64,000 nt of DNA from Burkholderia cepacia (lineage in GTDB: Bacteria; Pseudomonadota; Gammaproteobacteria; Burkholderiales; Burkholderiaceae). Each line of letters starts with the position of its first letter. Positions within the stretch are counted from its first letter, which is position 1. Shown here piece by piece: positions 1 to 64,000 of the stretch. The stretch lies in the NCBI RefSeq assembly GCF_029962485.1, contig NZ_CP073639.1, positions 434,001 through 498,000 on the forward strand. Direction: 5' to 3'. The notes beneath the pieces were generated by a model that had not been told where the DNA came from, did not search any database, and was given only the letters and a program-made list of their open reading frames with translations. Both the position numbers and the translations under genes were made by a program.

Positions 1-57
1 GATCCAGCACCACGGGCAGATCAGATCGTAAGTCACCGTTATTTCGAGGGGTTTCAT
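1..57 (-). CDS. DsbA-family (FrnE-like) thioredoxin-fold protein, N-terminal fragment
   Basis: Only the first 19 codons lie in the window; the gene runs off the left edge. The peptide MKPLEITVTYDLICPWCWI carries a CPWC active-site motif about 14 residues in, after a first beta strand. That placement is typical of the cytoplasmic DsbA/FrnE/2-hydroxychromene-2-carboxylate isomerase group, whose members are thiol-disulfide or glutathione-linked enzymes. No signal peptide precedes the motif. An AGGAG-like ribosome-binding site lies just upstream of the ATG at 57. It is divergent from the LysR gene at 179 with a 121-base gap, so the LysR protein may regulate it (inference). Confidence 0.7.
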   Translation of the reverse strand, partial: MKPLEITVTYDLICPWCWI

Positions 58-178
58 CGCACGCTCCTGTAAATTGCCAGTTCAGAAGATAGCGCTTGCA
101 GGCCGGCGATAGAATGCCAACGGCACGCAACGCTTCGTTGCGACACGCACAAAAGCACGCAGTCACAAAGGCGACGAC

Positions 179-1084
179 ATGGACAAATTCTCCGCGCTGC
201 GCGCGTTCGTTGAAGTAGCGGAAGCCGGCGGCTTTTCGAGCGCGGGACGGCGTCTCGACCTCGCGGCATCGTCGGTGGTGCGCGCGGTGGATGCACTTGA
301 GGCCTCGCTCGGCACCGTGCTGCTGAACCGCACGACGCGGCAGGTCACGCTGTCCGATGCCGGCGCCATGTACTACGCCCGCGCGAAACGGCTGCTAGAG
401 GAACTCGCGGAAGCCGACGCGCTGGTCTCCGATCGCGGCGACGAGCCGTCCGGGCCGCTGCGCGTGTCGGTGCCGGTCGCGTACGGCGTGCGCCGCATCG
501 CACCGCACGTCGCGGCCTTCCTCGCGCGCCACCCGAAGCTCGACCTCGACCTGCAGCTCACCGACGAACGCGTCGATCTCGTGGCCGGCCGGATCGACGT
601 CGCGATCCGGCTCGGCGAAGCCGCGCCGTCCGCCGAAGTCGTCGCGCGACCGCTCGCCACGTTCCATCGTTATGTCGTCGCGAGCCACGACTACCTCGAC
701 GCGCACGGCACGCCGTCGGCGCCGGGCGAGCTGGTCGATCACGGGTGCCTGCGCTTTCACTTCGGCGGCGACCAGCAGGCGTGGACGTTTGCCGATGCGC
801 ATGGCACGACCAGGGTGCTCGTCGGCGGGCGCCTGAAGTCGAATCACAGCGAAGTGTTGCGCGATGCGGCGCTCGACGGCGCCGGTATCGCGCTGCTGCC
901 CGACTGGCTGGTCGATGCGGATGTCCAGTCGGGCCGTCTGCGCAGGCTCTTCGAACAGTACGACGTCGTGCCCGACGCGGCCCGCTCGGTCGTCACCGCG
1001 CTCTACCTGCCGAATCAGCGCGGTTCGAAGCGCGTCACGGCGTTCATCGATTTCGTCGAAGCGCTGGCGCGCGCGCAGCACTGA
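179..1084 (+). CDS. LysR-family transcriptional regulator
   Basis: A 301-residue protein of normal LysR length. Residues about 3-60 form the winged helix-turn-helix (FSALRAFVEVAEAGGFSS onward, ending in the usual TLSDAG wing). Residues about 90-295 form the substrate-binding domain of the group that includes PA0477/DsdC-like activators. It is divergent from the truncated DsbA-like gene, the classical arrangement for a LysR target. It converges with the outer-membrane protein gene ending at 1103, 18 bases away. The effector is unknown. Confidence 0.9.
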   Translation: MDKFSALRAFVEVAEAGGFSSAGRRLDLAASSVVRAVDALEASLGTVLLNRTTRQVTLSDAGAMYYARAKRLLEELAEADALVSDRGDEPSGPLRVSVPVAYGVRRIAPHVAAFLARHPKLDLDLQLTDERVDLVAGRIDVAIRLGEAAPSAEVVARPLATFHRYVVASHDYLDAHGTPSAPGELVDHGCLRFHFGGDQQAWTFADAHGTTRVLVGGRLKSNHSEVLRDAALDGAGIALLPDWLVDADVQSGRLRRLFEQYDVVPDAARSVVTALYLPNQRGSKRVTAFIDFVEALARAQH

Positions 1085-1102
1085 GCCGCGCGGCGCGCCA
1101 CG

Positions 1103-2578
1103 TTACCAGCCGAATTTCGCTTCGACGCCGACGTAGTCGGCATTGCGCGCACCGAGCGCGCGAATCGAGTCGGCGATCTGGAAGTGCACGGCTTCGACGG
1201 CCAGCGCCATGTTCGGATTGACGAGCCAGTCCACGCGGGCCTGCGCATACATCCCCGTGTACGAACCGCCCTTGCCGGCCGTGCCGGGCACCGCCTGCAT
1301 CCCTTGCGCGTAGACCGCGTCGGCCGTCGTCTGCCGCCACTGGAAACCGACCGCGGTCAGCACTGTCACGTTACTGGCCGGCTTGATCGTCAGCGAAGGC
1401 TTTACGTGGATCAGGTTGCTGTAGCCGGTGTAGCCCGCGAGCGTGAAGTAATAGCCGTTCGGGAACAACGGGTTGAAGGTGCCCATGCGCCCGTCGCCCG
1501 GATGCTTGTCGCCCGACGCGCCGTCGACCTGGAGGCCGACGCGCGGCGTGCCCGGCGTCTTCGCGAACGTGTAGCCGCCCAGCGCGCCGAACGCCCACGC
1601 GCCGATCGTGTCCTGGCCGATATGCCCCGTCTGGTACATCACTTCGGTGTCCCAGTCGAACCCGGAGGATTTTCCCGCGTAGCGCGCATCGAACACGTCA
1701 CGGCGCTCGGTGCCGGCTCCGTCGAGGTAGCGCGCGTTGTCACGCGTATAACGCGACCAGTAGGCCGACAGTTCGCCGGGCCCCACGCCGTTGTGCTCGA
1801 TACGCACGCCGTCGAACCGCAGGTGCCGATTCGACACGTCGTCGAACGCCGCGTCGTTGCGGTACTGCACCGGGCGCGTCACATAACCGATCAGCCGCCA
1901 TTTGCCGATTTCATAGTCCGCCCACAGCGCGTCGAACGCCTGGCGCACGTTCGGGCCGTCGCGCACCGACACGAAACGCTGCAAGTCGTAGGCCATCTCC
2001 TGTCGGCCGATCCGCGCCTTGAACGTGCCGCCGCCGATCTGGTCGACATAGGCGACGAACGCCTGCTCGATATCGAGCTGGTCCTTGTCCACCGTGCCGA
2101 CCGTATCCTTGCCGAACGGCCGCGCATCGACGAACTGGACGAACGCCTGGAAATGCCCGGCATAACGCAGATCCGCATGCACCGTCGCACGCTGGATCAC
2201 GTAGTTGTCGTCGTGCGCGGGGCCGAGCCCGAACAGCGGTGCGTTGTTCAGCTCGAAGCGCTCGCGCAGGTTCGCGCCGAGCGACAGGTAGGTCGACGGA
2301 TCACCGCCCAGCGGGATGTACTTCAGCGCATCGCCCGGCTGGCGCGGCACGCATGGATTCGCGAGCACCGACCAGTCTTCCTGCCAGCGGTTGAACAGCA
2401 CCGTGGGCCGCTTCGCGGTACACGTCGTGCCGGCGGCGGGGGCCGGCGAAGCCGTCGACGCCGCCGAAGCGGCATCCTCGGCCCCGGCCGCCGTACCGGC
2501 GTAGCTCGCGACGCCGCCCGCCAGCACGGCGGCCGGCAGCACGCGCCGCCAGGCCCGCCCCATCGACCTGCGCCCCAT
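1103..2578 (-). CDS. Alginate-export-type outer membrane beta-barrel protein
   Basis: About 491 residues. An N-terminal signal-like segment is followed by a low-complexity Ala/Ser/Pro stretch and then beta-strand-rich sequence. Landmarks include LGANLRERFELNN, IGRQEMAYDLQRF and a C-terminal aromatic ending (VEAKFGW), as expected for a barrel inserted in the outer membrane. The pattern matches the alginate_export family (AlgE-like porins), used in many soil bacteria for uptake of diverse solutes rather than alginate. The ATG overlaps the stop of the VOC-like gene (TGATG), so the two are translationally coupled. It is the last gene of a three-gene leftward unit; the solute is unknown. Confidence 0.75.
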   Translation of the reverse strand: MGRRSMGRAWRRVLPAAVLAGGVASYAGTAAGAEDAASAASTASPAPAAGTTCTAKRPTVLFNRWQEDWSVLANPCVPRQPGDALKYIPLGGDPSTYLSLGANLRERFELNNAPLFGLGPAHDDNYVIQRATVHADLRYAGHFQAFVQFVDARPFGKDTVGTVDKDQLDIEQAFVAYVDQIGGGTFKARIGRQEMAYDLQRFVSVRDGPNVRQAFDALWADYEIGKWRLIGYVTRPVQYRNDAAFDDVSNRHLRFDGVRIEHNGVGPGELSAYWSRYTRDNARYLDGAGTERRDVFDARYAGKSSGFDWDTEVMYQTGHIGQDTIGAWAFGALGGYTFAKTPGTPRVGLQVDGASGDKHPGDGRMGTFNPLFPNGYYFTLAGYTGYSNLIHVKPSLTIKPASNVTVLTAVGFQWRQTTADAVYAQGMQAVPGTAGKGGSYTGMYAQARVDWLVNPNMALAVEAVHFQIADSIRALGARNADYVGVEAKFGW

Positions 2579-3519
2579 CACTTCGACCGCGCGTGAATCT
2601 CGGCGACGTAGCCGCCCGGAAACTGCACGAGCGCGGCATCGCGCCCGTCCGACGTGAAGGTCGGCACCAGCACGGTCACGCCCGCGGCCTGCGCCTGCTT
2701 CAGCGTGGCGGCCAGGTCCGGCACTTCGTAGCCCGTCATCTCGCGGCCGAACGGATAAGGCAGATGGCCATCGGTGGCGAGCACGGTCATCTTGCCGAAA
2801 CCCGATTCGATGCGGATGCGGCGATAGGTATCGTTCGGCCGGCCGATCTCGATGCCCGGCGCCTTGCGTACGTCGGACACGATCTTGCCGCGCGAGAACG
2901 CGGCGAAGTCGTGCGCCAGCTTGCTCGCGCTTTCCGGTGACACGTACACGCGGTTTTCCGGCACCGTCTGCAGCGGGTCGTACTTCGGCGCCTGCGTATG
3001 CCAGTACAGCTGCATGTTCACGCCGCCAGGCCAGCGGATGATCGCGTCGCGGCCGATCGGGTCGGGGAACGTATCGACCACCACGTCCGCGCCATGCGCA
3101 CGCGCCGATTTCATCGCGACGTCCATGTCGGTGACGAGGTAGCCGGTGCGCTCCTGGCAGAACGGATAGGGAATCGGCGTCTTGAAGCCGAACACCGAGA
3201 TCGTGCCGGCCGGCGTGAACACGAGTTGCGACATCGTCTGGCTCGGCGTCGGCGTGACCTGGAACACGCCCTGCTGCGACTTCTTGCCGCCGAACGTTGC
3301 GACGAAGCTGTCGGTGAAGCGGTCGAAATCTTCCGGCGCGACGCACACGTGCGTCGTGTCGTACTGCGGGCCGACCGTGACGGCCGGCACCTTCGCGGAC
3401 GACGTGTCGAGCAGGCGCGTCTCGTCGGCGTGGGCCGGCGCGGTTGCCAGCAACGCGCCGAGCACGGCCGCCGACGCGGCCGTCAGCCGCCATGCCTGTT
3501 GCAATTTCAGTGCGATCAT
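2578..3519 (-). CDS. Exported two-domain VOC/glyoxalase-fold protein
   Basis: About 313 residues. The start at 3519 is preceded by AAGGAGAACC; an upstream in-frame start at 3567 has no such site. A Sec signal peptide (hydrophobic core about residues 10-27, ending AHA-DE) sends it to the periplasm. Two tandem glyoxalase/bleomycin-resistance-like repeats follow; each contains a phrase of the type YPF-(C/G)-(Q/R)-E-(R/M)-TGY and ends near a W/F-PGG segment. Most VOC enzymes are cytoplasmic, so export is unusual. It lies between a DUF1275 membrane protein and an outer membrane porin, suggesting a shared uptake or processing job (inference). Confidence 0.7.
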   Translation of the reverse strand: MIALKLQQAWRLTAASAAVLGALLATAPAHADETRLLDTSSAKVPAVTVGPQYDTTHVCVAPEDFDRFTDSFVATFGGKKSQQGVFQVTPTPSQTMSQLVFTPAGTISVFGFKTPIPYPFCQERTGYLVTDMDVAMKSARAHGADVVVDTFPDPIGRDAIIRWPGGVNMQLYWHTQAPKYDPLQTVPENRVYVSPESASKLAHDFAAFSRGKIVSDVRKAPGIEIGRPNDTYRRIRIESGFGKMTVLATDGHLPYPFGREMTGYEVPDLAATLKQAQAAGVTVLVPTFTSDGRDAALVQFPGGYVAEIHARSK

Positions 3520-3567
3520 CGGGTTCTCCTTGAAAGTGGCAGGCGCGGCCGTGTGCCGCGCGCGCAT

Positions 3568-4305
3568 TCAGCGTGACGTCGGCCGCCCGTCGGACCGGCC
3601 GGATTGATAGGTGAGGAAGCACAGGGCCGCGAGCGGCAGCGCCAGCGCCCAGAAGGCGGCGAACACGTAGGCCGCGGCCCCCGCGCCCGCCCCGATCGCG
3701 AAGCCCGCGACCGGCGGCAGCGTACGCCGCAGCCGCGCGCGAGCGGCGTCCCGTTCGGCTGGCGCGGCGAGCGGCACCAGCCAGTCGAATGCATCGATCA
3801 CGGCCTGCGTGACGTTGCCCGTCATCACCGTGTTGGCGACGACCGAACGCGCCGTCAGCCGGCCGTGCGCGTTCTGCACGCCCATTGCCGCGGCGCCGAG
3901 CAGGCCGCACAGGATCGTGCGCGGCGCGTCGGCGTCGGCGATCGGCGACGCCATCACGCCGGCCAGCATGAACCCGGCGAGCAGCACGGCCTGCAGCGCA
4001 TACAGCGAACGCGCGCGCACGCCGTGGCCTTGCGAACGCATCCGGTGGTCGAGCACGCGCGCACCGACGATGCCGGCGATGAAGGCCGGAAACGCGAGCC
4101 ACTTGATCATCAACCCTTGCCCGACGCCGGCCAGCCCCGAGCCGATCAGGATGAAGTTGCCGGTGACGTGCGCGGTGAACAGGCCGAACAGCGCGACGAA
4201 GCCGAGCGTGTCGACGTAACCCGCGATCGACGCGAGAAACACGTCCTCGCCGCGCACGTGATCGGGCGCGGCGGCGGCGCCCGCGGTTACTTGTTGCGAC
4301 GGCAT
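3568..4305 (-). CDS. DUF1275/YoaK-family inner membrane protein
   Basis: About 245 residues, beginning at MPSQQVTAG with AGGAAG upstream. Recognisable YoaK features are SIAGYVDTLGFVALFGLFTAHVTGNF near the N-terminus, GVQNAHGRLTARSVVANTVMTGNVTQAV in the middle, and about six hydrophobic segments. The family's biochemical role is unknown. The gene is first in a leftward unit with the exported VOC protein (48-base gap) and the alginate-export porin. A longer in-frame reading to 4563 is rejected because its extra N-terminus is Arg-rich and lacks family similarity. Confidence 0.85.
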   Translation of the reverse strand: MPSQQVTAGAAAAPDHVRGEDVFLASIAGYVDTLGFVALFGLFTAHVTGNFILIGSGLAGVGQGLMIKWLAFPAFIAGIVGARVLDHRMRSQGHGVRARSLYALQAVLLAGFMLAGVMASPIADADAPRTILCGLLGAAAMGVQNAHGRLTARSVVANTVMTGNVTQAVIDAFDWLVPLAAPAERDAARARLRRTLPPVAGFAIGAGAGAAAYVFAAFWALALPLAALCFLTYQSGRSDGRPTSR

Positions 4306-4457
4306 GACCGGGCTTCCTGGAAGGTGTCGACTGCGCCGGCGTCCAGCATGCCGGCGCGTGTCGAGATCTGATTGCGCATGTTCCGCTCCGGTTTCGCCGA
4401 CCGGCCCGGCTTGCCGACTGGCGTCCGGCCGATACGGCGGCTTGGGAGCTAGACTAG

Positions 4458-4473
4458 TTAAGGAACGCCTTAA
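4458..4473. promoter_or_regulatory. Palindrome TTAAGG-N4-CCTTAA, candidate operator
   Basis: This lies in the 353-base divergent gap between the YoaK-like gene and the TetR gene. Arms TTAAGG and CCTTAA are perfect, separated by AACG, and are immediately preceded by a second small repeat CTAGACTAG (4449-4457). TetR proteins commonly bind such symmetric sites next to their own gene. The rest of the gap (4306-4658) shows no credible ORF, only AT-rich bases around 4610-4635 that could hold the TetR promoter. Confidence 0.45.
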
Positions 4474-4658
4474 TGTCATGGCGGCGGCCTGAATTTTTCT
4501 GAATGCGTCGCCCGCCCGCCGCGCGCGGCTGCCGGCCCGATTCGACACGGAATGACCCCGCACCGCGACAAAAGCCGCGCCGCAAACCGTATCCCGGGCC
4601 CCGATCGTGTTATTTTTCGATCGATAGTTTAGGCATGCGCGCCATCAGGAGCCGATGA

Positions 4659-5378
4659 ATGACCGAAAGAAAACGCAGCACGACGGCCCGCGAGCGCGGA
4701 ACCGACGCGGACGGCAACGCCGTCACGCCGGGCCGCCGGCTCGCGCCGGAAGCGCGCGAGCGGCAGATCGTCGAGAAGGCGATCGAGCACTTCGCGACGC
4801 ACGGCTTTTCCGGCAGCACGCGCGAGCTCGCGCGGCAGATCGGCGTGACCCAGCCGCTTTTGTACCGGTACTTCCCGAGCAAGGAGGCGCTGATCGATCG
4901 CGTCTACGACGAGATCTACACGTGGAATCCCGACTGGGAAAAGCTGATCGCCGATCGCGCGATCCCGCTGCAGGAGCGGCTCGTCGCGTTCTACCGCGCG
5001 TATGCGCAAACCATCCTGAAGCGCGAATGGATCCGTACCTTCATCTTCGCGGGGCTCAGCCGCGAGGGGTTCAACACGCGCTACCTGTCGCGGCTGCGCG
5101 AGCGCGTATTCCTGCCGGTGCTGCGCGAGCTGCGGCACGAATACGACCTCGCCACGCCGGCGACCGAGACCCAGCGCAATGCGGAAATCGAACTGGTCTG
5201 GAGCCTGCACGCGAGCATCTTCTACATCGGCGTCCGCAAGTGGGTCTACGGCCTGCCGGTGCCCGACGATCTCGATACCGAAATCGAACGGCTGATCGAC
5301 GCGTTCCTGCACGGCACTCCCGCCGCGCTGAAGCAGCACGCGTCGGACGCGGCCGCCCGGCGCCGCCGGCGCGCGTGA
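4659..5378 (+). CDS. TetR-family transcriptional regulator
   Basis: A 239-residue protein with a polar N-terminal extension of about 30 residues. A TetR helix-turn-helix follows at about residues 33-80 (IVEKAIEHFATHGFSGST, then GVTQPLLYRYFPSKEALI). The C-terminal ligand domain is helical with several Trp/Tyr residues (KWVYGLPVP) and a basic tail. AGGAG precedes the ATG by eight bases. It is divergent from the YoaK-like operon and convergent with the FAH hydrolase at 5422. The likely targets are itself and the divergent operon (inference). Confidence 0.9.
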   Translation: MTERKRSTTARERGTDADGNAVTPGRRLAPEARERQIVEKAIEHFATHGFSGSTRELARQIGVTQPLLYRYFPSKEALIDRVYDEIYTWNPDWEKLIADRAIPLQERLVAFYRAYAQTILKREWIRTFIFAGLSREGFNTRYLSRLRERVFLPVLRELRHEYDLATPATETQRNAEIELVWSLHASIFYIGVRKWVYGLPVPDDLDTEIERLIDAFLHGTPAALKQHASDAAARRRRRA

Positions 5379-5421
5379 CGCGACGGCGGACGGCAGGCGG
5401 CGTGCGCACGGCGCGCGTTCG

Positions 5422-6291
5422 TCATGCGTCGCGCCGCACCGCCGCCGGCGCGACCGGGTTGCGCAACACGCCGAGCCGCTCGATCTCGATTTCGCACACG
5501 TCGCCGGCCTTCATCCACAGCTGCGGCTCGCGCGCCATCCCGATGCCGGCCGGCGTGCCTGTGACGATCACGTCGCCGGCCTGTAGCGTCATCACGTCGC
5601 TCAGCAGCACGACCAGCGTCTCGACATCGAAAATCATGTCCGACGTCGACGCCTCCTGCACCACCGTGCCGTTCAGGCGCGTCTGGATCTTCAGCCCCCG
5701 GCAGCCGCGCGGCAGTTCGTCGGCCGTGACGAACCACGGCCCGAAGGCCCCCGTGCCGTCGAAGTTCTTGCCCATCGTCCACTGCGGCGTGCGGAACTGG
5801 TAGTCGCGCAGCGTCGCATCGTTGAAGAGCGAATAACCGGCGACGTGATCGAGCGCCTGCTCGCGTGCGATGCTGCGTCCGCCCTTGCCGATCACCGCCA
5901 CCAGCTCGCCCTCGTAGTCGAGTTGCGAAGACTGCGCGGGCAGCGCGATCGGGGCGCCGTGGCCGATCAGGCTCGATGCGAACCGCGCGAACACGGTCGG
6001 ATAGGTCTGCTTCGCAAACCCGGTCTCGGTCGAGTGGTCGAGGTAGTTCAAGCCGACACAGATGATCTTGTGCGGCCGTCCGACCGGCGGCAGCAAGCGC
6101 ACCGCATCGAGATCGACCGGCGTGCCGCGCGCGAGACGCGCGCCCACCCCGGCAAGATCGGCGCCCTGCGCCAGCAGCGCATCCAGATCGCCCGGATAGG
6201 CCGTGTCCGCGGCAGTCAGCCCGGACCAGTGCCCGTTGTGCTCCACGGCCAGGCCGCGGCGTCCATCCTGTTCATACACGGCAAATCGCAT
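5422..6291 (-). CDS. Fumarylacetoacetate hydrolase (FAH) family protein
   Basis: A 289-residue protein of the FAH/2-keto-4-pentenoate hydratase fold. Visible signatures are ICVGLNYLDHSTE at the domain start, QLDYEGELVAVIGK with acidic metal ligands, MGKNFDGTGAFGPW, and VIVTGTPAGIG. Family members hydrolyse or decarboxylate acyl-pyruvate-type intermediates using Mg2+ or Mn2+. AAGGAG precedes the start. It follows glcF on the same strand after a 116-base gap, so it may be the distal gene of the glycolate operon. A second FAH paralogue lies at 15237. Confidence 0.88.
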   Translation of the reverse strand: MRFAVYEQDGRRGLAVEHNGHWSGLTAADTAYPGDLDALLAQGADLAGVGARLARGTPVDLDAVRLLPPVGRPHKIICVGLNYLDHSTETGFAKQTYPTVFARFASSLIGHGAPIALPAQSSQLDYEGELVAVIGKGGRSIAREQALDHVAGYSLFNDATLRDYQFRTPQWTMGKNFDGTGAFGPWFVTADELPRGCRGLKIQTRLNGTVVQEASTSDMIFDVETLVVLLSDVMTLQAGDVIVTGTPAGIGMAREPQLWMKAGDVCEIEIERLGVLRNPVAPAAVRRDA

Positions 6292-6407
6292 GGCACGCTC
6301 CTTGTTCGACGTCCACGACGGCGTCGGTTACTCGTCAATATCCTCTCTGGGCGCGCCACCACCCGATGCGGCGGCGCGCCCTCCTTCGTCACGCGGCCGG
6401 GCAGCCG

Positions 6408-7736
6408 TCACGCGACATCGCGCTTGCGGCGCACCGCGACGCTGTCGCGCAATGCGTCGGGCACGGGCCCGCCGGTCGCCCAGTCGAGCAACTGCACGGT
6501 ATGCACGAACGGCATGCCGACCGCGCCGGCCAGTTGCGTGATGCAGCCGATATTGCCGGCCGCGGCAATCTCGGCCGTCGTCGCACGTATCGCCGCGACC
6601 TTGCGCTGTTTCAGCTCGCCCGCGATCTCGGGCTGCAGCAGGTTGTAGACGCCGGCCGATCCGCAGCACATGAAGCTGTCGGACGGCTGGACGACGTCGA
6701 ACCCAGCGTCGCGCAACAGGTCGAGCGGCGGATGCACGATCCGCTGGCCGTGCTGCATCGAGCATGCGGCGTGATAGACGACCCGCGTCCCCGGGCGGAT
6801 GACCGGTGCCTGCAGGCCGAGCTGCGCCATGAATTCGGTAATGTCCTTCGCGAGCGCGCTGACGCGAGCCGCCTTGTCCTTCCAGGCCGGATCGAGCCGC
6901 AGCGCGTGACCGTAGGCCTTGAGCGACGTCCCGCATCCCGACGTATTGACGATGATCGCGTCGAGCCCCGCCGGCCCGTCGGCCTCGCGCAGCCACGCCT
7001 CGATGTTGGCCTTCACCAGCGGCAGCGCCTGCGCCTCGCGCCCCATGTGCTCGGCCGGCGCGCCGCAGCACCCTGCACCGTGCGCGATGACGACTTCGAC
7101 GCCGTGCCGCTGCAACAACCGGATCGTCGCTTCGTTGATCGCGGGGTCGAGCACCGTCTGCACGCAGCCGTTCAACAGGCTGACCCGTGCGCGGCGCGGC
7201 CCCTGTGCCGGAAACACCTGCGCGCGATCGACCGGGCTCGCCGCGGGCAACGGCGCCGCGGGCGCCATCTCCAGCATCGCGCGCAGCGTGCCGCCGAATG
7301 CCGAACGCAGCGGACGGAACAGCCGGCCGGCGGCGAGCGCGGCACGAAACAGCGGCCGGCTCGGAATCAGCACGGTCAGCGCGCGACGGATCGCGCCCTG
7401 CACCGGCGGCCGGCGGTAATGGGTCTCGACGTATTCGCGGCCGTGCGCGATCAGCTTCGAATACTGGACGTCCGACGGGCAGATCGCCTCGCACGCGAGA
7501 CACGTCAGGCAGCGATCGAGATGCGCGACCGTCTTCGGGTCCGGCGCGCCGCCCGCCTCGTACATGTTCCTCATCAGCACGATGCGGCCACGCGGGCTGT
7601 CGTTCTCGTCGTGGCGGACCTGATAGGTCGGGCAATGCGACAGACACGTGCCGCAATGCACGCAGCTGCGGATGATGTCGTTCGACAGTGCGATGTCGGG
7701 GTCGGCCAGAGCGGCGTCGCCGATGCGGGTTCTCAT
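6408..7736 (-). CDS. glcF: Glycolate oxidase iron-sulfur subunit GlcF
   Basis: About 442 residues. The N-terminus has two 4Fe-4S motifs (CVHCGTCLSHCP at about residues 26-37 and CLTCLACEAICP at about 76-87). They are followed by two cysteine-rich CCG domains (GCCGAPAEH and CCGSAGVYNLLQ) typical of GlcF and heterodisulfide-reductase-like subunits. It passes electrons from the GlcD flavin toward the quinone pool at the inner membrane. The ATG at 7736 lies one base past the stop of glcE, so the two are tightly coupled. An in-frame upstream extension lies inside glcE and is rejected. Confidence 0.95.
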   Translation of the reverse strand: MRTRIGDAALADPDIALSNDIIRSCVHCGTCLSHCPTYQVRHDENDSPRGRIVLMRNMYEAGGAPDPKTVAHLDRCLTCLACEAICPSDVQYSKLIAHGREYVETHYRRPPVQGAIRRALTVLIPSRPLFRAALAAGRLFRPLRSAFGGTLRAMLEMAPAAPLPAASPVDRAQVFPAQGPRRARVSLLNGCVQTVLDPAINEATIRLLQRHGVEVVIAHGAGCCGAPAEHMGREAQALPLVKANIEAWLREADGPAGLDAIIVNTSGCGTSLKAYGHALRLDPAWKDKAARVSALAKDITEFMAQLGLQAPVIRPGTRVVYHAACSMQHGQRIVHPPLDLLRDAGFDVVQPSDSFMCCGSAGVYNLLQPEIAGELKQRKVAAIRATTAEIAAAGNIGCITQLAGAVGMPFVHTVQLLDWATGGPVPDALRDSVAVRRKRDVA

Positions 7737-7737
7737 G

Positions 7738-8964
7738 TCACGCTGCTCCCGTGTCGAGGGGGTCGAGCCGGCCCGGATTGAATACGCGGTTCGGATCGAA
7801 ACTCGTTCGCACGCGTTCGCCGAGCGCGCGCAGGTTGGCCGGGCGCGGATGGAACGCGCCGACCGAGCGCCGCAACGCCGCCGGCGCACGAAACAGGCAC
7901 GCGTGCCCGCCGGCCGCCGCGACGGCCTGCCTGAGCGCCGCCGCCTGCCCGGCGACGGCGGCCGCGTCGGTACGCAAGAAGACAAGGCTGCCGCCCCAGT
8001 CGTAGATCGCGTCGCCGCCCACCGCCGCGACCACGCGCGCGGCCAGCGTGCCGGGCAGCATCAGGCGCCAGATGCACGCGTCGCGATCGTCCGCGAACGC
8101 CCGCAGGTCGCGCAACGCGCGCCAGAACGCGCGGCTCGCGTCGCCGCCGATCGTGCGGATCGCAAGCGAGCGGCCGACCCGCTTCGCGAGTTCCGCCTCG
8201 CGCGCCACCACCGATGCGCCGGGGCCTTCCAGCCGCAATGCCGTGGTCGGCACGGCCGACGTATCGCGCCGCACGCCGCCGACGTGCGCGGCCGCGCTGA
8301 CCTCGAACGGCAGGCGCAACGCGTCGGCGAGCAGGCCGGTCGCCGCGCCGTCGTCGAGCCCGTCGATCAGCAGCGTGCGTTCGTCCGGCCACGCAGGCTG
8401 CAGTTTCAGCGTGACGGCCGTCAGCGCGGCCAGCGTGCCGAACGAGCCCGTCAGCAGGCGCGGCACGTCGTAGCCGGTCACGTTCTTCACGGTGCGCCCG
8501 CCGGCCTTGAACGCCTCGCCGCGGCCGCTCACGCCTTCCACGCCGAGCACCGCGTCGCGCACGGCGCCCGACAGCACGCGGCGCGGCCCGGCCAGATTGC
8601 AGGCGACGACACCGCCGATCGTGCCACGCGCCGCTTCGCCGCCAAATACCGGGCCGTAGTCCGGCGGCTCGAACGCAAGCTGTTGATGGTGCCCGGCCAG
8701 CGCCGCGCGCACCGTCTCGACCGGCGTGCCGGCGCGCACCTTGATCACGAGCTCCTCGGGTTCGTAGAAGTCGATGCCGGACAGGCCGGACAGATCGAGC
8801 AGCGCATGCGCGTGCACCGGCTCGCCGAACCCGCGCTTGGTACCGCCGCCGATGACCTCGAACGAGCGGCCATGACGATTGGCGTCGGCGACGGCGTCAA
8901 CCAGTTCCGCCGCGTCGCGCGGGCAAATGCGCGCCTGCGTCGTTCGATCGTCGATCGCGTGCAT
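7738..8964 (-). CDS. glcE: Glycolate oxidase FAD-binding subunit GlcE
   Basis: About 408 residues, starting at MHAIDDRTTQ with TGAGGAG upstream; an alternative start at 8991 would overlap glcD. It has the N-terminal PCMH/FAD_binding_4 domain (IGGGTKRGFG, ARGTIGGVVACN, GRTVKNVTGYD) but lacks the full C-terminal oxidase half, as GlcE does. It forms the GlcDEF complex that oxidises glycolate to glyoxylate. The middle gene of glcD-glcE-glcF, 10 bases after glcD. Confidence 0.93.
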   Translation of the reverse strand: MHAIDDRTTQARICPRDAAELVDAVADANRHGRSFEVIGGGTKRGFGEPVHAHALLDLSGLSGIDFYEPEELVIKVRAGTPVETVRAALAGHHQQLAFEPPDYGPVFGGEAARGTIGGVVACNLAGPRRVLSGAVRDAVLGVEGVSGRGEAFKAGGRTVKNVTGYDVPRLLTGSFGTLAALTAVTLKLQPAWPDERTLLIDGLDDGAATGLLADALRLPFEVSAAAHVGGVRRDTSAVPTTALRLEGPGASVVAREAELAKRVGRSLAIRTIGGDASRAFWRALRDLRAFADDRDACIWRLMLPGTLAARVVAAVGGDAIYDWGGSLVFLRTDAAAVAGQAAALRQAVAAAGGHACLFRAPAALRRSVGAFHPRPANLRALGERVRTSFDPNRVFNPGRLDPLDTGAA

Positions 8965-8974
8965 GGCTGGCTCC

Positions 8975-10468
8975 TCAGAAGCGCGGAACATCGGCGAACC
9001 GCATATTGCCGCCGCGAATCCGCAGGCGGCCGAGTTCGACGCAACGGCACGGTGTCGGGAACACCTTGCCCGGATTGAGCAGCTCGTCCGGATCGAACGC
9101 GCACTTGAGCCGCTGTTGCAGTTCGAGGTCGTTCGGTTCGAACTGGTAAGGCATCAGGTCGCGCTTCTCGACGCCGATGCCGTGCTCGCCGCTCAGCACG
9201 CCGCCGAGATCGACGCACGCACGCAGGATGTCGGCGCCGAACGCCTCGGCTTTCTCGAGGTCGCCGGGTTTCGCGGAATCGAACAGCACCATCGGGTGCA
9301 GGTTGCCGTCGCCGGCATGAAAGCAGTTCGCATAGTCGAGGCCGTGCCGCTTCGACAGGCTGTCGATACGGCTCAGGATTTCGGCGAGCTGGCCGCGGGG
9401 AATCGTGCCGTCGGTGACATAGATGTCGCGCGCCACCTTGCCCATCGCGCCGAAGGCGAGCTTGCGCGCGCGCCACAGCTGTTCTCGCTCCGCCTCGGTC
9501 CGGCTGATCCGCAGGTCCACGACGCCGGCATCGCGCGCGATGCGCTCGACCTCCGCGGCCAGTGCGTCCACCTCGCTTTCGATGCCGTCCAGCTCGCACA
9601 GCAGCAGCGCCTCGACACCCGGCGGCGGCAGTTCGCCGAGCAGCGACGACACCGCGCCAATCACCTTGCGGTCGACGAATTCGAGCCCGGCCGGCACGAT
9701 GCCGTGCGCGATGATCGCGCCGACGCAGCGGCTCGCCCGCGCGACGTCGGCAAAGCCGAGCGACAGCACGCGCGCGAGCGGCGGCTCCGGCGTCAGGCGC
9801 ACCACGATCTCGGTCACGACCGCGAGCAGCCCTTCGGAGCCGATCAGTGCGCCGCACAGGTCGAACTCGCCGTCGGCGCCGCCGACGAACGCACCGCCCA
9901 GCGTGAGCACTTCGCCCGTCATCAGCACGATGTCCATCCCGGTGACGTGATTCGACGTGACGCCGTATTTCAGGCAATGCACGCCGCCCGAGTTCTCGGC
10001 CACGTTGCCGCCGATCGTCGAAATCGCCTGGCTCGACGGGTCCGGCATGTAGCAGAGCCCGAGCGAGCGCACGGCCTCGGTCACGCGCACGTTCTGCACG
10101 CCCGGCTGTACGCGCGCCACGCGGTTCGCGGCGTCGACTTCCAGGATCCGGTTCATCCGCGCCGTGCCGAGCAGCACGGCATCCTCGAGCGGCAGCGCGC
10201 CGCCCGACAACGACGTACCCGATCCGCGCGGCACGACCTTGATGCGCGCGGCATGGCAATAGGCGAGCACGCGGCTCACCTGTTCGGTCGTTTCGGGCAG
10301 CACGACCAGCAGCGGCAATGCGCTGTATGCGGTCAGACCGTCGCTCTCGTACGGGCGCCGCTCCGCTTCGCTGTCGAGCACCCACTCGTCCCCGACGATC
10401 GCGCGCAGGTCGCGTGCGATCGCCGCACGGCGCGCGACGACGGTCGAATCGACATCTGGCATCTTCAC
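8975..10468 (-). CDS. glcD: Glycolate oxidase catalytic subunit GlcD
   Basis: A 497-residue FAD-linked oxidase. The GTG start at 10468 has AAGGAG seven bases upstream; an ATG two codons later is the alternative. The FAD_binding_4 domain contains VVPRGSGTSLSGGA and STIGGNVAENSGG. The C-terminal FAD-oxidase domain has the CFHAGDGNLHPM and GGVLSGEHGIGVEKR segments. It oxidises glycolate or related 2-hydroxyacids; D-lactate dehydrogenases of the same family are the main alternative, but the glcE/glcF neighbours favour glycolate. No GlcC-type regulator is adjacent. Confidence 0.93.
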   Translation of the reverse strand: MKMPDVDSTVVARRAAIARDLRAIVGDEWVLDSEAERRPYESDGLTAYSALPLLVVLPETTEQVSRVLAYCHAARIKVVPRGSGTSLSGGALPLEDAVLLGTARMNRILEVDAANRVARVQPGVQNVRVTEAVRSLGLCYMPDPSSQAISTIGGNVAENSGGVHCLKYGVTSNHVTGMDIVLMTGEVLTLGGAFVGGADGEFDLCGALIGSEGLLAVVTEIVVRLTPEPPLARVLSLGFADVARASRCVGAIIAHGIVPAGLEFVDRKVIGAVSSLLGELPPPGVEALLLCELDGIESEVDALAAEVERIARDAGVVDLRISRTEAEREQLWRARKLAFGAMGKVARDIYVTDGTIPRGQLAEILSRIDSLSKRHGLDYANCFHAGDGNLHPMVLFDSAKPGDLEKAEAFGADILRACVDLGGVLSGEHGIGVEKRDLMPYQFEPNDLELQQRLKCAFDPDELLNPGKVFPTPCRCVELGRLRIRGGNMRFADVPRF

Positions 10469-10537
10469 GCTCGGGCTCCTTGTGCGCCGCTAGAGGCGCG
10501 CTTCACCACGAGGATTAGAGGCCGCAGGCGATCCGGC

Positions 10538-10555
10538 CACAACTTAATCGTTGTG
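10538..10555. promoter_or_regulatory. Inverted repeat CACAAC-N6-GTTGTG between glcD and the divergent hydrolase
   Basis: Perfect 6-base arms separated by TTAATC, in the 234-base gap between the divergently transcribed glcDEF operon and the dehalogenase-like hydrolase. Its central position could allow one regulator to control both directions. No regulator gene is adjacent, so the protein that would bind is unknown. Confidence 0.35.
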
Positions 10556-10702
10556 AAGCAATCGATGCTGGCCGCGCGCGGCAACACAACACAAGACGAA
10601 TTCAGAACAATTTATCCGTCGCGCCGGGCGTTTCGCCTATCCTCGAAAGGCATCTCCGCACGCGCCCGCCGCGCGCAGGCCGAACCGAACAGGGATCCTC
10701 AC

Positions 10703-11578
10703 ATGACCGCCGCCACGCCTTCGATCACCCATCACACCGTCACCGCGAACGGTATCCGCCAGCACTATATCGATGCCGGCAGCGGGCCCGTCGTCGTCCT
10801 GCTGCACGGCTTTCCGGAAACCAGCTTCGCGTGGCGCTTCCAGATTCCCGCGCTGGCGCAGCGCTACCGCGTGATCGCGCCCGATCTGCGCGGCTACGGG
10901 GAAACCGACAAGCCGGCCGCCGGTTACGACAAACGCAACATGGCACGCGACATCGCCGGGCTGCTCGATGCACTCGGCATCGGCCGCATCGCGCTCGTTG
11001 GGCACGATCGCGGCGCACGCGTCGCGACGCGTTTCTCGAAGGACTTCCCCGAACGCGTCGACCGCCTCGTCGTGATGGACAATGTGCCGACGCGCATCGT
11101 CGCGCAGAACATGACCGCGCAAACGGCGCGCGCGTACTGGTTCTTCCTGTTCCACCAGGTGCCCGATCTGCCGGAGGCGCTGATCGCCGGCAAGGAAGCC
11201 GAGTGGCTGAGCTACTTCTTCTCCGACTGGTGCTACAACCCGCACGCGATCTCCGGCGACGCGTTCGACACCTACGTGCGCGCGTACCAGCGCCCGGGCG
11301 CCGTGCGCGGCGCACTGGCCGACTATCGCGCCAACGCGGAGGACGTGAAGCAGGATCTCGTCGACGCGGACGTCCGGATCGCGTGCCCGACTATGGCCAT
11401 CTGGGGCGAGGATTTCTATGCGGTCGGCAGGATGTTCGACATGAAATCCGTGTGGGAAGGCATGGCGACGAACTTGCGTGCCGAGCCGATCGCGCAGTGC
11501 GGGCACCTGCCGCAGGAGGAGCAGCCGGAGCGCGTAAACGCGCTGCTGCTCGACTTCCTGAAGCACTGGGAAGGCTGA
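10703..11578 (+). CDS. Alpha/beta hydrolase resembling fluoroacetate (haloacetate) dehalogenase
   Basis: A 291-residue alpha/beta hydrolase. The oxyanion segment is HGFPET (35-40). The nucleophile motif GHDRGAR gives Asp102, Arg103 and Arg106, the spacing that in fluoroacetate dehalogenases supplies the attacking Asp and two carboxylate-binding Arg residues. Asp126 and His268 (CGHLPQEE) complete the triad. Trp146 and Tyr208 fit two of the three halide-pocket residues, but the usual His before the Trp is Tyr145 here. Soluble epoxide hydrolase is the alternative. It is divergent from glcDEF, whose substrate glycolate is the product of haloacetate dehalogenation. Confidence 0.75.
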   Translation: MTAATPSITHHTVTANGIRQHYIDAGSGPVVVLLHGFPETSFAWRFQIPALAQRYRVIAPDLRGYGETDKPAAGYDKRNMARDIAGLLDALGIGRIALVGHDRGARVATRFSKDFPERVDRLVVMDNVPTRIVAQNMTAQTARAYWFFLFHQVPDLPEALIAGKEAEWLSYFFSDWCYNPHAISGDAFDTYVRAYQRPGAVRGALADYRANAEDVKQDLVDADVRIACPTMAIWGEDFYAVGRMFDMKSVWEGMATNLRAEPIAQCGHLPQEEQPERVNALLLDFLKHWEG

Positions 11579-11617
11579 ATCGATGCGCGCGCAACGAATG
11601 ATCGGGAGAAAACCATC

Positions 11618-12760
11618 ATGAGCGACGTTTCCAGTCCGCTGGCGGTCGTCATCGGCGGATCGGTGGGCGGACTATTCACGGCGACCGCACTGCGGGCGGC
11701 CGGATGGCGCGTCAAGGTGTTCGAACAATCGCCGAACGACCTCGACAGCCGCGGCGGCGGCATCGTGCTGCAAGCGCCGATCGAACGCGCATTCTCGTTC
11801 GGCGGCGTGCCCGTGCCGCACGACGCGGGCGTCGATTCAGGCGACCGGATCTATCTCGACGAACACGACCGCGTCGTGCAACGCCTTTACATGCCGCAAA
11901 CGCAGACCGCGTGGAATGTGATCTACACGGCCCTGAAGCGCGCGCTGCCCGCGGACGTCGTACAGGCCGGCGTATCGTTCGAGCGGTTCGAGCCCGAAGG
12001 CGACGGCGTGATCGCACATTTCGCGGACGGCCGCGTCGAGCGGGCCGACCTGCTGGTCGGCGCCGACGGCGGTCGCTCGAACGTGCGCGCGCAACTGCTG
12101 CCCGATGCGCGGCCCACCTATGCCGGTTATGTCGCGTGGCGCGGGCTCGTCGACGAGCACCTGCTTTCCGATACGGTGCTGCAGGTACTGCGCAACCGCT
12201 TCACGTTTCAGCAAGGCGATGCGCATCTGTTCCTGACGTATCTGGTGCCTGGCCGCGACGGCGCGATCGAACCGGGCAAGCGTCGCGTGAACTGGGTCTG
12301 GTACCGGCGGCTCGCAGCGGACCGCATGCCGTCGCTGTTTCTCGCACAGGACGGCACGCAGCGCGACGGTTCGCTGCCGCCCGGCGCGATGCGGGACGAC
12401 AACCGGCTCGAACTCGTGGAGGCCGGCAACCGGATGCTCGCGCCGACGCTCGCCGCGCTCGTCGACGCAACGCAGGCGCCGTTCGCCCAGGCGATCCTCG
12501 ATCTCGCGGTCGACCGCATGGCTTTCGGGCGCGTGGTACTGCTCGGCGACGCGGCCTGCCTCGTGCGGCCGCACACGGCCGCCGGCGTCGCGAAAGCGGC
12601 GGAAAATGCGGTCGGGCTTGCCGAGTCGCTGCGCGGCGTCGCGCACGGCCCGGCGTTCGACGCGGCGCTGTCGCGCTGGGAAGCCGTTCAGCTTGCGACC
12701 AACGCGTCGCTGTCCGAACTCGGGATTTCGCTCGGCACCCGGATCATGGGGCGCGCGTGA
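11618..12760 (+). CDS. FAD-dependent aromatic-type monooxygenase
   Basis: A 380-residue group A flavoprotein monooxygenase. The N-terminal dinucleotide-binding loop is VIGGSVGGLFTATALRAAGW, followed by an acidic strand end (KVFEQS). The middle DG motif is DLLVGADGGRSNVR. The C-terminal GD motif is VVLLGDAACLVRPHTAAGVAKA. The GGSVGGL form resembles 2,6-dihydroxypyridine and salicylate-type hydroxylases, using NAD(P)H and O2. It is 39 bases downstream of the dehalogenase-like hydrolase with GGGAG before the ATG, so probably cotranscribed. The substrate is not identifiable. Confidence 0.85.
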   Translation: MSDVSSPLAVVIGGSVGGLFTATALRAAGWRVKVFEQSPNDLDSRGGGIVLQAPIERAFSFGGVPVPHDAGVDSGDRIYLDEHDRVVQRLYMPQTQTAWNVIYTALKRALPADVVQAGVSFERFEPEGDGVIAHFADGRVERADLLVGADGGRSNVRAQLLPDARPTYAGYVAWRGLVDEHLLSDTVLQVLRNRFTFQQGDAHLFLTYLVPGRDGAIEPGKRRVNWVWYRRLAADRMPSLFLAQDGTQRDGSLPPGAMRDDNRLELVEAGNRMLAPTLAALVDATQAPFAQAILDLAVDRMAFGRVVLLGDAACLVRPHTAAGVAKAAENAVGLAESLRGVAHGPAFDAALSRWEAVQLATNASLSELGISLGTRIMGRA

Positions 12761-12790
12761 CGGGCCGCCGATGAATCGCACGAAGGCGCC

Positions 12791-13072
12791 TCAGTGCTCA
12801 TCTGCCCGGTTCAGGAAAAACCGGATGTCGACCGTCTTCCAGATGCCTTCCGTATGGAACGGATCGTCGAGCACGAGTCGCCGCACTGCTTCGATATCGT
12901 CTGCGTCGTAGAGGAACAGGCTTCCGCCCACCGAGCCGTCCGGATCGATGAGCGGCCCTGCAATGCGCGCCTTCAACGGAGAAGCGAGCAACCGCGCCTT
13001 ATGCGCGGCAAAGTGAGCCTGACGACGCTCCGCCATACCCGGATGATCGAGGCAGTAGACGATGAAAAGCAT
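12791..13072 (-). CDS. YciI-family small protein
   Basis: A 93-residue protein with the YciI/dimeric ferredoxin-like fold: an N-terminal strand MLFIVYCLDHPG, a central AGPL segment and SLFLYDADDIEAVRRLVLDDPF near the C-terminus. The family includes muconolactone-isomerase-like and dehydrochlorinase-like small enzymes. AAGGAAGG precedes the start. It converges with the flavin monooxygenase. The gap upstream (13073-13185) is AT-rich and contains the repeat pair GGAATCC/GGATTCC (13090-13096 and 13109-13115), which may be promoter or operator sequence. Confidence 0.8.
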   Translation of the reverse strand: MLFIVYCLDHPGMAERRQAHFAAHKARLLASPLKARIAGPLIDPDGSVGGSLFLYDADDIEAVRRLVLDDPFHTEGIWKTVDIRFFLNRADEH

Positions 13073-13185
13073 GTTCCTTCCTTATTCCTGGAATCCCGTA
13101 TTCGATTCGGATTCCTGTATTTAAATAAAATATCTGACGAATTCATGAGCGAAGCTGTTCCGTCAGTTTGAGAACATCGACGCGA

Positions 13186-13977
13186 TCAGCGCCCGTAGCG
13201 CAGCAGGAAATCCCGCAGTTTCGGATTGACATCGCGCGCATGGGTCAGGTTCGGCGTGTGTCCGGCCCCGGCTACGCCAACCATTCCCTTGGAGTTCGGC
13301 AGCCCTTCGGCAAGCGCCTCGCCGCAACGCAGCGGAATGGCCGCGTCGGCCATGCCATGGACGACGATCGACGCATGCGTGATCTCGGCGAGCCGCGGTG
13401 TGATGTCGTCGCGCGACGTCAGCGCATCGACCGGGTATTCGAAGTGGTCGCGCGGGATCTTCAGCCATTTCTCGATCCATGCAGACGCGGGATAGCCGGC
13501 GCCAAGCAGGAACCCGGCAAGGTGCTCGGCGACGTTGGTCGCGCCATTTCGCGCCCACTCCGTCTTGAGCTCCTCGAACGACGCGATCACCGGTGCGTCG
13601 TCGAGATCGCTGCGCGTCGCGATCAGCGCGAGCGCGCGGAACCTGGCGGGTTCGAGCAGCGCCGCGCGCATCGACACGAAACCGCCCTGCGACATCCCGA
13701 CCAGCGAAGCCGTCGCGATTTCGAGGTGATCGAGCAGCGCGATCAGGTCGCGGGCCGAATCCCAGTAGCTGAACGCGCGGTCGATCGGCCCCGTCGCGCC
13801 GAAGCCGCGCTGATCCCAGACGACACACCGAAACGCGTCGTTCAGTGCGTCGACGTTCGGTCGAAACATGTCGCCGTCCATCAGGAAACCGTGACTGAAA
13901 ACGACCACCGGCGCGTCCTTCGGGCCGGACTCTTCATATGCGAAACGGATACCCTCGCGTTCAAACCAAGCTTTCAT
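13186..13977 (-). CDS. Alpha/beta hydrolase
   Basis: About 263 residues, beginning MKAWFEREGI after GAGAGGCTGAGG. It has the oxyanion motif SHGFLMDGDMF, the nucleophile elbow GMSQGG (Ser), an acid in HGMADAAIP, and the catalytic His in GAGHTPNLTH near the C-terminus. The arrangement fits 3-oxoadipate enol-lactonase and related ester or C-C bond hydrolases, but the substrate cannot be read from the sequence. It is divergent from the AraC regulator at 14315 and lies downstream, on the same strand, of no other gene. Confidence 0.85.
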   Translation of the reverse strand: MKAWFEREGIRFAYEESGPKDAPVVVFSHGFLMDGDMFRPNVDALNDAFRCVVWDQRGFGATGPIDRAFSYWDSARDLIALLDHLEIATASLVGMSQGGFVSMRAALLEPARFRALALIATRSDLDDAPVIASFEELKTEWARNGATNVAEHLAGFLLGAGYPASAWIEKWLKIPRDHFEYPVDALTSRDDITPRLAEITHASIVVHGMADAAIPLRCGEALAEGLPNSKGMVGVAGAGHTPNLTHARDVNPKLRDFLLRYGR

Positions 13978-14087
13978 CCTCAGCCTCTCGTCAACTCGGA
14001 CCAGTCCGGGCAGCGCCGTGCGGCCCGCTCGCTTCACACTCTATCTTTCATGCGTGCGGAGCGATGGTCGTTTGAAGCGACGGCTTA

Positions 14088-14107
14088 CCGGATCGTCCGG
14101 ATTTTTT
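14088..14107 (+). promoter_or_regulatory. Short hairpin with T-run in the hydrolase/AraC intergenic region
   Basis: CCGGA-TCG-TCCGG (14088-14100) followed by ATTTTTT resembles a small terminator or attenuator, but it sits in the 337-base divergent gap 13978-14314 and may instead be a protein-binding dyad. Farther along, TTGACG at 14161 with a 17-base spacer to TTTAGT at 14184 is a weak candidate promoter for the AraC gene. Nothing else is apparent in the gap. Confidence 0.3.
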
Positions 14108-14314
14108 GCTGCATTGCATTTCGATGCGTTGCGCAGGCAGCATTTGCGATCTTCCCCGGATTGACGTGCCGCCGCGCATTTGATTTAGTAGATGGCTTGT
14201 GCGGACGTTCAGGCGACGCCTCTTTATCGCAACGGTGCCAGCTGTTTGCATCGACGCGAAACGGGCGCAACCTGCGACGGCGTTCCAGCCGCGGCGATAC
14301 CGGAGAAGGTTGAA

Positions 14315-15175
14315 ATGGTGCAGGCAGCAATGGAATCGGAAAAGCCGGTGTGGATTCTGCAAGGCGAGTTCGGCCGTGCCACGGTGAACTTCATCAGCCG
14401 GCCGCTGGTCGCTCATGCGCATTCGCAGTACCAGTTCCTGTTCAAACTCGGCGGGAGCGACTGCGAGTTCCGGATAGGTGCCGAGGAATGCACGCTCAGC
14501 GCCGACGCCGCGATCTGCCTGAATCCATGGGTCGAACACGCAAAGTGCGCGAACAAGGACACGCCGTCGCTGATCCTGTCGCTCGTGATCGAAACGCCCT
14601 GGCTGCGCAAACGGCTCGGCCTGGCGGACGGCGGCCCGGCCGATATCTTCCCGCGCAAGCTGGTCGTCGTGACACCGGACGTGCAGCATCACGTCGATCG
14701 TCTGGCGGCCGCCATCACGAATCATCTGGTTGCGCAGGATGCGGGCTGCCTGCCGATTCTCGAGGATCTCGTCACGGCGCTCGGTCGCGATTTTGCCGAT
14801 CCGGAGCTGACCACGCGCATCGCGCCGTCAACGCGCCCGGTCGACTTCAGAATCCGGAAAGCGCTTGATTTCATCAAGCGCGCGCCGTCCGCGAACATGA
14901 CGGTCACGCAGGTCGCGTCCGAGGTCGGGCTGTCGCGGTCGCGCTTTTTCGAGCAATTCCGGCGCTGCATGGGCATCTCGCCGCAGCACTTCATCGACTG
15001 GGTTCGCATGTCGCATGCGATCCGGCTGCTTGCGGAGAGCGACCGGCCGCTCGCCGACATCGCGGACGAGCTCGGCTTCGAAGAGCATAGCCACTTCACG
15101 CGCTTCTTTGCGCAGCACATGGGCGTGCCGCCCAGCGATTTTCGCCGGCATTCGGTCAAGCTCGATCTCGAATGA
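14315..15175 (+). CDS. AraC-family transcriptional regulator
   Basis: About 286 residues from the ATG at 14315, which has GAGAAGG upstream; a longer reading to 14192 lacks a good site. The N-terminal cupin-like sensor domain includes HAHSQYQFLFKLGG and CLNPWVEHAKCA. The C-terminal double helix-turn-helix is complete (MTVTQVASEVGLSRSRFFEQF, then LADIADELGFEEHSHFTRFF ending GVPPSDFRR). It is divergent from the hydrolase at 13186 and convergent with the FAH hydrolase at 15237, which are its nearest possible targets. Confidence 0.9.
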   Translation: MVQAAMESEKPVWILQGEFGRATVNFISRPLVAHAHSQYQFLFKLGGSDCEFRIGAEECTLSADAAICLNPWVEHAKCANKDTPSLILSLVIETPWLRKRLGLADGGPADIFPRKLVVVTPDVQHHVDRLAAAITNHLVAQDAGCLPILEDLVTALGRDFADPELTTRIAPSTRPVDFRIRKALDFIKRAPSANMTVTQVASEVGLSRSRFFEQFRRCMGISPQHFIDWVRMSHAIRLLAESDRPLADIADELGFEEHSHFTRFFAQHMGVPPSDFRRHSVKLDLE

Positions 15176-15182
15176 CTCGACC

Positions 15183-15201
15183 GACCGGCGCGGTCATTTT
15201 T
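15183..15201 (+). terminator. Candidate intrinsic terminator of the AraC gene
   Basis: GACCG-GCG-CGGTC followed by ATTTTTG lies eight bases past the AraC stop codon. The stem is only five base pairs, so the call is tentative, but position, GC arms and T-run all fit. Confidence 0.45.
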
Positions 15202-15236
15202 GCCGCACGCGCGCGGATGCGCGCATGCGGCTCAGG

Positions 15237-16169
15237 TCAGGCCAGCAGTTCCGACGGATCGGCAATCACCGGATTGGCCAGCACGCCCAGTCCGTCGATC
15301 TCGATCTCGACCCAGTCGCCCGGGCGCATGTGCACGAGCCCCGGCGTCGGAAACGGGCCGTACTGGCGCGACAGGTCGTTCCCTTCCGCGTCGTCGGGCT
15401 CCGGCTTCAGCGCGCCCGGCGTTCCCATCGCGATCAGGTCGCCGGGCCGCAGACGGTAGCCGCGGCTCAGATAGCTGACCGTGCGCGCGACGTCGATCAG
15501 CATGTCGTCGAGCGGTGCGCGCTGCCGCACCACGCCGTTGATGCGCGTGAGCACCGTGCGCTTCGCCGGGTCGCCGAACTCGTCCGACGTCATCAGCCAC
15601 GGTCCGTAGGACCCCGATGCTTCGAAACATTTCCCGAGGCCGAATTGCCGGTTGTGCACCTGGTATTCACGCACCGAGCCCTCGTTCAGGCACGTGTAGC
15701 CGGCGACGTAGTCCAGCGCGCGCTCGACGGGGACGTAGCGTCCCGGCTTGCCGATGATCACGCCGAGCTCGCCCTCGTAGTCGAACGCGCGGGCGACCGC
15801 TTCCGGCGGCGCGACGATCGGCTCGCCCGCGCCGACGTAAGAAGCGGCCGTGCGCAGGAACAGATGCGGATAGTCGGGATTCGTTTGCAGCCCCGTCTCC
15901 GCGATATGGCTCTTGAAGTTCAGCGCGAGCGCCCACATCGCGTTCGGCCTGTCGAGGAACGGCTTCAGCGTCACGGACGAGAGCAGCCGCGTGCCGGTCT
16001 TGCCGGCAGCCGATTCGCGCAGGCGTTCGAGCCCGCCGTCCATCTCGAGGATCGCGATCAGATTCGCGGGCAGATCCGGCGCGATTTCCGCGACCGGGAC
16101 GAAGTGGGTGTCGCTTGTGACGACGCCGAGCGCTTGATGGCCGGCGTCCGAGTAAGCAATGATTTTCAT
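15237..16169 (-). CDS. Fumarylacetoacetate hydrolase (FAH) family protein
   Basis: A 310-residue FAH-fold enzyme. Core motifs are MWALALNFKSHIAETG, AFDYEGELGVIIGKPGRYV with the acidic metal ligands, LGKCFEASGSYGPW, and GDLIAMGTPGALKPE. Sequence and length differ from the paralogue at 5422, so they are not a recent duplication. It lies 48 bases downstream of the MFS carrier on the same strand, which suggests uptake and hydrolysis of the same acylpyruvate-like or oxo-acid compound (inference). The Shine-Dalgarno is weak. Confidence 0.88.
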   Translation of the reverse strand: MKIIAYSDAGHQALGVVTSDTHFVPVAEIAPDLPANLIAILEMDGGLERLRESAAGKTGTRLLSSVTLKPFLDRPNAMWALALNFKSHIAETGLQTNPDYPHLFLRTAASYVGAGEPIVAPPEAVARAFDYEGELGVIIGKPGRYVPVERALDYVAGYTCLNEGSVREYQVHNRQFGLGKCFEASGSYGPWLMTSDEFGDPAKRTVLTRINGVVRQRAPLDDMLIDVARTVSYLSRGYRLRPGDLIAMGTPGALKPEPDDAEGNDLSRQYGPFPTPGLVHMRPGDWVEIEIDGLGVLANPVIADPSELLA

Positions 16170-16217
16170 GATTGAGCGTGATTCCGCAAGTTTCCAGGAA
16201 GACGTGTCGAGAACGAT

Positions 16218-17519
16218 TCAGTGCCCGGCCGGCGCGCCGCCCGCGGCCGGTTCGCGACCGCCCGCACGGCGGCCGATGATCGCCAGCGCGCCGAGCGCGG
16301 CAATCGCGGCGATCGCCGGCACCACGGCGACCAGCACGATGTTGCGCGGATCCCAGCCGGTCGCGAGTAGCGCCCCACCGATCGCCGGGCCGACGAACGA
16401 ACCGATCCGCCCGATTGCATGCCCCCAGCCGACTCCGGTGGCGCGGATGCTCGGCGGATACACCGCGACCGCCAGCGCGGTCTGCCCCATGATCCCGTTG
16501 ACGAGCCCCGCGCCGATCACGCCGATCGACAGCAGCACGGCCAACGGCGACAACGCGGCCTGGCTCAGCGCCGCGATGCCGGCGATGACGCAGACGATCC
16601 CCACCGCCAGCGCCGACTTCACACGCAACCGCCCGGATACCGTCATCGCCGTGACCGCGGCCGTCATCAGCAGGTTGCCGCTCAATCCGCCGACACTGAA
16701 CGCGGCCATGCCGGCCGGTGCGCGGTCGAGCGAGAAGCCGAACGAGAGCAGCATGGTCGGCAGCCAGAACAGCAATGCATAGACGTCCATGAAGATCAGG
16801 AACGAGAACAGCCACAGCACGGCGGTATAACCCGCGCGGCCGTCGGCGAACAGCGCGCGCACCGGGCTCGCCACCGGCCGCGCCGGATGCTGCGCGCCCC
16901 TTGCCGGCGATGCTGCCGCGGGCAGGATCCGGAAGAACGCCGGCGCGACCGCGAACGGCAGTACGCCGCCGACCAGGAACACCGACTGCCAGCCGAACCG
17001 GTGCATCAGCGGGCCGCCGATCAGCCCGCCGATCACCGCGCCGACCGACATGCCGGTCGTCACCAGTACCGACGCGGCGACCTTGTGCTTGGTGCCGATG
17101 ATCGTCGCCGATGCCGTGATCGCGATCGGCAGCGCCGCGCCGAGCCCGATCGCCGCCAGGACGCGCAGCACCGACAGCAACGCCACGCTGCTCGCGGACA
17201 TCGTCAGCAGCGTGCAGCCGCCGAACAGCGCGACGCTGGCCAGCCCTACCGCACGAAGTCCGAAGCGATTGGCGAGCGAGCCCGTGACGATGAAGCCGAT
17301 TGCCGCGCCGACATTGGTCGCGACGAATACCGGCGTGAAGGCAGCCGGCGCGAGATGCCAGTCCCGCGCCAGCGTCGGGACGACGAACGAGATCGACGTC
17401 GTATTGAAGCCGTCGAGCACGACGACGAGAAAGCAAACGAGCAGCGCGACTGCCCGGCTCATGCCGCCGACCTCGGCCATGCCGGTGTCGACCGCGGTCT
17501 GTTGATCATTCTGTTTCAC
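16218..17519 (-). CDS. AAHS-type MFS transporter (aromatic/acid:H+ symporter)
   Basis: About 433 residues with twelve predicted membrane spans. The GTG start at 17519 has a strong AGGAGG seven bases upstream. The first helix carries LDGFNTTSISFVVPTLARDW, the DGFD-like motif of the aromatic acid:H+ symporter family with Asp retained. The loop between helices 2 and 3 is GSLANRFGLRAVGL, and the mid-protein helix pair has YPPSIRATGVGWGHAIGRIGS. It probably imports an aromatic or carboxylic acid. It sits between the amidase-like and FAH-like genes on the same strand. Confidence 0.88.
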   Translation of the reverse strand: MKQNDQQTAVDTGMAEVGGMSRAVALLVCFLVVVLDGFNTTSISFVVPTLARDWHLAPAAFTPVFVATNVGAAIGFIVTGSLANRFGLRAVGLASVALFGGCTLLTMSASSVALLSVLRVLAAIGLGAALPIAITASATIIGTKHKVAASVLVTTGMSVGAVIGGLIGGPLMHRFGWQSVFLVGGVLPFAVAPAFFRILPAAASPARGAQHPARPVASPVRALFADGRAGYTAVLWLFSFLIFMDVYALLFWLPTMLLSFGFSLDRAPAGMAAFSVGGLSGNLLMTAAVTAMTVSGRLRVKSALAVGIVCVIAGIAALSQAALSPLAVLLSIGVIGAGLVNGIMGQTALAVAVYPPSIRATGVGWGHAIGRIGSFVGPAIGGALLATGWDPRNIVLVAVVPAIAAIAALGALAIIGRRAGGREPAAGGAPAGH

Positions 17520-17613
17520 TACGTAACCTCCTGCGGCGCGCCCGCGCCGGTTCGCCGTGAAGCGCGACCCGGCCCGGTCGGCCGCTCGTTCCGAAGCCAT
17601 GAAGAACATGCGC

Positions 17614-18813
17614 TTATGCGCGCACGTGGTCCGACAGGCGCCGCAGCATCTCGGCGGAGAAAATGTTCTTCGGCACCATGCAGTGCACGCCTTTCGGCGG
17701 TTCCGTCTTGTAGACGGTTCCGGTCTGGTGCGCGTACTGCGTGATCCGGAAGCTCCCCGCCACGCTCAGGATGCCGTAGCAATCGACCGCCGCAATGCCG
17801 GTGGCCGATGCCATCCAGCCGATCGTTTGACGAATGCACGCAACCAGCGCGTCGTCGAGGCTGTCGGCGAAACCGAAGCCGATCCAGTGCTCCGGGGTCT
17901 CGGCCAGCGGGCCGTTGAGCGACGCTCGCTTGTGAAGCACGAACTGGATGCGCATCTCCTCGAATGCGGATTCGATCGACGTCTGATCGATGTTGCCCTC
18001 GCCCGACGCACCCATCGACCCGCCCGTCCAGACACGTGCGCCGGCCACCTGCACCGGCAGAAAGATCGAGGTGCCGACGCCGAGCACCGCGCAGTCGAGA
18101 TTGCCGCCGTAGCTGCCGGCGAAGTTCGCGCTCGTCACGCGGTCACCGGGCGGCTGGGTGCCGAGATAGGCCTGGAACGGTTTCAGCGGAATCTGCACGC
18201 CCGGCACATACGACGCGTAGGTGCGCGCATCGTCGAACTTCAGGTAACGGAGATACGGACCGAAGTCGCCCGGCAGCGCGCCGACGCCCGGGGGCGCGGA
18301 GTTCCAGCCCCAGTCGATCGGGCGCATCTTCAGCATGCGGCATTCGACGACGTCGCCGGGTTCGGCGCCTTCGATTTCCACGGGCCCGATCAACGAGAAC
18401 GCGCCGTTCGGATATTTCTTGCGGATGGGCTCGCGCTCCTTGAACCCCATCCCGTACTTCGCTTCATTACCCCAGTTGGTCCACGTGCCGTCGTACCACA
18501 CCGTGTCGCCGGACCGGATCGATGCCGCCGCCACCGCATCCGGTGTCATCTGGCCGACCTGCACCGTTTTCCACGATGGCACGAGCTTCACGGTGTTGCC
18601 GCCCGGTACCACGCGCATCGTGGCGGCGTGCGCCTTGGGGGCCGCCGTTTGCGCGCGTGCGACGCCGGCGAAACCTGCCGCGATCGCGCCGAAGCCGAGC
18701 TTGAGCATCGTGCGGCGGCATTGCGAGGTCCCGTCCATCGTCACCGCGCCACGCGTCTCCATGTCGCTTGCCGGGACGTCGCCCGGGTGTTCCATTTCCA
18801 TGTTGTGTCTCAT
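17614..18813 (-). CDS. Tat-exported acetamidase/formamidase family protein
   Basis: A 399-residue protein. The N-terminal region has a twin-arginine signal (CRRTMLKLGFGAIAAGFAGVARA, about residues 32-54), so the folded protein is sent to the periplasm, unusual for this otherwise cytoplasmic family. The body has FmdA/AmdA landmarks: GDTVWYDGTWTNWG, IGPVEIEGAEPGDVVE, FAGSYGGNLDCAVLGVGTSIFLPVQVAGA and MGASGEGN. GGAAG precedes the start. It probably hydrolyses an amide or related substrate before MFS uptake (inference). The gene is 36 bases after the GlcG-like gene. Confidence 0.85.
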   Translation of the reverse strand: MRHNMEMEHPGDVPASDMETRGAVTMDGTSQCRRTMLKLGFGAIAAGFAGVARAQTAAPKAHAATMRVVPGGNTVKLVPSWKTVQVGQMTPDAVAAASIRSGDTVWYDGTWTNWGNEAKYGMGFKEREPIRKKYPNGAFSLIGPVEIEGAEPGDVVECRMLKMRPIDWGWNSAPPGVGALPGDFGPYLRYLKFDDARTYASYVPGVQIPLKPFQAYLGTQPPGDRVTSANFAGSYGGNLDCAVLGVGTSIFLPVQVAGARVWTGGSMGASGEGNIDQTSIESAFEEMRIQFVLHKRASLNGPLAETPEHWIGFGFADSLDDALVACIRQTIGWMASATGIAAVDCYGILSVAGSFRITQYAHQTGTVYKTEPPKGVHCMVPKNIFSAEMLRRLSDHVRA

Positions 18814-18849
18814 ACGTCTTCCAGACCTGGTTTTAAGGACAACGCGCGT

Positions 18850-19401
18850 TCAACGCGCGGATTGAGCGCCGAGCCCGGCGATCGCCTTCAGCACCACCTG
18901 ATCGTCGGTCTCGGATGGCGCGCCGGCCGCGCCGAGCGCGCCGAGCAGATGGCCGTTCATGAACACGGGGAACGTGCCGCGGCCGGGCAGGAACGGCGCG
19001 TAATACCCGGCGCCGGACATGTTGCTGTACTCGGACGGATCGTCGCGATAGCGATGTTCGAGCGTGACGCCGGACTGGCCGCCGAGCGCGACTGATGCGA
19101 ACGCCTTGCCGCGCGCGAAGTCGACACTCGAAAACGATGCGCCGTCCATCCGCACCGCGGCGAGCAGATGACCGCCGGGATCGACGACGGCGAAGCCCAT
19201 CGCCAGGTGTCGCGCGTTCGCCTCGGCGACGGCGAGCGAGAGCAGCGTCTGCGTCTGCGCGTAGCTCAGCACATAGGTCGTCACCGCGACGTTGCCGTGC
19301 GTGTCTTCGGCGAACGAAGCGTGCATGGCGCCGGCGAGCCCGGCCCAAACGCCCGCCAGCTTCAGCCACCGCCGAACCCGTAACCTGAATTTCACTTCCA
19401 T
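18850..19401 (-). CDS. GlcG/HbpS-family exported heme-binding-type protein
   Basis: About 183 residues. The start at 19401 (MEVKFRLRVRR) has AGGA directly upstream; a GTG further up is weaker. An N-terminal signal with a hydrophobic core (LKLAGVWAGLAGAMHASFA) is followed by the HbpS/GlcG domain: AVAEANARHLAMGFAVVDPGGHLLAAVRMDGA, then AFASVALGG and VFMNGHLLGALGAAGA. The family binds heme or small ligands and is often encoded beside glycolate and diol oxidation genes. First of the leftward unit with the amidase, MFS and FAH genes. Confidence 0.85.
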   Translation of the reverse strand: MEVKFRLRVRRWLKLAGVWAGLAGAMHASFAEDTHGNVAVTTYVLSYAQTQTLLSLAVAEANARHLAMGFAVVDPGGHLLAAVRMDGASFSSVDFARGKAFASVALGGQSGVTLEHRYRDDPSEYSNMSGAGYYAPFLPGRGTFPVFMNGHLLGALGAAGAPSETDDQVVLKAIAGLGAQSAR

Positions 19402-19536
19402 TTCCTGACTCCACTTCACCCTGTACGCCCAAGCTCCAGCGTACGTCCGGCCAGGCCGGGCGACCTGACCATCCAGCCTCGCGATTTACCTTCGCGTCCG
19501 ATCTTCGATGTCACGCGGCGGCAGGGCGTGATGCTC

Positions 19537-19568
19537 AAAAAAATCCGCGGGAGCCCATCTCCCGCGGA
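19537..19568 (-). terminator. Strong intrinsic terminator of the beta-propeller gene
   Basis: Read leftward, a perfect 10-bp stem (TCCGCGGGAG / CTCCCGCGGA) with a 5-base loop is followed directly by seven T residues. It lies 20 bases past the stop of the propeller gene ending at 19589. It separates the porin/propeller transcripts from the GlcG-amidase-MFS-FAH unit, which must use its own promoter between 19402 and 19536. Confidence 0.9.
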
Positions 19569-19588
19569 CAATCACCACACTGGAGCCC

Positions 19589-20713
19589 TTACTCCGTCGC
19601 GAACACCGCGACGCCGGTTCCCGGGAACTGCGCGGACGAGCCGGCGCCGTACGGAACGAATACGTGATGCGACTCACCGTCGACCGCGACCGAATGCGAG
19701 AACTTGCCGGTCGGAACGATCGCCACGAGGCTGCGGGTGCTTGCGTCGATGATCCCGAGCGCGGGGTCGAACTTCGCGTCCTTCGCGCCGACCCGCGAGA
19801 TGTTGTCGGCCGAGTGGTGGCCGCCGGCGAGGAAGTAGCGATTCGAAACCGCGTCGTAGGCCACCTCGTCGGCGCCGCCGAACGGCAGTTGAGCGAGCGG
19901 CGTACCGTTCGTCCGGTCGATGATCAGCGTCGTCTGCTTGCCGCCTTCGTCGGGATCGCAGCCGATCAGCGCATCGTTGCCCGGCCCGAGCGCAAGGCCA
20001 CTCGGGCTGTCGCAGCCCTTCAGCTTCAGCGCGGCCTGAACGACCGGCTTGCCTTCGAGCACCGATTTCACCGGGATCAGGTCGACCTCACCCTTGGGGT
20101 TGGCCTTGGTCCCGTCGTTGTTCAGCACGAAGTTGTCGTTCTTCGCGTCGAACTCGCACGCCTCGAGGCCGGTCGAGTCCGCGAGCGGCATCTTCGCGAT
20201 CACCGAATGCGTGTCGGTATTGAAGAAGGTCACGAACGGAGGCTGCTCGGCGCCGCTCGCGAACATCGCGACATGGTGCTTCGGTGCGAGACAGCCTTCG
20301 TCCACGCGAATGCCCGACGAGCTGACGTCGATGCGCTTGACGAGCTGCTTCGAGGCGACGTCGATCACCTTGACGGAATTCACGTCGCCCACATACACCA
20401 GCGACGTGCCGGGAATCGGCAGCACGCCCGACGGGCCCGACTTCTCGTGCGACGGGCCGATACCCGCGAAGTCGGCCTTGATCCGGTCGCGCAGCTGCAT
20501 CGTCTTCGCGTCGAATACGTCGAGCGTTCCGTTCGCACCGTCGGCGAGGTAATAGTTGCCGTCCGACACGGCGCTGATATCGAAACCGAACGACTTTTCG
20601 CTCGTGACCGGAATGGTCGTGATCAACTTCGGGCCGCCGGCATCGGCGCCCCACGCAACGGCGGCGGCCGCCGTCAGGCTCATCATGGCAAATGCGACAT
20701 AGGCTTTTTTCAT
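19589..20713 (-). CDS. Exported beta-propeller protein (YncE/SMP-30-like)
   Basis: A 374-residue protein with a Sec signal (MKKAYVAFAMMSLTAAAAVAWGADA) and strong AGGAGGAG upstream. Repeats resembling YVTN/SMP-30 blades run through the protein (SDGNYYLADGANGTLDVFDAKTM, LVYVGDVNSVKVIDVASK, FVTFFNTDTHSVIAKMPLAD, RYFLAGGHHSADN). This predicts a six- or seven-bladed periplasmic propeller. A role as a lactonase or ligand scaffold is possible but not shown. It sits between a porin and a strong terminator, so it is expressed alone or with the porin. Confidence 0.8.
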   Translation of the reverse strand: MKKAYVAFAMMSLTAAAAVAWGADAGGPKLITTIPVTSEKSFGFDISAVSDGNYYLADGANGTLDVFDAKTMQLRDRIKADFAGIGPSHEKSGPSGVLPIPGTSLVYVGDVNSVKVIDVASKQLVKRIDVSSSGIRVDEGCLAPKHHVAMFASGAEQPPFVTFFNTDTHSVIAKMPLADSTGLEACEFDAKNDNFVLNNDGTKANPKGEVDLIPVKSVLEGKPVVQAALKLKGCDSPSGLALGPGNDALIGCDPDEGGKQTTLIIDRTNGTPLAQLPFGGADEVAYDAVSNRYFLAGGHHSADNISRVGAKDAKFDPALGIIDASTRSLVAIVPTGKFSHSVAVDGESHHVFVPYGAGSSAQFPGTGVAVFATE

Positions 20714-20772
20714 CTTTGACTCCTCCTGATACTCATCGATAGACCCGGTACGAACCGGAATGCGAGGCTTGC

Positions 20773-20803
20773 GCGGTCGGCCGACACCATGCCGGCCGAC
20801 CGC
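20773..20803 (-). terminator. Large GC hairpin after the porin gene
   Basis: Perfect 11-bp arms GCGGTCGGCCG and CGGCCGACCGC around a 9-base loop, 13 bases past the porin stop. There is no T-run on the leftward strand, so it may terminate weakly or stabilise the porin mRNA 3' end while some transcription continues into the propeller gene. Confidence 0.55.
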
Positions 20804-20815
20804 CGGGCGATACGG

Positions 20816-21919
20816 TCAGAACGTGTGCGCGAGGCCGACCCGGATGTCCGCCTGATGGCCGGTCGGCGCCGGTGCGAAACTCGCGCCGATCACCGCATCC
20901 ACACCCGCGGACGCCTTCAGGTAATCGGACGACAGGTAGACCGTCGTGCGCTTCGACAACGAATACAGCGCCGCGGCCGTGACCTGGTTCCACGCGTGCG
21001 CTTCGAAGCTGGTGTGCTGATAGCCGCCGACGAGCTGGAACGCAGGTGTCACCTGCCACGTCGCGCCGCCTTCGTAGACGTTCATGACCGACTTCGCGTC
21101 CTGGAACTTCAGCACCGTGTTGGTGTAGTCCGCGTACAGCGTGACGTTGCCGATCGCGTACGATCCGCCGACGCCGAGCGTGCCGAGCGAGCGGATCTGG
21201 AAGGACGGCGCGGTGTCGGTGACGCTGTCGCCCGAACCGGTCGCGACCGGCAGGCCGAAGAACGAATGCACGCCGATCTGTGCGTACGGGTCGATCGTCG
21301 GCGTGGCGACGAACGTGTACATCGTCGCGAGCGTCAGCGGCCCGTTCGTGTACTGCACGCCCGCGCTCCAGCCGCTGCCGTCGTGGAAGCTGCCGGGGGT
21401 ATTGCTGAACCCGTACATCGCACCGAACTGGAAGCCGCCCCACGTCGGGCTCATGTACTTGATCGAGTTCGTCAGCCGGTCGTTGTTCGTGCGGTCGAAA
21501 TCGCCGAGGTGAATCGCGTAGCCGCTGCCGGCCGAGCTGACGTTGAGCGGCGCGAGGAATTCGGCGGTGAAGTCGAACTGCTTGCCCAGCGTGATCATCC
21601 CGTAGGGCGTCTGCACGCCGACATACGCCTGTTGCCCGAACAGCGTGTCGGGCTGGTTCAACTGCCCGTTGTTCAGGTTGTACAGCGACGACAGCTTGAA
21701 TATCGCCCGGTAACCGCCGCCCAGCTCTTCGGCCCCCGACATGATCCACAGGTTCGGGAACAGCACGCCGCTGTCCATCTTGAAGTTGTGATGCCCGCCT
21801 TCGTTCGTCACGTAAGTCAGGCCGTTGTCGATCTTCCCTGAGAGCGAGATGCTGCTCTGCGCGAAGGCCGAGCCGCTCAATGCCACGCCGATCAGTGCCG
21901 CGATCGCTGTTTTTTTCAT
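20816..21919 (-). CDS. Outer membrane porin (Gram-negative trimeric type)
   Basis: About 367 residues, starting MKKTAIAALIGVALSGSAFAQSS with GTGGAG upstream. The signal is cleaved after AFA-Q. The mature start SSISLSGKIDNGLTYVTNEGG and the terminal RVGLAHTF, with its C-terminal Phe, are hallmarks of betaproteobacterial OmpC-like porins. Motifs such as FGQQAYVGVQTPYGMITLGKQFD fit the L3 and barrel strands. The 275-base region upstream (21920-22194) holds the porin promoter in AT-rich sequence near 21985-22010, plus the tail of the ABC operon. Confidence 0.92.
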   Translation of the reverse strand: MKKTAIAALIGVALSGSAFAQSSISLSGKIDNGLTYVTNEGGHHNFKMDSGVLFPNLWIMSGAEELGGGYRAIFKLSSLYNLNNGQLNQPDTLFGQQAYVGVQTPYGMITLGKQFDFTAEFLAPLNVSSAGSGYAIHLGDFDRTNNDRLTNSIKYMSPTWGGFQFGAMYGFSNTPGSFHDGSGWSAGVQYTNGPLTLATMYTFVATPTIDPYAQIGVHSFFGLPVATGSGDSVTDTAPSFQIRSLGTLGVGGSYAIGNVTLYADYTNTVLKFQDAKSVMNVYEGGATWQVTPAFQLVGGYQHTSFEAHAWNQVTAAALYSLSKRTTVYLSSDYLKASAGVDAVIGASFAPAPTGHQADIRVGLAHTF

Positions 21920-22194
21920 CTCCACCACTGTCTACCCCTCCATTTCAGTCTTTCGATGCCGGATGCCCGCGGATGGAATGCTTTTTTTATCTGTATAACT
22001 AATCATTCCGGTAGCTACTTCGGTAGTGAAAGGTCACGAGAGCCGATCTGATTTTTTGCCAGAACCGGATCGTGCGATGCCGATCACCTGGACTTCATGT
22101 TAAGGACACTTCGGCCGGCCACCGTCGCCGAAGAGTCCCGTCGCTTGTCAAATCGTCTCTTTGTTTTCGTCGGGACGGTCTTGACTGCGGACCG

Positions 22195-23202
22195 TCAGCC
22201 GCCGCGCTCGGCATTCCGGCGGCCGAGCGCATCGGTGAGCACTGCTACCAGCAGCACGACGCCGACGACCAGCGGCTGCAGGTTGGCATTGAGGTTCAGC
22301 AGGTTCATTCCATCGATGACGAGGGCCAGGGTCAGACAGCCGAGCAGCGTGCCGAGCAGGGTTCCGGTTCCGCCGAACAGCGACGCACCGCCGATCAGGA
22401 TCGCCGCGATCGCGGGCAGCAGGATCGGATCGCCCATCGCCGAATCGGCCGCATTCACGCGCGCGAGATAAACGACCGCGGCGATCCCTGCCATCAACCC
22501 GCTGATCGTGTAGACCGCAATCCGGCGGCGGCGCACCGGAATCCCGGACAGCCGCGCCACTTCCGGATTCGCCCCGATCGCGTAGATCTCGCGGCCGATG
22601 TTCAGGCGCGCGGTGACGACCGACCCTGCGACCAGCACGAGCAGCATCATGTAGACCGGAATCGGCACGCCCCACCAGAACCCGGTGCCGAGCGCACGAA
22701 AACCGGCCGGGAAGCCGAAGATCTCGTTGCCGCCCATGTAATGAAAGGCGAGCCCCTGCACGACCCAGAGCATCCCGTAGGTCGCTAGGAACGGCGGCAG
22801 CCGCAGGAGCGTGACAGCCAGGCCGTTCAGGAGCCCGATCGACGCGCCGCACGACATCGATATCGCGACGGCGAACCACGGGGAGACACCGGCCTTCATC
22901 GCGCCGGCCGCCAGACAGGCGGACAGCGTGAGGTTCGCGGCAATCGACAGGTCGAACCCGCCCGACAGGATCACGATCGTCAGACCGGATGCGAGCAGGA
23001 ACATCAGGCTGGCCTGGCGCAGGACGTTCAGCAGGTTGCCGGACGTGGCGAAACTGTCCGATGCGAACGCGAGCGCGATGGCAACGACACCGACGAACAC
23101 GGCGCGATAGATCAGCGCGGTCGCGTCTTCGGACAGGCGGCCACGTCGATCGATGCCGATGACGCGCATCGACGCAAGCCGGGATGGGATCTGGATACTC
23201 AT
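22195..23202 (-). CDS. Ribose-type ABC transporter permease (second)
   Basis: About 335 residues, with eight to ten membrane segments of the BPD_transp_2 family. Landmarks are LTIVILSGGFDLSIAANLTLSACLAAGAM, the EAA-like loop GANPEVARLSGIPVRRRRIAVYTISGLMAGIAAVVYLARVN, and LIGGASLFGGTGTLLGTLLGCLTL. The ATG overlaps the preceding permease stop by four bases (ATGA), so the two are coupled and probably form a heterodimeric channel. Last gene of the importer operon. Confidence 0.92.
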   Translation of the reverse strand: MSIQIPSRLASMRVIGIDRRGRLSEDATALIYRAVFVGVVAIALAFASDSFATSGNLLNVLRQASLMFLLASGLTIVILSGGFDLSIAANLTLSACLAAGAMKAGVSPWFAVAISMSCGASIGLLNGLAVTLLRLPPFLATYGMLWVVQGLAFHYMGGNEIFGFPAGFRALGTGFWWGVPIPVYMMLLVLVAGSVVTARLNIGREIYAIGANPEVARLSGIPVRRRRIAVYTISGLMAGIAAVVYLARVNAADSAMGDPILLPAIAAILIGGASLFGGTGTLLGTLLGCLTLALVIDGMNLLNLNANLQPLVVGVVLLVAVLTDALGRRNAERGG

Positions 23203-24179
23203 GCTTGTGCTCCTGCGACGCGGGATTTGAGGACACTGTCGACAACGACGACCGCCAGAACCAGCAGGCCGATCGTCACGACCTGCAGCGACGATTCGAT
23301 GCCGACCAGGTTGAGCGCATTGCGCAGCACGCCGATCGTCAACACGCCGATCACCGTGCCGGGCAACCACCCTTCCCCGCGCTCGAACGACGTGCCGCCC
23401 AGAACGACGGCCGCGATTGCGTCGAACTCCATGCCGATCGCGGCATTCGGCTCCGCCGAGTTCATGCGGCCGACGAGCAGCAGCGCGGCAAGGCCGGCGA
23501 ACAGGCCGCTCATCACGTAGATCGCGACGTGATAGATACGCGCCCGGACACCGGCCAAAGTCAGTGCGTCCCGGTTGCCGCCGATCGCGAACACATAGGT
23601 GCCGAACCGGGTGTGGTAGAGCAGCAGATGCGTAACGGCGTATGCCGCGAGCGCGCAGACGATCGGGAACGGCACGCCGAGTACCGACGAACCGTAAAGC
23701 GCTCCGACGAGCGGATTCGTGACGACCACCGCATTGCCGTCCGTCATCACGAGCGCGACACCGTGCGCGACGCCGAGCGTGCCAAGCGTCACGACGAACG
23801 GCGGCAGCCCCAGGCGCGCGACGAGCGTGCCGTTCAGCAGGCCGATCGCGATGCCGACCGCCGCCGCCGCGCCGAGCGCGGCAACGATGCCGGCGCCGAC
23901 GCCGAGCGACTGCGCGAACACGACGCCGCAGAGGCTCAGCAACGCGCCGACCGACAGGTCGAGCCCCTCGCTCAGGATCACCAGGGTCATCGGCATCGCG
24001 ATCATCACGAGGATCGAGACCTGGAGGCCGATATCGACCAGATTCGCACGCGACGCGAAACCCGGTACGCCGAAAGCCGCCGCCGCGACCAGCGCGACAC
24101 TGGCCCATACGATCGAAGGCAGCGGCCGTTTGCGCCGCGCTGCCGGATCCCTGCCATTCCGTTTCGTTTCAATCGACAT
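23199..24179 (-). CDS. Ribose-type ABC transporter permease (first)
   Basis: About 326 residues from the ATG at 24179, which falls two bases after the ATPase stop. It shows the same RbsC-like pattern as its neighbour: TLVILSEGLDLSVGALLSLCGVVFAQ, LNGTLVARLGLPPFVVTLGTLGVAHGVALV, GGNRDALTLAGVRARIYHVAIYVMSGLFAGLAALLLVGRMNSAEP and VVLGGTSFERGEG. Inner membrane channel subunit of a sugar-like solute importer. Confidence 0.92.
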   Translation of the reverse strand: MSIETKRNGRDPAARRKRPLPSIVWASVALVAAAAFGVPGFASRANLVDIGLQVSILVMIAMPMTLVILSEGLDLSVGALLSLCGVVFAQSLGVGAGIVAALGAAAAVGIAIGLLNGTLVARLGLPPFVVTLGTLGVAHGVALVMTDGNAVVVTNPLVGALYGSSVLGVPFPIVCALAAYAVTHLLLYHTRFGTYVFAIGGNRDALTLAGVRARIYHVAIYVMSGLFAGLAALLLVGRMNSAEPNAAIGMEFDAIAAVVLGGTSFERGEGWLPGTVIGVLTIGVLRNALNLVGIESSLQVVTIGLLVLAVVVVDSVLKSRVAGAQA

Positions 24180-24181
24180 CG

Positions 24182-25687
24182 TCAACCTCCATGCATGGCC
24201 AGACCGAGAATGTTTTGCTCGCTCAATTGTTCGCGCTGCAGTTCGCCCGAAATCGCGCCGCCGCGCATCACGTATGCGCGATCGCATACGTGCACGATCT
24301 CCGACAGCTCCGAGCTGATCAGCAGGACGGCCGCCCCCTCCTCGACCAGCCGCTCGATCAGGTTGAAGATCTCGGTCTTCGCACCGATATCGATGCCGCG
24401 CGTCGGCTCGTCGAAGATGTACAGGCGACACTCGGCACTGAGCCACTTGCCGATCACGATCTTTTGCTGGTTGCCGCCGCTCAGGTTGCGCGCCCGCTTC
24501 GCCGGGTCGCCCGGCGCGATCCGCAGCATGTCGATCAGGTCGCGCGTCGCCCGGGTTGCGCGCGCCGGGCGATACCAGCCCTTCGGGAACAGATGCCACA
24601 GGCTCGACACGAGCAAGTTCTCGTGGACCGAGCGACGCAGGGCGAGCCCCTCCTGCTTGCGGTTTTCCGGAATCAGGCCGACGCCGCGCCTGACGACTTC
24701 GTGCGGGCCGCCCGACACCGGTTTGCCGAAAATCTCGACGCGCCCGCCTTTGATCGGATCGGCGCCGATCACCGCGCGCGCGACCTCGGTCCGCCCGGCG
24801 CCGACCAGGCCCGACAATCCGACGATCTCGCCGCAGCGCACCTGCAAGTCGACCCCGTTCACGCCGGTCGATGTCGTCAGTTCGCGCACGTCGAGCGCCA
24901 TTTCCCCGCATGCACCGAAATACCGGCGCTCGTAGACCGCGCCGACCTTGCGCCCGACCATCAGCGCAATCAACTGGTCGGGGGTCGCGTCGCCGGCCGG
25001 CATCGAGGTCACCAGCCGGCCGTCGCGCAGAACGGTCACGCGATCGCCGAGATCGAACACTTCCTTCATCCGGTGCGAGATGTAGACGATCGCCACGCCT
25101 GCGTCGCGCAACCGGTGCACGACCGCGAACAGTGCGTCGGCTTCGCGGTCCGAGATGGCTGCGGTCGGCTCGTCCATCACGAGCACGCGCGCGTCGTGCG
25201 ACAGCGCTTTCGCAATCTCGACCATCTGTTGCTGCGCAACCCCCAGGTCCGCCGCATGGGTTCGCGTGTCGTACGCGAGCCCGAGTTGCGCGAGCACGAC
25301 GGCGGCATCCGAATGCATGCGCCGGTGATCGACGAGGCCGAAGCGGTTGCGAGGCTCGCGGCCGAGATAGATGTTCTGCGCGATCGACAGATGCGGCACG
25401 AGCGAGAATTCCTGGAAAATCACCGCGATGCCCAGGCGCTTCGCGTCGGCGGGCGATTCGATCGCGACCGGCACGCCGTCGTAGCGGATCTCGCCGCTAT
25501 CGGCACGGTAGGCGCCGAACAACACCTTCATCAGCGACGACTTCCCGGCGCCGTTTTCGCCGAGCAACATGTGCACCTCGCCCGCGTACAGCGTCAGGTC
25601 GACGTCGGTCAGCGCCGCCACGCCAGGAAAATGCTTGCAGATCTTGCGTAATTCGAGACGCGGAACGCGCCCGGTCAAAGTTTCCAT
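24182..25687 (-). CDS. Ribose-type ABC transporter ATPase (tandem nucleotide-binding domains)
   Basis: About 501 residues. The ATG at 25687 has GTGGAG six bases upstream; an ATG two codons earlier abuts the same site. Domain 1 has Walker A GENGAGKSS, a Q-loop IFQEFSLVPHLS, and Walker B VLVMDEPTAA. Domain 2 has a degenerate Walker A (GLVGAGRTE), an intact signature LSGGNQQKI and Walker B LYIFDEPTRGID. This asymmetry is standard in RbsA/MglA/XylG proteins. It powers import with the two permeases and the binding protein. Confidence 0.94.
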   Translation of the reverse strand: METLTGRVPRLELRKICKHFPGVAALTDVDLTLYAGEVHMLLGENGAGKSSLMKVLFGAYRADSGEIRYDGVPVAIESPADAKRLGIAVIFQEFSLVPHLSIAQNIYLGREPRNRFGLVDHRRMHSDAAVVLAQLGLAYDTRTHAADLGVAQQQMVEIAKALSHDARVLVMDEPTAAISDREADALFAVVHRLRDAGVAIVYISHRMKEVFDLGDRVTVLRDGRLVTSMPAGDATPDQLIALMVGRKVGAVYERRYFGACGEMALDVRELTTSTGVNGVDLQVRCGEIVGLSGLVGAGRTEVARAVIGADPIKGGRVEIFGKPVSGGPHEVVRRGVGLIPENRKQEGLALRRSVHENLLVSSLWHLFPKGWYRPARATRATRDLIDMLRIAPGDPAKRARNLSGGNQQKIVIGKWLSAECRLYIFDEPTRGIDIGAKTEIFNLIERLVEEGAAVLLISSELSEIVHVCDRAYVMRGGAISGELQREQLSEQNILGLAMHGG

Positions 25688-25778
25688 GCTCATCTCCACG
25701 GTGCAGGTCGGCGCGCGGCCGTGCGTCATGCGGCAGCCGCGGCGCCGTCCCGCGATACGGCCCGCCCGGCCGCGCGCG

Positions 25779-26789
25779 TCACTTGCTGGCCACGTCGCTC
25801 CAGGCCGGGCATTGACGCTGATCGCCCGGCAGCTCGAACGGCGCATAGTTCGTCTTGTCGATCACGATGCCCTTGATCAGCACGGTGTCGGGCACGGGTT
25901 CCTTGCGCAGCGTGCGGACCGCGGCCATCGTCGCGATGCAGCCCATCTTGAAGCCGTTGAATTCGGCCGTTGCCAGCAACCGCCCTTCCTTGATCGCCTT
26001 GACCGACTCGGGCACGCCGCCGATGCCGACGACCTTCACCTGCTTCTGGCCCGCGGCCTCGAGGGCTTCGATCGCGCCCATCGCCATCACGTCGGCGGCC
26101 GCCAGCACGCCGTCGATCTTCGGATTCGACTGGATCAGGTTCTCCATCACCTGAAGCGCCTGCAGCCGCTGATAGTTCGCCGGCTGCGCCGCCAGCAGGT
26201 GAACGTCCGGGAATTCCTGAAGGGCTTTCCTGAACCCGCGTTCGCGTTCGTCGCTCGTCGTCGAACCCTTCACGCCTTCGAGGATCACGACATTGCCCTT
26301 GCCGCCGAGGCTCTTGAACAGGTAACGCGCGACGTCGAGACCGAGGTTGTAGTCGTCCGCGACCACGACCGAGGAAAACTTGCCGCCCGCCACACGATCG
26401 TTGTAGTTGACGACCGGAATGCCGATCGCGTTGATCTTCTGGATCGCAGGCACGACGCCGTGCGGGTTCACGCCCATGAACAGCACGGCGTTCGGTTTCT
26501 TCACGCCGACGTCTTCCAGCTCGCTCAGTTGCTCGCCGAGATCGTTCGGCCGCGTCGGCGCGTAGTTCGTGACCGACACGCCGAGCTGCTTCGCCTCGGC
26601 GTTGACACCGGCACGAACGAGCGCGAAATGCGGATCGACCTGGTTCTTGTAGAAGGCGGCGATCGTCTCGCTTGCCGCAAGCGCGCTCGCGCCGTGGAAG
26701 ATGCCGATCGTCGCGGCGGACGCGGCGACGATGCACATCGCGGCCCGCTTGCGCGCCGGCTGGCGTTCGGGTTTAAGGTTCGTCTCCAT
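25779..26789 (-). CDS. Periplasmic sugar-type solute-binding protein
   Basis: A 336-residue protein. AGGAG lies seven bases before the ATG. The signal sequence has a basic N-region (PERQPARKRAA) and a core ending SALAA. The Peripla_BP_4 fold is visible in ETIAAFYKNQVDPHFALVRAGVNAEAKQLGVSV, NAVLFMGVNPHGVVPAIQKINAIGIPVVNYNDRV and IDGVLAAADVMAMGAIEALEAAG. Such proteins bind sugars, polyols, cyclitols or autoinducer-2. First gene of the importer operon; a LacI-type operator lies 69-82 bases upstream. Confidence 0.92.
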   Translation of the reverse strand: METNLKPERQPARKRAAMCIVAASAATIGIFHGASALAASETIAAFYKNQVDPHFALVRAGVNAEAKQLGVSVTNYAPTRPNDLGEQLSELEDVGVKKPNAVLFMGVNPHGVVPAIQKINAIGIPVVNYNDRVAGGKFSSVVVADDYNLGLDVARYLFKSLGGKGNVVILEGVKGSTTSDERERGFRKALQEFPDVHLLAAQPANYQRLQALQVMENLIQSNPKIDGVLAAADVMAMGAIEALEAAGQKQVKVVGIGGVPESVKAIKEGRLLATAEFNGFKMGCIATMAAVRTLRKEPVPDTVLIKGIVIDKTNYAPFELPGDQRQCPAWSDVASK

Positions 26790-26857
26790 CCACTGGCTCC
26801 TGTACGTCGTTCAGATTGGCCACGCCGCCTGACGGCATGACATCCCGGGTAACAGCG

Positions 26858-26871
26858 TGCAACCGTTTGCA
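26858..26871. promoter_or_regulatory. LacI-type operator A (TGCAACCGTTTGCA), importer promoter
   Basis: A near-perfect version of the palindrome TGCAAACGTTTGCA, 69-82 bases upstream of the solute-binding protein start. On the leftward strand, TTGCCC with a 17-base spacer to ATTTAT lies just before it, so a bound repressor would sit at about the transcription start. This site and the one at 27032 occupy the 380-base divergent gap 26790-27169, which otherwise holds no gene. Confidence 0.75.
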
Positions 26872-27031
26872 TAAATTCAGACAAAAGATGACCGGGCAAC
26901 GCATCGACGTTACCTGTCGCATCTTTGAATCGACCGGGGTTTTTCCGGGCTTTTGCGTGCCCGATTGTCGATGGCATCTTCGACTTCGGCCACGGTTCGG
27001 CCGATTGCATCCGGCATGTGATTTACTTTAT

Positions 27032-27045
27032 GCAAACGTGTGCAT
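27032..27045. promoter_or_regulatory. LacI-type operator B (TGCAAACGTGTGCA), regulator promoter
   Basis: Matches the same palindrome with one altered base, 125-138 bases upstream of the LacI gene start, in AT-rich sequence (GATTTACTTTA before, TATCCTACTCAATGG after) likely to be the regulator's own promoter. It implies autoregulation. Confidence 0.7.
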
Positions 27046-27169
27046 ATCCTACTCAATGGAACTGTGCTGTCAATGAGGTTTAGTGCTGAAAACATTAGGG
27101 TTTCACCTGCAACATTGATCGCAACCCATTGCATGGATACAATCGGATGCCTATTCTCCAGCGGGTTCC

Positions 27170-28234
27170 ATGAGCCAATCCCCCGAAGCGCGCGGCACCG
27201 GCCGCGTCACGATTCGCGAAGTCGCCGCGGCGGCATCCGTCAATGCGTCGACGGTGTCGCGCGTGCTCAATCCGGCCACGCGCCACCTGATCGGCGACGA
27301 AGTCGTGCGTCGTGTGCTCGCCGCGGCCAAGTCGCTCGGCTATCGGCAGAACCGGCTTGCCTCCGCGCTGCGCGGCGGGCAATCGAAGGTGATCGGCGTT
27401 TGCCTGCCCGACATCTCGAACCCGGTGTTCCCGCCGATGGTCTGCGGCATCGAGGAGGAACTCGCGGCCGAAGGCTATGGCGTGCTGATCGCGAACATCG
27501 TCGGCAAGCCGAAGAACCAGGAACGGATGCTCGAGCAGATGCTCGAGCGCCAGGTGGACGGCCTGATCCTCGCGACAGCCGCGCGGCACGATCCGCTCGT
27601 GCGGCGCTGCATCCTCGACGGCGTGCCGGTGGTGCTCGTCAATCGCGGCGAGGACGGCGGCCACGTGCCGGAAGTCGTCAACGACGATTTCCTGTCGATG
27701 CGGCTCGCGGTCGAGCATCTGGTCGGGCTCGGGCACAAGCACATCGCGCACCTGTCCGGGCCGGAGCGGCTCGCGACCGGTCTGTCGCGGCTGCAGGGCT
27801 TCCAGATCGCCACCCAGCAGCACGATCTCGCGGCCAACGTCGTCGTGGAAGCAGCCGAGTTCACGCGCGAAGCCGGGCGCCTCGCCTGCGCGCAGTTGCT
27901 CGACACGCATCGCAGCGTGACCGCCATCATCGCGGCAAACGATCTGATCGCGCTCGGCTGCTACGACGTGTTTGCCGAGCGGCGGATCGTGTGCCCGAAG
28001 GACATCTCGCTGATCGGGCACAACGACATGCCGCTGCTCGACATGCTGAATCCGTCGCTGACCACGCTGCGCATCCAGCATCGCGAGATGGGCCGGCAGG
28101 CCGCGCGCCTGCTGCTCGGCATGATCACGACACCGGGCAAGGCGCCGATGCGCATCACGCTGCCGCCGGAACTGATTGTGCGTGGGTCGACCTGTGCACC
28201 GCGGGCGGCAGGCAGCCGGGCGCGCGCGACCTGA
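27170..28234 (+). CDS. LacI-family transcriptional regulator
   Basis: A 354-residue protein. The LacI helix-turn-helix is VTIREVAAAASVNASTVSRVLNP (about residues 13-35), followed by the hinge helix RQNRLASALRGGQS. A ribose-binding-protein-like effector domain (VIGVCLPDISNPVFPPMVCGIEEEL to the C-terminus) follows, with AANDLIALGCYDVFAERR near the core. It is divergent from the ABC importer. Palindromes of the type bound by LacI proteins occur at its own promoter, at the importer, and twice at the dioxygenase operon, so it probably represses all three. The effector may be the imported solute (inference). Confidence 0.92.
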   Translation: MSQSPEARGTGRVTIREVAAAASVNASTVSRVLNPATRHLIGDEVVRRVLAAAKSLGYRQNRLASALRGGQSKVIGVCLPDISNPVFPPMVCGIEEELAAEGYGVLIANIVGKPKNQERMLEQMLERQVDGLILATAARHDPLVRRCILDGVPVVLVNRGEDGGHVPEVVNDDFLSMRLAVEHLVGLGHKHIAHLSGPERLATGLSRLQGFQIATQQHDLAANVVVEAAEFTREAGRLACAQLLDTHRSVTAIIAANDLIALGCYDVFAERRIVCPKDISLIGHNDMPLLDMLNPSLTTLRIQHREMGRQAARLLLGMITTPGKAPMRITLPPELIVRGSTCAPRAAGSRARAT

Positions 28235-28450
28235 CGCGTCGCGCCGATCGGCCTACCACCGAAACGGTCGCCGCCGTCACGGCGTGCGAGTGCGAATCAG
28301 GTGAGACAAATATAAGGTTGCGGGCGGCCGGAAACCTGACCGGAATGGCCTGCGGTTTGCCGGATCGTCCGATCTTCGCGGCAGCCCGGCCGATTGCGTT
28401 CACGGCGAGCTGCCGCGGGCGGTGTTGTGCCGCCCGGCCCGCGTTCGCAG

Positions 28451-28801
28451 CTAGTCGCGCGCAGGACGCGCGAACGGCATCGCGAGCAGGATCCTGGCGC
28501 GGCGGTCCGACCGGTTATGCAGCGCACGCCGCTCGCCCGGCGCGAGACGGCACGAATCGAACGCCTGCAATTCGACTTCGACGCCGTCCGCGTCGACGCA
28601 CACCCGGCCTTCCAGCACGACGTAATGCTTCTCGACATCCGACCCGTCCATCGTCGTGTGCCCGCCCGGTTCGATCGTCGACACGCCGAGCCACAGCGAT
28701 TCCGCCGGGCCCGCCTCGCGTCCTTGCAGGCGAACGCATTGCATCCCGAAGTGATTCGGCGGGAAGTAGTCGGGCGCGTCGCGAAAGCGCGTGACGTTCA
28801 T
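28451..28801 (-). CDS. Cupin-domain protein
   Basis: A 116-residue single-domain cupin. Motif 1 is represented by STIEPGGHTTMDGSDVEKHYVVLEGRVCV (His and Glu metal-ligand candidates) and motif 2 by LAPGERRALHNRSD with a His. Its ATG overlaps the stop of the reductase gene by four bases. Last gene of the dioxygenase operon. Small cupins in catabolic operons can be isomerases, decarboxylases or dioxygenases; nothing here decides. The 216-base gap to the LacI gene holds a GC-rich inverted repeat near 28417-28435 that could be a weak terminator. Confidence 0.82.
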   Translation of the reverse strand: MNVTRFRDAPDYFPPNHFGMQCVRLQGREAGPAESLWLGVSTIEPGGHTTMDGSDVEKHYVVLEGRVCVDADGVEVELQAFDSCRLAPGERRALHNRSDRRARILLAMPFARPARD

Positions 28802-29775
28802 GGCTTGAGCAGCACCCGGTTCGCGGTGCCGCCGAATACCGCCCGATACGCGTGTGCCGCATCCGCAAGATCGAACACGGAACCGGCATCGATCGGGAAC
28901 GGCCGCAACGAACCCTGCTCGAACGACGGCAGCAACGCGTCGAGGATGTCGGCGCAGTGTCGCGTATCGAGCGCGAGCGTATCGATGCCGACGTAGGTGT
29001 GCTGTCCGCGATAGAACGCGAAGATGTCGAACGGCACCGCACGCTCGATCGTCGAGATCAGGATTTGCGTGCCACGCACGGCCATCGCGCGATTCGCACG
29101 CTCGAAGTACGGACTCCCGACCGTGTTGTAGACGATGTTCGCGCCGCGGCCGGCCGTCATCTCGAGCACGAGCTCGTCGAACGGTTCCGCGGACGCATTG
29201 ATCATCGTGACATCACCGTTTGCGTGCCCGATGTACGACGGATCGTCGCGCACGACACCGATCACCTCCGCCCCCGCCATGGTCGCCAGCTGGACGGCCG
29301 CCTGCCCGACCTTGCCGTTGGCGCCCAGAACGAGCACGACGTCGCCGCGTCGCACGCCGCCGGCACGGTGCAAGCCCTCGAAAGCGGTGACGAACGGTAC
29401 GCCGATCGAGCCTGCCTCGTCCATCGTCAGGTTTGCCGGTTTCTCGCGCACGCTGTGCGTCGGCACGACGAGATGGCTGGCGTGGGTGCCGTCGCGACGG
29501 ATGCCGAGCTCGCCGCTGCTGCCCCAGACTTCCTTGCCGATCAGGCCCGGCGGGCCGTCGATCACGCGCCCCGCGTAGTCTCGCCCCGGCGTGCGCGGCC
29601 ACACCGCGTGCGGCATGAAACCGAGCACGGCCTTCACGTCGCTCGGGTTGACGCCCGCGCTCTCGATTTCGACCAGGCAGTCGGTCGTATCGATCGTCGG
29701 GACAGGTTGCGTGTCGATGCTCAGTGCGAGCGCGCTGATATCAGCGCTTTTCTGCTGGACGCGAATGCATTTCAT
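28798..29775 (-). CDS. Zinc-free MDR-family NAD(P)H oxidoreductase (quinone/enoyl reductase type)
   Basis: About 325 residues, starting MKCIRVQQK with AGGAAA upstream. It has the GroES-like N-terminal domain (VEIESAGVNPSDVKAVLG, PRTPGRDYAGRVID) and a Rossmann domain with VLVLGANGKVGQAAVQLATMAGAEVIGV. The cysteine cluster and catalytic Cys/His of zinc alcohol dehydrogenases are absent, so it is a quinone-oxidoreductase or 2-enoyl-reductase type enzyme. In this operon it could reduce the double bond of a ring-cleavage product such as maleylacetate (inference). Confidence 0.88.
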   Translation of the reverse strand: MKCIRVQQKSADISALALSIDTQPVPTIDTTDCLVEIESAGVNPSDVKAVLGFMPHAVWPRTPGRDYAGRVIDGPPGLIGKEVWGSSGELGIRRDGTHASHLVVPTHSVREKPANLTMDEAGSIGVPFVTAFEGLHRAGGVRRGDVVLVLGANGKVGQAAVQLATMAGAEVIGVVRDDPSYIGHANGDVTMINASAEPFDELVLEMTAGRGANIVYNTVGSPYFERANRAMAVRGTQILISTIERAVPFDIFAFYRGQHTYVGIDTLALDTRHCADILDALLPSFEQGSLRPFPIDAGSVFDLADAAHAYRAVFGGTANRVLLKP

Positions 29776-29880
29776 GCTCGATGGTTTCCTGGAAAATGTC
29801 GATTCGGACGCATGGCGCGGTGACCGTCGGCCCGTCGCGCATCCATGCGCCGCTCTTGAATACCGTGTGTCGCGTTGCAC

Positions 29881-30762
29881 TCAGCGCGCGAGACCAAGGC
29901 ATTCGCGCGCGTCGCGGCTCGTCGCGATCTCGCCGCCGAGCAGCGTGACGATCTCGCGTGCCCGCGCGACGAGCGCCGCGTTGCTTTCGGCGAGCACGCC
30001 TTTCTCGATATAGATGTTGTCCTCGAGACCGACACGCACGTGTCCGCCCGCGAGCCACGCCTGCGCGACGATCGGAAACTCGAAACGCCCGATCCCGAAC
30101 GCGGACCATATCGCGCCCGGCGGCAACAGCCCGCGCGCATAGAGCAGGGTTTCCGGCGACGCCGTGAATCCATACTTGACGCCGCTGACGAAGGTCCAGA
30201 GCCCGGGGCCGTCGAGCACGCCGCTCGCAATGAGGTCCCGCGCCAGGTGGATATCGCCGGAGTCGAAAATCTCGAGCTCAGGCTTCACGCCGGCCCGGCG
30301 GATTACTTCGGCCATCCGCGTAACGTTCTTCGGCGTGTTGATCACCACATCGCCCCCCGAATTCATCGTGTTCAGGTCGAGGCTGCAGATGTCGGGCCTG
30401 AGCGCGAGTATGTGTTCCACGCGCTTTTCGGGCGGCAGGAGCGTAGTGCCCGGCGCGGCCACCTTGGGATCGTCGTCGCTCGGAATGAAACGCCCGCCCG
30501 GGCCGGTCGTCAGGTTGATGATCAGTTCGCGATCGACCGCGCGAATCCGGGCCATGACGTCGCGATAGAGATCGACGTCCATCGAGGGTCTGCCCGTGGC
30601 CGGATCGCGGACATGGATATGCACGACGGCGGCGCCGGCCTGCGCGGCTTCGAGCGAAGCATTCGCGATCTGCTCGGGCGTGACCGGCAGGCCCGGATGC
30701 TGGTCGGGTCGCGTGATGTTGCCCGTAACGGCGCAGGTAATGATGGTCTTGCGAGCATGCAT
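29881..30762 (-). CDS. Beta-keto acid cleavage enzyme (BKACE, DUF849)
   Basis: About 293 residues from the ATG at 30762 with GGAG eight bases upstream; a TTG further up is rejected. BKACE landmarks are ITCAVTGNITRPDQHPGLPVTPEQIA, the zinc-binding HIHVRD (His48 and His50, with Arg52 and Asp53), LTTGPGGRF and HVRVGLEDNIY with the third ligand Glu. The family condenses a beta-keto acid with acetyl-CoA to give acetoacetate and a new CoA ester. Its presence with a ring-cleavage dioxygenase suggests 3-oxoadipate or a similar keto acid as substrate (inference). Confidence 0.92.
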   Translation of the reverse strand: MHARKTIITCAVTGNITRPDQHPGLPVTPEQIANASLEAAQAGAAVVHIHVRDPATGRPSMDVDLYRDVMARIRAVDRELIINLTTGPGGRFIPSDDDPKVAAPGTTLLPPEKRVEHILALRPDICSLDLNTMNSGGDVVINTPKNVTRMAEVIRRAGVKPELEIFDSGDIHLARDLIASGVLDGPGLWTFVSGVKYGFTASPETLLYARGLLPPGAIWSAFGIGRFEFPIVAQAWLAGGHVRVGLEDNIYIEKGVLAESNAALVARAREIVTLLGGEIATSRDARECLGLAR

Positions 30763-30780
30763 CGAAAGGTCTCCAGGCAA

Positions 30781-31530
30781 TCAGTTCAGCCGGCGGCCAC
30801 CGTCGACGACGATCGTTGCGCCGGTCGTGAACGTCAACGTCGTCGCGCAGGCGACGATGGCGGTCGCGACATCGTCCGGTGCGCCGATCCGGCGAAGCGG
30901 TGTCGTCGCGGCGGCCTTTTCGTTGAAATCGTCGCCGCGCCCGGGAACGAACTGCGTATCCACGACGCCGGGCGATACATTCACCACCCGAATGCGCGGC
31001 GCAAGCGCGCGGCCGAGCGACAGCGCCATCACGTCGATGCCCGCCTTGGCCGCGCAATAGGCGACGTTGCTGCCGTTGCCGGTCGTGCCCGCGATCGACG
31101 ATACGTTGACGACGAGCCCGTCGCCGGATTCGTCGAGCAGCGCGCGAAAGGCGCGGATCGCCGCGAACTGGCCGCGCCAGTTGACTTGCATGATCTCGTC
31201 GATCAGATCGTCCGTCAGTGCGTCGAGATCCGCGTGACGAACCGGCTTCGTGAAGCCGGCGGCGTTCACCAGGATGTCCGCACGCCCGTAACGCGCGCGC
31301 ACCTCGTCGGCCAGTGCGGCGAGCGTCGCGCTCTCGGTGATCGTCGCGACCGCGGCGGAATGCCCGTCGCCGGGCAGCGTGTCGGCGAGGCGCTGCGCCG
31401 CATCGAGGTCGCTTCGCCCGACCACGACCACGCGCGCGCCCGCTTCGGCGAAACGCGCCGCGGTCGTGACACCTATCCCGCCCGTACCGCCGAGAACGAC
31501 AGCGACTTTATCCTTCAGATTGCGTGACAC
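30781..31530 (-). CDS. Short-chain dehydrogenase/reductase
   Basis: About 249 residues. The GTG start at 31530 has AGGAGA upstream and follows the dioxygenase stop by 13 bases. Classical SDR motifs are present: VLGGTGGIGVTTAARF (cofactor loop), a basic residue after GRSD suggesting NADP(H) is possible, NVSSIAG with the catalytic Ser, YCAAKAG (Tyr and Lys) and a C-terminal GATIVVDGG. In this operon it may oxidise an alicyclic alcohol toward the aromatic substrate or reduce a keto product (inference). Confidence 0.92.
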   Translation of the reverse strand: MSRNLKDKVAVVLGGTGGIGVTTAARFAEAGARVVVVGRSDLDAAQRLADTLPGDGHSAAVATITESATLAALADEVRARYGRADILVNAAGFTKPVRHADLDALTDDLIDEIMQVNWRGQFAAIRAFRALLDESGDGLVVNVSSIAGTTGNGSNVAYCAAKAGIDVMALSLGRALAPRIRVVNVSPGVVDTQFVPGRGDDFNEKAAATTPLRRIGAPDDVATAIVACATTLTFTTGATIVVDGGRRLN

Positions 31531-31543
31531 GACTCTCTCCTGT

Positions 31544-32458
31544 TCAGTCGATCGGCGGCGTCGGGTACGTCGGCGTACCGTCGGCCATGACGAATTCGAA
31601 ATCGAGCGTGTAGTACACCTCGTTCGTTTCAGCGTGTGGCCCCGTCCGCGGGTCATGACGCTCGAAATTGCCGACGAGGCGACGATTCACGCCAAATACG
31701 ACGTCCGAGTCGAGATGCTCGGAATCGTCGGCAAACACCTGCGATACCAACGTCGCATAGCCTTCGGCGACGATCACGAAATGGATGTGCGCGGGCCGGT
31801 ACGGATGACGGTTCTGCGCATCGAGCAGCGCGCCGACCGGGCCGTCGACGGGCACCGGGTATCCGGCCGGGCGCACGGTGCGGAAGTTGAACCACCCTTG
31901 CGCGTCGGTATGAAAGCGACCGCGCAGGTTGCGCTCGGGCTGGCTCGGATCCTGGTTCTCGTAAAGACCGACCGGCGATGCCTGCCAGACGTCGACTGTC
32001 GCGTTCGCGACCGGCCGGCCCGACACGTCGAGCACACGGCCGCGCATGAACAGCGGCGAGCCAGGCGACCCCGCGCTTGCGATCGACTGGCCTTGCTCGT
32101 AGACCGGCGAACCGCCACGGTAGAACGGCCCGAGCAATGCGCCCGGCGTACGCTCCGTCGAGTCGGAATTGTTCAGCAATGCGACGAGCGTTGAAAAACC
32201 GAGCACGTCGGCCAGGAGCACCACCTCGTTGTGTCGTTCGTTGCACGCATGCCCGGCGGCACGGATGAAGGAGAGACCGCGCTCGAACTCCTCGTCGGTC
32301 AGCTTCACCTGCTTCAGGAACGCGTGCCCATGATCGACCAGCGCATCGACGATCTCCTTCAACCGGGCGTCCCGGGTTCCCGCCATCGCCGCCTTGACGA
32401 TCGCGGTAACAGACGCGGGATCGTCGGTAATCGCACTTGCAACTGTCTCTTCCGTCAT
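31544..32458 (-). CDS. Intradiol ring-cleavage dioxygenase (hydroxyquinol 1,2-dioxygenase type)
   Basis: About 304 residues. The ATG at 32458 has GGAG six bases upstream; an upstream in-frame ATG at 32470 lies in the operator. The N-terminal dimerisation domain (LKQVKLTDEEFERGLSFIRAAGHACNERHNEVVLL) is followed by the catalytic domain with GPFYRGGSP. The Fe(III) ligand set is complete: Tyr166 (GLYENQDP), Tyr200 (RPAGY) and His224/His226 (RPAHIHF), at the same numbers as in catechol 1,2-dioxygenases. The GPFYRGG form favours hydroxyquinol cleavage to maleylacetate; catechol is the alternative. First gene of a five-gene operon. Confidence 0.9.
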   Translation of the reverse strand: MTEETVASAITDDPASVTAIVKAAMAGTRDARLKEIVDALVDHGHAFLKQVKLTDEEFERGLSFIRAAGHACNERHNEVVLLADVLGFSTLVALLNNSDSTERTPGALLGPFYRGGSPVYEQGQSIASAGSPGSPLFMRGRVLDVSGRPVANATVDVWQASPVGLYENQDPSQPERNLRGRFHTDAQGWFNFRTVRPAGYPVPVDGPVGALLDAQNRHPYRPAHIHFVIVAEGYATLVSQVFADDSEHLDSDVVFGVNRRLVGNFERHDPRTGPHAETNEVYYTLDFEFVMADGTPTYPTPPID

Positions 32459-32469
32459 GACTTTCTCCA

Positions 32470-32483
32470 TGCAATCGTTTGCA
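32470..32483. promoter_or_regulatory. LacI-type operator C (TGCAATCGTTTGCA), dioxygenase operon
   Basis: Lies 12-25 bases upstream of the dioxygenase ATG, between promoter and ribosome-binding site. An overlapping second dyad, TTGCAT-AACTTG-ATGCAA (32479-32496), extends it. The palindrome matches the sites at the importer and LacI promoters, linking the operon to the LacI regulator 4.3 kb away. Confidence 0.75.
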
Positions 32484-32580
32484 TAACTTGATGCAATAGT
32501 ACTCGCCGATCTGCACCAGCGGATAGAGTGTTAACCCTGAATCAAGCGAATTATGAGGAGGAGATGGGTATCATCATGAA

Positions 32581-32594
32581 CGCAATCGTTTGCA
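32581..32594. promoter_or_regulatory. LacI-type operator D (CGCAATCGTTTGCA), upstream auxiliary site
   Basis: Identical to operator C in 13 of 14 bases and 111 bases from it. Two sites about ten helical turns apart fit repression by DNA looping, a known habit of tetrameric LacI proteins. No gene to its right reads from it; the next gene ends at 32719 on the same strand. Confidence 0.6.
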
Positions 32595-32718
32595 TGAATA
32601 TGGCTCGGAGCGCCTGGTGCTGTCGACGATTGCATGAGGCCAGCGTGCCCGGGCGTGCGGCGGGGCACCGTGATTCGCCCCGCGCCGGCGCAGCGGCGCG
32701 GGTCCCGGCGCCGGATCG

Positions 32719-33039
32719 TTATTGCCCGGGAGCGGGCGAGTCGCCGGTGCTTTTCTGGACTGCCGCCTTGTGCTCCGCCCTTTGGAGGCTCTGAGGATAA
32801 TGATCGTCCTTGCTCACACGATAGCCATTCTTCTCGAGCGCGCTCAGCTCCTGGTTCCGCTTCTGCCGAGCGGCTTTGCGTTGCGCCTTGCGTTGCGCTT
32901 TCAACTCCTGCTTCGACGTCGGGGTGTCGGGGGCGGCCGATGTTCCGCCCGCATCCTGTGCGTTCGCGACCGGTGCACCCAGCAGCACGACTCCCGTCAG
33001 GACTGCGAGCGCGAGCGGCGCCAGCCTGGACTTTTTCAT
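32719..33039 (-). CDS. DUF4148-type small exported protein
   Basis: About 106 residues, starting MKKSRLAPLALAVLTG with AGGAGAATCAC upstream. Signal peptide ends in PVANA-QD. The mature part has a Lys/Arg/Gln-rich helix (KQELKAQRKAQRKAARQKRNQEL) followed by LSALEKNGYRVSKDDHYPQSLQRAEHK. The latter part matches the second small protein at 34497 and the DUF4148 family common in Burkholderia. Function unknown; periplasmic. Confidence 0.78.
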   Translation of the reverse strand: MKKSRLAPLALAVLTGVVLLGAPVANAQDAGGTSAAPDTPTSKQELKAQRKAQRKAARQKRNQELSALEKNGYRVSKDDHYPQSLQRAEHKAAVQKSTGDSPAPGQ

Positions 33040-33337
33040 GTGATTCTCCTTTTTTCGTCGATGATCGAATGACAAGGTTCTACGTGCCGGCGCCGGTTCG
33101 ACTGATATCGATCGTGCTTCGTCCGAGTCACGCCTCAACACGTTACACGACGGCAACGGGATTTTTATTAAGACACCTGAATTGTCCTGATCGGTGAAGC
33201 AAACGAGAGCAGACATCCGATCGGCCGAGGGGCGCGGCATGTCCTGCTGCGGCGATCGGACTGAATTTCGCGTGAAACACCATGAGCCACGAAAGCCTGT
33301 CGGGCATTCGCCCGTCTTTGCACCGAGGAAAACAACA

Positions 33338-34246
33338 ATGAAGCTGTCATTCGAAGCCTTCGAGGCACTGGATGCGATCGACCGGACCAGCACGTTCTCC
33401 GAGGCGGCCGCGATGTTGCATCGCGTTCCGTCGACGCTCAGCTATCTCGTGCAAAAAATCGAAAGCGACCTGGGGGTCACCCTGTTCGATCGTAGTGGCC
33501 GCCGCGCAAAGCTGACTCGCGCGGGGCGAGTCGTCATCGAGGAAGGCCGCCGGTTGCTCGTTGCGGCCGAGCAACTCGAGCGGAAAGCGCAACGGATCCA
33601 GGATGGCTGGGAGACCGAACTGCGCATATGCGTCGACGAGATTGTTCCGCTGGCACGCTTCTGGCCCTATGTGCGCGAATTCGACGCGCTCGATCTGGAC
33701 ACGCGCTTGCACCTGTCGACCGATGTGCTTGGCGGCACCTGGGATGCACTCGTGTCGCGACGCGCGGATTTCGTGGTCGGCGCAACGGGGGAGCCGCCCG
33801 CGCTGACGGACATCGTCGCGCGCCCGATCGGCACGCTGCGTTATGTTTTCGCGGTCGCGCCGCATCACCCTCTTGCGACGATGCCGGAACCGCTCACGCT
33901 GGAAGCCGTGACTCGATACCGTTGCGCGGTGGTCAGCGGCCCTTCGCGCGAATCGCTCCTGCGTTCGTCGGCGTTCCAGCCGTCTCAACCGTATCTCGCG
34001 GTACCGACCCTCGAGGCCAAGCTGGCGGTGCAATGCGAAGGGCTTGCTGTCGGCACGCTTCCTGCAAGCATTGCCGCCCGCGCAATCGAAGAAGGCCGAC
34101 TCGTCACACGCCGCGTAACCGGAATGCGCGAAACGGCCGAGTGCTACCTCGCATGGCGCGACGACGAAGCCGGCCGCGCGCTGCAATGGTGGCGAGACAA
34201 GTTCGACCACCCGGATCTGCTCGAGCGATTCATCGCGCGGCGGTGA
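33338..34246 (+). CDS. LysR-family transcriptional regulator
   Basis: About 302 residues from the ATG at 33338 (GAGG upstream); a GTG at 33194 would add an uncharacteristic tail. Helix-turn-helix: FEAFEALDAIDRTSTFSEAAAMLHRVPSTLSYLVQKIESDLG, wing LFDRSGRRAKLTRAG. The effector domain runs to the C-terminus and ends in a Trp-rich segment (ALQWWRDKFDHPDLLERF). It is divergent from one DUF4148 gene (298-base gap) and upstream of another, so either may be a target. Confidence 0.9.
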   Translation: MKLSFEAFEALDAIDRTSTFSEAAAMLHRVPSTLSYLVQKIESDLGVTLFDRSGRRAKLTRAGRVVIEEGRRLLVAAEQLERKAQRIQDGWETELRICVDEIVPLARFWPYVREFDALDLDTRLHLSTDVLGGTWDALVSRRADFVVGATGEPPALTDIVARPIGTLRYVFAVAPHHPLATMPEPLTLEAVTRYRCAVVSGPSRESLLRSSAFQPSQPYLAVPTLEAKLAVQCEGLAVGTLPASIAARAIEEGRLVTRRVTGMRETAECYLAWRDDEAGRALQWWRDKFDHPDLLERFIARR

Positions 34247-34321
34247 ACGCGAGCAGCCAGGTTCGCGCGGTTTTCGGAATGTGTTTCCCGTCGAGTCATT
34301 TTTATTCCTGGATGAATCGAA

Positions 34322-34355
34322 CATTTCGAATCACCCATTCGATTTTTTCGAAATG
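34322..34355. promoter_or_regulatory. Inverted repeat CATTTCGAA / TTCGAAATG
   Basis: Perfect 9-base arms (34322-34330 and 34347-34355) in markedly AT-rich DNA 75 bases past the LysR stop. A T-run lies inside the loop rather than after the stem, so it is less like a terminator than a binding site upstream of the small exported protein gene. Confidence 0.4.
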
Positions 34356-34442
34356 ACGTTTATAAATACGAAATAACGACTTTAAGCAATAATGTTTTAC
34401 CAGCACGGGAGCGCGGCCTCGGCTACACTGTTCTTACCGGCA

Positions 34443-34463
34443 GCTGACAAGCAGGTTGTCAGC
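34443..34463. promoter_or_regulatory. Inverted repeat GCTGACAA-N5-TTGTCAGC before the DUF4148 gene
   Basis: Perfect 8-base arms, 34-54 bases before the ATG at 34497. It could be an operator or a 5' leader hairpin. TACACT at 34426-34431 is a candidate -10 just upstream, which would place the hairpin in the transcribed leader. Confidence 0.4.
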
Positions 34464-34496
34464 GCCGCGCTTAATCCGTATCCGAGGTAAATCATT

Positions 34497-34739
34497 ATGG
34501 AATCCTTTCTTAAAGCTGTTGCGATCGGCGCGATGCTCGCCGTCCCGGTCGTATCGTTCGCGCAATCCGAACAGTCGACGATGACCCGTGCAGAAGTCCG
34601 GAACGAACTCGTTCAACTCGAAAAGGCCGGCTACAAGCCATCCATGGCCAGAAATACGCATTACCCGGAAAACCTGCAGGCTGCCCAGGCACGCGTGGCA
34701 GCCATGAACGGCCAGAACACGGGCGCCGGCCGGCAATGA
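34497..34739 (+). CDS. DUF4148-type small exported protein
   Basis: An 80-residue protein, GAGGT upstream. Signal peptide of about 22 residues ends VVSFAQS. The mature part reads TRAEVRNELVQLEKAGYKPS followed by HYPENLQAAQARVAA, the DUF4148 signature. It matches the protein at 32719 in LEK-G-Y and HYP-x-x-LQ. Burkholderia genomes carry many copies; their function is unknown. A GC hairpin at 34757-34773 may terminate the transcript. Confidence 0.8.
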   Translation: MESFLKAVAIGAMLAVPVVSFAQSEQSTMTRAEVRNELVQLEKAGYKPSMARNTHYPENLQAAQARVAAMNGQNTGAGRQ

Positions 34740-35283
34740 GCGGGGCGTCGCAGTCGGGCGGGGCCACCCCGCCGGCCGCGCCATAGTCAGACGTTCGGGC
34801 CGCCAGTTCGCCGCGCGGCCGCTGGCAGGTTCGCAGCCGGCGTCATCGTCAACGGCCTGCGTCCCGAATGCGAACCACCCTTCGCACAATCCCCCGTACA
34901 CACATCGATCGCACATCGCGGGCTGTACACCGACCGTGACGGAAAACGGCCACGCGACCCTGTCAGCGGCACTCGACAAGGTGTACTCGCACCGCGTCGT
35001 TCGATCTTCGGCATGAAATGTCGTCAAGCAACGCTGCGCTTGCGGGCCCCAACCTTCCCGGCGACTGACTCCAGCGCGGGTTCGAACCGCCCCGGCACGG
35101 CGCGCATGCCGATCGCGACGGCGGCGGGTTCGACGCGATTCCCACGTTCTTCGGCGACGACGCGTCACTTCCACGAGTGCGGCCGGGTCAGGCGTCCGCG
35201 CGAGCCAGCCGTTCACAGCCATCCCTAAAAACCGCAAAATCTGCAAACGCGCCGACCCTACATTGCTCCCCAGGAGCCCGCAA
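34740..35283. other. Long intergenic stretch without a supported gene
   Basis: Short readings occur on both strands, but they are Arg/Pro/Ser-rich, lack ribosome-binding sites and match no family I recognise. The only structure seen is a GC hairpin at 34757-34773 (GGCGGGG-CCA-CCCCGCC). The promoter of the next gene should lie near 35200-35270. Decayed coding sequence cannot be excluded. Confidence 0.5.
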
Positions 35284-36117
35284 TTGAAACCCCGAACCCG
35301 TACCCAATACGCGCTGCGCATGGAGCCTGTCCTGCGCTGGCTGGCAAGTCACCCCGAGGCCGACCCGGATCTGTACCAGCTGGCCGACCTCGCGTGCCTG
35401 TCGCCGTATCACTTTCACCGCGTCTACCGCGCGCTGATGGGTGAAACGGTGAACGCCACCGTGCAGCGCCTGCGCATGCACCGCGCGGCAGTCGCGTTGG
35501 GCGGGACCGGGGCGCCATTGCGTGATGTTGCGCAGCGTGCCGGCTATGCGTCGGACGCTGCCTTCACCCGCGCGTTCGGCGCGACCTTCGGCCTGTCGCC
35601 GGGGCGCTACCGCGCGGCCCGCTCCCGTCCGTTCAATCCCAAGGAGCTCGGCATGTATCCCGTCACCATCGAAACCTTCCCCGGCGCCGTCCTGGCCGCG
35701 TTGCCGCATCGCGGCAGTTATCAGGAAATCGGCCCGGTCTTCACCCGTGCGTTCATGCTGGCCGCCGCCCGCGGCCTGGCGCGTCCCGAAGCGATCGGCT
35801 TCGGCGTGTATTTCGACGATCCCGAACAGGTGCCGTCCGACCGGTTGCGCTCGATGGCGGGCATGTCCGTCGCGTCCGACGCCGACCTCGGCGACGAACT
35901 CGAGCGCTTCGAGATTCCGGCCGGCCGCTGCGCGATCCTGACTTACACCGGGCCGTACAACGAAATGGACCAGCCGTATAACTGGATGTTCTCCGAGTGG
36001 CTGCCCGCCAGCGGCATGGTGCCGGCCGATTTCCCGATGTTCGAGCAATACCTGAACGACCCGCGCACTACACCGCCCGCTCGCTTGCAAACGCGCATCT
36101 GCATGCCGCTGAAGTAA
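35284..36117 (+). CDS. AraC-type regulator fused to a GyrI-like ligand-binding domain
   Basis: About 277 residues. A TTG start at 35284 is preceded by AGGAG seven bases away. The N-terminal half is an AraC/MarA-type double helix-turn-helix (ADLACLSPYHFHRVYRALMGETVNATVQRLRM, then DVAQRAGYASDAAFTRAFGATFGLSPGRYR). Residues about 120-277 are a GyrI-like (SOUL/Rob-type) domain with YPVTIETFPGAVLAALPHRGSYQEIG and RCAILTYTGPYNEMDQPYNWMF. The architecture is that of Rob/SoxS-like multidrug or small-ligand sensors. Convergent with the LysR gene at 36195. Confidence 0.9.
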   Translation: MKPRTRTQYALRMEPVLRWLASHPEADPDLYQLADLACLSPYHFHRVYRALMGETVNATVQRLRMHRAAVALGGTGAPLRDVAQRAGYASDAAFTRAFGATFGLSPGRYRAARSRPFNPKELGMYPVTIETFPGAVLAALPHRGSYQEIGPVFTRAFMLAAARGLARPEAIGFGVYFDDPEQVPSDRLRSMAGMSVASDADLGDELERFEIPAGRCAILTYTGPYNEMDQPYNWMFSEWLPASGMVPADFPMFEQYLNDPRTTPPARLQTRICMPLK

Positions 36118-36148
36118 GCGCCGCGCGGCTCCGGCCGATACTGCCGGG

Positions 36149-36194
36149 GCCTGCCGGACGGGCACGCCCGCCGTGGCCTGTCCGCCCGGCAGGC
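36149..36194. terminator. Candidate bidirectional terminator between convergent regulators
   Basis: Outer arms GCCTGCCGG (36149-36157) and CCGGCAGGC (36186-36194) enclose a smaller dyad CGGGC-AC-GCCCG. It sits in the 77-base gap between the AraC-GyrI gene and the LysR gene, which converge here. No T-run is present. Confidence 0.45.
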
Positions 36195-37124
36195 CTAGCC
36201 GAGCCAGCGCGCGTCGGGCCAGTGGCCCTGTTCGAAGGTGCCCTTTACGCAGTCGAGCAGCACGGCGACCACACAGCGCACCGGCGCGGTCGCTTGCCGG
36301 CTGCTGGGCGCGGCCAGCACGATCGTGCGCCGCAGCCCGGGCGGCGCGAGCGGCGCCGCGCTCAGCGAGCGCTGCTCGATCTCCTGCGTGACGGCGACCG
36401 CCGGCAGAATCGTCCACCCGTGACCTTGCGCGACCAGTTCCTTCTGTACGCTCAGTGCATTGGTTTCGGCCACTACCCGCAACGTCACGTCGGCCTCGGC
36501 CGCCGCGTGCTCGATCGCCGCGCGCAGGCCCTGCGGCGCGGACGGCAGGATGAACGGCTCGCTCGCCACGCGCGACAGCGCGACCGGCCGCTTGCGCGAC
36601 AGCCCCACGGACGGCGCGGCCACGGCCCACAGGCTTTCCTCGATCAGCGCCTTGACGTGCAGCGCGGGCGTTTCCTTCTGCCCGTACAACAGCGCGGCAT
36701 CCACGTCGCCGGCTTCGAGCCAGTCCTGCAGGTGCCCGGCATAGCCGATAGTGAGCCGCAGGCAAATGTGCGGGTAACGCCGCGCGACCTCGCCGGCCAG
36801 CCGCGTGGCCAGCAGGTCCGACGTGCTGGCCAGCAGCCCGATGCTCACGATGCCGGCGACGGGCCCGTCGGTCGGCTGGATCTCGGCCTTGGCCCGTGCC
36901 ACCTCGTTGAGGATGCGCCGCGCGTACTCGAGCATCGTCTTGCCCGACGGCGTGAGCTGCATCCCGTGGCGGCTGCGGTCGAACAGCTCCGTGCCCATGT
37001 CCTCTTCGAGCAGGCGCAACTGGCGCGACACCGCGGGCTGCACGAGATTCAGCAGGTTCGACGCACGCGTGACATTGCCGGTTTCCGCCACGGTGACGAA
37101 CGCGCGCAGTTGCTTCAGATCCAT
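36195..37124 (-). CDS. LysR-family transcriptional regulator
   Basis: About 309 residues from MDLKQLRAFVTVAETGN (GAGGA upstream). The helix-turn-helix (VTRASNLLNLVQPAVSRQLRLLEEDMGTELFDRS) and C-terminal effector domain are of CatR/CysL-like length. It is divergent from the acyl-CoA dehydrogenase gene at 37237; the 112-base gap should hold both promoters and its binding site. Probably the activator of the ACAD/CoA-transferase/CitE unit. Confidence 0.92.
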   Translation of the reverse strand: MDLKQLRAFVTVAETGNVTRASNLLNLVQPAVSRQLRLLEEDMGTELFDRSRHGMQLTPSGKTMLEYARRILNEVARAKAEIQPTDGPVAGIVSIGLLASTSDLLATRLAGEVARRYPHICLRLTIGYAGHLQDWLEAGDVDAALLYGQKETPALHVKALIEESLWAVAAPSVGLSRKRPVALSRVASEPFILPSAPQGLRAAIEHAAAEADVTLRVVAETNALSVQKELVAQGHGWTILPAVAVTQEIEQRSLSAAPLAPPGLRRTIVLAAPSSRQATAPVRCVVAVLLDCVKGTFEQGHWPDARWLG

Positions 37125-37236
37125 CGCAGGGTCCTCGATACCGAAAACTGATCCATCGATCAAAAAATTCTATTTTTTAACGGATCCATCAAAACTTATT
37201 ATGGACCGGGACGATGCCAGTGACGAGACAGGATTG

Positions 37237-38409
37237 ATGAGCGCTTCCATTTTTTCCGCCCCCGACCAGTACCAGGCAATCCGCGATGCGGTGCGCGACC
37301 TGTGCAGCCAGTTCCCGGCCGAGTACCACCGCAAGATCGACGAAGCGCGCGGGTATCCCGAGGCGTTCGTCAACGCCTTGACGCAGGCCGGCTGGCTGGC
37401 CGCGCTGATTCCGCAGGAATACGGCGGCCCGGGCCTGTCGATGGCCGAGGCGTCGGTCATCATGGAAGAGATCAACCGCTCCGGCGGCAACTCGGGCGCA
37501 TGCCACGGCCAGATGTACGTGATGAACACGATCGTGTTCAGCGGGACGGAAGCGCAGAAGCAGCACTATCTGCCGCGCATCGCGTCGGGCGAACTGCGCG
37601 TGCAGTCGATGGGCGTGACCGAGCCGACCACCGGCAGCGATACGACCAGGCTCCAGACCACGGCCGTGAAGAAAGACGGCCGTTGGGTCGTCAACGGCCA
37701 GAAGGTGTGGATTTCGCGCGTCCAGCACAGCGACCTGCTGATCCTGCTCGCGCGCACCACGCCGTTGGACCAGGTGCAGAAGAAGAGCGACGGCCTGTCG
37801 TGTTTCATCGTCGAGCTGGACAAGGCGATTGGCAACGGCCTCACCGTGCGGCCGATCCTCAATATGGTCAATCACGAGACCAACGAGCTGTTCTTCGACA
37901 ATCTCGAACTGCCGGAGGACGCGCTGCTGGGCACCGAGGGCAAGGGGCTGAAGGTGATCTTCGACGGCCTGAACGCCGAGCGCACGCTGATCGCGGCCGA
38001 GTGCATCGGCGACGGTTACTGGTTCCTGGAGAAGGCGCGCGATTACGCGGTCGAGCGCAAGGTGTTCGGCCGCCCGATCGGGCAGAACCAGGGCATCCAG
38101 TTTCCGCTGGCCGAATCGTTCATCGAGCTGGAGGCCGCGAACCTGATGCGCTGGCGCGCGTGCGAGAAGATCGACGCGCGCCAGAACGCGGGGGTCGAGG
38201 CGAACATGGCCAAGTACCTGGCCGCGAAGGCGAGCTGGGAAGCCGCCAACGCTTGCCTGCAGACGCACGGCGGCTTCGGCTTCGCCTGCGAATACGACGT
38301 GGAGCGCAAGTTCCGCGAAACGCGCCTGTACCAGGTCGCACCGATCTCCACGAACATGATTCTCGGGCATGTGGCCGAGCACGTGCTGGAGCTTCCCCGT
38401 TCCTACTGA
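37237..38409 (+). CDS. Acyl-CoA dehydrogenase
   Basis: About 390 residues from the ATG at 37237 (CAGGA upstream); an ATG at 37201 is possible. FAD and substrate motifs are clear: QEYGGPGLSMAEASVIMEEINRSGG, MGVTEPTTGSD, WVVNGQKVWISR and GRPIGQNQGIQFPLAE. The C-terminal region reads HGGFGFACEYDVERKFRETRLYQVAPIS, so the usual catalytic Glu of the YEGTSE-type segment is replaced; the base must lie elsewhere or chemistry differs. First gene of a CoA-pathway operon with a CoA transferase and a CitE-like lyase. Confidence 0.9.
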   Translation: MSASIFSAPDQYQAIRDAVRDLCSQFPAEYHRKIDEARGYPEAFVNALTQAGWLAALIPQEYGGPGLSMAEASVIMEEINRSGGNSGACHGQMYVMNTIVFSGTEAQKQHYLPRIASGELRVQSMGVTEPTTGSDTTRLQTTAVKKDGRWVVNGQKVWISRVQHSDLLILLARTTPLDQVQKKSDGLSCFIVELDKAIGNGLTVRPILNMVNHETNELFFDNLELPEDALLGTEGKGLKVIFDGLNAERTLIAAECIGDGYWFLEKARDYAVERKVFGRPIGQNQGIQFPLAESFIELEAANLMRWRACEKIDARQNAGVEANMAKYLAAKASWEAANACLQTHGGFGFACEYDVERKFRETRLYQVAPISTNMILGHVAEHVLELPRSY

Positions 38410-38411
38410 CC

Positions 38412-39602
38412 ATGCAAGCTCGAAAAGGCCCCCTGAGCGGGATGACCGTCGTCACGCTCGAACACGCGATCGCCGCGCCCTTCTGCACCCGCCAGCTCGC
38501 CGACCTCGGCGCGCGCGTGATCAAGGTGGAGCGCCCGGGCGTCGGCGATTTCGCGCGCGCCTACGATCACCGTACGCGCGGACTCGCGTCGCACTTCGTC
38601 TGGACCAACCGCTCGAAGGAAAGCCTCACGCTGGACCTGAAGCAGCCCGCCGCGCAGGACGTGCTCGGCGAGCTCATTGCCCAGGCCGACGTGCTGGTGC
38701 AGAACCTCGCACCGGGCGCGGCCGCGCGCATGGGGCTGTCGTTCGATGCGCTGCACGCGAAATATCCGCGCCTCATCGTGTGCGACATCTCCGGCTACGG
38801 CGGCGACGGCCCCTATCGCGACAAGAAGGCCTACGACCTGCTGATCCAGAGCGAGGCCGCGTTCCTGTCGATCACCGGCACCCCCGACGAGCCGAGCAAG
38901 GCCGGCAACTCGATCGCGGATATCGCGGCCGGCATGTATGCGTACACCGGCATTCTCAGTGCGCTCCTGCAGCGCGGCGTCACGGCCGAAGGCTCGCACG
39001 TGGAAATCTCGATGCTCGAGGCGCTGGCCGAGTGGATGGGCTTCCCGATGTACTACGCGTACAACGGCCAGCAGCAGCCGGGCCGCAACGGCGCGGCGCA
39101 CGCGACGATCTATCCGTACGGCCCGTTCACGGCGGGCGATGGCCGCGTCGTGATGCTGGGCCTGCAGAACGAGCGCGAGTGGAAGGTGTTCTGCGACGCC
39201 GTACTGCGCGACCCGGCGCTCGCGACCGACCCGCGCTTCGACGCCAACGTGCGCCGCTCGGAACATCGCGCCGAACTGAAGGCCGTGATCGAAGCGGCGT
39301 TTGCCGGCCTTACCGCGCAGGAGGTCATCGCGCGCCTGGACGACGCGCAAATCGCCAACGCGGCCGTCAATCAGGTAGGCGATCTCTGGGCGCACCCGCA
39401 ACTGCATGCCCGCCAGCGGTTTCGCGCCGTCGATTCCCCCGCCGGCGAACTGCAGGCACTGCTGCCGCCCGCCACGATCGACAGCTTCGACGTTCGCATG
39501 GACGCGGTGCCCGCGCTCGGCGAACACAGTACGACCATTCTCCGCGAGCTCGGGCGCTCCGACGCCGATATCGAACAACTGCGCGCCGCCGGCGCGATCT
39601 GA
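38412..39602 (+). CDS. CaiB/BaiF-family (class III) CoA transferase
   Basis: A 396-residue protein. Family signatures are GMTVVTLEHAIAAPFCTRQLADLGARVIKVERPGVGDFAR, LDLKQPAAQDVLGELIAQADVLVQNLAPGAAARMGL, CDISGYGGDGPYRDKKAYDLLIQSEAAFLSITG, containing the Asp-Leu segment that supplies the covalent aspartate, and VEISMLEALAEWM. It transfers CoA from a donor such as succinyl-CoA to a carboxylic acid. It starts three bases after the dehydrogenase stop, so the two are coupled. Confidence 0.92.
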   Translation: MQARKGPLSGMTVVTLEHAIAAPFCTRQLADLGARVIKVERPGVGDFARAYDHRTRGLASHFVWTNRSKESLTLDLKQPAAQDVLGELIAQADVLVQNLAPGAAARMGLSFDALHAKYPRLIVCDISGYGGDGPYRDKKAYDLLIQSEAAFLSITGTPDEPSKAGNSIADIAAGMYAYTGILSALLQRGVTAEGSHVEISMLEALAEWMGFPMYYAYNGQQQPGRNGAAHATIYPYGPFTAGDGRVVMLGLQNEREWKVFCDAVLRDPALATDPRFDANVRRSEHRAELKAVIEAAFAGLTAQEVIARLDDAQIANAAVNQVGDLWAHPQLHARQRFRAVDSPAGELQALLPPATIDSFDVRMDAVPALGEHSTTILRELGRSDADIEQLRAAGAI

Positions 39603-39605
39603 ACC

Positions 39606-40463
39606 ATGTCCACGCCCTCTTCTCCCGTGCATCACGCGCGCAGTTTCCTGTTCGTGCCGGCCACGCGCCCCGAGCGCTTTGCGAAGGCGTTCGATTCCGC
39701 AGCCGACTGCATCGTCATCGATCTCGAGGATGCAGTCGGCATCGACAGCAAGGACGCCGCGCGCGCGCAGCTCGCGCAACATCTGCCGCTGCTCGCTTCG
39801 GCGCAGCGCGCGCGCACCGTCGTGCGCGTGAATGCCGTCGGTACGCCGTGGCACGACGCGGACATCGCACTGCTGCGCGACTGGATGCCGCAAGGCGTCG
39901 CTGTGATGCTGCCGAAGTCGGAAGCGCCGAACGCGCTGCGCGCCGTCGCGGCGCAGCTCGGCGAGGAAGCGCGCATCGTCGCGCTGATCGAATCGCTGGC
40001 CGGGCTCGATGCGGCGGACGCGCTGGTGCGCGATCCGCAGGTCGTTCGCGTTGCGTTCGGTCATCTGGATTTCCAGCTCGACCTCGGCATGCGCGCATCG
40101 CCCGACGAGCCGGAGCTGGCCTTTGCGCGCAATGCGCTCGTGGCCGCGTCGCGCCGTGCACGGCTGCCCGCGCCGATCGACGGCGTGACCGTTCGTACCG
40201 ACGACCCCGCCCAGCTCGCGGCCGATGCCCGGCGCGCACGCGCGTTCGGCTTCGGCGGCAAGCTGTGCATTCACCCGGCGCAGGTCGCCGGCGTGAACGA
40301 GGCGATGGGCCATTCGGCTGCCGAACAGGCGTGGGCGCACCGCGTGATCGACGAAGTCGCGAAACACGGCGGCGCGGTGTTCAGCCTGGACGGCCGCATG
40401 GTCGATCTCCCGGTGATCCGGGCCGCGGAGGCAATTGTCGCGAGCATGCGAAAGCCAGTGTAA
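39606..40463 (+). CDS. HpcH/HpaI-family CitE-like CoA-ester lyase
   Basis: A 285-residue TIM-barrel protein: RSFLFVPATRPERFAKAFDSAADCIVIDLEDAVG, VRVNAVGTPWHDADIALL, MLPKSEAPNAL, IVALIESLAGLDAADALV (Glu metal ligand), RVAFGHLDFQLDLGM (Asp ligand) and FGGKLCIHPAQVAGVNEA. Relatives cleave citryl-, malyl- or citramalyl-CoA with Mg2+. Three bases after the CoA transferase, with no obvious ribosome site of its own. The set could activate and split a hydroxy-dicarboxylate such as citramalate (inference). Confidence 0.9.
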   Translation: MSTPSSPVHHARSFLFVPATRPERFAKAFDSAADCIVIDLEDAVGIDSKDAARAQLAQHLPLLASAQRARTVVRVNAVGTPWHDADIALLRDWMPQGVAVMLPKSEAPNALRAVAAQLGEEARIVALIESLAGLDAADALVRDPQVVRVAFGHLDFQLDLGMRASPDEPELAFARNALVAASRRARLPAPIDGVTVRTDDPAQLAADARRARAFGFGGKLCIHPAQVAGVNEAMGHSAAEQAWAHRVIDEVAKHGGAVFSLDGRMVDLPVIRAAEAIVASMRKPV

Positions 40464-40542
40464 TTTTCTGAACGATCGATGCGGCTCGTCATCAATCGAT
40501 GCCCGCCGACAGCCGCCTCCGTTTTCGTCCGGATCCCCCTGC

Positions 40543-40573
40543 TTGACCTTGAAGCTGCCTTCAAGGTTAGCCT
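40543..40573 (+). promoter_or_regulatory. MerR-type promoter with 19-bp spacer and dyad operator
   Basis: TTGACC (-35, 40543-40548) and TAGCCT (-10, 40568-40573) are separated by 19 bases, too long for ordinary sigma-70 use. Between and overlapping them is a perfect dyad, ACCTTGAA-GCTGCC-TTCAAGGT (40546-40567). This is the exact layout of MerR-family targets, where the bound regulator untwists DNA to activate. It drives the epimerase-like gene at 40617. No MerR gene is present in the window. Confidence 0.82.
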
Positions 40574-40616
40574 CTGGTCTACCGTCCTTTGACGCAAGAC
40601 CGCACGGGCAGACGAC

Positions 40617-41540
40617 ATGCAAACGATATTAGGGGCAAACGGCCAGATCGCCACGGAATTGGCCCGGGAACTGCACCATATGGGCACCGTGGACCTCCGT
40701 CTCGTGAGCCGCAATCCGCACAAGGTCAACGACACCGACAGCCTGGTGCCGGCCAATCTCCTTGACGCGAAGCAGACCGCGCAGGCGGTCAAGGGCAGCC
40801 GCCTCGTCTATTTCACCGCCGGCCTGCCGCCGGACACGCAACTGTGGGAAACGCAGTTTCCGGTGATGTTGAGGAACGCGCTGGATGCGTGCCGGGCCGA
40901 AGGCGCCGGATTCGCCTATTTCGACAACACCTACATGTATCCGCAGGACAGCCGGTTGCAGACGGAGGCCACGCCGTTCGCGCCGGTCGGTCGCAAGGGC
41001 AAGGTACGCGCGGCGATGGCGTCGATGGTGCTCGACGAGATGGCGCGCGGCGACATTCCGGTCCTGATCGGGCGGGCGCCGGAATTCTATGGCCCGGGCA
41101 AGACGCAGAGCTTCACGAATGCGTTGATCCTCGACAAGCTCAAGGCCGGCAAGAAGCCGAAGGTGCCGTTGCGTGACGACACGCGCCGCACGCTCATCTG
41201 GACGCCCGACGCGAGCCGCGCACTCGCGACGCTGGGCAACACGCCGGATGCGTTCGGGCAGACTTGGCATCTGCCGTGCTGCGACGACCGGCCGACGTAC
41301 CGGGAGTTCGTCGCGATGGCCAGCGACGCGTTCGGACGCAAGCCAGCCTATACGATCGTCGGGAAATGGGCCTTTGCGGCCGCCGGCCTCTTCTCGCCGC
41401 AGGTGCGCGAAATCAGGGAGCTCCTGCCCCGCTACGAGCATGACAACCGCTTCGATTCCACAAAGTTCAAGCGCCGGTTTCCCGAGTTCGAGGTGACGAC
41501 GTACCGGGAAGGGCTCGAACTCGTTCGACGGGAGTCCTAG
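40617..41540 (+). CDS. NAD(P)-binding epimerase/dehydratase-like protein
   Basis: A 307-residue extended SDR. The start MQTILGANGQIATELARELHH carries the cofactor loop GANGQIA. It also has VYFTAGLPPDTQLWE, AYFDNTYMYPQDSR with Tyr, PVLIGRAPEFYGPG, and a C-terminal LPRYEHDNRFDSTKFKRRFPEFEVTTY. It resembles putative nucleoside-sugar epimerases that serve as stress-linked NAD(P)H reductases. Its promoter is MerR-type, so it is probably induced by a metal, oxidant or small electrophile (inference). Confidence 0.85.
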   Translation: MQTILGANGQIATELARELHHMGTVDLRLVSRNPHKVNDTDSLVPANLLDAKQTAQAVKGSRLVYFTAGLPPDTQLWETQFPVMLRNALDACRAEGAGFAYFDNTYMYPQDSRLQTEATPFAPVGRKGKVRAAMASMVLDEMARGDIPVLIGRAPEFYGPGKTQSFTNALILDKLKAGKKPKVPLRDDTRRTLIWTPDASRALATLGNTPDAFGQTWHLPCCDDRPTYREFVAMASDAFGRKPAYTIVGKWAFAAAGLFSPQVREIRELLPRYEHDNRFDSTKFKRRFPEFEVTTYREGLELVRRES

Positions 41541-41654
41541 GCGGACGGCGGGCCCGCCTTCGCCGCGACAGGAAAATGCTTTCTACGAATCGTTGGTTTG
41601 AGCCGCGCGGCGCTGCCCGTAGCATGGGCGCGTCACCCTCCTTCCAGCATCGGA

Positions 41655-42614
41655 ATGTCCGCGCAAACAGACAAGGTCGTCCATTGGCTGCTCTCCAGCC
41701 TGGAGCCCAGAAGCCAGCTCTTTCACGTCGGCCAGTATTGCGGGGACTGGCAGGCGTCGACCGCCGGTCGGGCCAAGGCGAGCTTCCACATCATCCTGCA
41801 CGGTGCCGCGTGGCTTCACTTTGCCGACGGGCGCGACAGCATCCCCGTCTCCGAAGGGGATGCGGTGTTCCTGCTGCGCGACGTGCCGCACGGGTTGTCG
41901 CCGAGCGCGGTCAACCCGAAGGCCTGCGCGATCGCCGAAGGCCAGCCCGTCGAGCGACGCGGGTCGATGCAACCGCTCGACCCGTCGGTCGACGGCAGCG
42001 TCGGCCTCGCGTGCGGCTTCATCGAATTCCGGTCCGCCATCTCGCGCGCGATCGTGTCGCTGTTTCCCGCGTGCCTGATCGTGCGGCGCGGCGACGGCGC
42101 CCATCGCGGCATCCACGGGCTGTTCGACCTCATTCGCGCCGAGGGCCGCCATGGCGTCGACGAGCCTTCGCCGCTGATCGACAAACTGGTCGAACTGCTG
42201 CTGTTCTACGCGGTCCGTGACGCCGCGGGGCACGATACCGTGGCCAGCGGGCTCGCATCGCTGATGCAGCGGACCGGCTTTGGCACGCTCGTGGCCGCGA
42301 TCATCGATGCGCCCGGCGACGCGTGGACCACCGAGTCGATGGCCGCGTTCGCCAACATGTCGCGCACCGCGTTCTGCAAGCACTTCAGCGAAGCGTCGGG
42401 CCATCCGCCGATGCAGTTCGTCACGCTGGTGCGCATGCGGCTCGCGGCGGACCTGTTGCAGCAGGGCTTGCCGATTTCGCGTACGGGCGAACGCGTCGGC
42501 TATCAGTCGGAATCGGCATTTGCCCACGCATTCAAGCGCACGATGGGCATGCAACCCGGCGCATGGCGTCGTGACCGCGACGGCGCGTCGCAACCGGCCG
42601 CTCGCCTGCACTAG
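41655..42614 (+). CDS. AraC-family transcriptional regulator with cupin sensor domain
   Basis: About 319 residues from MSAQTDKVVHWLLSSLEPRSQLFHVGQYCGDWQAST; the longer reading to 41598 has a poor N-terminus. The cupin_6-type sensor spans residues about 10-180 (HIILHGAAWLHF, GDAVFLLRDVPHGLSP). The C-terminal helix-turn-helix is MAAFANMSRTAFCKHFSEASGHPPMQFVTLVRMRLAADLL plus RTGERVGYQSESAFAHAFKRTMG. It could control the preceding epimerase-like gene or the following CMD unit. Confidence 0.88.
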   Translation: MSAQTDKVVHWLLSSLEPRSQLFHVGQYCGDWQASTAGRAKASFHIILHGAAWLHFADGRDSIPVSEGDAVFLLRDVPHGLSPSAVNPKACAIAEGQPVERRGSMQPLDPSVDGSVGLACGFIEFRSAISRAIVSLFPACLIVRRGDGAHRGIHGLFDLIRAEGRHGVDEPSPLIDKLVELLLFYAVRDAAGHDTVASGLASLMQRTGFGTLVAAIIDAPGDAWTTESMAAFANMSRTAFCKHFSEASGHPPMQFVTLVRMRLAADLLQQGLPISRTGERVGYQSESAFAHAFKRTMGMQPGAWRRDRDGASQPAARLH

Positions 42615-42729
42615 CCGGACGGCGCGACGCCGCCTCGCGGGACGAACGCACAGGAATCGCGGATGTTCGCGCATTGTCCGGCGGCGGTGCGGGCTCGACA
42701 ATGATCTCACTGCCCTTCCGGAGAATCCT

Positions 42730-43296
42730 GTGAGTCGTCTGCCCTTGCCCACCGTCGAAACGGCCCCTGCGCCCAGCCAGCCATTCCTCGAAAAATCGCA
42801 ACGTGCGAACGGCTTTCTGCCGAACCTCGTGCGCTCGCTCTCGAATGCGCCGGTCGCCCTCGAAACCTATCTGACCGTCGCCGAGATCAACGGCCGCGCG
42901 GGCCTCACGTTCGCCGAACGCGAAGCGGTTCAGATCACCGCGGCCGCCGTTCACGGCTGTGCGTTCTGCGTGGCCGGACACACCGCGGCCGCATTGAAAA
43001 AGGCGAACGTCGATCGCGCCGCAGTCGACGCGTTGCGCGACGGCGAGCCGGTGGCCGATGCGCGACTGAACGCCGTCGCTGAATTCACGCGCGCAGTGAT
43101 CGCGACACGCGGCGCCGTGCCCGACGATGCGCTCGACGCGTTCCTCGCGGCCGGTTTTACCGAAGCGAACGCGCTCGAGGTGGTGCTGGGCGTGAGCCTC
43201 GCGACGCTGTGCAACTTCGCGAACAACCTGGCGCGCAACGAACTCAACCCCGAACTGGCGGCATACCGATGGGAACCCCGGACACAGGCCGCCTGA
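42730..43296 (+). CDS. Carboxymuconolactone decarboxylase/AhpD-family protein
   Basis: About 188 residues. The GTG start at 42730 has GGAG seven bases upstream. The AhpD-type redox motif is CAFCVAGHT, with Cys77, Cys80 and His84, the CxxC-x3-H pattern of peroxidase-like CMD proteins; true decarboxylases lack it. Likely role: alkylhydroperoxide or disulfide reduction. It overlaps the next gene by 28 bases and heads the first sulfonate-type ABC operon. Confidence 0.88.
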   Translation: MSRLPLPTVETAPAPSQPFLEKSQRANGFLPNLVRSLSNAPVALETYLTVAEINGRAGLTFAEREAVQITAAAVHGCAFCVAGHTAAALKKANVDRAAVDALRDGEPVADARLNAVAEFTRAVIATRGAVPDDALDAFLAAGFTEANALEVVLGVSLATLCNFANNLARNELNPELAAYRWEPRTQAA

Positions 43297-44384
43297 CGGC
43301 GCCCGCCCTCGACGCATCGCTCGTCGACTGGCTCGACTCGAACGCGACGCAGCTCGACACGAGCGCCGACTCGAAAGCCGAGGTCGTGCCGCGCCTGGCG
43401 GCCGCCGGGCTGTTCCGGCTCGGCGTGCCGGCGAACCTCGGCGGCGCGGGCGGCACCACAACCGATGCGATCGCGAGTATCGCCGCGGTGGCCGAACATT
43501 CGCTCGCGGCGGCATTCGTGCTCTGGGGTCAGCGCAGCTTCATCGAGTATCTGCTGCAAAGCCCCAATACCGCGCTGCGCGAGCGCCTGCTGCCGGCACT
43601 GCTCGACGGGACCTGCGCCGGCGCAAGCGGCCTGTCGAACGCGATGAAATATCTGTGCGGGATCGAGTCGCTTCAGATCGAAGCCGCGCGGCGCACGGAG
43701 GCGGCCGAAGACTGCCGGTTGACGGGCCGGATGGCCTGGGTGACGAACCTGCGCGCGGAGCAGTTCGTCGTCGCGGCGGCCGTGTCGTTTCGCGATGGCC
43801 GTCCGTCCGCGATCGTCGCGATCCCGCATGACGCGCCCGGCCTGACACGCAGCGCGGATCTCGACCTGATCGCGCTGCGCGGCAGCAACACCGCCGCATT
43901 GCAGCTTGAAGACGTACCGACCGATAGCGCATGGCTGATCCACGCGGACGCGCAAGCGTTCCTGCCTGCGGTGCGGCCAGCGTTCCTCGGCTTGCAGTGC
44001 GGGCTGTCCATCGGGCTCGCGCGTCGTGCGTTGGCCGAAGCGCGCCACGCGGCGGAGACGACGCGCGGCATTCTCGGCCCCGAAGTCGATACGTGCGCGG
44101 CCGAATTGAGCGCCGCGTGTGCGCTGTTGTCATCCGGTATTGCCGACGGCAGCCTGCGCATGCACCCCAACCGCCTGTTCGAGCTGCGCATCACGCTCGC
44201 GACGCTGGTGGCGAGCGCGGTGAACCTTGAACTCGAGGCCAGCGGCGGCCGCGGCTATCTGCGCGATGCCGGGCTCGGCTTCGATCGGCGCTGGCGCGAA
44301 GCGGCGTTCATTCCGATCGTCACGCCGAGCGTGGTGCAGTTGAAGGCGCAACTCGCGGCGCAGACGCGGAGTATCGCCGCATGA
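43269..44384 (+). CDS. Acyl-CoA-dehydrogenase-fold flavoprotein (short)
   Basis: About 371 residues, starting MGTPDTGRLTAPALDAS inside the CMD gene. It has the ACAD helical N-terminus (AAAGLFRLGVPANLGGAGGTTTDAIASIAAVAEHSLAAAFVLWGQRSFIEYL), a beta domain (RLTGRMAWVTNLRAEQFVV) and the C-terminal bundle with LEASGGRGYLRDAGL. The acyl-CoA catalytic Glu region is not conserved. Relatives near sulfonate ABC genes include DszC/SfnB/SfnC-type flavin-dependent enzymes, a more likely role than beta-oxidation (inference). Confidence 0.82.
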   Translation: MGTPDTGRLTAPALDASLVDWLDSNATQLDTSADSKAEVVPRLAAAGLFRLGVPANLGGAGGTTTDAIASIAAVAEHSLAAAFVLWGQRSFIEYLLQSPNTALRERLLPALLDGTCAGASGLSNAMKYLCGIESLQIEAARRTEAAEDCRLTGRMAWVTNLRAEQFVVAAAVSFRDGRPSAIVAIPHDAPGLTRSADLDLIALRGSNTAALQLEDVPTDSAWLIHADAQAFLPAVRPAFLGLQCGLSIGLARRALAEARHAAETTRGILGPEVDTCAAELSAACALLSSGIADGSLRMHPNRLFELRITLATLVASAVNLELEASGGRGYLRDAGLGFDRRWREAAFIPIVTPSVVQLKAQLAAQTRSIAA

Positions 44385-45175
44385 CGCCCGCGCTGCTGGA
44401 TGCCCGCCACCTGACGCTCGGCTACGGCGAACCGCCACGCAATATCGTGCTTGCCGATGTCTCGCTGTCGGTCGACGCGGGCGAAATCGTCGCGTTGATC
44501 GGCCCGAGCGGCACCGGCAAGTCGAGCCTGCTGCGCGCACTGGCCGGCCTGGAGCAAGCGCAATCGGGCACCGTGTCGATCAACGGCGCGACGCTGCAGG
44601 GCCCGCATCCGCGGATCGCGATCGCGTTTCAGGATCCCTGCCTGCTACCGTGGCTGTCGACCGAAAGCAACGTCGCGTTCGGGCTCGCATTCAAGCATCA
44701 GGCGCGCCTCACGCGCGACCGGCAACGCGAGCGGGTCCGATCCGCGCTGCGAGCGGTCGGGCTCGAAGCCGCCGCGGCGCTGCGCCCTGCCCAACTCTCC
44801 GGCGGCATGGCGCAGCGCGCGGCGCTCGCACGTGCGTTGGCGCGTCAACCGCAGGCCCTGCTGCTCGACGAGCCATTCTCGGCGCTCGACGAAATCACGC
44901 GCGCCGCGATGCAACGGCTGCTGGTGAGCATCGTCTCGTCGACACGCTGCGCGACGGTGCTCGTGACCCATGACATCGACGAAGCGCTGCTCGTGGCCGA
45001 CCGCATCGTGCTGCTCGGTACGCAAGGCCGCTTGATCGATGCATGGCATGTCGATTTCCCGCATCCGCGCGACGCGTTCGTCAGCGAACTCGGCACGATG
45101 CGCATCGACATCCTGAAGGCGTTGCAGGCCGGCATGAAGCGCCCGCACGCCACCGAACTCCCCTCCCTGACCTGA
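44381..45175 (+). CDS. Sulfonate/taurine-type ABC transporter ATPase (system 1)
   Basis: A 264-residue SsuB/TauB-like protein: Walker A GPSGTGKSS, Q-loop FQDPCLLPWLS, signature LSGGMAQRAALARAL, Walker B ALLLDEPFSALDE and switch His in VTHDIDE. ATGA overlap with the preceding flavoprotein gene. It energises the importer with the binding protein at 45187 and the permease at 46370. Confidence 0.94.
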   Translation: MTPALLDARHLTLGYGEPPRNIVLADVSLSVDAGEIVALIGPSGTGKSSLLRALAGLEQAQSGTVSINGATLQGPHPRIAIAFQDPCLLPWLSTESNVAFGLAFKHQARLTRDRQRERVRSALRAVGLEAAAALRPAQLSGGMAQRAALARALARQPQALLLDEPFSALDEITRAAMQRLLVSIVSSTRCATVLVTHDIDEALLVADRIVLLGTQGRLIDAWHVDFPHPRDAFVSELGTMRIDILKALQAGMKRPHATELPSLT

Positions 45176-45186
45176 CCTGCCTACCC

Positions 45187-46377
45187 ATGTGCCAGATTCC
45201 GATGTCGCGCCGCGAATGGCTGAAGCTTGCGGCCCTGTTCACCGCGACGGGTGCCGCCCCGCTGCTGTCCGCGGCGAACGCGCACGCCGCGACGGAACCC
45301 GATGCGCCCGTTCGCATCGGCTATCTGCCGATCACCGACGCAGCGCCGCTGCTGGTGGCCCACAACAACGGCTATTTCGCGGCCGAAGGGCTGAACGTCG
45401 AGCAGCCGAAGCTGCTGCGCAGCTGGGCGCAACTCGTCGAAGCGTTCCTGTCCGGCCAGGTCAACGTCGTGCACCTGCTGTCGCCGATGACGCTCTGGGC
45501 GCGCTACGGCAGCCGCGCACCGGCGAAGGTGGTCGCATGGAATCACGTGAACGGCTCCGGGCTGACGGTCGCGCCCGACGTCGATTCGCTGCGCGACCTC
45601 GGCGGCAAGACCGTCGCGATTCCGTTCTGGTATTCGATCCACAACGTCGTGCTGCAGGACATGCTGCGCCAGCAAGGGCTCGTGCCCGTGCTCAAGCGGC
45701 GCGGCACACCGGCGGCGAACGAGGTCAACCTGGTCGTCATGGCGCCGTCGGACATGCTGCCCGCGCTCGCCGCACGCCAGATCGCCGGGTATATCGTCGC
45801 CGAGCCGTTCAACGCGACGGCGGAATTGATGAAGATCGGCAAGATCCTGCGCTTCACCGGCGATGTCTGGAAGAACCATGCGTGCTGCGTCGTGTTCATG
45901 CACGAGCACGATCTGGCGCAGCGCCCCGCGTGGTCGCAGAAAGTCGTCAACGCGATCGTGAAGGCGCAGGTGTGGGCGCGCTCGCATCCGCAGGAAACCG
46001 CGCAGTTGATGTCGAAGAACGGCGCCCACCGCTATTCGCCGCATACGCTCGCAGCGCTGGATCGCGTGCTGGTTCCGTCGGCGTCGCTTGCCGATACGTA
46101 TCGTACAAGCGGCGCGATCCGCCATGCCGACTGGAACGGAAAACGGATCGACTTCCAGCCGTATCCGTTCCCGAGCTATACCGAGGCGCTGGTTCAGCGC
46201 CTGAAACGTACGGTGGTCGATGGCGACAGTGCATTTCTGGCGTCGCTCGACCCGGCGTTCGCGGCCCGCGATCTCGTCGACGACCGGTTCGTGCGCAAGA
46301 GTATCGACGCGGTCGGCGGGATGGCCGCGTTCGGTCAACCCGGCGCCTTCAAGCGAGAGGAGATCATCGTTGTCTGA
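45187..46377 (+). CDS. Tat-type sulfonate/nitrate-family ABC solute-binding protein (system 1)
   Basis: A 396-residue protein. The N-terminus MSRREWLKLAALFTATGAAPLLSA is a twin-arginine signal, unlike the Sec signal of the system 2 protein. The body is NMT1/SsuA-like: VRIGYLPITDAAPLLVAHNNGYFAAEGLNVE, VNVVHLLSPMTLWARYG, DLGGKTVAIPFWYSIHNVVLQDMLRQQG and IAGYIVAEPFNATAELMKIG. This version resembles the CmpA/NrtA-like branch in length. The ligand is probably a small anionic compound such as an organosulfur acid. Confidence 0.9.
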   Translation: MCQIPMSRREWLKLAALFTATGAAPLLSAANAHAATEPDAPVRIGYLPITDAAPLLVAHNNGYFAAEGLNVEQPKLLRSWAQLVEAFLSGQVNVVHLLSPMTLWARYGSRAPAKVVAWNHVNGSGLTVAPDVDSLRDLGGKTVAIPFWYSIHNVVLQDMLRQQGLVPVLKRRGTPAANEVNLVVMAPSDMLPALAARQIAGYIVAEPFNATAELMKIGKILRFTGDVWKNHACCVVFMHEHDLAQRPAWSQKVVNAIVKAQVWARSHPQETAQLMSKNGAHRYSPHTLAALDRVLVPSASLADTYRTSGAIRHADWNGKRIDFQPYPFPSYTEALVQRLKRTVVDGDSAFLASLDPAFAARDLVDDRFVRKSIDAVGGMAAFGQPGAFKREEIIVV

Positions 46378-47197
46378 CGCGCTTGCCCCCCGCCGGTCAT
46401 CCGCGCGCGAAACGCGTCGGCCTTCCGGCTCCCGTTACCTGGTGCGCGCTACCGCCGGATGGCTCGGCGTGGCCGGCCTCGTCGCGACCGTCGTCGTATG
46501 GTGGGCCGCGATCCATGCGTTGACCGAACCCGGCTCGCTCGGCCGGCAGTTCGCGCCGGACAGCGCGTTCGCCAGCCTGCGGGCGCTGTGTGCGGACGAT
46601 CATCTGGTCGAGCACGCGCTCGTCAGCCTGCGGCGCATCGGCGTCGGGCTCGGCGCGGCGCTGCTGGCCGGCGTCCCGCTCGGGTTGCTGATCGGCCGCG
46701 TGCAATGGGTCGAGCGCGTGCTGTCGCCGACCTTCCAGTTCCTGCGAATGGTGTCGCCGTTGTCGTGGATGCCGCTTGCCGTGATGTCGTTCGGCATCGG
46801 CGACCGCGCGATCTACTTCCTGCTCGGCTTTGCCGCGCTGTGGCCCGTGCTGATGAGCACGGCGGCCGGGGTCGCCCAGATCGACCGGCGCTGGCTGCAA
46901 CTCGGCGAGAGCCTGTCGGCCACCCGCCGCGAGCTGCTGCTCCACATCATGCTGCCGGCCATCGCGGGGCCGCTGCTCAACGGGATCCGGCTCGCGATCG
47001 GCATCCTGTGGATCGTGCTGGTGCCGGCCGAGATGCTGGGCGTCAGCGCGGGGCTCGGTTACCTGATCCTCGACACGCGCGACCGGCTCGCGTATTCCGA
47101 ACTGACGGCAGTGATTCTCGTCATCGGCGCACTGGGGTTTACGCTCGACGGTATCGCGCGGCTATTGGCACGCGCGGTGCTGGCGACCGACCGCTAG
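46370..47197 (+). CDS. Sulfonate/taurine-type ABC transporter permease (system 1)
   Basis: About 275 residues. A TTG start at 46370 overlaps the binding-protein stop by eight bases, with AGAGGAG seven bases upstream. Six membrane spans; the ATPase-docking loop is LQLGESLSATRRELLLHIMLPAIAGPLLNGIRLAIG. The RVQWVERVLSPTFQFLRMVSPLSWMPLAVMSFG segment is characteristic of SsuC/TauC proteins. It closes the five-gene CMD-ACAD-ABC operon. Confidence 0.92.
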   Translation: MSDALAPRRSSARETRRPSGSRYLVRATAGWLGVAGLVATVVVWWAAIHALTEPGSLGRQFAPDSAFASLRALCADDHLVEHALVSLRRIGVGLGAALLAGVPLGLLIGRVQWVERVLSPTFQFLRMVSPLSWMPLAVMSFGIGDRAIYFLLGFAALWPVLMSTAAGVAQIDRRWLQLGESLSATRRELLLHIMLPAIAGPLLNGIRLAIGILWIVLVPAEMLGVSAGLGYLILDTRDRLAYSELTAVILVIGALGFTLDGIARLLARAVLATDR

Positions 47198-47233
47198 CGC
47201 GATGCGCGGCGGCCGGTCGAACCGCGGGGCGCT

Positions 47234-48472
47234 TCAGTTCCACGCATGGCGTGCCGGGCGCACGCCGTTCAGGTAGTAGTTGCCGACCAGGTGATATTTC
47301 CAGCGCACCGGATCGTGCAGCGTATGCGTGCGCGCGTTGCGCCAATGCCGGTCGAGGTTGTGCTCGGCGAGCGTCGACTGCGTGCCGGCCAGCTCGAACA
47401 GCTTCTCGCCCGCGAGCAGCGCGACCTCGGTCGTCAATACCTTCGCTTCGCCGACCGCGACTGATGCGCGCGCGACGTCGTCTTCGGTCACTTCACCGCG
47501 CGCCGTGATTTCGTCGAGCGTGCGCGCCGCACGTTCGAGCAATGCCTCGGCCGCGTGCAGCTGGATGTGCAGGTGGCCGATCTCGCGAATCGTCAGCGGA
47601 TCGTCGACAGCCCGCTCGACGCCGCTGTCGATCCAGGGCCGCGTGCGGGTCCGCACGAACGCCAGCGTATCGTCGATGGCCGCCTTCGCGATGCCCGCGT
47701 CGATCGCGGCCTGGATGATCTGCGACAGCGGGCCGTTGAGCGTCGGCACGTCCGACACGCGCTGCGCGGGCAGCACGTGCGACGCCGGGACGCGCGCCGC
47801 GTCGAGCACGACCGTGCCGCTCGCGGTCGTGCGTTGTCCGAAACCCGACCAGTCGTCGATCACGGTCAGCCCCGTCGTCGGTTGCGGCACATACGCAAGC
47901 CACGCCTGGTGCGCGTCGTCGAGGCCGAGCACCGGGACGTAATGGGCGAACAGCGCACCGGTCGAGTAAAACTTCGTGCCGTCGACGACGTAGTCTTCGC
48001 CGTCGCTGCGCACGCGCGTCTTCAGGTCGAGCACGTGCTTCGTGCCTTTCTCCGAGAACCCGTTGCCGAAGCGCTTTCCGCTCAATATTTCCGCGAAGAA
48101 ATGACGCTTCTGCGCGTCGGTGCCAGTCAGCGTAATCACGTCGACCAGCCCGAAATGATTCTGCGGCAACTGCCCGAGCGACGGATCGGCCGCCGCGACG
48201 ATCTTGATGACTTCGGTCAGCGTGACATGCGACACGCCTGCGCCACCGTATGCCTTCGGCACCGTGATCGCCCACAGCCCCGACTGCGAGAACCATTCTA
48301 TTTCGTCGCGCGGCAGGCGGCGGGTGCGATCGCGCTCGGCGGCCCCTTCCGCGAGCCGCTGCGCAAGCGCGTGCGCGGCCTCGATCGCCTGCGCGTCGTC
48401 GGCAATCACACGGGCGACGTGCGGTTGTGCTTCAACCGGCCGCTCCTGAATCGTGGCGCTCGTGTCTGACAT
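47234..48472 (-). CDS. SfnB/DszC-like flavin-dependent monooxygenase (acyl-CoA dehydrogenase fold)
   Basis: A 412-residue protein starting MSDTSATIQERPVEAQPHV with AGGAGG eight bases upstream. Sequence matches the SfnB family: RLPRDEIEWFSQSGLWAITVPKAYGGAGVSHVTLTEV, GQLPQNHFGLVDVITLTG, FGNGFSEKGTKHVLDLKTR, DGTKFYSTGALFAHYVPVLGLDD and ending THTLHDPVRWKYHLVGNYYLNG. The TLHDP-x-x-x-K region replaces the dehydrogenase C-terminus. The enzymes use FMNH2 and O2 in dimethylsulfone and sulfur-source metabolism. Divergent from the flavoprotein at 48765. Confidence 0.9.
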   Translation of the reverse strand: MSDTSATIQERPVEAQPHVARVIADDAQAIEAAHALAQRLAEGAAERDRTRRLPRDEIEWFSQSGLWAITVPKAYGGAGVSHVTLTEVIKIVAAADPSLGQLPQNHFGLVDVITLTGTDAQKRHFFAEILSGKRFGNGFSEKGTKHVLDLKTRVRSDGEDYVVDGTKFYSTGALFAHYVPVLGLDDAHQAWLAYVPQPTTGLTVIDDWSGFGQRTTASGTVVLDAARVPASHVLPAQRVSDVPTLNGPLSQIIQAAIDAGIAKAAIDDTLAFVRTRTRPWIDSGVERAVDDPLTIREIGHLHIQLHAAEALLERAARTLDEITARGEVTEDDVARASVAVGEAKVLTTEVALLAGEKLFELAGTQSTLAEHNLDRHWRNARTHTLHDPVRWKYHLVGNYYLNGVRPARHAWN

Positions 48473-48503
48473 CGGACCCTCCTGTCGAATGACGAAAGCG
48501 TTC

Positions 48504-48531
48504 AATCTAGCAGCGCAGCGCAAGCTGTAAA
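48504..48531 (-). promoter_or_regulatory. Sigma-70-like promoter of the SfnB-like gene
   Basis: On the leftward strand TTTACA, a 16-base spacer and TAGATT place the start point about 25 bases before the ATG at 48472. TTTACA matches five of six consensus bases. Confidence 0.45.
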
Positions 48532-48692
48532 AACGAGCGATTCTCGGAACGATATTCCTTTGGATAACAAACGACCTGGCGATTCTCGCGCGCGACACCG
48601 TGCTTGCGCGTCGCAATCGACGTCGCAACGTCGGCGCAGTTCACGACTGTCGCGGTAATACGCATCGACGATAACGATCTGCGAATCCGTTA

Positions 48693-48722
48693 TTGGAACG
48701 CTCGCCGCGCGCTTCCTATACT
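48693..48722 (+). promoter_or_regulatory. Sigma-70-like promoter of the flavoprotein/FMN-monooxygenase pair
   Basis: TTGGAA (48693-48698), an 18-base spacer and TATACT (48717-48722). The start point would fall about 36 bases before the ATG at 48765. Confidence 0.5.
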
Positions 48723-48764
48723 GGCCTCCCGGCGCAATCGGCCCCGCTCTTCGAGGAACCCCGC

Positions 48765-50024
48765 ATGACTTCGTCGCACGCAGCCCCCGACCTTTCCACC
48801 GGTACCGACTACGACACGCTCGCGAGCAGGTTCCGGCCGATCTTCGAGCGCATCGCCGCCGGCACCGCCGAACGCGAACGCCGCCGCGAACTGCCGCACG
48901 AGGCAATCGGCTGGCTGAAATCGGCGGGCTTCGGCGCGGTGCGGCTGCCGGCCGGCGCGGGCGGCGCCGGTGCATCGCTGCCGCAGTTGTTCAGGCTGCT
49001 GACCGAGCTGGCCGCTGCAGATTCCAATCTGCCGCAGGCGTTACGCGGACATTTCGCCTTCGTCGAGGACTGGCTGAACGCCCCGCCCGGCCCGCAGCGC
49101 ACGACCTGGTTCGACCGCTTCGCGAGCGGCCAGCTCGTCGGCAATGCGTGGTCGGAGGCAGGTGACGTGCCGCTCGGCCAGACCGTCACGAAGGTATCGG
49201 AGCAGAACGGCCGGCTCGTGCTGAACGGCCGGAAGTTCTACAGCACGGGCAGCCTGTTCGCCGACTGGATTGACGTGTTCGCGCAGCGCGCGCACGACGG
49301 CAGCGACGTGATCGTCGCCGTCGCGACCGCACAGCCCGGCGTGATTCGCGAGGACGACTGGGACGGCTTCGGCCAGACGACGACCGGCAGCGGCACGACG
49401 CGCTTCGAGGATGCGAGCGTCGACGCCGACAACGTGATCGACTTCGCGCGCCGCTTCAAGTACCAGACCGCGTTCTATCAACTATTCCACGTCGCGACGC
49501 TGGCCGGCATCGGTCACGCAATCGTGCGCGACGCCGGCGAGCTCGTGCGCAACCGCACACGCGTGTACAGCCACGGCAACGCGGCGCGGGCGGGCGACGA
49601 CGCGCAGCTGCAGCAGGTGATCGGCGAGATCGCTTCATGGGCATACGCGGCCGACGCACTCGCGCTGCGCGCCGCGCAGCCGCTTCAGCATGCCTATGAA
49701 GCGCGCTTCGGCGGCGACGAGGCGGCCGAGCACGCGGCGAACGTCGCGGCAGAGATCGAATCCGCGCAGAGCCAGCTCGTCGTGTCCGAACTCGTGCTGC
49801 GCGCGGCGACGCGCCTGTTCGACGCGCTTGGCGCGTCCGCGACGCGCACCACGACCGCACTCGACCGGCACTGGCGCAACGCGCGCACGGTGTCGTCGCA
49901 CAATCCGCTCGTCTACAAGGCGCGGATCGTCGGCGACTGGGTCATCAATGGCCGTACGCCGCCGTTCGTCTGGCGTGTCGGCAACGGTGCGGGCGCCAGC
50001 GCGGAAACGGGAGCCGCACGATGA
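48765..50024 (+). CDS. SfnB/DszC-like flavin-dependent enzyme (acyl-CoA dehydrogenase fold)
   Basis: About 419 residues, GAGGAA upstream of the ATG. Strongly related in layout to the 47234 protein: RELPHEAIGWLKSAGFGAVRLPAGAGGAGASLPQLFRLLTELAAADSNLPQALRGH, GNAWSEAGDVPLGQTVTK, NGRKFYSTGSLFADWIDVFAQ, DDWDGFGQTTTGSGTTRFEDA and DRHWRNARTVSSHNPLVYKARIVGDWVING. Its start-stop overlap with the NtaA/DszA-type gene makes a two-enzyme unit, the pairing seen in dibenzothiophene and other desulfurisation systems (inference). Confidence 0.9.
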   Translation: MTSSHAAPDLSTGTDYDTLASRFRPIFERIAAGTAERERRRELPHEAIGWLKSAGFGAVRLPAGAGGAGASLPQLFRLLTELAAADSNLPQALRGHFAFVEDWLNAPPGPQRTTWFDRFASGQLVGNAWSEAGDVPLGQTVTKVSEQNGRLVLNGRKFYSTGSLFADWIDVFAQRAHDGSDVIVAVATAQPGVIREDDWDGFGQTTTGSGTTRFEDASVDADNVIDFARRFKYQTAFYQLFHVATLAGIGHAIVRDAGELVRNRTRVYSHGNAARAGDDAQLQQVIGEIASWAYAADALALRAAQPLQHAYEARFGGDEAAEHAANVAAEIESAQSQLVVSELVLRAATRLFDALGASATRTTTALDRHWRNARTVSSHNPLVYKARIVGDWVINGRTPPFVWRVGNGAGASAETGAAR

Positions 50025-51421
50025 GCAAGACGATCCGCTTCAATGCGTTCGAGATGAACTGCGTCGGCCACCAGTCGCCCGGCCTGTGGGCGCATCCGCG
50101 CGACCGCTCGTGGCAGTACAAGGATCTCGACTACTGGACCGACCTCGCTCGCGTACTCGAACGCGGGATCTTCGACGCGATCTTCATCGCGGACGTGATC
50201 GGTTATTACGACGTCTACAAGGGCAGCAACTATCACGCGCTGCATCAGGCCGCGCAGATCCCGGTCAACGACCCGCTGCAGCTCGCCGCGCCGATCGCGA
50301 TGGCGACCGAGCATCTCGGCATCGGCATTACCGCGTCGACGACGTTCGAGCACCCGTACACGTTCGCGCGCCGGCTGTCGACGGCCGATCATCACACGAA
50401 GGGCCGGCTCGCGTGGAACATCGTCACGTCGTACCTGGAGAGCGGCGCGAAGAACGTGGGCGATCACGGCCTGCGCACGCACGACGACCGCTATGCGGTC
50501 GCGGCCGAATACGTCGAGGTGCTGTACAAGCTGTTCGAGGGCAGTTGGGAGGATGGCGCCGTGGTGCGCGATCGCGACGGCCGCGTGTTCACGCATCCGG
50601 AAAAGGTGCACGAGATCGGCCACAAGGGCCGCTTCTTCGACGTGCCCGGCTACCACCTGTGCGAACCGTCGCCGCAGCGCACGCCGGTGCTGTTCCAGGC
50701 CGGCGCGTCCGGCCCCGGCAAGGCATTCGCCGCGCAGCATGCCGAATGCGTGTTCGTCGCCGCACCGACCCGCGAACAGCTCGCGCGCTACGTGGCCGAC
50801 GTACGCGCGCAGGCCGCCGCCGCGGGACGCGATCCGGCCAAGGTGCTGATCTACAACCTCGTCACGGTGATCGTCGACGAAACCGACGAGAAGGCGCAGG
50901 CCAAGTTCGACGAGTACCGCCGCTACGTGTCGTACGACGGCTCGCTGGTGTTCATGTCGGGCTGGACCGGTATCGACTTCGGCCAGTATGCGCCGGCCGA
51001 TCCGGTCCGGCGCGTCGAAACGAATGCGATCGTGTCGGCCGTCGAGCACCTGTCGGGCGGCGATACCGCGTGGACGATCGAGGCGCTGGCCACCTGGGGC
51101 GGCATCGGCGGACTCGGTCCGGTGTTCGTCGGGTCGGCCCAAACTGTCGCGGACATCCTGCAGGAATGGGTGGCGGCGACCGACGTCGACGGCTTCAATC
51201 TCGCGTACGCGGTTGCACATGAAACCTTCGAGGACGTCGTGCAGCACCTCGTTCCGGAGTTGCAGCGCCGCGGCGTGTACCCAAGCGCGTATGCGCCGGG
51301 CACGCTGCGCGAGAAGCTGTTCGGCGGCACGGCGCGGCTGCCGGACGAGCACCCTGCCGCGCAGTTTCGCGATATCGAGCAGGTCAAGCGCGAAGCCGAG
51401 CGGGAGGCTGTCGGCGCGTAG
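50021..51421 (+). CDS. NtaA/SnaA/DszA-family FMN-dependent monooxygenase
   Basis: A 466-residue luciferase-like enzyme. Landmarks: FNAFEMNCVGHQSPGLWAHPRDRSWQYKDLDYWTDLARVLERGIFDAIFIADVIGYYDVY, TEHLGIGITASTTFEHPYTFARRLSTADHHTKGRLAWNIVTSYLESGAKN and PVLFQAGASGPGKAFAAQHAECVFV. It uses FMNH2 from a separate reductase, with O2, on substrates such as dibenzothiophene sulfone or nitrilotriacetate. No flavin reductase gene is next to it, so FMNH2 must come from elsewhere. ATGA overlap with the preceding gene. Confidence 0.93.
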   Translation: MSKTIRFNAFEMNCVGHQSPGLWAHPRDRSWQYKDLDYWTDLARVLERGIFDAIFIADVIGYYDVYKGSNYHALHQAAQIPVNDPLQLAAPIAMATEHLGIGITASTTFEHPYTFARRLSTADHHTKGRLAWNIVTSYLESGAKNVGDHGLRTHDDRYAVAAEYVEVLYKLFEGSWEDGAVVRDRDGRVFTHPEKVHEIGHKGRFFDVPGYHLCEPSPQRTPVLFQAGASGPGKAFAAQHAECVFVAAPTREQLARYVADVRAQAAAAGRDPAKVLIYNLVTVIVDETDEKAQAKFDEYRRYVSYDGSLVFMSGWTGIDFGQYAPADPVRRVETNAIVSAVEHLSGGDTAWTIEALATWGGIGGLGPVFVGSAQTVADILQEWVAATDVDGFNLAYAVAHETFEDVVQHLVPELQRRGVYPSAYAPGTLREKLFGGTARLPDEHPAAQFRDIEQVKREAEREAVGA

Positions 51422-51471
51422 CGAGACGTCGAGGCCGGTTTGCCCGCATTCGGCGGCGACCGGCTTCAGCA

Positions 51472-51505
51472 CAAACGGCTTCGTGCGGTTCGACGAAGCC
51501 GTTTG
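51472..51505. terminator. Strong hairpin terminator between convergent genes
   Basis: Perfect 13-bp arms (51472-51484 and 51493-51505) around an 8-base loop, 50 bases past the FMN-monooxygenase stop and 38 before the MFS gene end. It probably stops transcription from both sides. T-rich bases follow only weakly. Confidence 0.75.
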
Positions 51506-51542
51506 CGCTTTCCAGGGGGCGCGCTAACCCGCCTGCTCGCTT

Positions 51543-52970
51543 TTACGCGACGCTTTCGTCGTCGATGTCGCGCGCTGTCGGCTCGTAACGCACGATCAGC
51601 AGAAACACGATCGGCGTGACCGCACTGATCGCGACGACCCAGAACATGTCCGTGCCGAGACGGGCCTGCAGGATTGGCAGCACGAACAGCGCAAGCGCCT
51701 GGCCGATGCCGCACAGCGAACGCCCGAAGCCCACGCCGGTACCGCGGATCGCGGCCGGATAGGACAGCGTCGGATAGATCATCATCTGCGCACCGGGCCC
51801 GAAGCCTTCGGCGAACAGCCAGGTGCCGAGCATCAGCAGCACGACGCCTACCGCGAGCGCGCCGTGCGGATGCCCCGCGAGCGCAAGCGCGACCAGCGCG
51901 ACCGTTTGCAGCGCGAAACCGGCGATCGCGACATGGCGCGACGGATAGCGATACGCGAGGCGCATGCCCAGCAAGCCGCCAGTGAATGCGAACAGCACGT
52001 TCAGCGCGAGCGAGGCCGCGATCGTCTCGAACACGCCCGCGCCGAGAAACTGCGACAGGATCGACGGCAGGAAGAACGCAATCGCCGTGTACTCGAACGG
52101 GATGCACAGGTTCATCACGCTCGCGACGAGCGTGCGCCCGAGATACGGGCGCTGGAACAGCACGCGAACGCGCACGGGCGGCGGGTTCGGCTCGCGTCGC
52201 GCGTCCTCGGCTTCGTGGGCGTGAATGCCGTACGACTCGCGCAGGATGCGCGCGGCATTGGCGAGGTCGCCCTGGTTCGCGGCCCACAGCGGCGATTCGT
52301 TCATGAACCGGTTCCGGAACAGGATGATGACGAGCGCGGGCACCGCGCCGAAGATCAGCGACGCGCGCCACAGCCATCCCGCGTGCTCGGCCGGCAGCAG
52401 GAAATACAGGCCGAAGATCAGCAGGAAGCAGACCGACGACGCGACGTACCACATCGGGCACCACGCAGCGAGCCGCGACGCCTTGTTGCCGCGCCCGTTG
52501 AACTTCGAGAATTCCGCGAGAAACGCCATCGCGACGGGCAGGTCGATGCCGACGCCGAGCCCCATCACGAAGCGTGCGCCGATCAGCACCCAGACGTTCG
52601 GCGCCAGCCCGGCCGCGATCGCCGCGACCACGAAGAACAGCATGTCGGCCATGAACACCTGGTAGCGGCCGATCCGGTCGGTCAGCCAGCCGCCGATCAG
52701 GCTGCCGAAGATCGTGCCGATCATGATCGCCGAACCGACCAGTCCGGTCAGCGCGGGCGTCAGGCCGAACTCGCGCGCGACGTCGTCGATGCCGTAGGAC
52801 AGCGTCGTCAGGTCGTACGCGTCGAGAAACACGCCGCCGAGCGCCAGCAGCACGATCATCCGCGCATGGCTGACCGAACTGTCGACCGTATTGATCAGGC
52901 GTGCGACGTCGCTTGCCGAGCGGATGGGGGAAGAAACGGGTGTGGCGGGGCTTAGATCGATCGAACTCAT
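51543..52970 (-). CDS. MFS transporter (sugar-porter/metabolite:H+ symporter type)
   Basis: A 475-residue protein with about twelve membrane spans and AAGGAA before the ATG. Helix 1 has GGVFLDAYDLTTLSYGIDDVA; the loop 2-3 signature is GGWLTDRIGRYQVF and helix 4-5 has GLGVGIDLPVAMAFLAEFS with GRGNKASRLAAWCPMWY. A long central loop includes HEAEDARREPNPPP. It probably carries a small organic acid or organosulfur compound. It is divergent from the system 2 ABC operon, so a shared regulation is possible. Confidence 0.88.
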   Translation of the reverse strand: MSSIDLSPATPVSSPIRSASDVARLINTVDSSVSHARMIVLLALGGVFLDAYDLTTLSYGIDDVAREFGLTPALTGLVGSAIMIGTIFGSLIGGWLTDRIGRYQVFMADMLFFVVAAIAAGLAPNVWVLIGARFVMGLGVGIDLPVAMAFLAEFSKFNGRGNKASRLAAWCPMWYVASSVCFLLIFGLYFLLPAEHAGWLWRASLIFGAVPALVIILFRNRFMNESPLWAANQGDLANAARILRESYGIHAHEAEDARREPNPPPVRVRVLFQRPYLGRTLVASVMNLCIPFEYTAIAFFLPSILSQFLGAGVFETIAASLALNVLFAFTGGLLGMRLAYRYPSRHVAIAGFALQTVALVALALAGHPHGALAVGVVLLMLGTWLFAEGFGPGAQMMIYPTLSYPAAIRGTGVGFGRSLCGIGQALALFVLPILQARLGTDMFWVVAISAVTPIVFLLIVRYEPTARDIDDESVA

Positions 52971-53234
52971 CGCATTCCTTAGTGTTTGTCGGAATGCACG
53001 GCGATGTCGGCATGAAGCCTGGAACCGGGCTCGTGCATTCGCGATCGGCGGGGCTTCAACGGAACGCGGGCTCGTCCGCAGGCGCCCGTCATTGCGTTCC
53101 GGCAGCGGGCATTCTGTTCCCCCGATCCGGGTATCCCAAGCGATATAAAGCGATAAATTAATCGGCCTTCGTCATAAAGTTGCCCGGCCGGATCGCTTAG
53201 CAGCCGCATGCATGTTCAATCGCGGATTTCTTCG

Positions 53235-53263
53235 TTAACGGATCGCGCGCACTTCGTTACATT
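53235..53263 (+). promoter_or_regulatory. Sigma-70-like promoter of ABC system 2
   Basis: TTAACG, a 17-base spacer and TACATT, with the start point about 47 bases before the ATG at 53317. It lies in the 346-base gap 52971-53316, which holds no gene; the AT-rich part near 53140-53165 contains the repeat AGCGATA twice, a possible regulator site. Confidence 0.45.
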
Positions 53264-53316
53264 GATCGATCACCTGCCTGTTCGCGGCGCGTTGCCGCTC
53301 TTCCGGAGATTCCCCG

Positions 53317-54309
53317 ATGAAGCTGTTCTGGTCCCGCGCGTGGCAATCCGCGGCCCTCGTCGTTGCCGCGCTTGCCGGCCTCGTATCGATTCAGGCGCAC
53401 GCGGCGACACCCGCGGAAATCCGCGTCGACTATGCGTACTACTCGCCCGAGAGCCTCGTGATTCGCCACTTCGGCTGGCTCGACGACGAGTTCAAGGCCG
53501 ACCGTACGTCGATTCGCTGGGTGCTGAGCCTCGGCAGCAATCGCGCGCTCGAGTACCTGAACAGCGGTGCGGTCGATTTCGGCTCGGCGGCCGGACTCGC
53601 GTCGGTGCTCGCACGCGCGAACGGCAACCCGATCCACGCGGTCTACGTGTTCTCCCGCCCCGAGTGGACGGCGCTCGTCGTCCGCAAGGATTCGCCGATC
53701 CGCACCCTCGCCGACCTGAAGGGCAAGAAAATCGCCGCGACGCGCGGCACCGATCCGTTCCTGTTCACGCTGCGCGCGCTGCACACGGCCGGCCTGACGC
53801 GTGACGACGTCGAGATCGTCAACCTGCAGCATCCGGACGGCCGCACGGCCCTCGCGAACGGTCAGGTGGATGCATGGGCCGGCCTCGATCCGCATATGGC
53901 CGCGGCGCAGCTCGACGACGGTGCGCGTCTCCTGTACCGCAACGTCGCGTTCAATACATACGGATTGCTGAACGTGCGCGACGCATTCGCCGGTCAGTAT
54001 CCGCAGGCGGTCACGCGCGTGCTGAAGGTCTACGACCGTGCGCGCCAGTGGATCGTGGCGCATCCGGCCGAAACCGCGCAGATCGTCGCCGATGAATCGA
54101 AGGTGTCGCTGCCGGTCGCGAAACTGCAGCTGCAGCGCAACGACTTCAGCGACCCGGTGCCGGGCGACACCCAGCGCGCGGCGCTGAAGGCTGCCGCACC
54201 GGTGCTGACGGCCGAGCAACTGACCAAACCGGGTGTCGATCCCGCGAAGATCGTCGATACGTTGATCGATCCGTCGTTCGCGCGCCCGATCGTCGCGGCG
54301 TCGCACTGA
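53317..54309 (+). CDS. Aliphatic-sulfonate-type ABC solute-binding protein (system 2)
   Basis: A 330-residue SsuA-like protein with GGAG upstream. The Sec signal is AALVVAALAGLVSIQAHA. The mature part reads AEIRVDYAYYSPESLVIRHFGWLDDEF, VLSLGSNRALEYLNSGAVDFGSAAGLASVLARANGNPIHAVYVFS, LADLKGKKIAATRGTDPFLFTLRALHTAG, and LANGQVDAWAGLDPHMAAAQLDDGARLLY. First gene of a complete importer; the ligand is probably a sulfonate or similar. Confidence 0.92.
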   Translation: MKLFWSRAWQSAALVVAALAGLVSIQAHAATPAEIRVDYAYYSPESLVIRHFGWLDDEFKADRTSIRWVLSLGSNRALEYLNSGAVDFGSAAGLASVLARANGNPIHAVYVFSRPEWTALVVRKDSPIRTLADLKGKKIAATRGTDPFLFTLRALHTAGLTRDDVEIVNLQHPDGRTALANGQVDAWAGLDPHMAAAQLDDGARLLYRNVAFNTYGLLNVRDAFAGQYPQAVTRVLKVYDRARQWIVAHPAETAQIVADESKVSLPVAKLQLQRNDFSDPVPGDTQRAALKAAAPVLTAEQLTKPGVDPAKIVDTLIDPSFARPIVAASH

Positions 54310-54319
54310 GGTTGCCGAC

Positions 54320-55174
54320 ATGACGGATACCGCCGCACGCGGCGACGCGCTCGCAACGAATCGCACCGCGCCGGCCCGTGCGAGCCGCCGCGACCCGCTT
54401 CGCGCGTGGCGCATCGCGGGCCTCGCGCTGCCGTTCGCGTCGCTCGTGCTGCTGGAATGCGTCGTGCGGCGCGGCTGGCTGCCCGATCATCTCGTCCCGG
54501 CGCCGAGCGAGATCCTCGATACGCTCGCGCGAATGGGCGTCACGCGTGTCGCACGCCATGTCGGCGCGAGTACGCTGCGGGTCGCGGCGGGCTTTGCGGC
54601 CGGCGCCGGGCTCGCACTCGTCGTCGGCGCGGCGATGGGCCTGAGCCGACGGATCGACGTACTGCTCGAGCCGACGTTCCAGGCACTGCGCGCGATTCCG
54701 TCGCTCGCATGGGTGCCGGTGCTGTTGCTGTGGCTCGGCATCGACGAAGCGCCGAAGATCACGCTGATCGCGATCGGCGCATTCTTCCCGGTTCACCTCG
54801 CGGTGGTCGCCGGCATTCGCGACGTCGACCGCAAGCTCGTCGAGCTCGGCGCGGTGTACCGGCTCGGCCCGCTCGCGCTGTTCCGCCGCATCCTGCTGCC
54901 GGCCGCGCTGCCGCAGATCGTCACCGGCCTGCGTACCGGCCTCAGTCTCGCGTGGATGTTCATGGTGGCAGCCGAACTGATCGCGGCGACGCGCGGGCTC
55001 GGCTTCCTGTTGAGCGACGGCCGGGAAACCGGGCGCCCCGATCTCGTGTTCGGCGCGATCCTGCTGCTCGCCCTGCTCGGCAAGCTGACCGACGGCGCGA
55101 TGCGGCGTATCGAGTTGCGCTGGCTCGGCTGGCGCGATGCATTCGACGGCGCGTCGCGCGAGGTATCGAAATGA
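54320..55174 (+). CDS. Sulfonate/taurine-type ABC transporter permease (system 2)
   Basis: A 284-residue SsuC-like protein, 10 bases after the binding-protein gene. Six spans; key segments are LSRRIDVLLEPTFQALRAIPSLAWVPVLLLWLGIDEAPKITLIAIGAFFPVHLAVVAG and the docking loop ELGAVYRLGPLALFRRILLPAALPQIVTGLRTGLSLAWMFMVAAELI. It shares its family with the permease at 46370, but the two are clearly divergent rather than duplicates. Confidence 0.94.
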   Translation: MTDTAARGDALATNRTAPARASRRDPLRAWRIAGLALPFASLVLLECVVRRGWLPDHLVPAPSEILDTLARMGVTRVARHVGASTLRVAAGFAAGAGLALVVGAAMGLSRRIDVLLEPTFQALRAIPSLAWVPVLLLWLGIDEAPKITLIAIGAFFPVHLAVVAGIRDVDRKLVELGAVYRLGPLALFRRILLPAALPQIVTGLRTGLSLAWMFMVAAELIAATRGLGFLLSDGRETGRPDLVFGAILLLALLGKLTDGAMRRIELRWLGWRDAFDGASREVSK

Positions 55175-56019
55175 GTACGGCGGCTTCTGCGCACGCGACG
55201 GCGGATACCGATACGCCGCTGCTCGACCTGCGGATCGCCCGCAAGCAATACGGGGATCGCACGATCCTCGCCGACATCGCGTTGCAAGTGGCGCGCGGCG
55301 AGATTCTCAGCGTGGTCGGTCCGAGCGGCTGCGGGAAAAGCACGCTGCTGCGGATCGTTGCCGGTCTCGACGCGCACTTCCGCGGCAACGTGAAGCTCGA
55401 CGGCATCGCGCTCGATGGGCCGTCCGCGCGCGTCGGCGTGATCTTTCAGGAGCCGCGGCTGCTGCCGTGGCTGTCGATCGCGGACAACGTCGGTTTCGCG
55501 TCCGGCCCGCGCGGCGGTCGCGACCCGAGTGTCACGCGCCTGCTCGACGAAGTCGGCCTGGCCGGCGTCGCGCGGCAACTGCCGGCCACGTTGTCGGGCG
55601 GGATGGCCCAGCGTGCCGCGATCGCGCGCGGGCTGTTCGGCGAGCCGGATCTGCTGCTGCTCGACGAGCCGTTCAGCGCGGTCGACGCGATCACGCGGAT
55701 GCGCTTGCAGACGCTGCTGCTCGCCGTCGTCCACCGGCACCGGATGGCCGCGATCGTCGTCACGCACGATCTCGACGAGGCGCTGTATCTCGGCGATCGC
55801 GTGCTGATGCTCACGCCGAACCCGGGCCGCATCGACGACGAGATTCGCGTCGATATCGCGCGGCCGCGCGATCGGCGCGATCCGTCGCTGGCCGCGCTGC
55901 GCGCGCGGCTGCTCGGTGCGTTCCAGCGCTTTCACGATCGTGCGGACGGCGCGGATAATCGTTCCCACGACCGTCGGGCATCCGGGCGCGCGGATTCAGC
56001 GCCGCCTCAGCGCCCGTAG
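55171..56019 (+). CDS. Sulfonate/taurine-type ABC transporter ATPase (system 2)
   Basis: A 282-residue SsuB-like ATPase, ATGA overlap with the permease. Walker A GPSGCGKST, Q-loop FQEPRLLPWLS, signature LSGGMAQRAAIARGL, Walker B LLLLDEPFSAVDA and VTHDLDEALYLGDRV. The C-terminus has a long basic-polar extension (about residues 255-282) and overlaps the end of the convergent enoyl-CoA hydratase gene by 13 bases. Confidence 0.94.
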   Translation: MSTAASAHATADTDTPLLDLRIARKQYGDRTILADIALQVARGEILSVVGPSGCGKSTLLRIVAGLDAHFRGNVKLDGIALDGPSARVGVIFQEPRLLPWLSIADNVGFASGPRGGRDPSVTRLLDEVGLAGVARQLPATLSGGMAQRAAIARGLFGEPDLLLLDEPFSAVDAITRMRLQTLLLAVVHRHRMAAIVVTHDLDEALYLGDRVLMLTPNPGRIDDEIRVDIARPRDRRDPSLAALRARLLGAFQRFHDRADGADNRSHDRRASGRADSAPPQRP

Positions 56020-56795
56020 AAGACGACCGGTTCCGGTTCCACACCTTCCCGCATCGCGTCGACGCGCGCCGTCCGGCCGCGTCGCGCATCCTCGGTATTG
56101 TGCAGCGGCATCCCGAGATCGAGCACGACCTGGTCGGCGCCCGGCACGCCGCCCGCCGACCAGGCTTTCAGCAGTGCGCGGATCGCCGCATACGAGCGTG
56201 TCGGGCCATTCGAGAGCCGCGCCGCCAGATCCAGCGCCGCTTGCTCGACCTCGTCTTCCGGCACCACGAAGGCGGCGATACCCAGTTCGCCGGCCGTCTT
56301 CCCCGACATCACCTCGCTCAACATCACGTAGCGCGCCGCACGCGCCGGGCCCGCCCGCTCCGCAATCCGCTGAACCGCGCCGCAGACGGGTATCGTGCCG
56401 ACCGACGGCTCGATGCAGCGGAACGATGCGTTGTCTGCCGCGACGACCAGGTCGCACGCGAGCGCCAGCTCGAACGCCCCGCCCCACGCGCGACCGCGCA
56501 CCGCACAGACGGTCGGAATCTGCAGCGCCTCGATCTTGCGGTATGCGTGATGCATGTCGCTGATGAAGGTGCGCCACGCGTTGAATTCCTTGTCGATGAA
56601 ATCGAGGATATCGCCGCCCTGGCTGAAGTTCGGGCCCGCCGCGCGGACGAGCAGCACGCGGATATCCGATTCGCTGGCCGCGTGAATCGCGTCGCTCAGG
56701 TGGTCGGAAAACGCGTTGGCGATCAGGTTGAGCGGCGGGTTGTCGAGCACGATGTGGCCAACGGAACCGTGACGCTCGAAACGGACGGATGTCAT
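56007..56795 (-). CDS. Enoyl-CoA hydratase/isomerase family protein
   Basis: A 262-residue crotonase-fold protein with AAGGAGA upstream. Substrate and oxyanion segments: HGSVGHIVLDNPPLNLIANAFSDHL, AAGPNFSQGGDILDF and VRGRAWGGAFELALACDLVVAADNASFRCIEPSVGTIPVCGAVQRI. The hydratase Glu pair is only partly evident: one Glu lies in IEPSVG, but the other usual position is not obvious. Downstream partner of the acyl-CoA ligase, 32 bases after its stop. Confidence 0.9.
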   Translation of the reverse strand: MTSVRFERHGSVGHIVLDNPPLNLIANAFSDHLSDAIHAASESDIRVLLVRAAGPNFSQGGDILDFIDKEFNAWRTFISDMHHAYRKIEALQIPTVCAVRGRAWGGAFELALACDLVVAADNASFRCIEPSVGTIPVCGAVQRIAERAGPARAARYVMLSEVMSGKTAGELGIAAFVVPEDEVEQAALDLAARLSNGPTRSYAAIRALLKAWSAGGVPGADQVVLDLGMPLHNTEDARRGRTARVDAMREGVEPEPVVFYGR

Positions 56796-56827
56796 GGGTG
56801 TCTCCTTGATGGGATGGGTGCGGGGGT

Positions 56828-58564
56828 TCAGGTCGGGGTGCCTGCGTGCAGGTCGAGTTCGCGGATCATGCTTTCGCGCATCGCGAACTTCTGCGCCTTG
56901 CCGGTCACGGTCATCGGCATGTCGTCGACGAAGCGGATGTAACGCGGAATCTTGAAATGCGCGATCTGGTCGCGGCAGAACGCGCGGATCTCGTCCTCGG
57001 ACGCATCCTGACCGGGCTTGAGCACGATCCACGCGCAGATTTCCTCGCCGTACTTCTGATCGGGTACGCCGAATACCTGCACGGTCTGCACCTTCGGATG
57101 GCGAAACAGGAACTCCTCGATCTCGCGCGGGTAGACGTTCTCGCCGCCGCGAATGAGCATGTCCTTCACGCGCCCGACGATGTTGCAGTAGCCGTCGGCG
57201 TCGATCGTCGCGAGGTCGCCGGTATACATCCAGCCGTCGCGGATCGACTCCCGCGTGCGCACGTCGTCGTCCCAGTAGCCGAGCATGACCGAGTAGCCGC
57301 GCGTGCACAGCTCGCCCGTCTCGCCGACGGGCACGACGTTCCCGTTCATGTCGACGACCTTGCATTCCAGATGCGGCTGGATATGCCCGACCGTCGAGAC
57401 CCGCTTGTCGAGCGGATCGTCCGTCGCGCTCTGGAACGACACCGGGCTGGTTTCCGTCATGCCGTAGGCGATGGTGACCTCCGTCATGTGCATGTTCACG
57501 ACGACCCGCTTCATCACCTCGATCGGGCATGGCGCGCCGGCCATGATGCCGGTGCGCAGGCTGGAGAAGTCGTGCCGCGCGAAGTCCGGGTGATCGAGCT
57601 GCGCGATGAACATCGTCGGGACGCCGTGCAGCGCGGTGCAACGCTCGTCGCTCACGGCCGCCATCGTGGCCGCCGCATCGAACGCCTCGCCGGGAAAGAC
57701 CATGCACGCGCCGCTGGCCGTACACGCGAGCACCGACATCACCATGCCGAAGCAGTGATACAGCGGCACGGGCACGCACAGCCGGTCCGCTTCGCGCAGG
57801 TTCATGGCCGCGGCGACGAACCGCGCATTGTTGACGATGTTCCGGTGCGTCAGCGTGGCGCCCTTGGGCGCGCCGGTGGTGCCGCTCGTGAACTGGATGT
57901 TGATCGGGTCGTTCGCGTCGAGCGTCGCGGCGATCGCGTCGAGTTCGTCCGTCGAAACATGTGCGCCGCGCGCGAGCACCTGTCGGTACGTCAGCATGCC
58001 CGGCGTGGGAATGTCCTCCATGCGAATCACCCAGCGCAGCGCGGGGAGCCTCGCCGAATCCAGTGCGCCGGGCTCGCAGTGCGGCAGCTCCGGCGCCAGC
58101 GTGCGCAGCATGTCCAGGTAACGGGACGTCTTGAACGACTCGGGCGCGACGATCGCCTTGCAGCCGACCTTGTTCAGCGCATATTCCAGCTCCGCGAGCC
58201 GATACGCGGGATTGACGTTGACGAGGATCAGCCCGAGCCGGGCCGTCGCGAACTGGGTCACGGTCCACTCGAACCGGTTGGGCGACCAGATGCCGATACG
58301 GTCACCCTGGCGCAGGCCCATCGCATGCAGGCCAGCCGCCATCGCATCGACCTCCGCCGCGAACGCCCGCCAGGTCCAGCGCACGCCCTGCTCGCGGAAG
58401 ACGACGGCGGGACGTTCGCCGTGGCGCTTCACGGTGTCGGCCAGCAGTGCCGCGACCGTCAGTTCGCTCAACGCGGAATCGCCAGCGCCCCTGACGTAGG
58501 ACAGTCCGCCGACCGGCAGCGTCGGATCGGCGCCCGGGTCGGGCGTTGCAGTCTGCATCTTCAT
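56828..58564 (-). CDS. AMP-dependent acyl-CoA ligase (FadD/AlkK-like)
   Basis: A 578-residue enzyme from [19 protein letters not shown] with GGAG six bases upstream; the longer reading to 58822 spans the operator and is rejected. ANL-family motifs are complete: [85 protein letters not shown] and a C-terminal [12 protein letters not shown] with the catalytic Lys. It activates an aromatic or medium-chain acid with ATP and CoA. Possible partner of the Rieske pathway through a shared palindrome. Confidence 0.94.
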
Positions 58565-58652
58565 GCGTGTCTCCAGAGTGTCGGCGGAGACGGGCTCACC
58601 GCGCCAGGCGCGTGAGATTCTCTCCGGGATATTTCTGGAAATCATCATCGTA

Positions 58653-58666
58653 TCTTCCACGGAAGA
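58653..58666. promoter_or_regulatory. Palindrome TCTTCC-AC-GGAAGA at the ligase promoter
   Basis: Perfect arms, 89-102 bases before the acyl-CoA ligase start, in the 346-base gap 58565-58910 between ligase and porin. A partial copy (ATCCATGGAAGTC, 58807-58819) lies nearby; the porin terminator takes the far end of the gap. The same palindrome recurs at 60084 and 60246. No regulator of matching type is in the window. Confidence 0.7.
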
Positions 58667-58877
58667 CGTCAAGACGGAATTGACCTGAATCGCGCGGATG
58701 GTCTTGAACCGCGTAAACGCTGATATTTCGCGGGTTTCGAGCGAATGTTCCGCTCCTGCAACACTGTATTGCGCACGGCGGCCTACGGGTATTCTGCGAG
58801 ATATCCACCGAAAATCATCCATGGAAGTCGCTCCGTGCGTGTCGCGCTCCGTGACGCTTTCCCGCCAGAACGATTAC

Positions 58878-58905
58878 CGGCACACGCGTCCAGACGCGTG
58901 TGCCG
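58878..58905 (-). terminator. Strong hairpin after the porin gene
   Basis: Perfect 12-bp arms (58878-58889 and 58894-58905) with a 4-base loop, five bases past the porin stop on the leftward strand. No T-run follows, so termination may be partial, but the stem is very stable. Confidence 0.65.
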
Positions 58906-58910
58906 TTCCG

Positions 58911-60059
58911 TCAGAACATATGACGAATGCCGAGCATTACCCCGGTCTGGTCCACGCCGGCGGCCGGCCATGACGACGTGCCCGCGGTGCCGCCGTCGAT
59001 CGTCAGCACGGAATTGCGCTGATTGAAGATGCGCCCCGCGGTCACGTACACCGAACTGCGCTTCGACAGCAGATACATCGCGCGCGCCGCGATGACCGAC
59101 GCGCCGGCGTCGTGCCCACTCACGGTGAGATGGCCGTACTGCGCGTCGAGGACGATCCTCGGCACCGGCAGATAGGTCGCGCCGAGCCACCAGTAATTGC
59201 TGTTCGCGTCGACGACGCCCGGTGCGAGCTCGCCGTGATCGATACGGTGCAGGAAGCCGCCGCCGATCGTCGCGGTGCCGAACTTCACGTAGCCGTCGAT
59301 GACGGCCCGCGTGTCGGTCTGCGAGCTGCTCGGCAGCGGCGAGCCGGGGCCGCCGCCGCCATTGTTCCGGTCGATCGCGGTTGCGATCCCCCAGCTGTCG
59401 GACTCGTACTTCAGCATCGCGGCGATCGTCTTGCATGCGCGGTAGTCGGTCGGCGACTGGCCCGCGCATCCCCCGGCGGCCGCGGGCGCGACCGCATCGC
59501 GCCCGAGCGAATAGCTGACGCCGAAGGTGAAGCCCGACGCCGTAATGCTGTAGACGATCGTGTTGTCGAGACGCGCCTGCGCCAGGTACGTATCGAGCAG
59601 CCCCGCCGCATAGATGTTCGGCCCCATCGTGTCGCCGGGTATCGCCCAGTAGATCTGCGAATACTGGCGGCCGAACGACAGCGTGCCCCACCGCCCCGAC
59701 AGGCCGACGTACGCCTGCCGGCCGAACAGGCGGCCACTCTGGTTCAGCGTCCCCTGCCCCGGCGAAAAGCCCGATTCCAGCACGAAGACGGCGCTCAGGC
59801 CGCCGCCCAGGTCTTCCTTGCCGCGTATGCCCCATCGCGACGGCAGCGAACCGGTGAGCTGCGGCACCTTCACCACGCTCTGCTTCTGCGGGCCGACGTT
59901 CGTGATGTATTCGACGCCCGTATCGATGATCCCGTACAGCGTGACGCTCGATTGCGCGTGCACGGCGCCCGACGCGCATGCGGCGAGCGCCGACAGTCCG
60001 GCGCAAACCGCCTTGTACCTGGCCAACCCTTCTCCAAACCTGTTTGTCCGCAGACTCAT
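58911..60059 (-). CDS. Outer membrane porin (Gram-negative trimeric type)
   Basis: About 382 residues from MSLRTNRFGEGLARYKAVCAGL, with GGAGG seven bases upstream. The signal is long and ends SGAVHAQSS; the mature start is SSVTLYGIIDTGVEYITNVGP. L3-like and strand segments LFGRQAYVGLSGRWGTLSFGRQYSQIYW and the terminal MLGIRHMF with Phe match betaproteobacterial porins. The loop region includes GCAGQSPTDYRACKT with a likely disulfide. Its promoter carries the TCTTCC palindrome, so it probably admits the substrate of the adjacent Rieske pathway. Confidence 0.92.
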   Translation of the reverse strand: MSLRTNRFGEGLARYKAVCAGLSALAACASGAVHAQSSVTLYGIIDTGVEYITNVGPQKQSVVKVPQLTGSLPSRWGIRGKEDLGGGLSAVFVLESGFSPGQGTLNQSGRLFGRQAYVGLSGRWGTLSFGRQYSQIYWAIPGDTMGPNIYAAGLLDTYLAQARLDNTIVYSITASGFTFGVSYSLGRDAVAPAAAGGCAGQSPTDYRACKTIAAMLKYESDSWGIATAIDRNNGGGGPGSPLPSSSQTDTRAVIDGYVKFGTATIGGGFLHRIDHGELAPGVVDANSNYWWLGATYLPVPRIVLDAQYGHLTVSGHDAGASVIAARAMYLLSKRSSVYVTAGRIFNQRNSVLTIDGGTAGTSSWPAAGVDQTGVMLGIRHMF

Positions 60060-60083
60060 TTTGATGCCTCCATGTGATTCTGT

Positions 60084-60097
60084 TCTTCCGTGGAAGA
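60084..60097. promoter_or_regulatory. Palindrome TCTTCC-GT-GGAAGA at the porin promoter
   Basis: 25-38 bases before the porin ATG, with an additional half site TCTTCCGTG at 60111-60119. It faces the Rieske operon across the divergent gap. Confidence 0.7.
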
Positions 60098-60245
60098 TAG
60101 TAATCACACATCTTCCGTGTCAACCGTACGGCGGATCGTGAGTTACCCCTAGGCCGGCTCGCAAAGACGCCTGAACGGGGATTCATTGGATAATCCCGGT
60201 CAGTCATAGTTTTCCCTACCTCGACTTTTGGCTCACACCAATCTA

Positions 60246-60259
60246 TCTTCCATGGAAGA
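60246..60259. promoter_or_regulatory. Palindrome TCTTCC-AT-GGAAGA at the hemerythrin/Rieske promoter
   Basis: A perfect 14-base palindrome, 45-58 bases before the hemerythrin start at 60304. It is the best-formed of the three copies; flanked by TAT on the left. Confidence 0.72.
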
Positions 60260-60303
60260 CGATACTGATTCGTCTGATCCGCTTCATGGAACGAGGTATG
60301 GAA

Positions 60304-60801
60304 ATGAAAGAGTCAGAAGATCACCGGACCGCTGCCCGGAACGGGTATGCACAGTCGCCATCGGACGCTGCCGGTTTCGTCTGGAACGACGACTACGCGC
60401 TCGGTCACGGTCCGATGGACGACACCCATCACGAATTCGTCGCGTGCGTGAACGCGCTGCTCACGACGCCGGACGACGACCTCGGGCGCGCGCTCGACGC
60501 ATTTGCCGCGCACGCACACAGCCATTTCGGCGACGAGGACACCGCGATGCGCGAGACGGCTTACGGCTCCGCCGGCTGCCATATCGACGAGCACGCGGCC
60601 GTGCTGCAGTCGACCGGCGAGGTGCGCGCCGCGCTGGCCGAAGGCCGGCCGCAGGTCGTCCGTGCATTCGCCCGCGCATTGGCCGGATGGTTTCCCGAGC
60701 ACGTACGCGTCATGGACCAGGGTCTCGCGCGCTGGCTCGTCCAGCAACAACTGGGCGCGTCGCCGGTGGTCATCCGGCGCCGCCTTCCCGTCGCGGCCTG
60801 A
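60304..60801 (+). CDS. Bacteriohemerythrin-type O2-binding protein
   Basis: About 165 residues from MKESEDHRTAARNG; GAGG lies seven bases before this ATG, better than the ATGs at 60286 and 60298. A complete non-heme diiron ligand set is present: His42/43 (DDTHHEFV), HxxxE as His74/Glu78, HxxxH as His93/His97, and HxxxxD as His133/Asp138, with the conserved early Trp27. Hemerythrins bind O2 reversibly. It is the first gene in the reductase-Rieske unit, which suggests O2 storage or delivery to the oxygenases (inference). Confidence 0.92.
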   Translation: MKESEDHRTAARNGYAQSPSDAAGFVWNDDYALGHGPMDDTHHEFVACVNALLTTPDDDLGRALDAFAAHAHSHFGDEDTAMRETAYGSAGCHIDEHAAVLQSTGEVRAALAEGRPQVVRAFARALAGWFPEHVRVMDQGLARWLVQQQLGASPVVIRRRLPVAA

Positions 60802-60834
60802 CGCACGCCCCCCCTTCTCATACGAGCGTCCATC

Positions 60835-61833
60835 ATGGAACAGAACACTCCATCGTCTAACACACTGCTGCCAGTCGTCGTATCCGCGAAGACGTGGCTC
60901 GCCGACGGCATCGTCGGCTACGAACTCACGCCGCTGTCGGACGACCGCCTGCCCGACTTCGAAGCCGGTGCGCATATCGACGTACACCTGCCCGGCGGGC
61001 TCGTGCGCCAGTACTCGTTGTACGAGCTGCCCGCCGAACGGTCGCGCTACCGCATCGGCGTGCTGCGCGATCCGCAATCGCGCGGCGGATCGACGCGCCT
61101 GCACGACGACGTCCGCGCGGGCGACACGCTGTCGATCAGCGCGCCGCGCAATCACTTCGCGCTGCACCGTGGCCCCGAGCGGTCGCTGCTGTTCGCGGGC
61201 GGCATCGGCATCACGCCGATCCTCTGCATGGCGCAGCAACTGGCGCGCGAGCACCGCCCGTTCGATCTGCACTACTGCGGCCGCTCGCTGTCGCGCATGG
61301 CATTCGTCGAACACGTGCAGCAACTGTCGTCCACGGACGATCCGCACGCCCGCGTGCAGATTCATGTCGACGACGGTCCTGACGGGCAGCACCTCGATGC
61401 GCACGCCGCGATCGGCGCACCGTCGGCCGACAAGCATCTGTACGTGTGCGGGCCGACGGGTTTCATGGATCACGTCCTGCAGACCGCGCGCGCGCTCGGC
61501 TGGGACGACGCGCATCTGCATCGTGAATATTTCGCGGGGCCGCCGGTCGAGCCGTCGGACGAAGACGGCCCGTTCGAGATCGAAATCCGCAGCAGCGGCG
61601 AAGTGATCCAGGTGGGTGCCGGCCAGACGGCCGCGCATGCACTGCTGGATGCCGGATTCAACCTGCCGCTGTCGTGCGAGCAAGGCGTGTGCGGTACCTG
61701 CATGACGAAGGTGCTGGCCGGCAAGCCGGACCACCGCGACCTGTACCTGACCGACGACGAGAAAGCACGCAACGACAGCTTCATGCCGTGCTGCTCGCGT
61801 GCGAAGACTGCACGGCTGGTGCTCGATCTCTGA
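60835..61833 (+). CDS. VanB/phthalate-type flavin/2Fe-2S oxygenase reductase
   Basis: A 332-residue class IA oxygenase reductase. FMN/FAD domain with RQYSLYELP (58-66), NAD domain with GGIGITPIL (122-130) and LYVCGPTGFMDHV, and a C-terminal plant-type 2Fe-2S domain with Cys281, Cys286, Cys289 and Cys319 (LSCEQGVCGTCMTKVLAGKPDHRD). The domain order FMN-NAD-2Fe-2S is that of phthalate dioxygenase reductase and VanB. It supplies electrons to the Rieske oxygenase(s) downstream. Confidence 0.94.
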   Translation: MEQNTPSSNTLLPVVVSAKTWLADGIVGYELTPLSDDRLPDFEAGAHIDVHLPGGLVRQYSLYELPAERSRYRIGVLRDPQSRGGSTRLHDDVRAGDTLSISAPRNHFALHRGPERSLLFAGGIGITPILCMAQQLAREHRPFDLHYCGRSLSRMAFVEHVQQLSSTDDPHARVQIHVDDGPDGQHLDAHAAIGAPSADKHLYVCGPTGFMDHVLQTARALGWDDAHLHREYFAGPPVEPSDEDGPFEIEIRSSGEVIQVGAGQTAAHALLDAGFNLPLSCEQGVCGTCMTKVLAGKPDHRDLYLTDDEKARNDSFMPCCSRAKTARLVLDL

Positions 61834-61878
61834 TGCCGCCGCGCACGTGCCACTGAACACTGGAACGAGGAACTCAAC

Positions 61879-63180
61879 ATGCTGACCAAGCAGGACAATG
61901 AACTGATGTGCCGCACGGGCCCGGGCACCGCGATGGGCAACGCGATGCGCCGCTTCTGGCTGCCGGTGATCCAGTCGTCGGACCTTCCGCAGCCGAACGG
62001 CGATCCGGAAACGATCGAGCTGCTCGGGCAGCGGTTCGTGGTCTGGCGCGACCGCGATGGCCGGCCCGGCCTCTACGACGAGGGCTGCCTGCACCGCGGC
62101 GCGTCGATGCAGCTCGCCCGCGCGGACGGCGACGGCTTGCGCTGCATCTATCACGGCTGGAAATTCGCGGTGGACGGCACGGTGCTCGAAACGCCGAATG
62201 TCCCCGATCCGAAGTTCAAGAGCCGCATTCGCGGCCGCACGTATCCGGTGCGCGAGGCGGGCGGCCTGATGTGGGCGTACCTCGGTCCCGAAGGCAAGGC
62301 GCCGCCGTTCCCGCACCGCGCGTTCATGGACCAGTCCGATGCTCACCGCATCAACGTGTGCGCGATCGTCAACTGCAACTTCGTGCAGGTGATCGAAGGT
62401 CTCGTCGATTCGTCGCACCTGACCGTGCTGCACAGCTCCGCGCTCGCGCAGACCAACGCGTCCGACCTCGACTACGCGGGGAAGATCACGCACATGCAGT
62501 TCGACGCCGCCCCGACGATCGAAGCGGACGAGACGGATTTCGGCTTTCACTATGTCGCGATCCGCCAGGCCGGCGACAACCGCATCGCGCGCGTCACGTC
62601 ATTCATCGCGCCGAGCTTCATTGCGAACGCGAACGGCGACGTCTGGCTCGCGGCGGTGCCGATCAACGACGAGCGCTGCTACTTCTTCCACGTGTGGTGG
62701 GATGCGGAGAAGCCGGTCGGCGAAGAACCGCTGCGCAGCGCGCAGCTCAAGTTCGTCGGTCTCGACGAGCCGACGCTGCGCAAGTACGGGATGACGCTCG
62801 ACACCTGCGATTCGCCGGCGGCCATGTCGTTCGTCAACGGCTATCGGCAGGATCGCCGGGCCCAGCGCGACGGCCACTTCACCGGATTCGACGGCATCAC
62901 GCAGGAAGACGCCGCGTGCAGCATTTCGAGCGGCGCGATCCGCGACCGGTCGCAGGAAATGCTGTCGACCGCCGATCTTGCGATCAGCCGCCTTCACCGC
63001 ACATTGCTTGCATGCGCTCGTGCCGAGCGCGATCAGCAGGACATCCCGGCGCTGCGGGCGGAATCGGGCGGCGCCATCGGCGTATCCGGCGAGATCGGCC
63101 CGGGCGAAGACTGGCGTCGGCTGGTGCCGCATCACCGGATCGTGTCGTCGGCCGGCACACGCACGCAGCGCAATGCATGA
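61879..63180 (+). CDS. Rieske non-heme iron oxygenase, large subunit (phthalate/LigX-like), first of two
   Basis: A 433-residue protein, GAGGAA before the ATG. The Rieske 2Fe-2S motif is C70-x-H72 (CLHRGASM) and C89-x2-H92 (CIYHGWKF). The mononuclear iron site is in VQVIEGLVDSSHLTVLH, with His180 and His185, and Asp177 as the bridging acid. The long C-terminus ends in a segment with DRSQEMLSTADLAISRLHRTLL. Relatives hydroxylate or O-demethylate aromatic acids; it shares PGTAMGNAMRRFWLPV with its neighbour, from which it may have arisen by duplication. Confidence 0.94.
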   Translation: MLTKQDNELMCRTGPGTAMGNAMRRFWLPVIQSSDLPQPNGDPETIELLGQRFVVWRDRDGRPGLYDEGCLHRGASMQLARADGDGLRCIYHGWKFAVDGTVLETPNVPDPKFKSRIRGRTYPVREAGGLMWAYLGPEGKAPPFPHRAFMDQSDAHRINVCAIVNCNFVQVIEGLVDSSHLTVLHSSALAQTNASDLDYAGKITHMQFDAAPTIEADETDFGFHYVAIRQAGDNRIARVTSFIAPSFIANANGDVWLAAVPINDERCYFFHVWWDAEKPVGEEPLRSAQLKFVGLDEPTLRKYGMTLDTCDSPAAMSFVNGYRQDRRAQRDGHFTGFDGITQEDAACSISSGAIRDRSQEMLSTADLAISRLHRTLLACARAERDQQDIPALRAESGGAIGVSGEIGPGEDWRRLVPHHRIVSSAGTRTQRNA

Positions 63181-63204
63181 CCACCATTTGAACAGGAGTC
63201 CAAC

Positions 63205-64000
63205 ATGTTGAGCCACGAAGATAACGAGATGTTGTGCCGTGTCGGCCCGGGCACGCCCGGTGGCGCATTGATGCGGCGCTACTGGCACCCGGTGTGCACG
63301 TCCGTGCAACTGCCGGAGCCGGACTGCGCGCCGCTGCGCGTGCGACTGCTCGGCGAGCAGTACGTCGCATTCCGCGATTCGAACGGCGAGGTCGGCCTGC
63401 TCGAGGAGCTGTGCATGCATCGCGGCGCGTCGCTCGCGCTTGGCCGCGTCGAGGAAGGCGGCATTCGCTGCCTGTATCACGGCTGGAAGTTCAGCGTGTC
63501 CGGTGCCGTGCTGGAGACGCCGAACCATGCGGACCCGAAGTACGCCGCGCGGATGAAGGCGCCCGCGTTCCCGGTGCGCGAAGCCGGCGGCATCGTGTGG
63601 GCGTATGTCGGCCCGAAGGAGCTCGAACCCGCGTTCTCGCGCTATGCGTTCATGGATGCGGCGCCGGACCATCGCGTCGTGCTGCGCATCAACGTCGCGT
63701 GCAACTACCTGCAGCTGGTCGAAGGCGGCGAGGACAGCTCACACGTCGGCGTGCTGCATACCAACATGGCGCGGCCGGGCTGGAAGGACGATTCGTTCAC
63801 GCGCAATCCGGACGTCGTGAATCCGGCCGCGCTCGCGTCGAACGACCTCGAACCGTCGCTGAAGATCGAGGACACGGCGTTCGGTTTTCACTATGTTGCG
63901 CTGCGCAAGACCGGCGAGCCCGGTGTGCGCAACGCGCGCGTCGTGCCGTTCATCGTGCCGTACGGCCGCATCATTCCCGCGCCGGCGTTCCTGTTCACCG
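63205..64000 (+). CDS. Rieske non-heme iron oxygenase, large subunit, second of two (cut by window end)
   Basis: The first 265 codons are in the window; AGGAG precedes the ATG by six bases. Rieske ligands are Cys70, His72, Cys89 and His92 (CMHRGASL, CLYHGWKF), at exactly the same positions as in the upstream protein. The iron site is LQLVEGGEDSSHVGVLH. The two share the frame MRR-(F/Y)-W-x-PV and ETPN-x-x-DPK-(F/Y), so they are tandem paralogues, but the mid and substrate regions differ enough to suggest different substrates or successive steps. Gap to the first Rieske gene is 24 bases. Confidence 0.93.
   Translation, partial: MLSHEDNEMLCRVGPGTPGGALMRRYWHPVCTSVQLPEPDCAPLRVRLLGEQYVAFRDSNGEVGLLEELCMHRGASLALGRVEEGGIRCLYHGWKFSVSGAVLETPNHADPKYAARMKAPAFPVREAGGIVWAYVGPKELEPAFSRYAFMDAAPDHRVVLRINVACNYLQLVEGGEDSSHVGVLHTNMARPGWKDDSFTRNPDVVNPAALASNDLEPSLKIEDTAFGFHYVALRKTGEPGVRNARVVPFIVPYGRIIPAPAFLFT

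Follow-up and report, generated by a model that had tools for sequence, protein, structure and literature searches.

A five-gene block in a 64,000-nucleotide stretch of the Burkholderia cepacia genome (the window) is a real and widely conserved operon. Judged from gene order, conservation, intact catalytic residues and nearest relatives, there is close to an even chance that it is a catabolic operon, probably under LacI control, by which a hydroxyquinol-type triol would be converted through maleylacetate and 3-oxoadipate to succinyl-CoA and acetoacetate.

In this scheme, the dioxygenase would open the ring of a 1,2,4-triol to give maleylacetate, and a reductase would convert maleylacetate to 3-oxoadipate. 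The MDR is the likeliest reductase, since reduction of an enone C=C bond suits zinc-free MDRs. The beta-keto acid cleavage enzyme (BKACE), going by the chemistry of its family, would then turn 3-oxoadipate and acetyl-CoA into succinyl-CoA and acetoacetate. The route would replace the Fe-ADH maleylacetate reductase, the 3-oxoadipate CoA-transferase and the thiolase. The SDR and the cupin have no role in the scheme of the initial annotation; both may act upstream, or the SDR may oxidize a beta-hydroxy acid or reduce acetoacetate.

Table 1. Genes of the block and of the adjoining regulator and transporter.
Feature	Position in window	Strand	Basis
CUT2 ABC permease	22195..23202	-	Pfam BPD_transp_2
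Second CUT2 permease, putative	~23199-24180, start not fixed		frame reading
CUT2 ABC ATPase	24182..25687	-	Pfam ABC_tran; NCBIfam AraG/RbsA-like, below cut-off
Sugar-type (CUT2) ABC substrate-binding protein	25779..26789	-	Pfam Peripla_BP_4
LacI-family regulator linked to block	27170..28234	+	Pfam LacI
Small cupin	28451..28801	-	Pfam Cupin_2, 36.8 bits
Zinc-free MDR, quinone-oxidoreductase type, candidate maleylacetate (C=C) reductase	28798..29775	-	Pfam ADH_N + ADH_zinc_N; motifs
BKACE	29881..30762	-	Pfam BKACE, 332 bits (cut-off 24.8); zinc-ligand columns and loop arginine
SDR oxidoreductase	30781..31530, GTG start	-	Pfam adh_short_C2
Intradiol ring-cleavage dioxygenase, closest to hydroxyquinol 1,2-dioxygenases	31544..32458	-	Pfam Dioxygenase_N/C; PDB ranking; residues; trees

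Organization and conservation of the block

The gene order is intradiol dioxygenase, SDR, BKACE, zinc-free MDR and cupin, all on the minus strand. This is the order given in the initial annotation, and all five genes were found in place with intact reading frames, each scoring above its Pfam family cut-off. Ribosome-binding-like sequences precede several of the gene starts, and the cupin frame and the MDR stop overlap by 4 bases.

Homologous loci were collected in three sets (a family scan, a contig scan and a third set) and binned by BKACE identity. Where BKACE is at least 70% identical, the dioxygenase and SDR adjoin it at 37/39 fetched loci of the family scan, 76/80 of the contig scan and 3/3 of the third set, and all four partners are present at 34/39, 71/80 and 2/3. 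At 60-70% identity, dioxygenase and SDR adjoin BKACE at 1/6, 6/9 and 3/6 loci. Linkage at this frequency is far beyond chance. The block is found in Betaproteobacteria and Alphaproteobacteria.

Flanking genes are more varied. Among loci with a BKACE identity of 70% or more, 32/39 and 63/80 have a LacI match (39% identity or more) within 8 kb, and the substrate-binding protein lies within that distance at just 9/39 and 4/80. Orthologues of the latter adjoin the block in the closest relatives, with matches of 44-53% at L255 and L257, two of the six loci of the phylum scan; the CUT2 ATPase is also linked at these two. Neither the regulator gene nor the sugar-type ABC transporter was mentioned in the initial annotation; both are neighbours of the block in further genomes. 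Import would be by a transporter that depends on lineage, and here the sugar-type ABC system is possibly the importer of the growth substrate. FAD monooxygenases adjoin two loci (L124 and L203), and an MFS protein resembling aromatic-acid symporters, below cut-off, adjoins L073. In three Pfam scans of ten neighbouring frames each, 4, 4 and 1 frames gave no match. YciI (TftG-like) proteins are a sign of hydroxyquinol chemistry.

It had also been claimed that none of the standard genes of the lower pathway is near. This holds for the window, where no match was found to the Fe-ADH (maleylacetate reductase) family, to PcaJ-type CoA-transferase (TIGR02428) or to PcaF (TIGR02430). Outside the window, the genome encodes members of all three families, so that the organism is not free of PcaJ-type CoA-transferase. 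A classical hydroxyquinol module is present as well, a dioxygenase paired with an Fe-ADH maleylacetate reductase on contig C1, which raises the question of why a second is kept.

The ring-cleavage dioxygenase

The proposal that the dioxygenase is of the hydroxyquinol rather than the catechol type is borne out, at the level of sequence resemblance, by PDB scores, Asp83 and identities. It scores 228.8 bits with PnpC (3n9t), 207.1 with 6-chlorohydroxyquinol dioxygenase and 203.8 with hydroxyquinol dioxygenase (1tmx), versus 130.0 for the best chlorocatechol chain and 127.8 for the best catechol chain. Within its own genome, it is 43% identical to the classical hydroxyquinol enzyme and 33-34% identical to two CatA-type enzymes. 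These values make it most improbable that the operon is of a catechol type, with a dioxygenase that cleaves plain catechol and other genes that are unrelated cargo. Two records do label homologues as catechol 1,2-dioxygenase, but a survey of conserved neighbours, as distinct from a family search, revealed no muconate cycloisomerase-type gene.

The intradiol fold and the columns of two Tyr and two His residues, which we take to be the iron ligands, are present in all 124 BKACE-linked dioxygenases. Position 83 (1tmx count) is Asp in 9/9 hydroxyquinol-type sequences and in 124/124 linked dioxygenases, and Ala in both CatA-type enzymes. The pocket of hydroxyquinol 1,2-dioxygenases presumably consists of Leu80, Asp83, Val107, Phe108, Ile199 and Val251. 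Besides Asp83, Leu80 is kept in the linked enzymes, and three positions are replaced in every one (124/124): Val107 by Leu, Phe108 by Leu and Ile199 by Val. Leu at 108 also occurs in 3/9 classical hydroxyquinol-type enzymes; position 251 is Val in 67, Thr in 55 and Ala in 2 of the linked enzymes. A literature search on Asp83 and hydroxyquinol gave nothing related, as judged by titles and the first parts of abstracts.

In trees, the linked dioxygenases form a group of their own with weak support (FastTree 0.56, UFBoot 76), values that led us to discard their description as a well-supported sister clade. The nine hydroxyquinol-type sequences form one clade with one outgroup and no clade with two. 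Strongly supported, by comparison, is a nested subclade of dioxygenases linked to HpaH/HpaI genes, in which position 83 is Gly in 5/5 sequences; residue 83 and the downstream route switch together here, once.

Somewhat unlikely, with a number of observations in its favour, is a reading in which the dioxygenase cleaves a substituted polyhydroxybenzene, or a different one, and BKACE acts on another beta-keto acid made with the help of the SDR, e.g., a hydroxy- or methyl-substituted 3-oxo diacid. The separate grouping of the dioxygenases and their private residues, pocket positions included, are consistent with it, as are the association of the nested subclade with a different pathway, the separate classical module kept in the genome and the variety of transporters at homologous loci (sugar-type, TRAP, tripartite, branched-chain-type and MFS). 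SDR and BKACE genes also occur as a pair without the dioxygenase (L122, L234, L256 and L076/L142), a hint that the product of the SDR, and not maleylacetate, may feed BKACE. The invariance of Asp83 counts against this reading, and among the conserved neighbours surveyed no further conserved block enzyme was seen that would deal with an extra substituent.

BKACE and the reductases

BKACE matches Pfam PF05853 over its full length (profile positions 1-274 of 274). The zinc ligands His, His and Glu and a loop arginine are present in 128/128 sequences, an alignment of the window protein and those of 127 loci with duplicates kept. This basic residue, in the loop that follows strand 3, is a feature noted here and not a published criterion. 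Against NCBIfam NF053568 (3-oxoadipate:acetyl-CoA acetyltransferase), the protein scores 181.5 bits and misses the cut-off of 350. The column of the loop arginine is Arg in 6/6 sequences above that cut-off, a column match that is uncertain as loop lengths differ. The idea that this arginine singles out the BKACEs linked to a dioxygenase was rejected, since 23/26 BKACEs without a dioxygenase carry it too; it thus marks a subfamily and not a substrate.

The best solved BKACE match is BsfD (PDB 9ZSC; 361.6 bits), an enzyme of flavophos biosynthesis that acetylates a phosphonate beta-keto acid without BKACE cleavage, according to the part of the report consulted (PMC12871164). The BKACE fold alone is therefore not proof of a retro-Claisen cleavage with acetyl-CoA. 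The two proteins have the zinc ligands, the loop arginine and Phe166 in common, and the window protein would, if it were likewise a C-acetyltransferase, make a diketone with no cleavage of the keto acid. We regard this as very improbable: the Phe that replaces the supposedly catalytic Tyr is found in the 3-oxoadipate family (6/6 sequences) and in other relatives (26/26), and so was dropped as a sign of BsfD-like chemistry, and BsfD belongs to a phosphonate antibiotic cluster whereas the window gene is in a catabolic-looking block.

The MDR, predicted from its sequence to bind no zinc, carries a quinone-oxidoreductase-type VNPSD motif and a G-NGKVGQ motif, both conserved in at least 97% of the 121 sequences aligned. 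It is absent at six dioxygenase-linked loci in four genomes (L067/L116, L070/L145, L143 and L146), which makes its role as maleylacetate reductase a guess; no Fe-ADH-type gene was found at any of these six. Fe-ADH-type genes are near six loci (L111, L117, L119, L148, L188 and L191), and an anticorrelation with the MDR was rejected, as L119 alone of these is without the window-type MDR. In an alignment of 125 SDR sequences, at least 97% have the active-site Ser, Tyr and Lys, and no PDB relative of the SDR was found at E 1e-35 or better. The cupin has one weak solved PDB match (E 0.0032) and usually adjoins the MDR in homologous loci.

The relationship of the MDR to zinc-free enoyl and quinone reductases bears on another sequence of steps, in which BKACE would cleave maleylacetate directly to maleyl-CoA and acetoacetate and the MDR would be an enoyl-CoA-type reductase forming succinyl-CoA. 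Maleylacetate itself has the beta-keto acid motif, and BKACE precedes the MDR in gene order. Maleyl-CoA is, however, expected to be unstable, and an Agrobacterium plasmid encodes a BKACE of 67% identity ~4-6 kb from a hydroxyquinol-type dioxygenase, which groups with PnpC and 6-chlorohydroxyquinol dioxygenase in the tree, and from an annotated maleylacetate reductase. As this arrangement points to 3-oxoadipate, direct cleavage is considered improbable.

The 3-oxoadipate route of the initial annotation stands in part. The conserved operon, the hydroxyquinol-like dioxygenase, the loop arginine (if its column match holds), the Agrobacterium neighbour and the MFS and FAD monooxygenase genes beside L073, L124 and L203 are consistent with it; the missed NF053568 cut-off, the different reaction of BsfD, the loci without MDR, the replaced pocket positions of the dioxygenase, the classical module of the genome and the SDR-BKACE pairs without a dioxygenase count against it.

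Related pathways and significance

The idea of a BKACE shortcut has been published for two branches, those of protocatechuate and catechol, as described in the portions of the reports consulted (PMC8963497, PMC12379598, PMC6449761). Methylobacterium pca-kce clusters are without pcaIJ and pcaF, and a DUF849/BKACE protein is proposed to convert 3-oxoadipate and acetyl-CoA to succinyl-CoA and acetoacetate; transfer of a kce and van cluster to another strain led to growth on aromatics (PMC8963497, PMC12379598). As far as these accounts go, the window block is similar in that a ring-cleavage cluster has BKACE and no pcaIJ/pcaF, and differs in having a hydroxyquinol-like dioxygenase, SDR, MDR and cupin instead of the PcaHG, PcaB and PcaL of the protocatechuate branch. 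In Ralstonia eutropha H16, a COG3246 protein of the BKACE family beside catBCD is a proposed beta-ketoadipate cleaver (PMC6449761, in part). It is possibly the source of NF053568, in which case this catechol-branch protein would belong to a BKACE subfamily other than that of the window.

The deoxyribonate pathway, in the part of the report available (PMC6365646), shares an SDR next to BKACE, with acetoacetate as a proposed product, and differs in its sugar acid substrate and lack of ring cleavage. BsfD, although the closest solved relative, differs in its place in antibiotic biosynthesis. An anaerobic phloroglucinol pathway that also has SDR and BKACE was rejected as a model, because the portion of the report seen describes ring opening by a 'cyclase'-family enzyme with no ring-cleaving dioxygenase and does not mention cupins (PMC10470551). 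The classical hydroxyquinol pathway begins with the same kind of ring-cleavage enzyme as the window block and probably runs through the same intermediates, but its Fe-ADH reductase, CoA-transferase and thiolase are absent from the window.

No hydroxyquinol version of the BKACE shortcut was found in the literature search. With the shortcut suspected in two sister pathways, the window operon looks like a third version. We tentatively suggest, as somewhat less than an even chance, a third BKACE-terminated aromatic branch: a LacI-linked operon with its own dioxygenase group, the MDR as a maleylacetate reductase of non-homologous origin and BKACE in place of CoA-transferase and thiolase, from which the nested subclade would have switched residue 83 and downstream genes to the HpaH/HpaI route.

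Acetoacetate would still need activation with CoA, so that CoA is not saved by the route itself; by our own bookkeeping, the two routes have the same net yield as long as acetoacetate is neither reduced nor exported. If the proposal is true, many soil bacteria have another way to complete hydroxyquinol catabolism, in which the maleylacetate reductase is not homologous to the classical one and BKACE does the work of PcaIJ and PcaF, and annotation that seeks the classical genes would label their pathways incomplete. The co-evolution of substrate choice and pathway could readily be tested on the joint change of residue 83 and the genes downstream.

Gene block and genomic setting

Five minus-strand genes form the block, and their families and position, as read in the initial annotation, are confirmed (table). 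The carrier of the window is contig C3 (893 kb), part of an assembly of three contigs, 7.7 Mb and 100% completeness. The cupin has a sole NCBIfam match, a Mycobacterium family named beta-D-galactosidase, which falls below cut-off (107.7 of 175 bits); for a cupin profile of 113 positions this name looks unlikely. Elsewhere in the window, the genes of the last table row, an AraC regulator among them, are possibly another catabolic cluster.

Features of the window at and around the block
Feature	Position	Strand	Remarks
Five-gene block	28451-32458	minus	frames and starts checked; families Dioxygenase_N/C, SDR, BKACE, zinc-free MDR, Cupin_2
Cupin gene	28451-28801	minus	part of the block
LacI gene	27170-28234	plus	adjoins block
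Sugar-type ABC transporter	22195-26789	minus	adjoins block
Alpha/beta hydrolase, fumarylacetoacetate-hydrolase-type, MFS and acetamidase/formamidase-type genes, AraC regulator	13186-18813		

The absence of the standard pathway genes from the surroundings of the block, also proposed at the outset, holds. A classical pair of hydroxyquinol-type dioxygenase and Fe-ADH is found outside the window on contig C1 of the same genome (G000 C1:1421.1-1423.4 kb; L229:7092-9743), near an alpha/beta hydrolase named by eye. Its dioxygenase is 43% identical to that of the window. The genome also has two PcaJ/ScoB-type matches and two PcaF matches over cut-off, all outside the window.

Conservation and neighbourhood

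The window BKACE was searched for in 65 genomes of the genus, 398 of the family, 398 of the phylum, contigs of named genomes, and plasmids. All 65 genus genomes have a match at E 1e-60, and only six, the present one included, have a close orthologue (at least 92%). The sole other genome of the same species is without one, and the block is therefore accessory.

Gene content was compared in four sets: A, 57 stretches chosen from own-genome, genus and family matches; B, all 80 loci of the named-contig scan, the best 80 of a longer list; C, 18 plasmid stretches, of which 17 were chosen among 60 listed of 500 BKACE-matching records and one was found with a dioxygenase; and D, all six non-own matches from the phylum scan. 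Sets A, B and C overlap in some genomes. Where BKACE identity is 70% or higher, dioxygenase and SDR lie within 8 kb in 37 of 39 (A), 76 of 80 (B, the best 80 of more) and 3 of 3 loci (C), and the four partners are complete in 34 of 39, 71 of 80 (again the best 80 of more) and 2 of 3, respectively. At 60-70% identity the counts for dioxygenase plus SDR are 1/6 in A, 6/9 in C and 3/6 in D; under 60% they are 0/12 in A and 1/6 in C. Pairwise dioxygenase distances correlate with those of BKACE (r = 0.81 over 124 loci), kinship being ignored and duplicates kept.

Variant arrangements also occur. The block is without the MDR in four genomes (L067/L116, L070/L145, L143, L146); in L070, L145 and L146 the opposite strand encodes an MDR of 41-42% identity. 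Stretches L122, L234 and L256 display an SDR (48-52% identical to that of the window) and BKACE with a quinone-oxidoreductase-type gene and no dioxygenase; the L256 cluster additionally contains an HpaI-like aldolase.

The closest relatives have orthologues of the sugar-type ABC genes adjoining the block, and so do L255 and L257, two of the six loci from the phylum scan, there at 44-56%. A sugar-type binding protein within 8 kb is found in only 9 of 39 and 4 of 80 loci (the best 80 of more); elsewhere the block is accompanied by tripartite, TRAP, branched-chain-type or MFS transporters. A RidA-family protein is encoded shortly before the sugar-type ABC genes (L255:1211-1741, L257:11524-12054), and L257 also has DoxX-like and YciI proteins. 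Among the 147 loci clustered, 26 have a gamma-carbonic-anhydrase-like hexapeptide protein whose PaaY and carbonic-anhydrase scores are both below cut-off. FAD monooxygenases are near L124 and L203, and amidohydrolases near some loci. In L119, of Agrobacterium tumefaciens, an annotated maleylacetate reductase lies ~4-6 kb from a 67%-identical BKACE, as does a dioxygenase clustering with PnpC and 6-chlorohydroxyquinol dioxygenase (tree support 0.95). Two genomes of the window's genus (L099, L100) have a 57-58% BKACE whose surroundings look, by eye, like the flavophos cluster of PMC12871164.

Dioxygenase and BKACE residues

The dioxygenase had been taken to be hydroxyquinol-type. Its best solved relatives are of that type. 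All nine hydroxyquinol-type sequences have Asp at position 83 (numbering of hydroxyquinol dioxygenase chain 1tmx), as do 40/40 dioxygenases linked to BKACE and 124/124 of a larger linked set; the genome's own two CatA-type enzymes have Ala there. Trees were built from 55-56 sequences (40 linked, five Hpa-linked, nine hydroxyquinol-type, one or two CatA-type). Linked and Hpa-linked sequences fall into one group, which is weakly supported (FastTree 0.56, UFBoot 76); when two outgroups are used, the hydroxyquinol-type nine fail to form a clade. The linked dioxygenases are therefore termed no more than a group of their own close to hydroxyquinol enzymes. They are set apart from the classical enzymes by positions 107 and 199 and, for the most part, also by 108, so that, judged from these residues, the ring substrate may be a substituted one.

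The five Hpa-linked dioxygenases, from Rhizobiaceae (L241-L244, L246), branch from inside the linked group, a strongly supported placement (0.999 and 100). Genes for an HpaH-like hydratase, an HpaI-like aldolase and a CHM isomerase are beside them in 5/5 loci, and AroQ and shikimate dehydrogenase in 4/5. As these enzymes carry Gly83 and Gln251, a pocket-residue change accompanies a change in downstream route; confined to one subclade, it is counted as one event.

In BKACE, all 128 sequences (that of the window and those of 127 loci) keep the zinc-ligand columns and a loop arginine. The alignment column of this arginine is also R in 6/6 sequences over the NCBIfam 3-oxoadipate cut-off, below which the window BKACE falls, and in 23/26 unlinked relatives; from sequence, it would at most point to an anionic far end. 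The site named catalytic Tyr in PMC12871164 is Phe in 128/128, 6/6 and 26/26, and since Phe is common to all three sets it does not argue against cleavage.

Relation to known routes

BKACE is proposed to replace PcaIJ/PcaF in Methylobacterium pca clusters (PMC8963497, PMC12379598), and a gene beside catBCD is proposed for the equivalent replacement in R. eutropha H16 (PMC6449761). PMC4922564 lists beta-ketoadipate as a substrate of BKACE group G3, whereas PMC8963497 refers to group G4. A literature search pairing hydroxyquinol with five BKACE terms gave no paper containing both; the 15 listed contain at least two BKACE terms and lack hydroxyquinol.

The route first suggested, in which hydroxyquinol would yield 3-oxoadipate via maleylacetate and BKACE with acetyl-CoA would yield succinyl-CoA and acetoacetate, is the simplest fit. 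Its chances are put at about even, an estimate based on Asp83 and gene order, not on the tree. A BKACE shortcut has already been proposed for other branches, and the route suggested here would be a further form of it.
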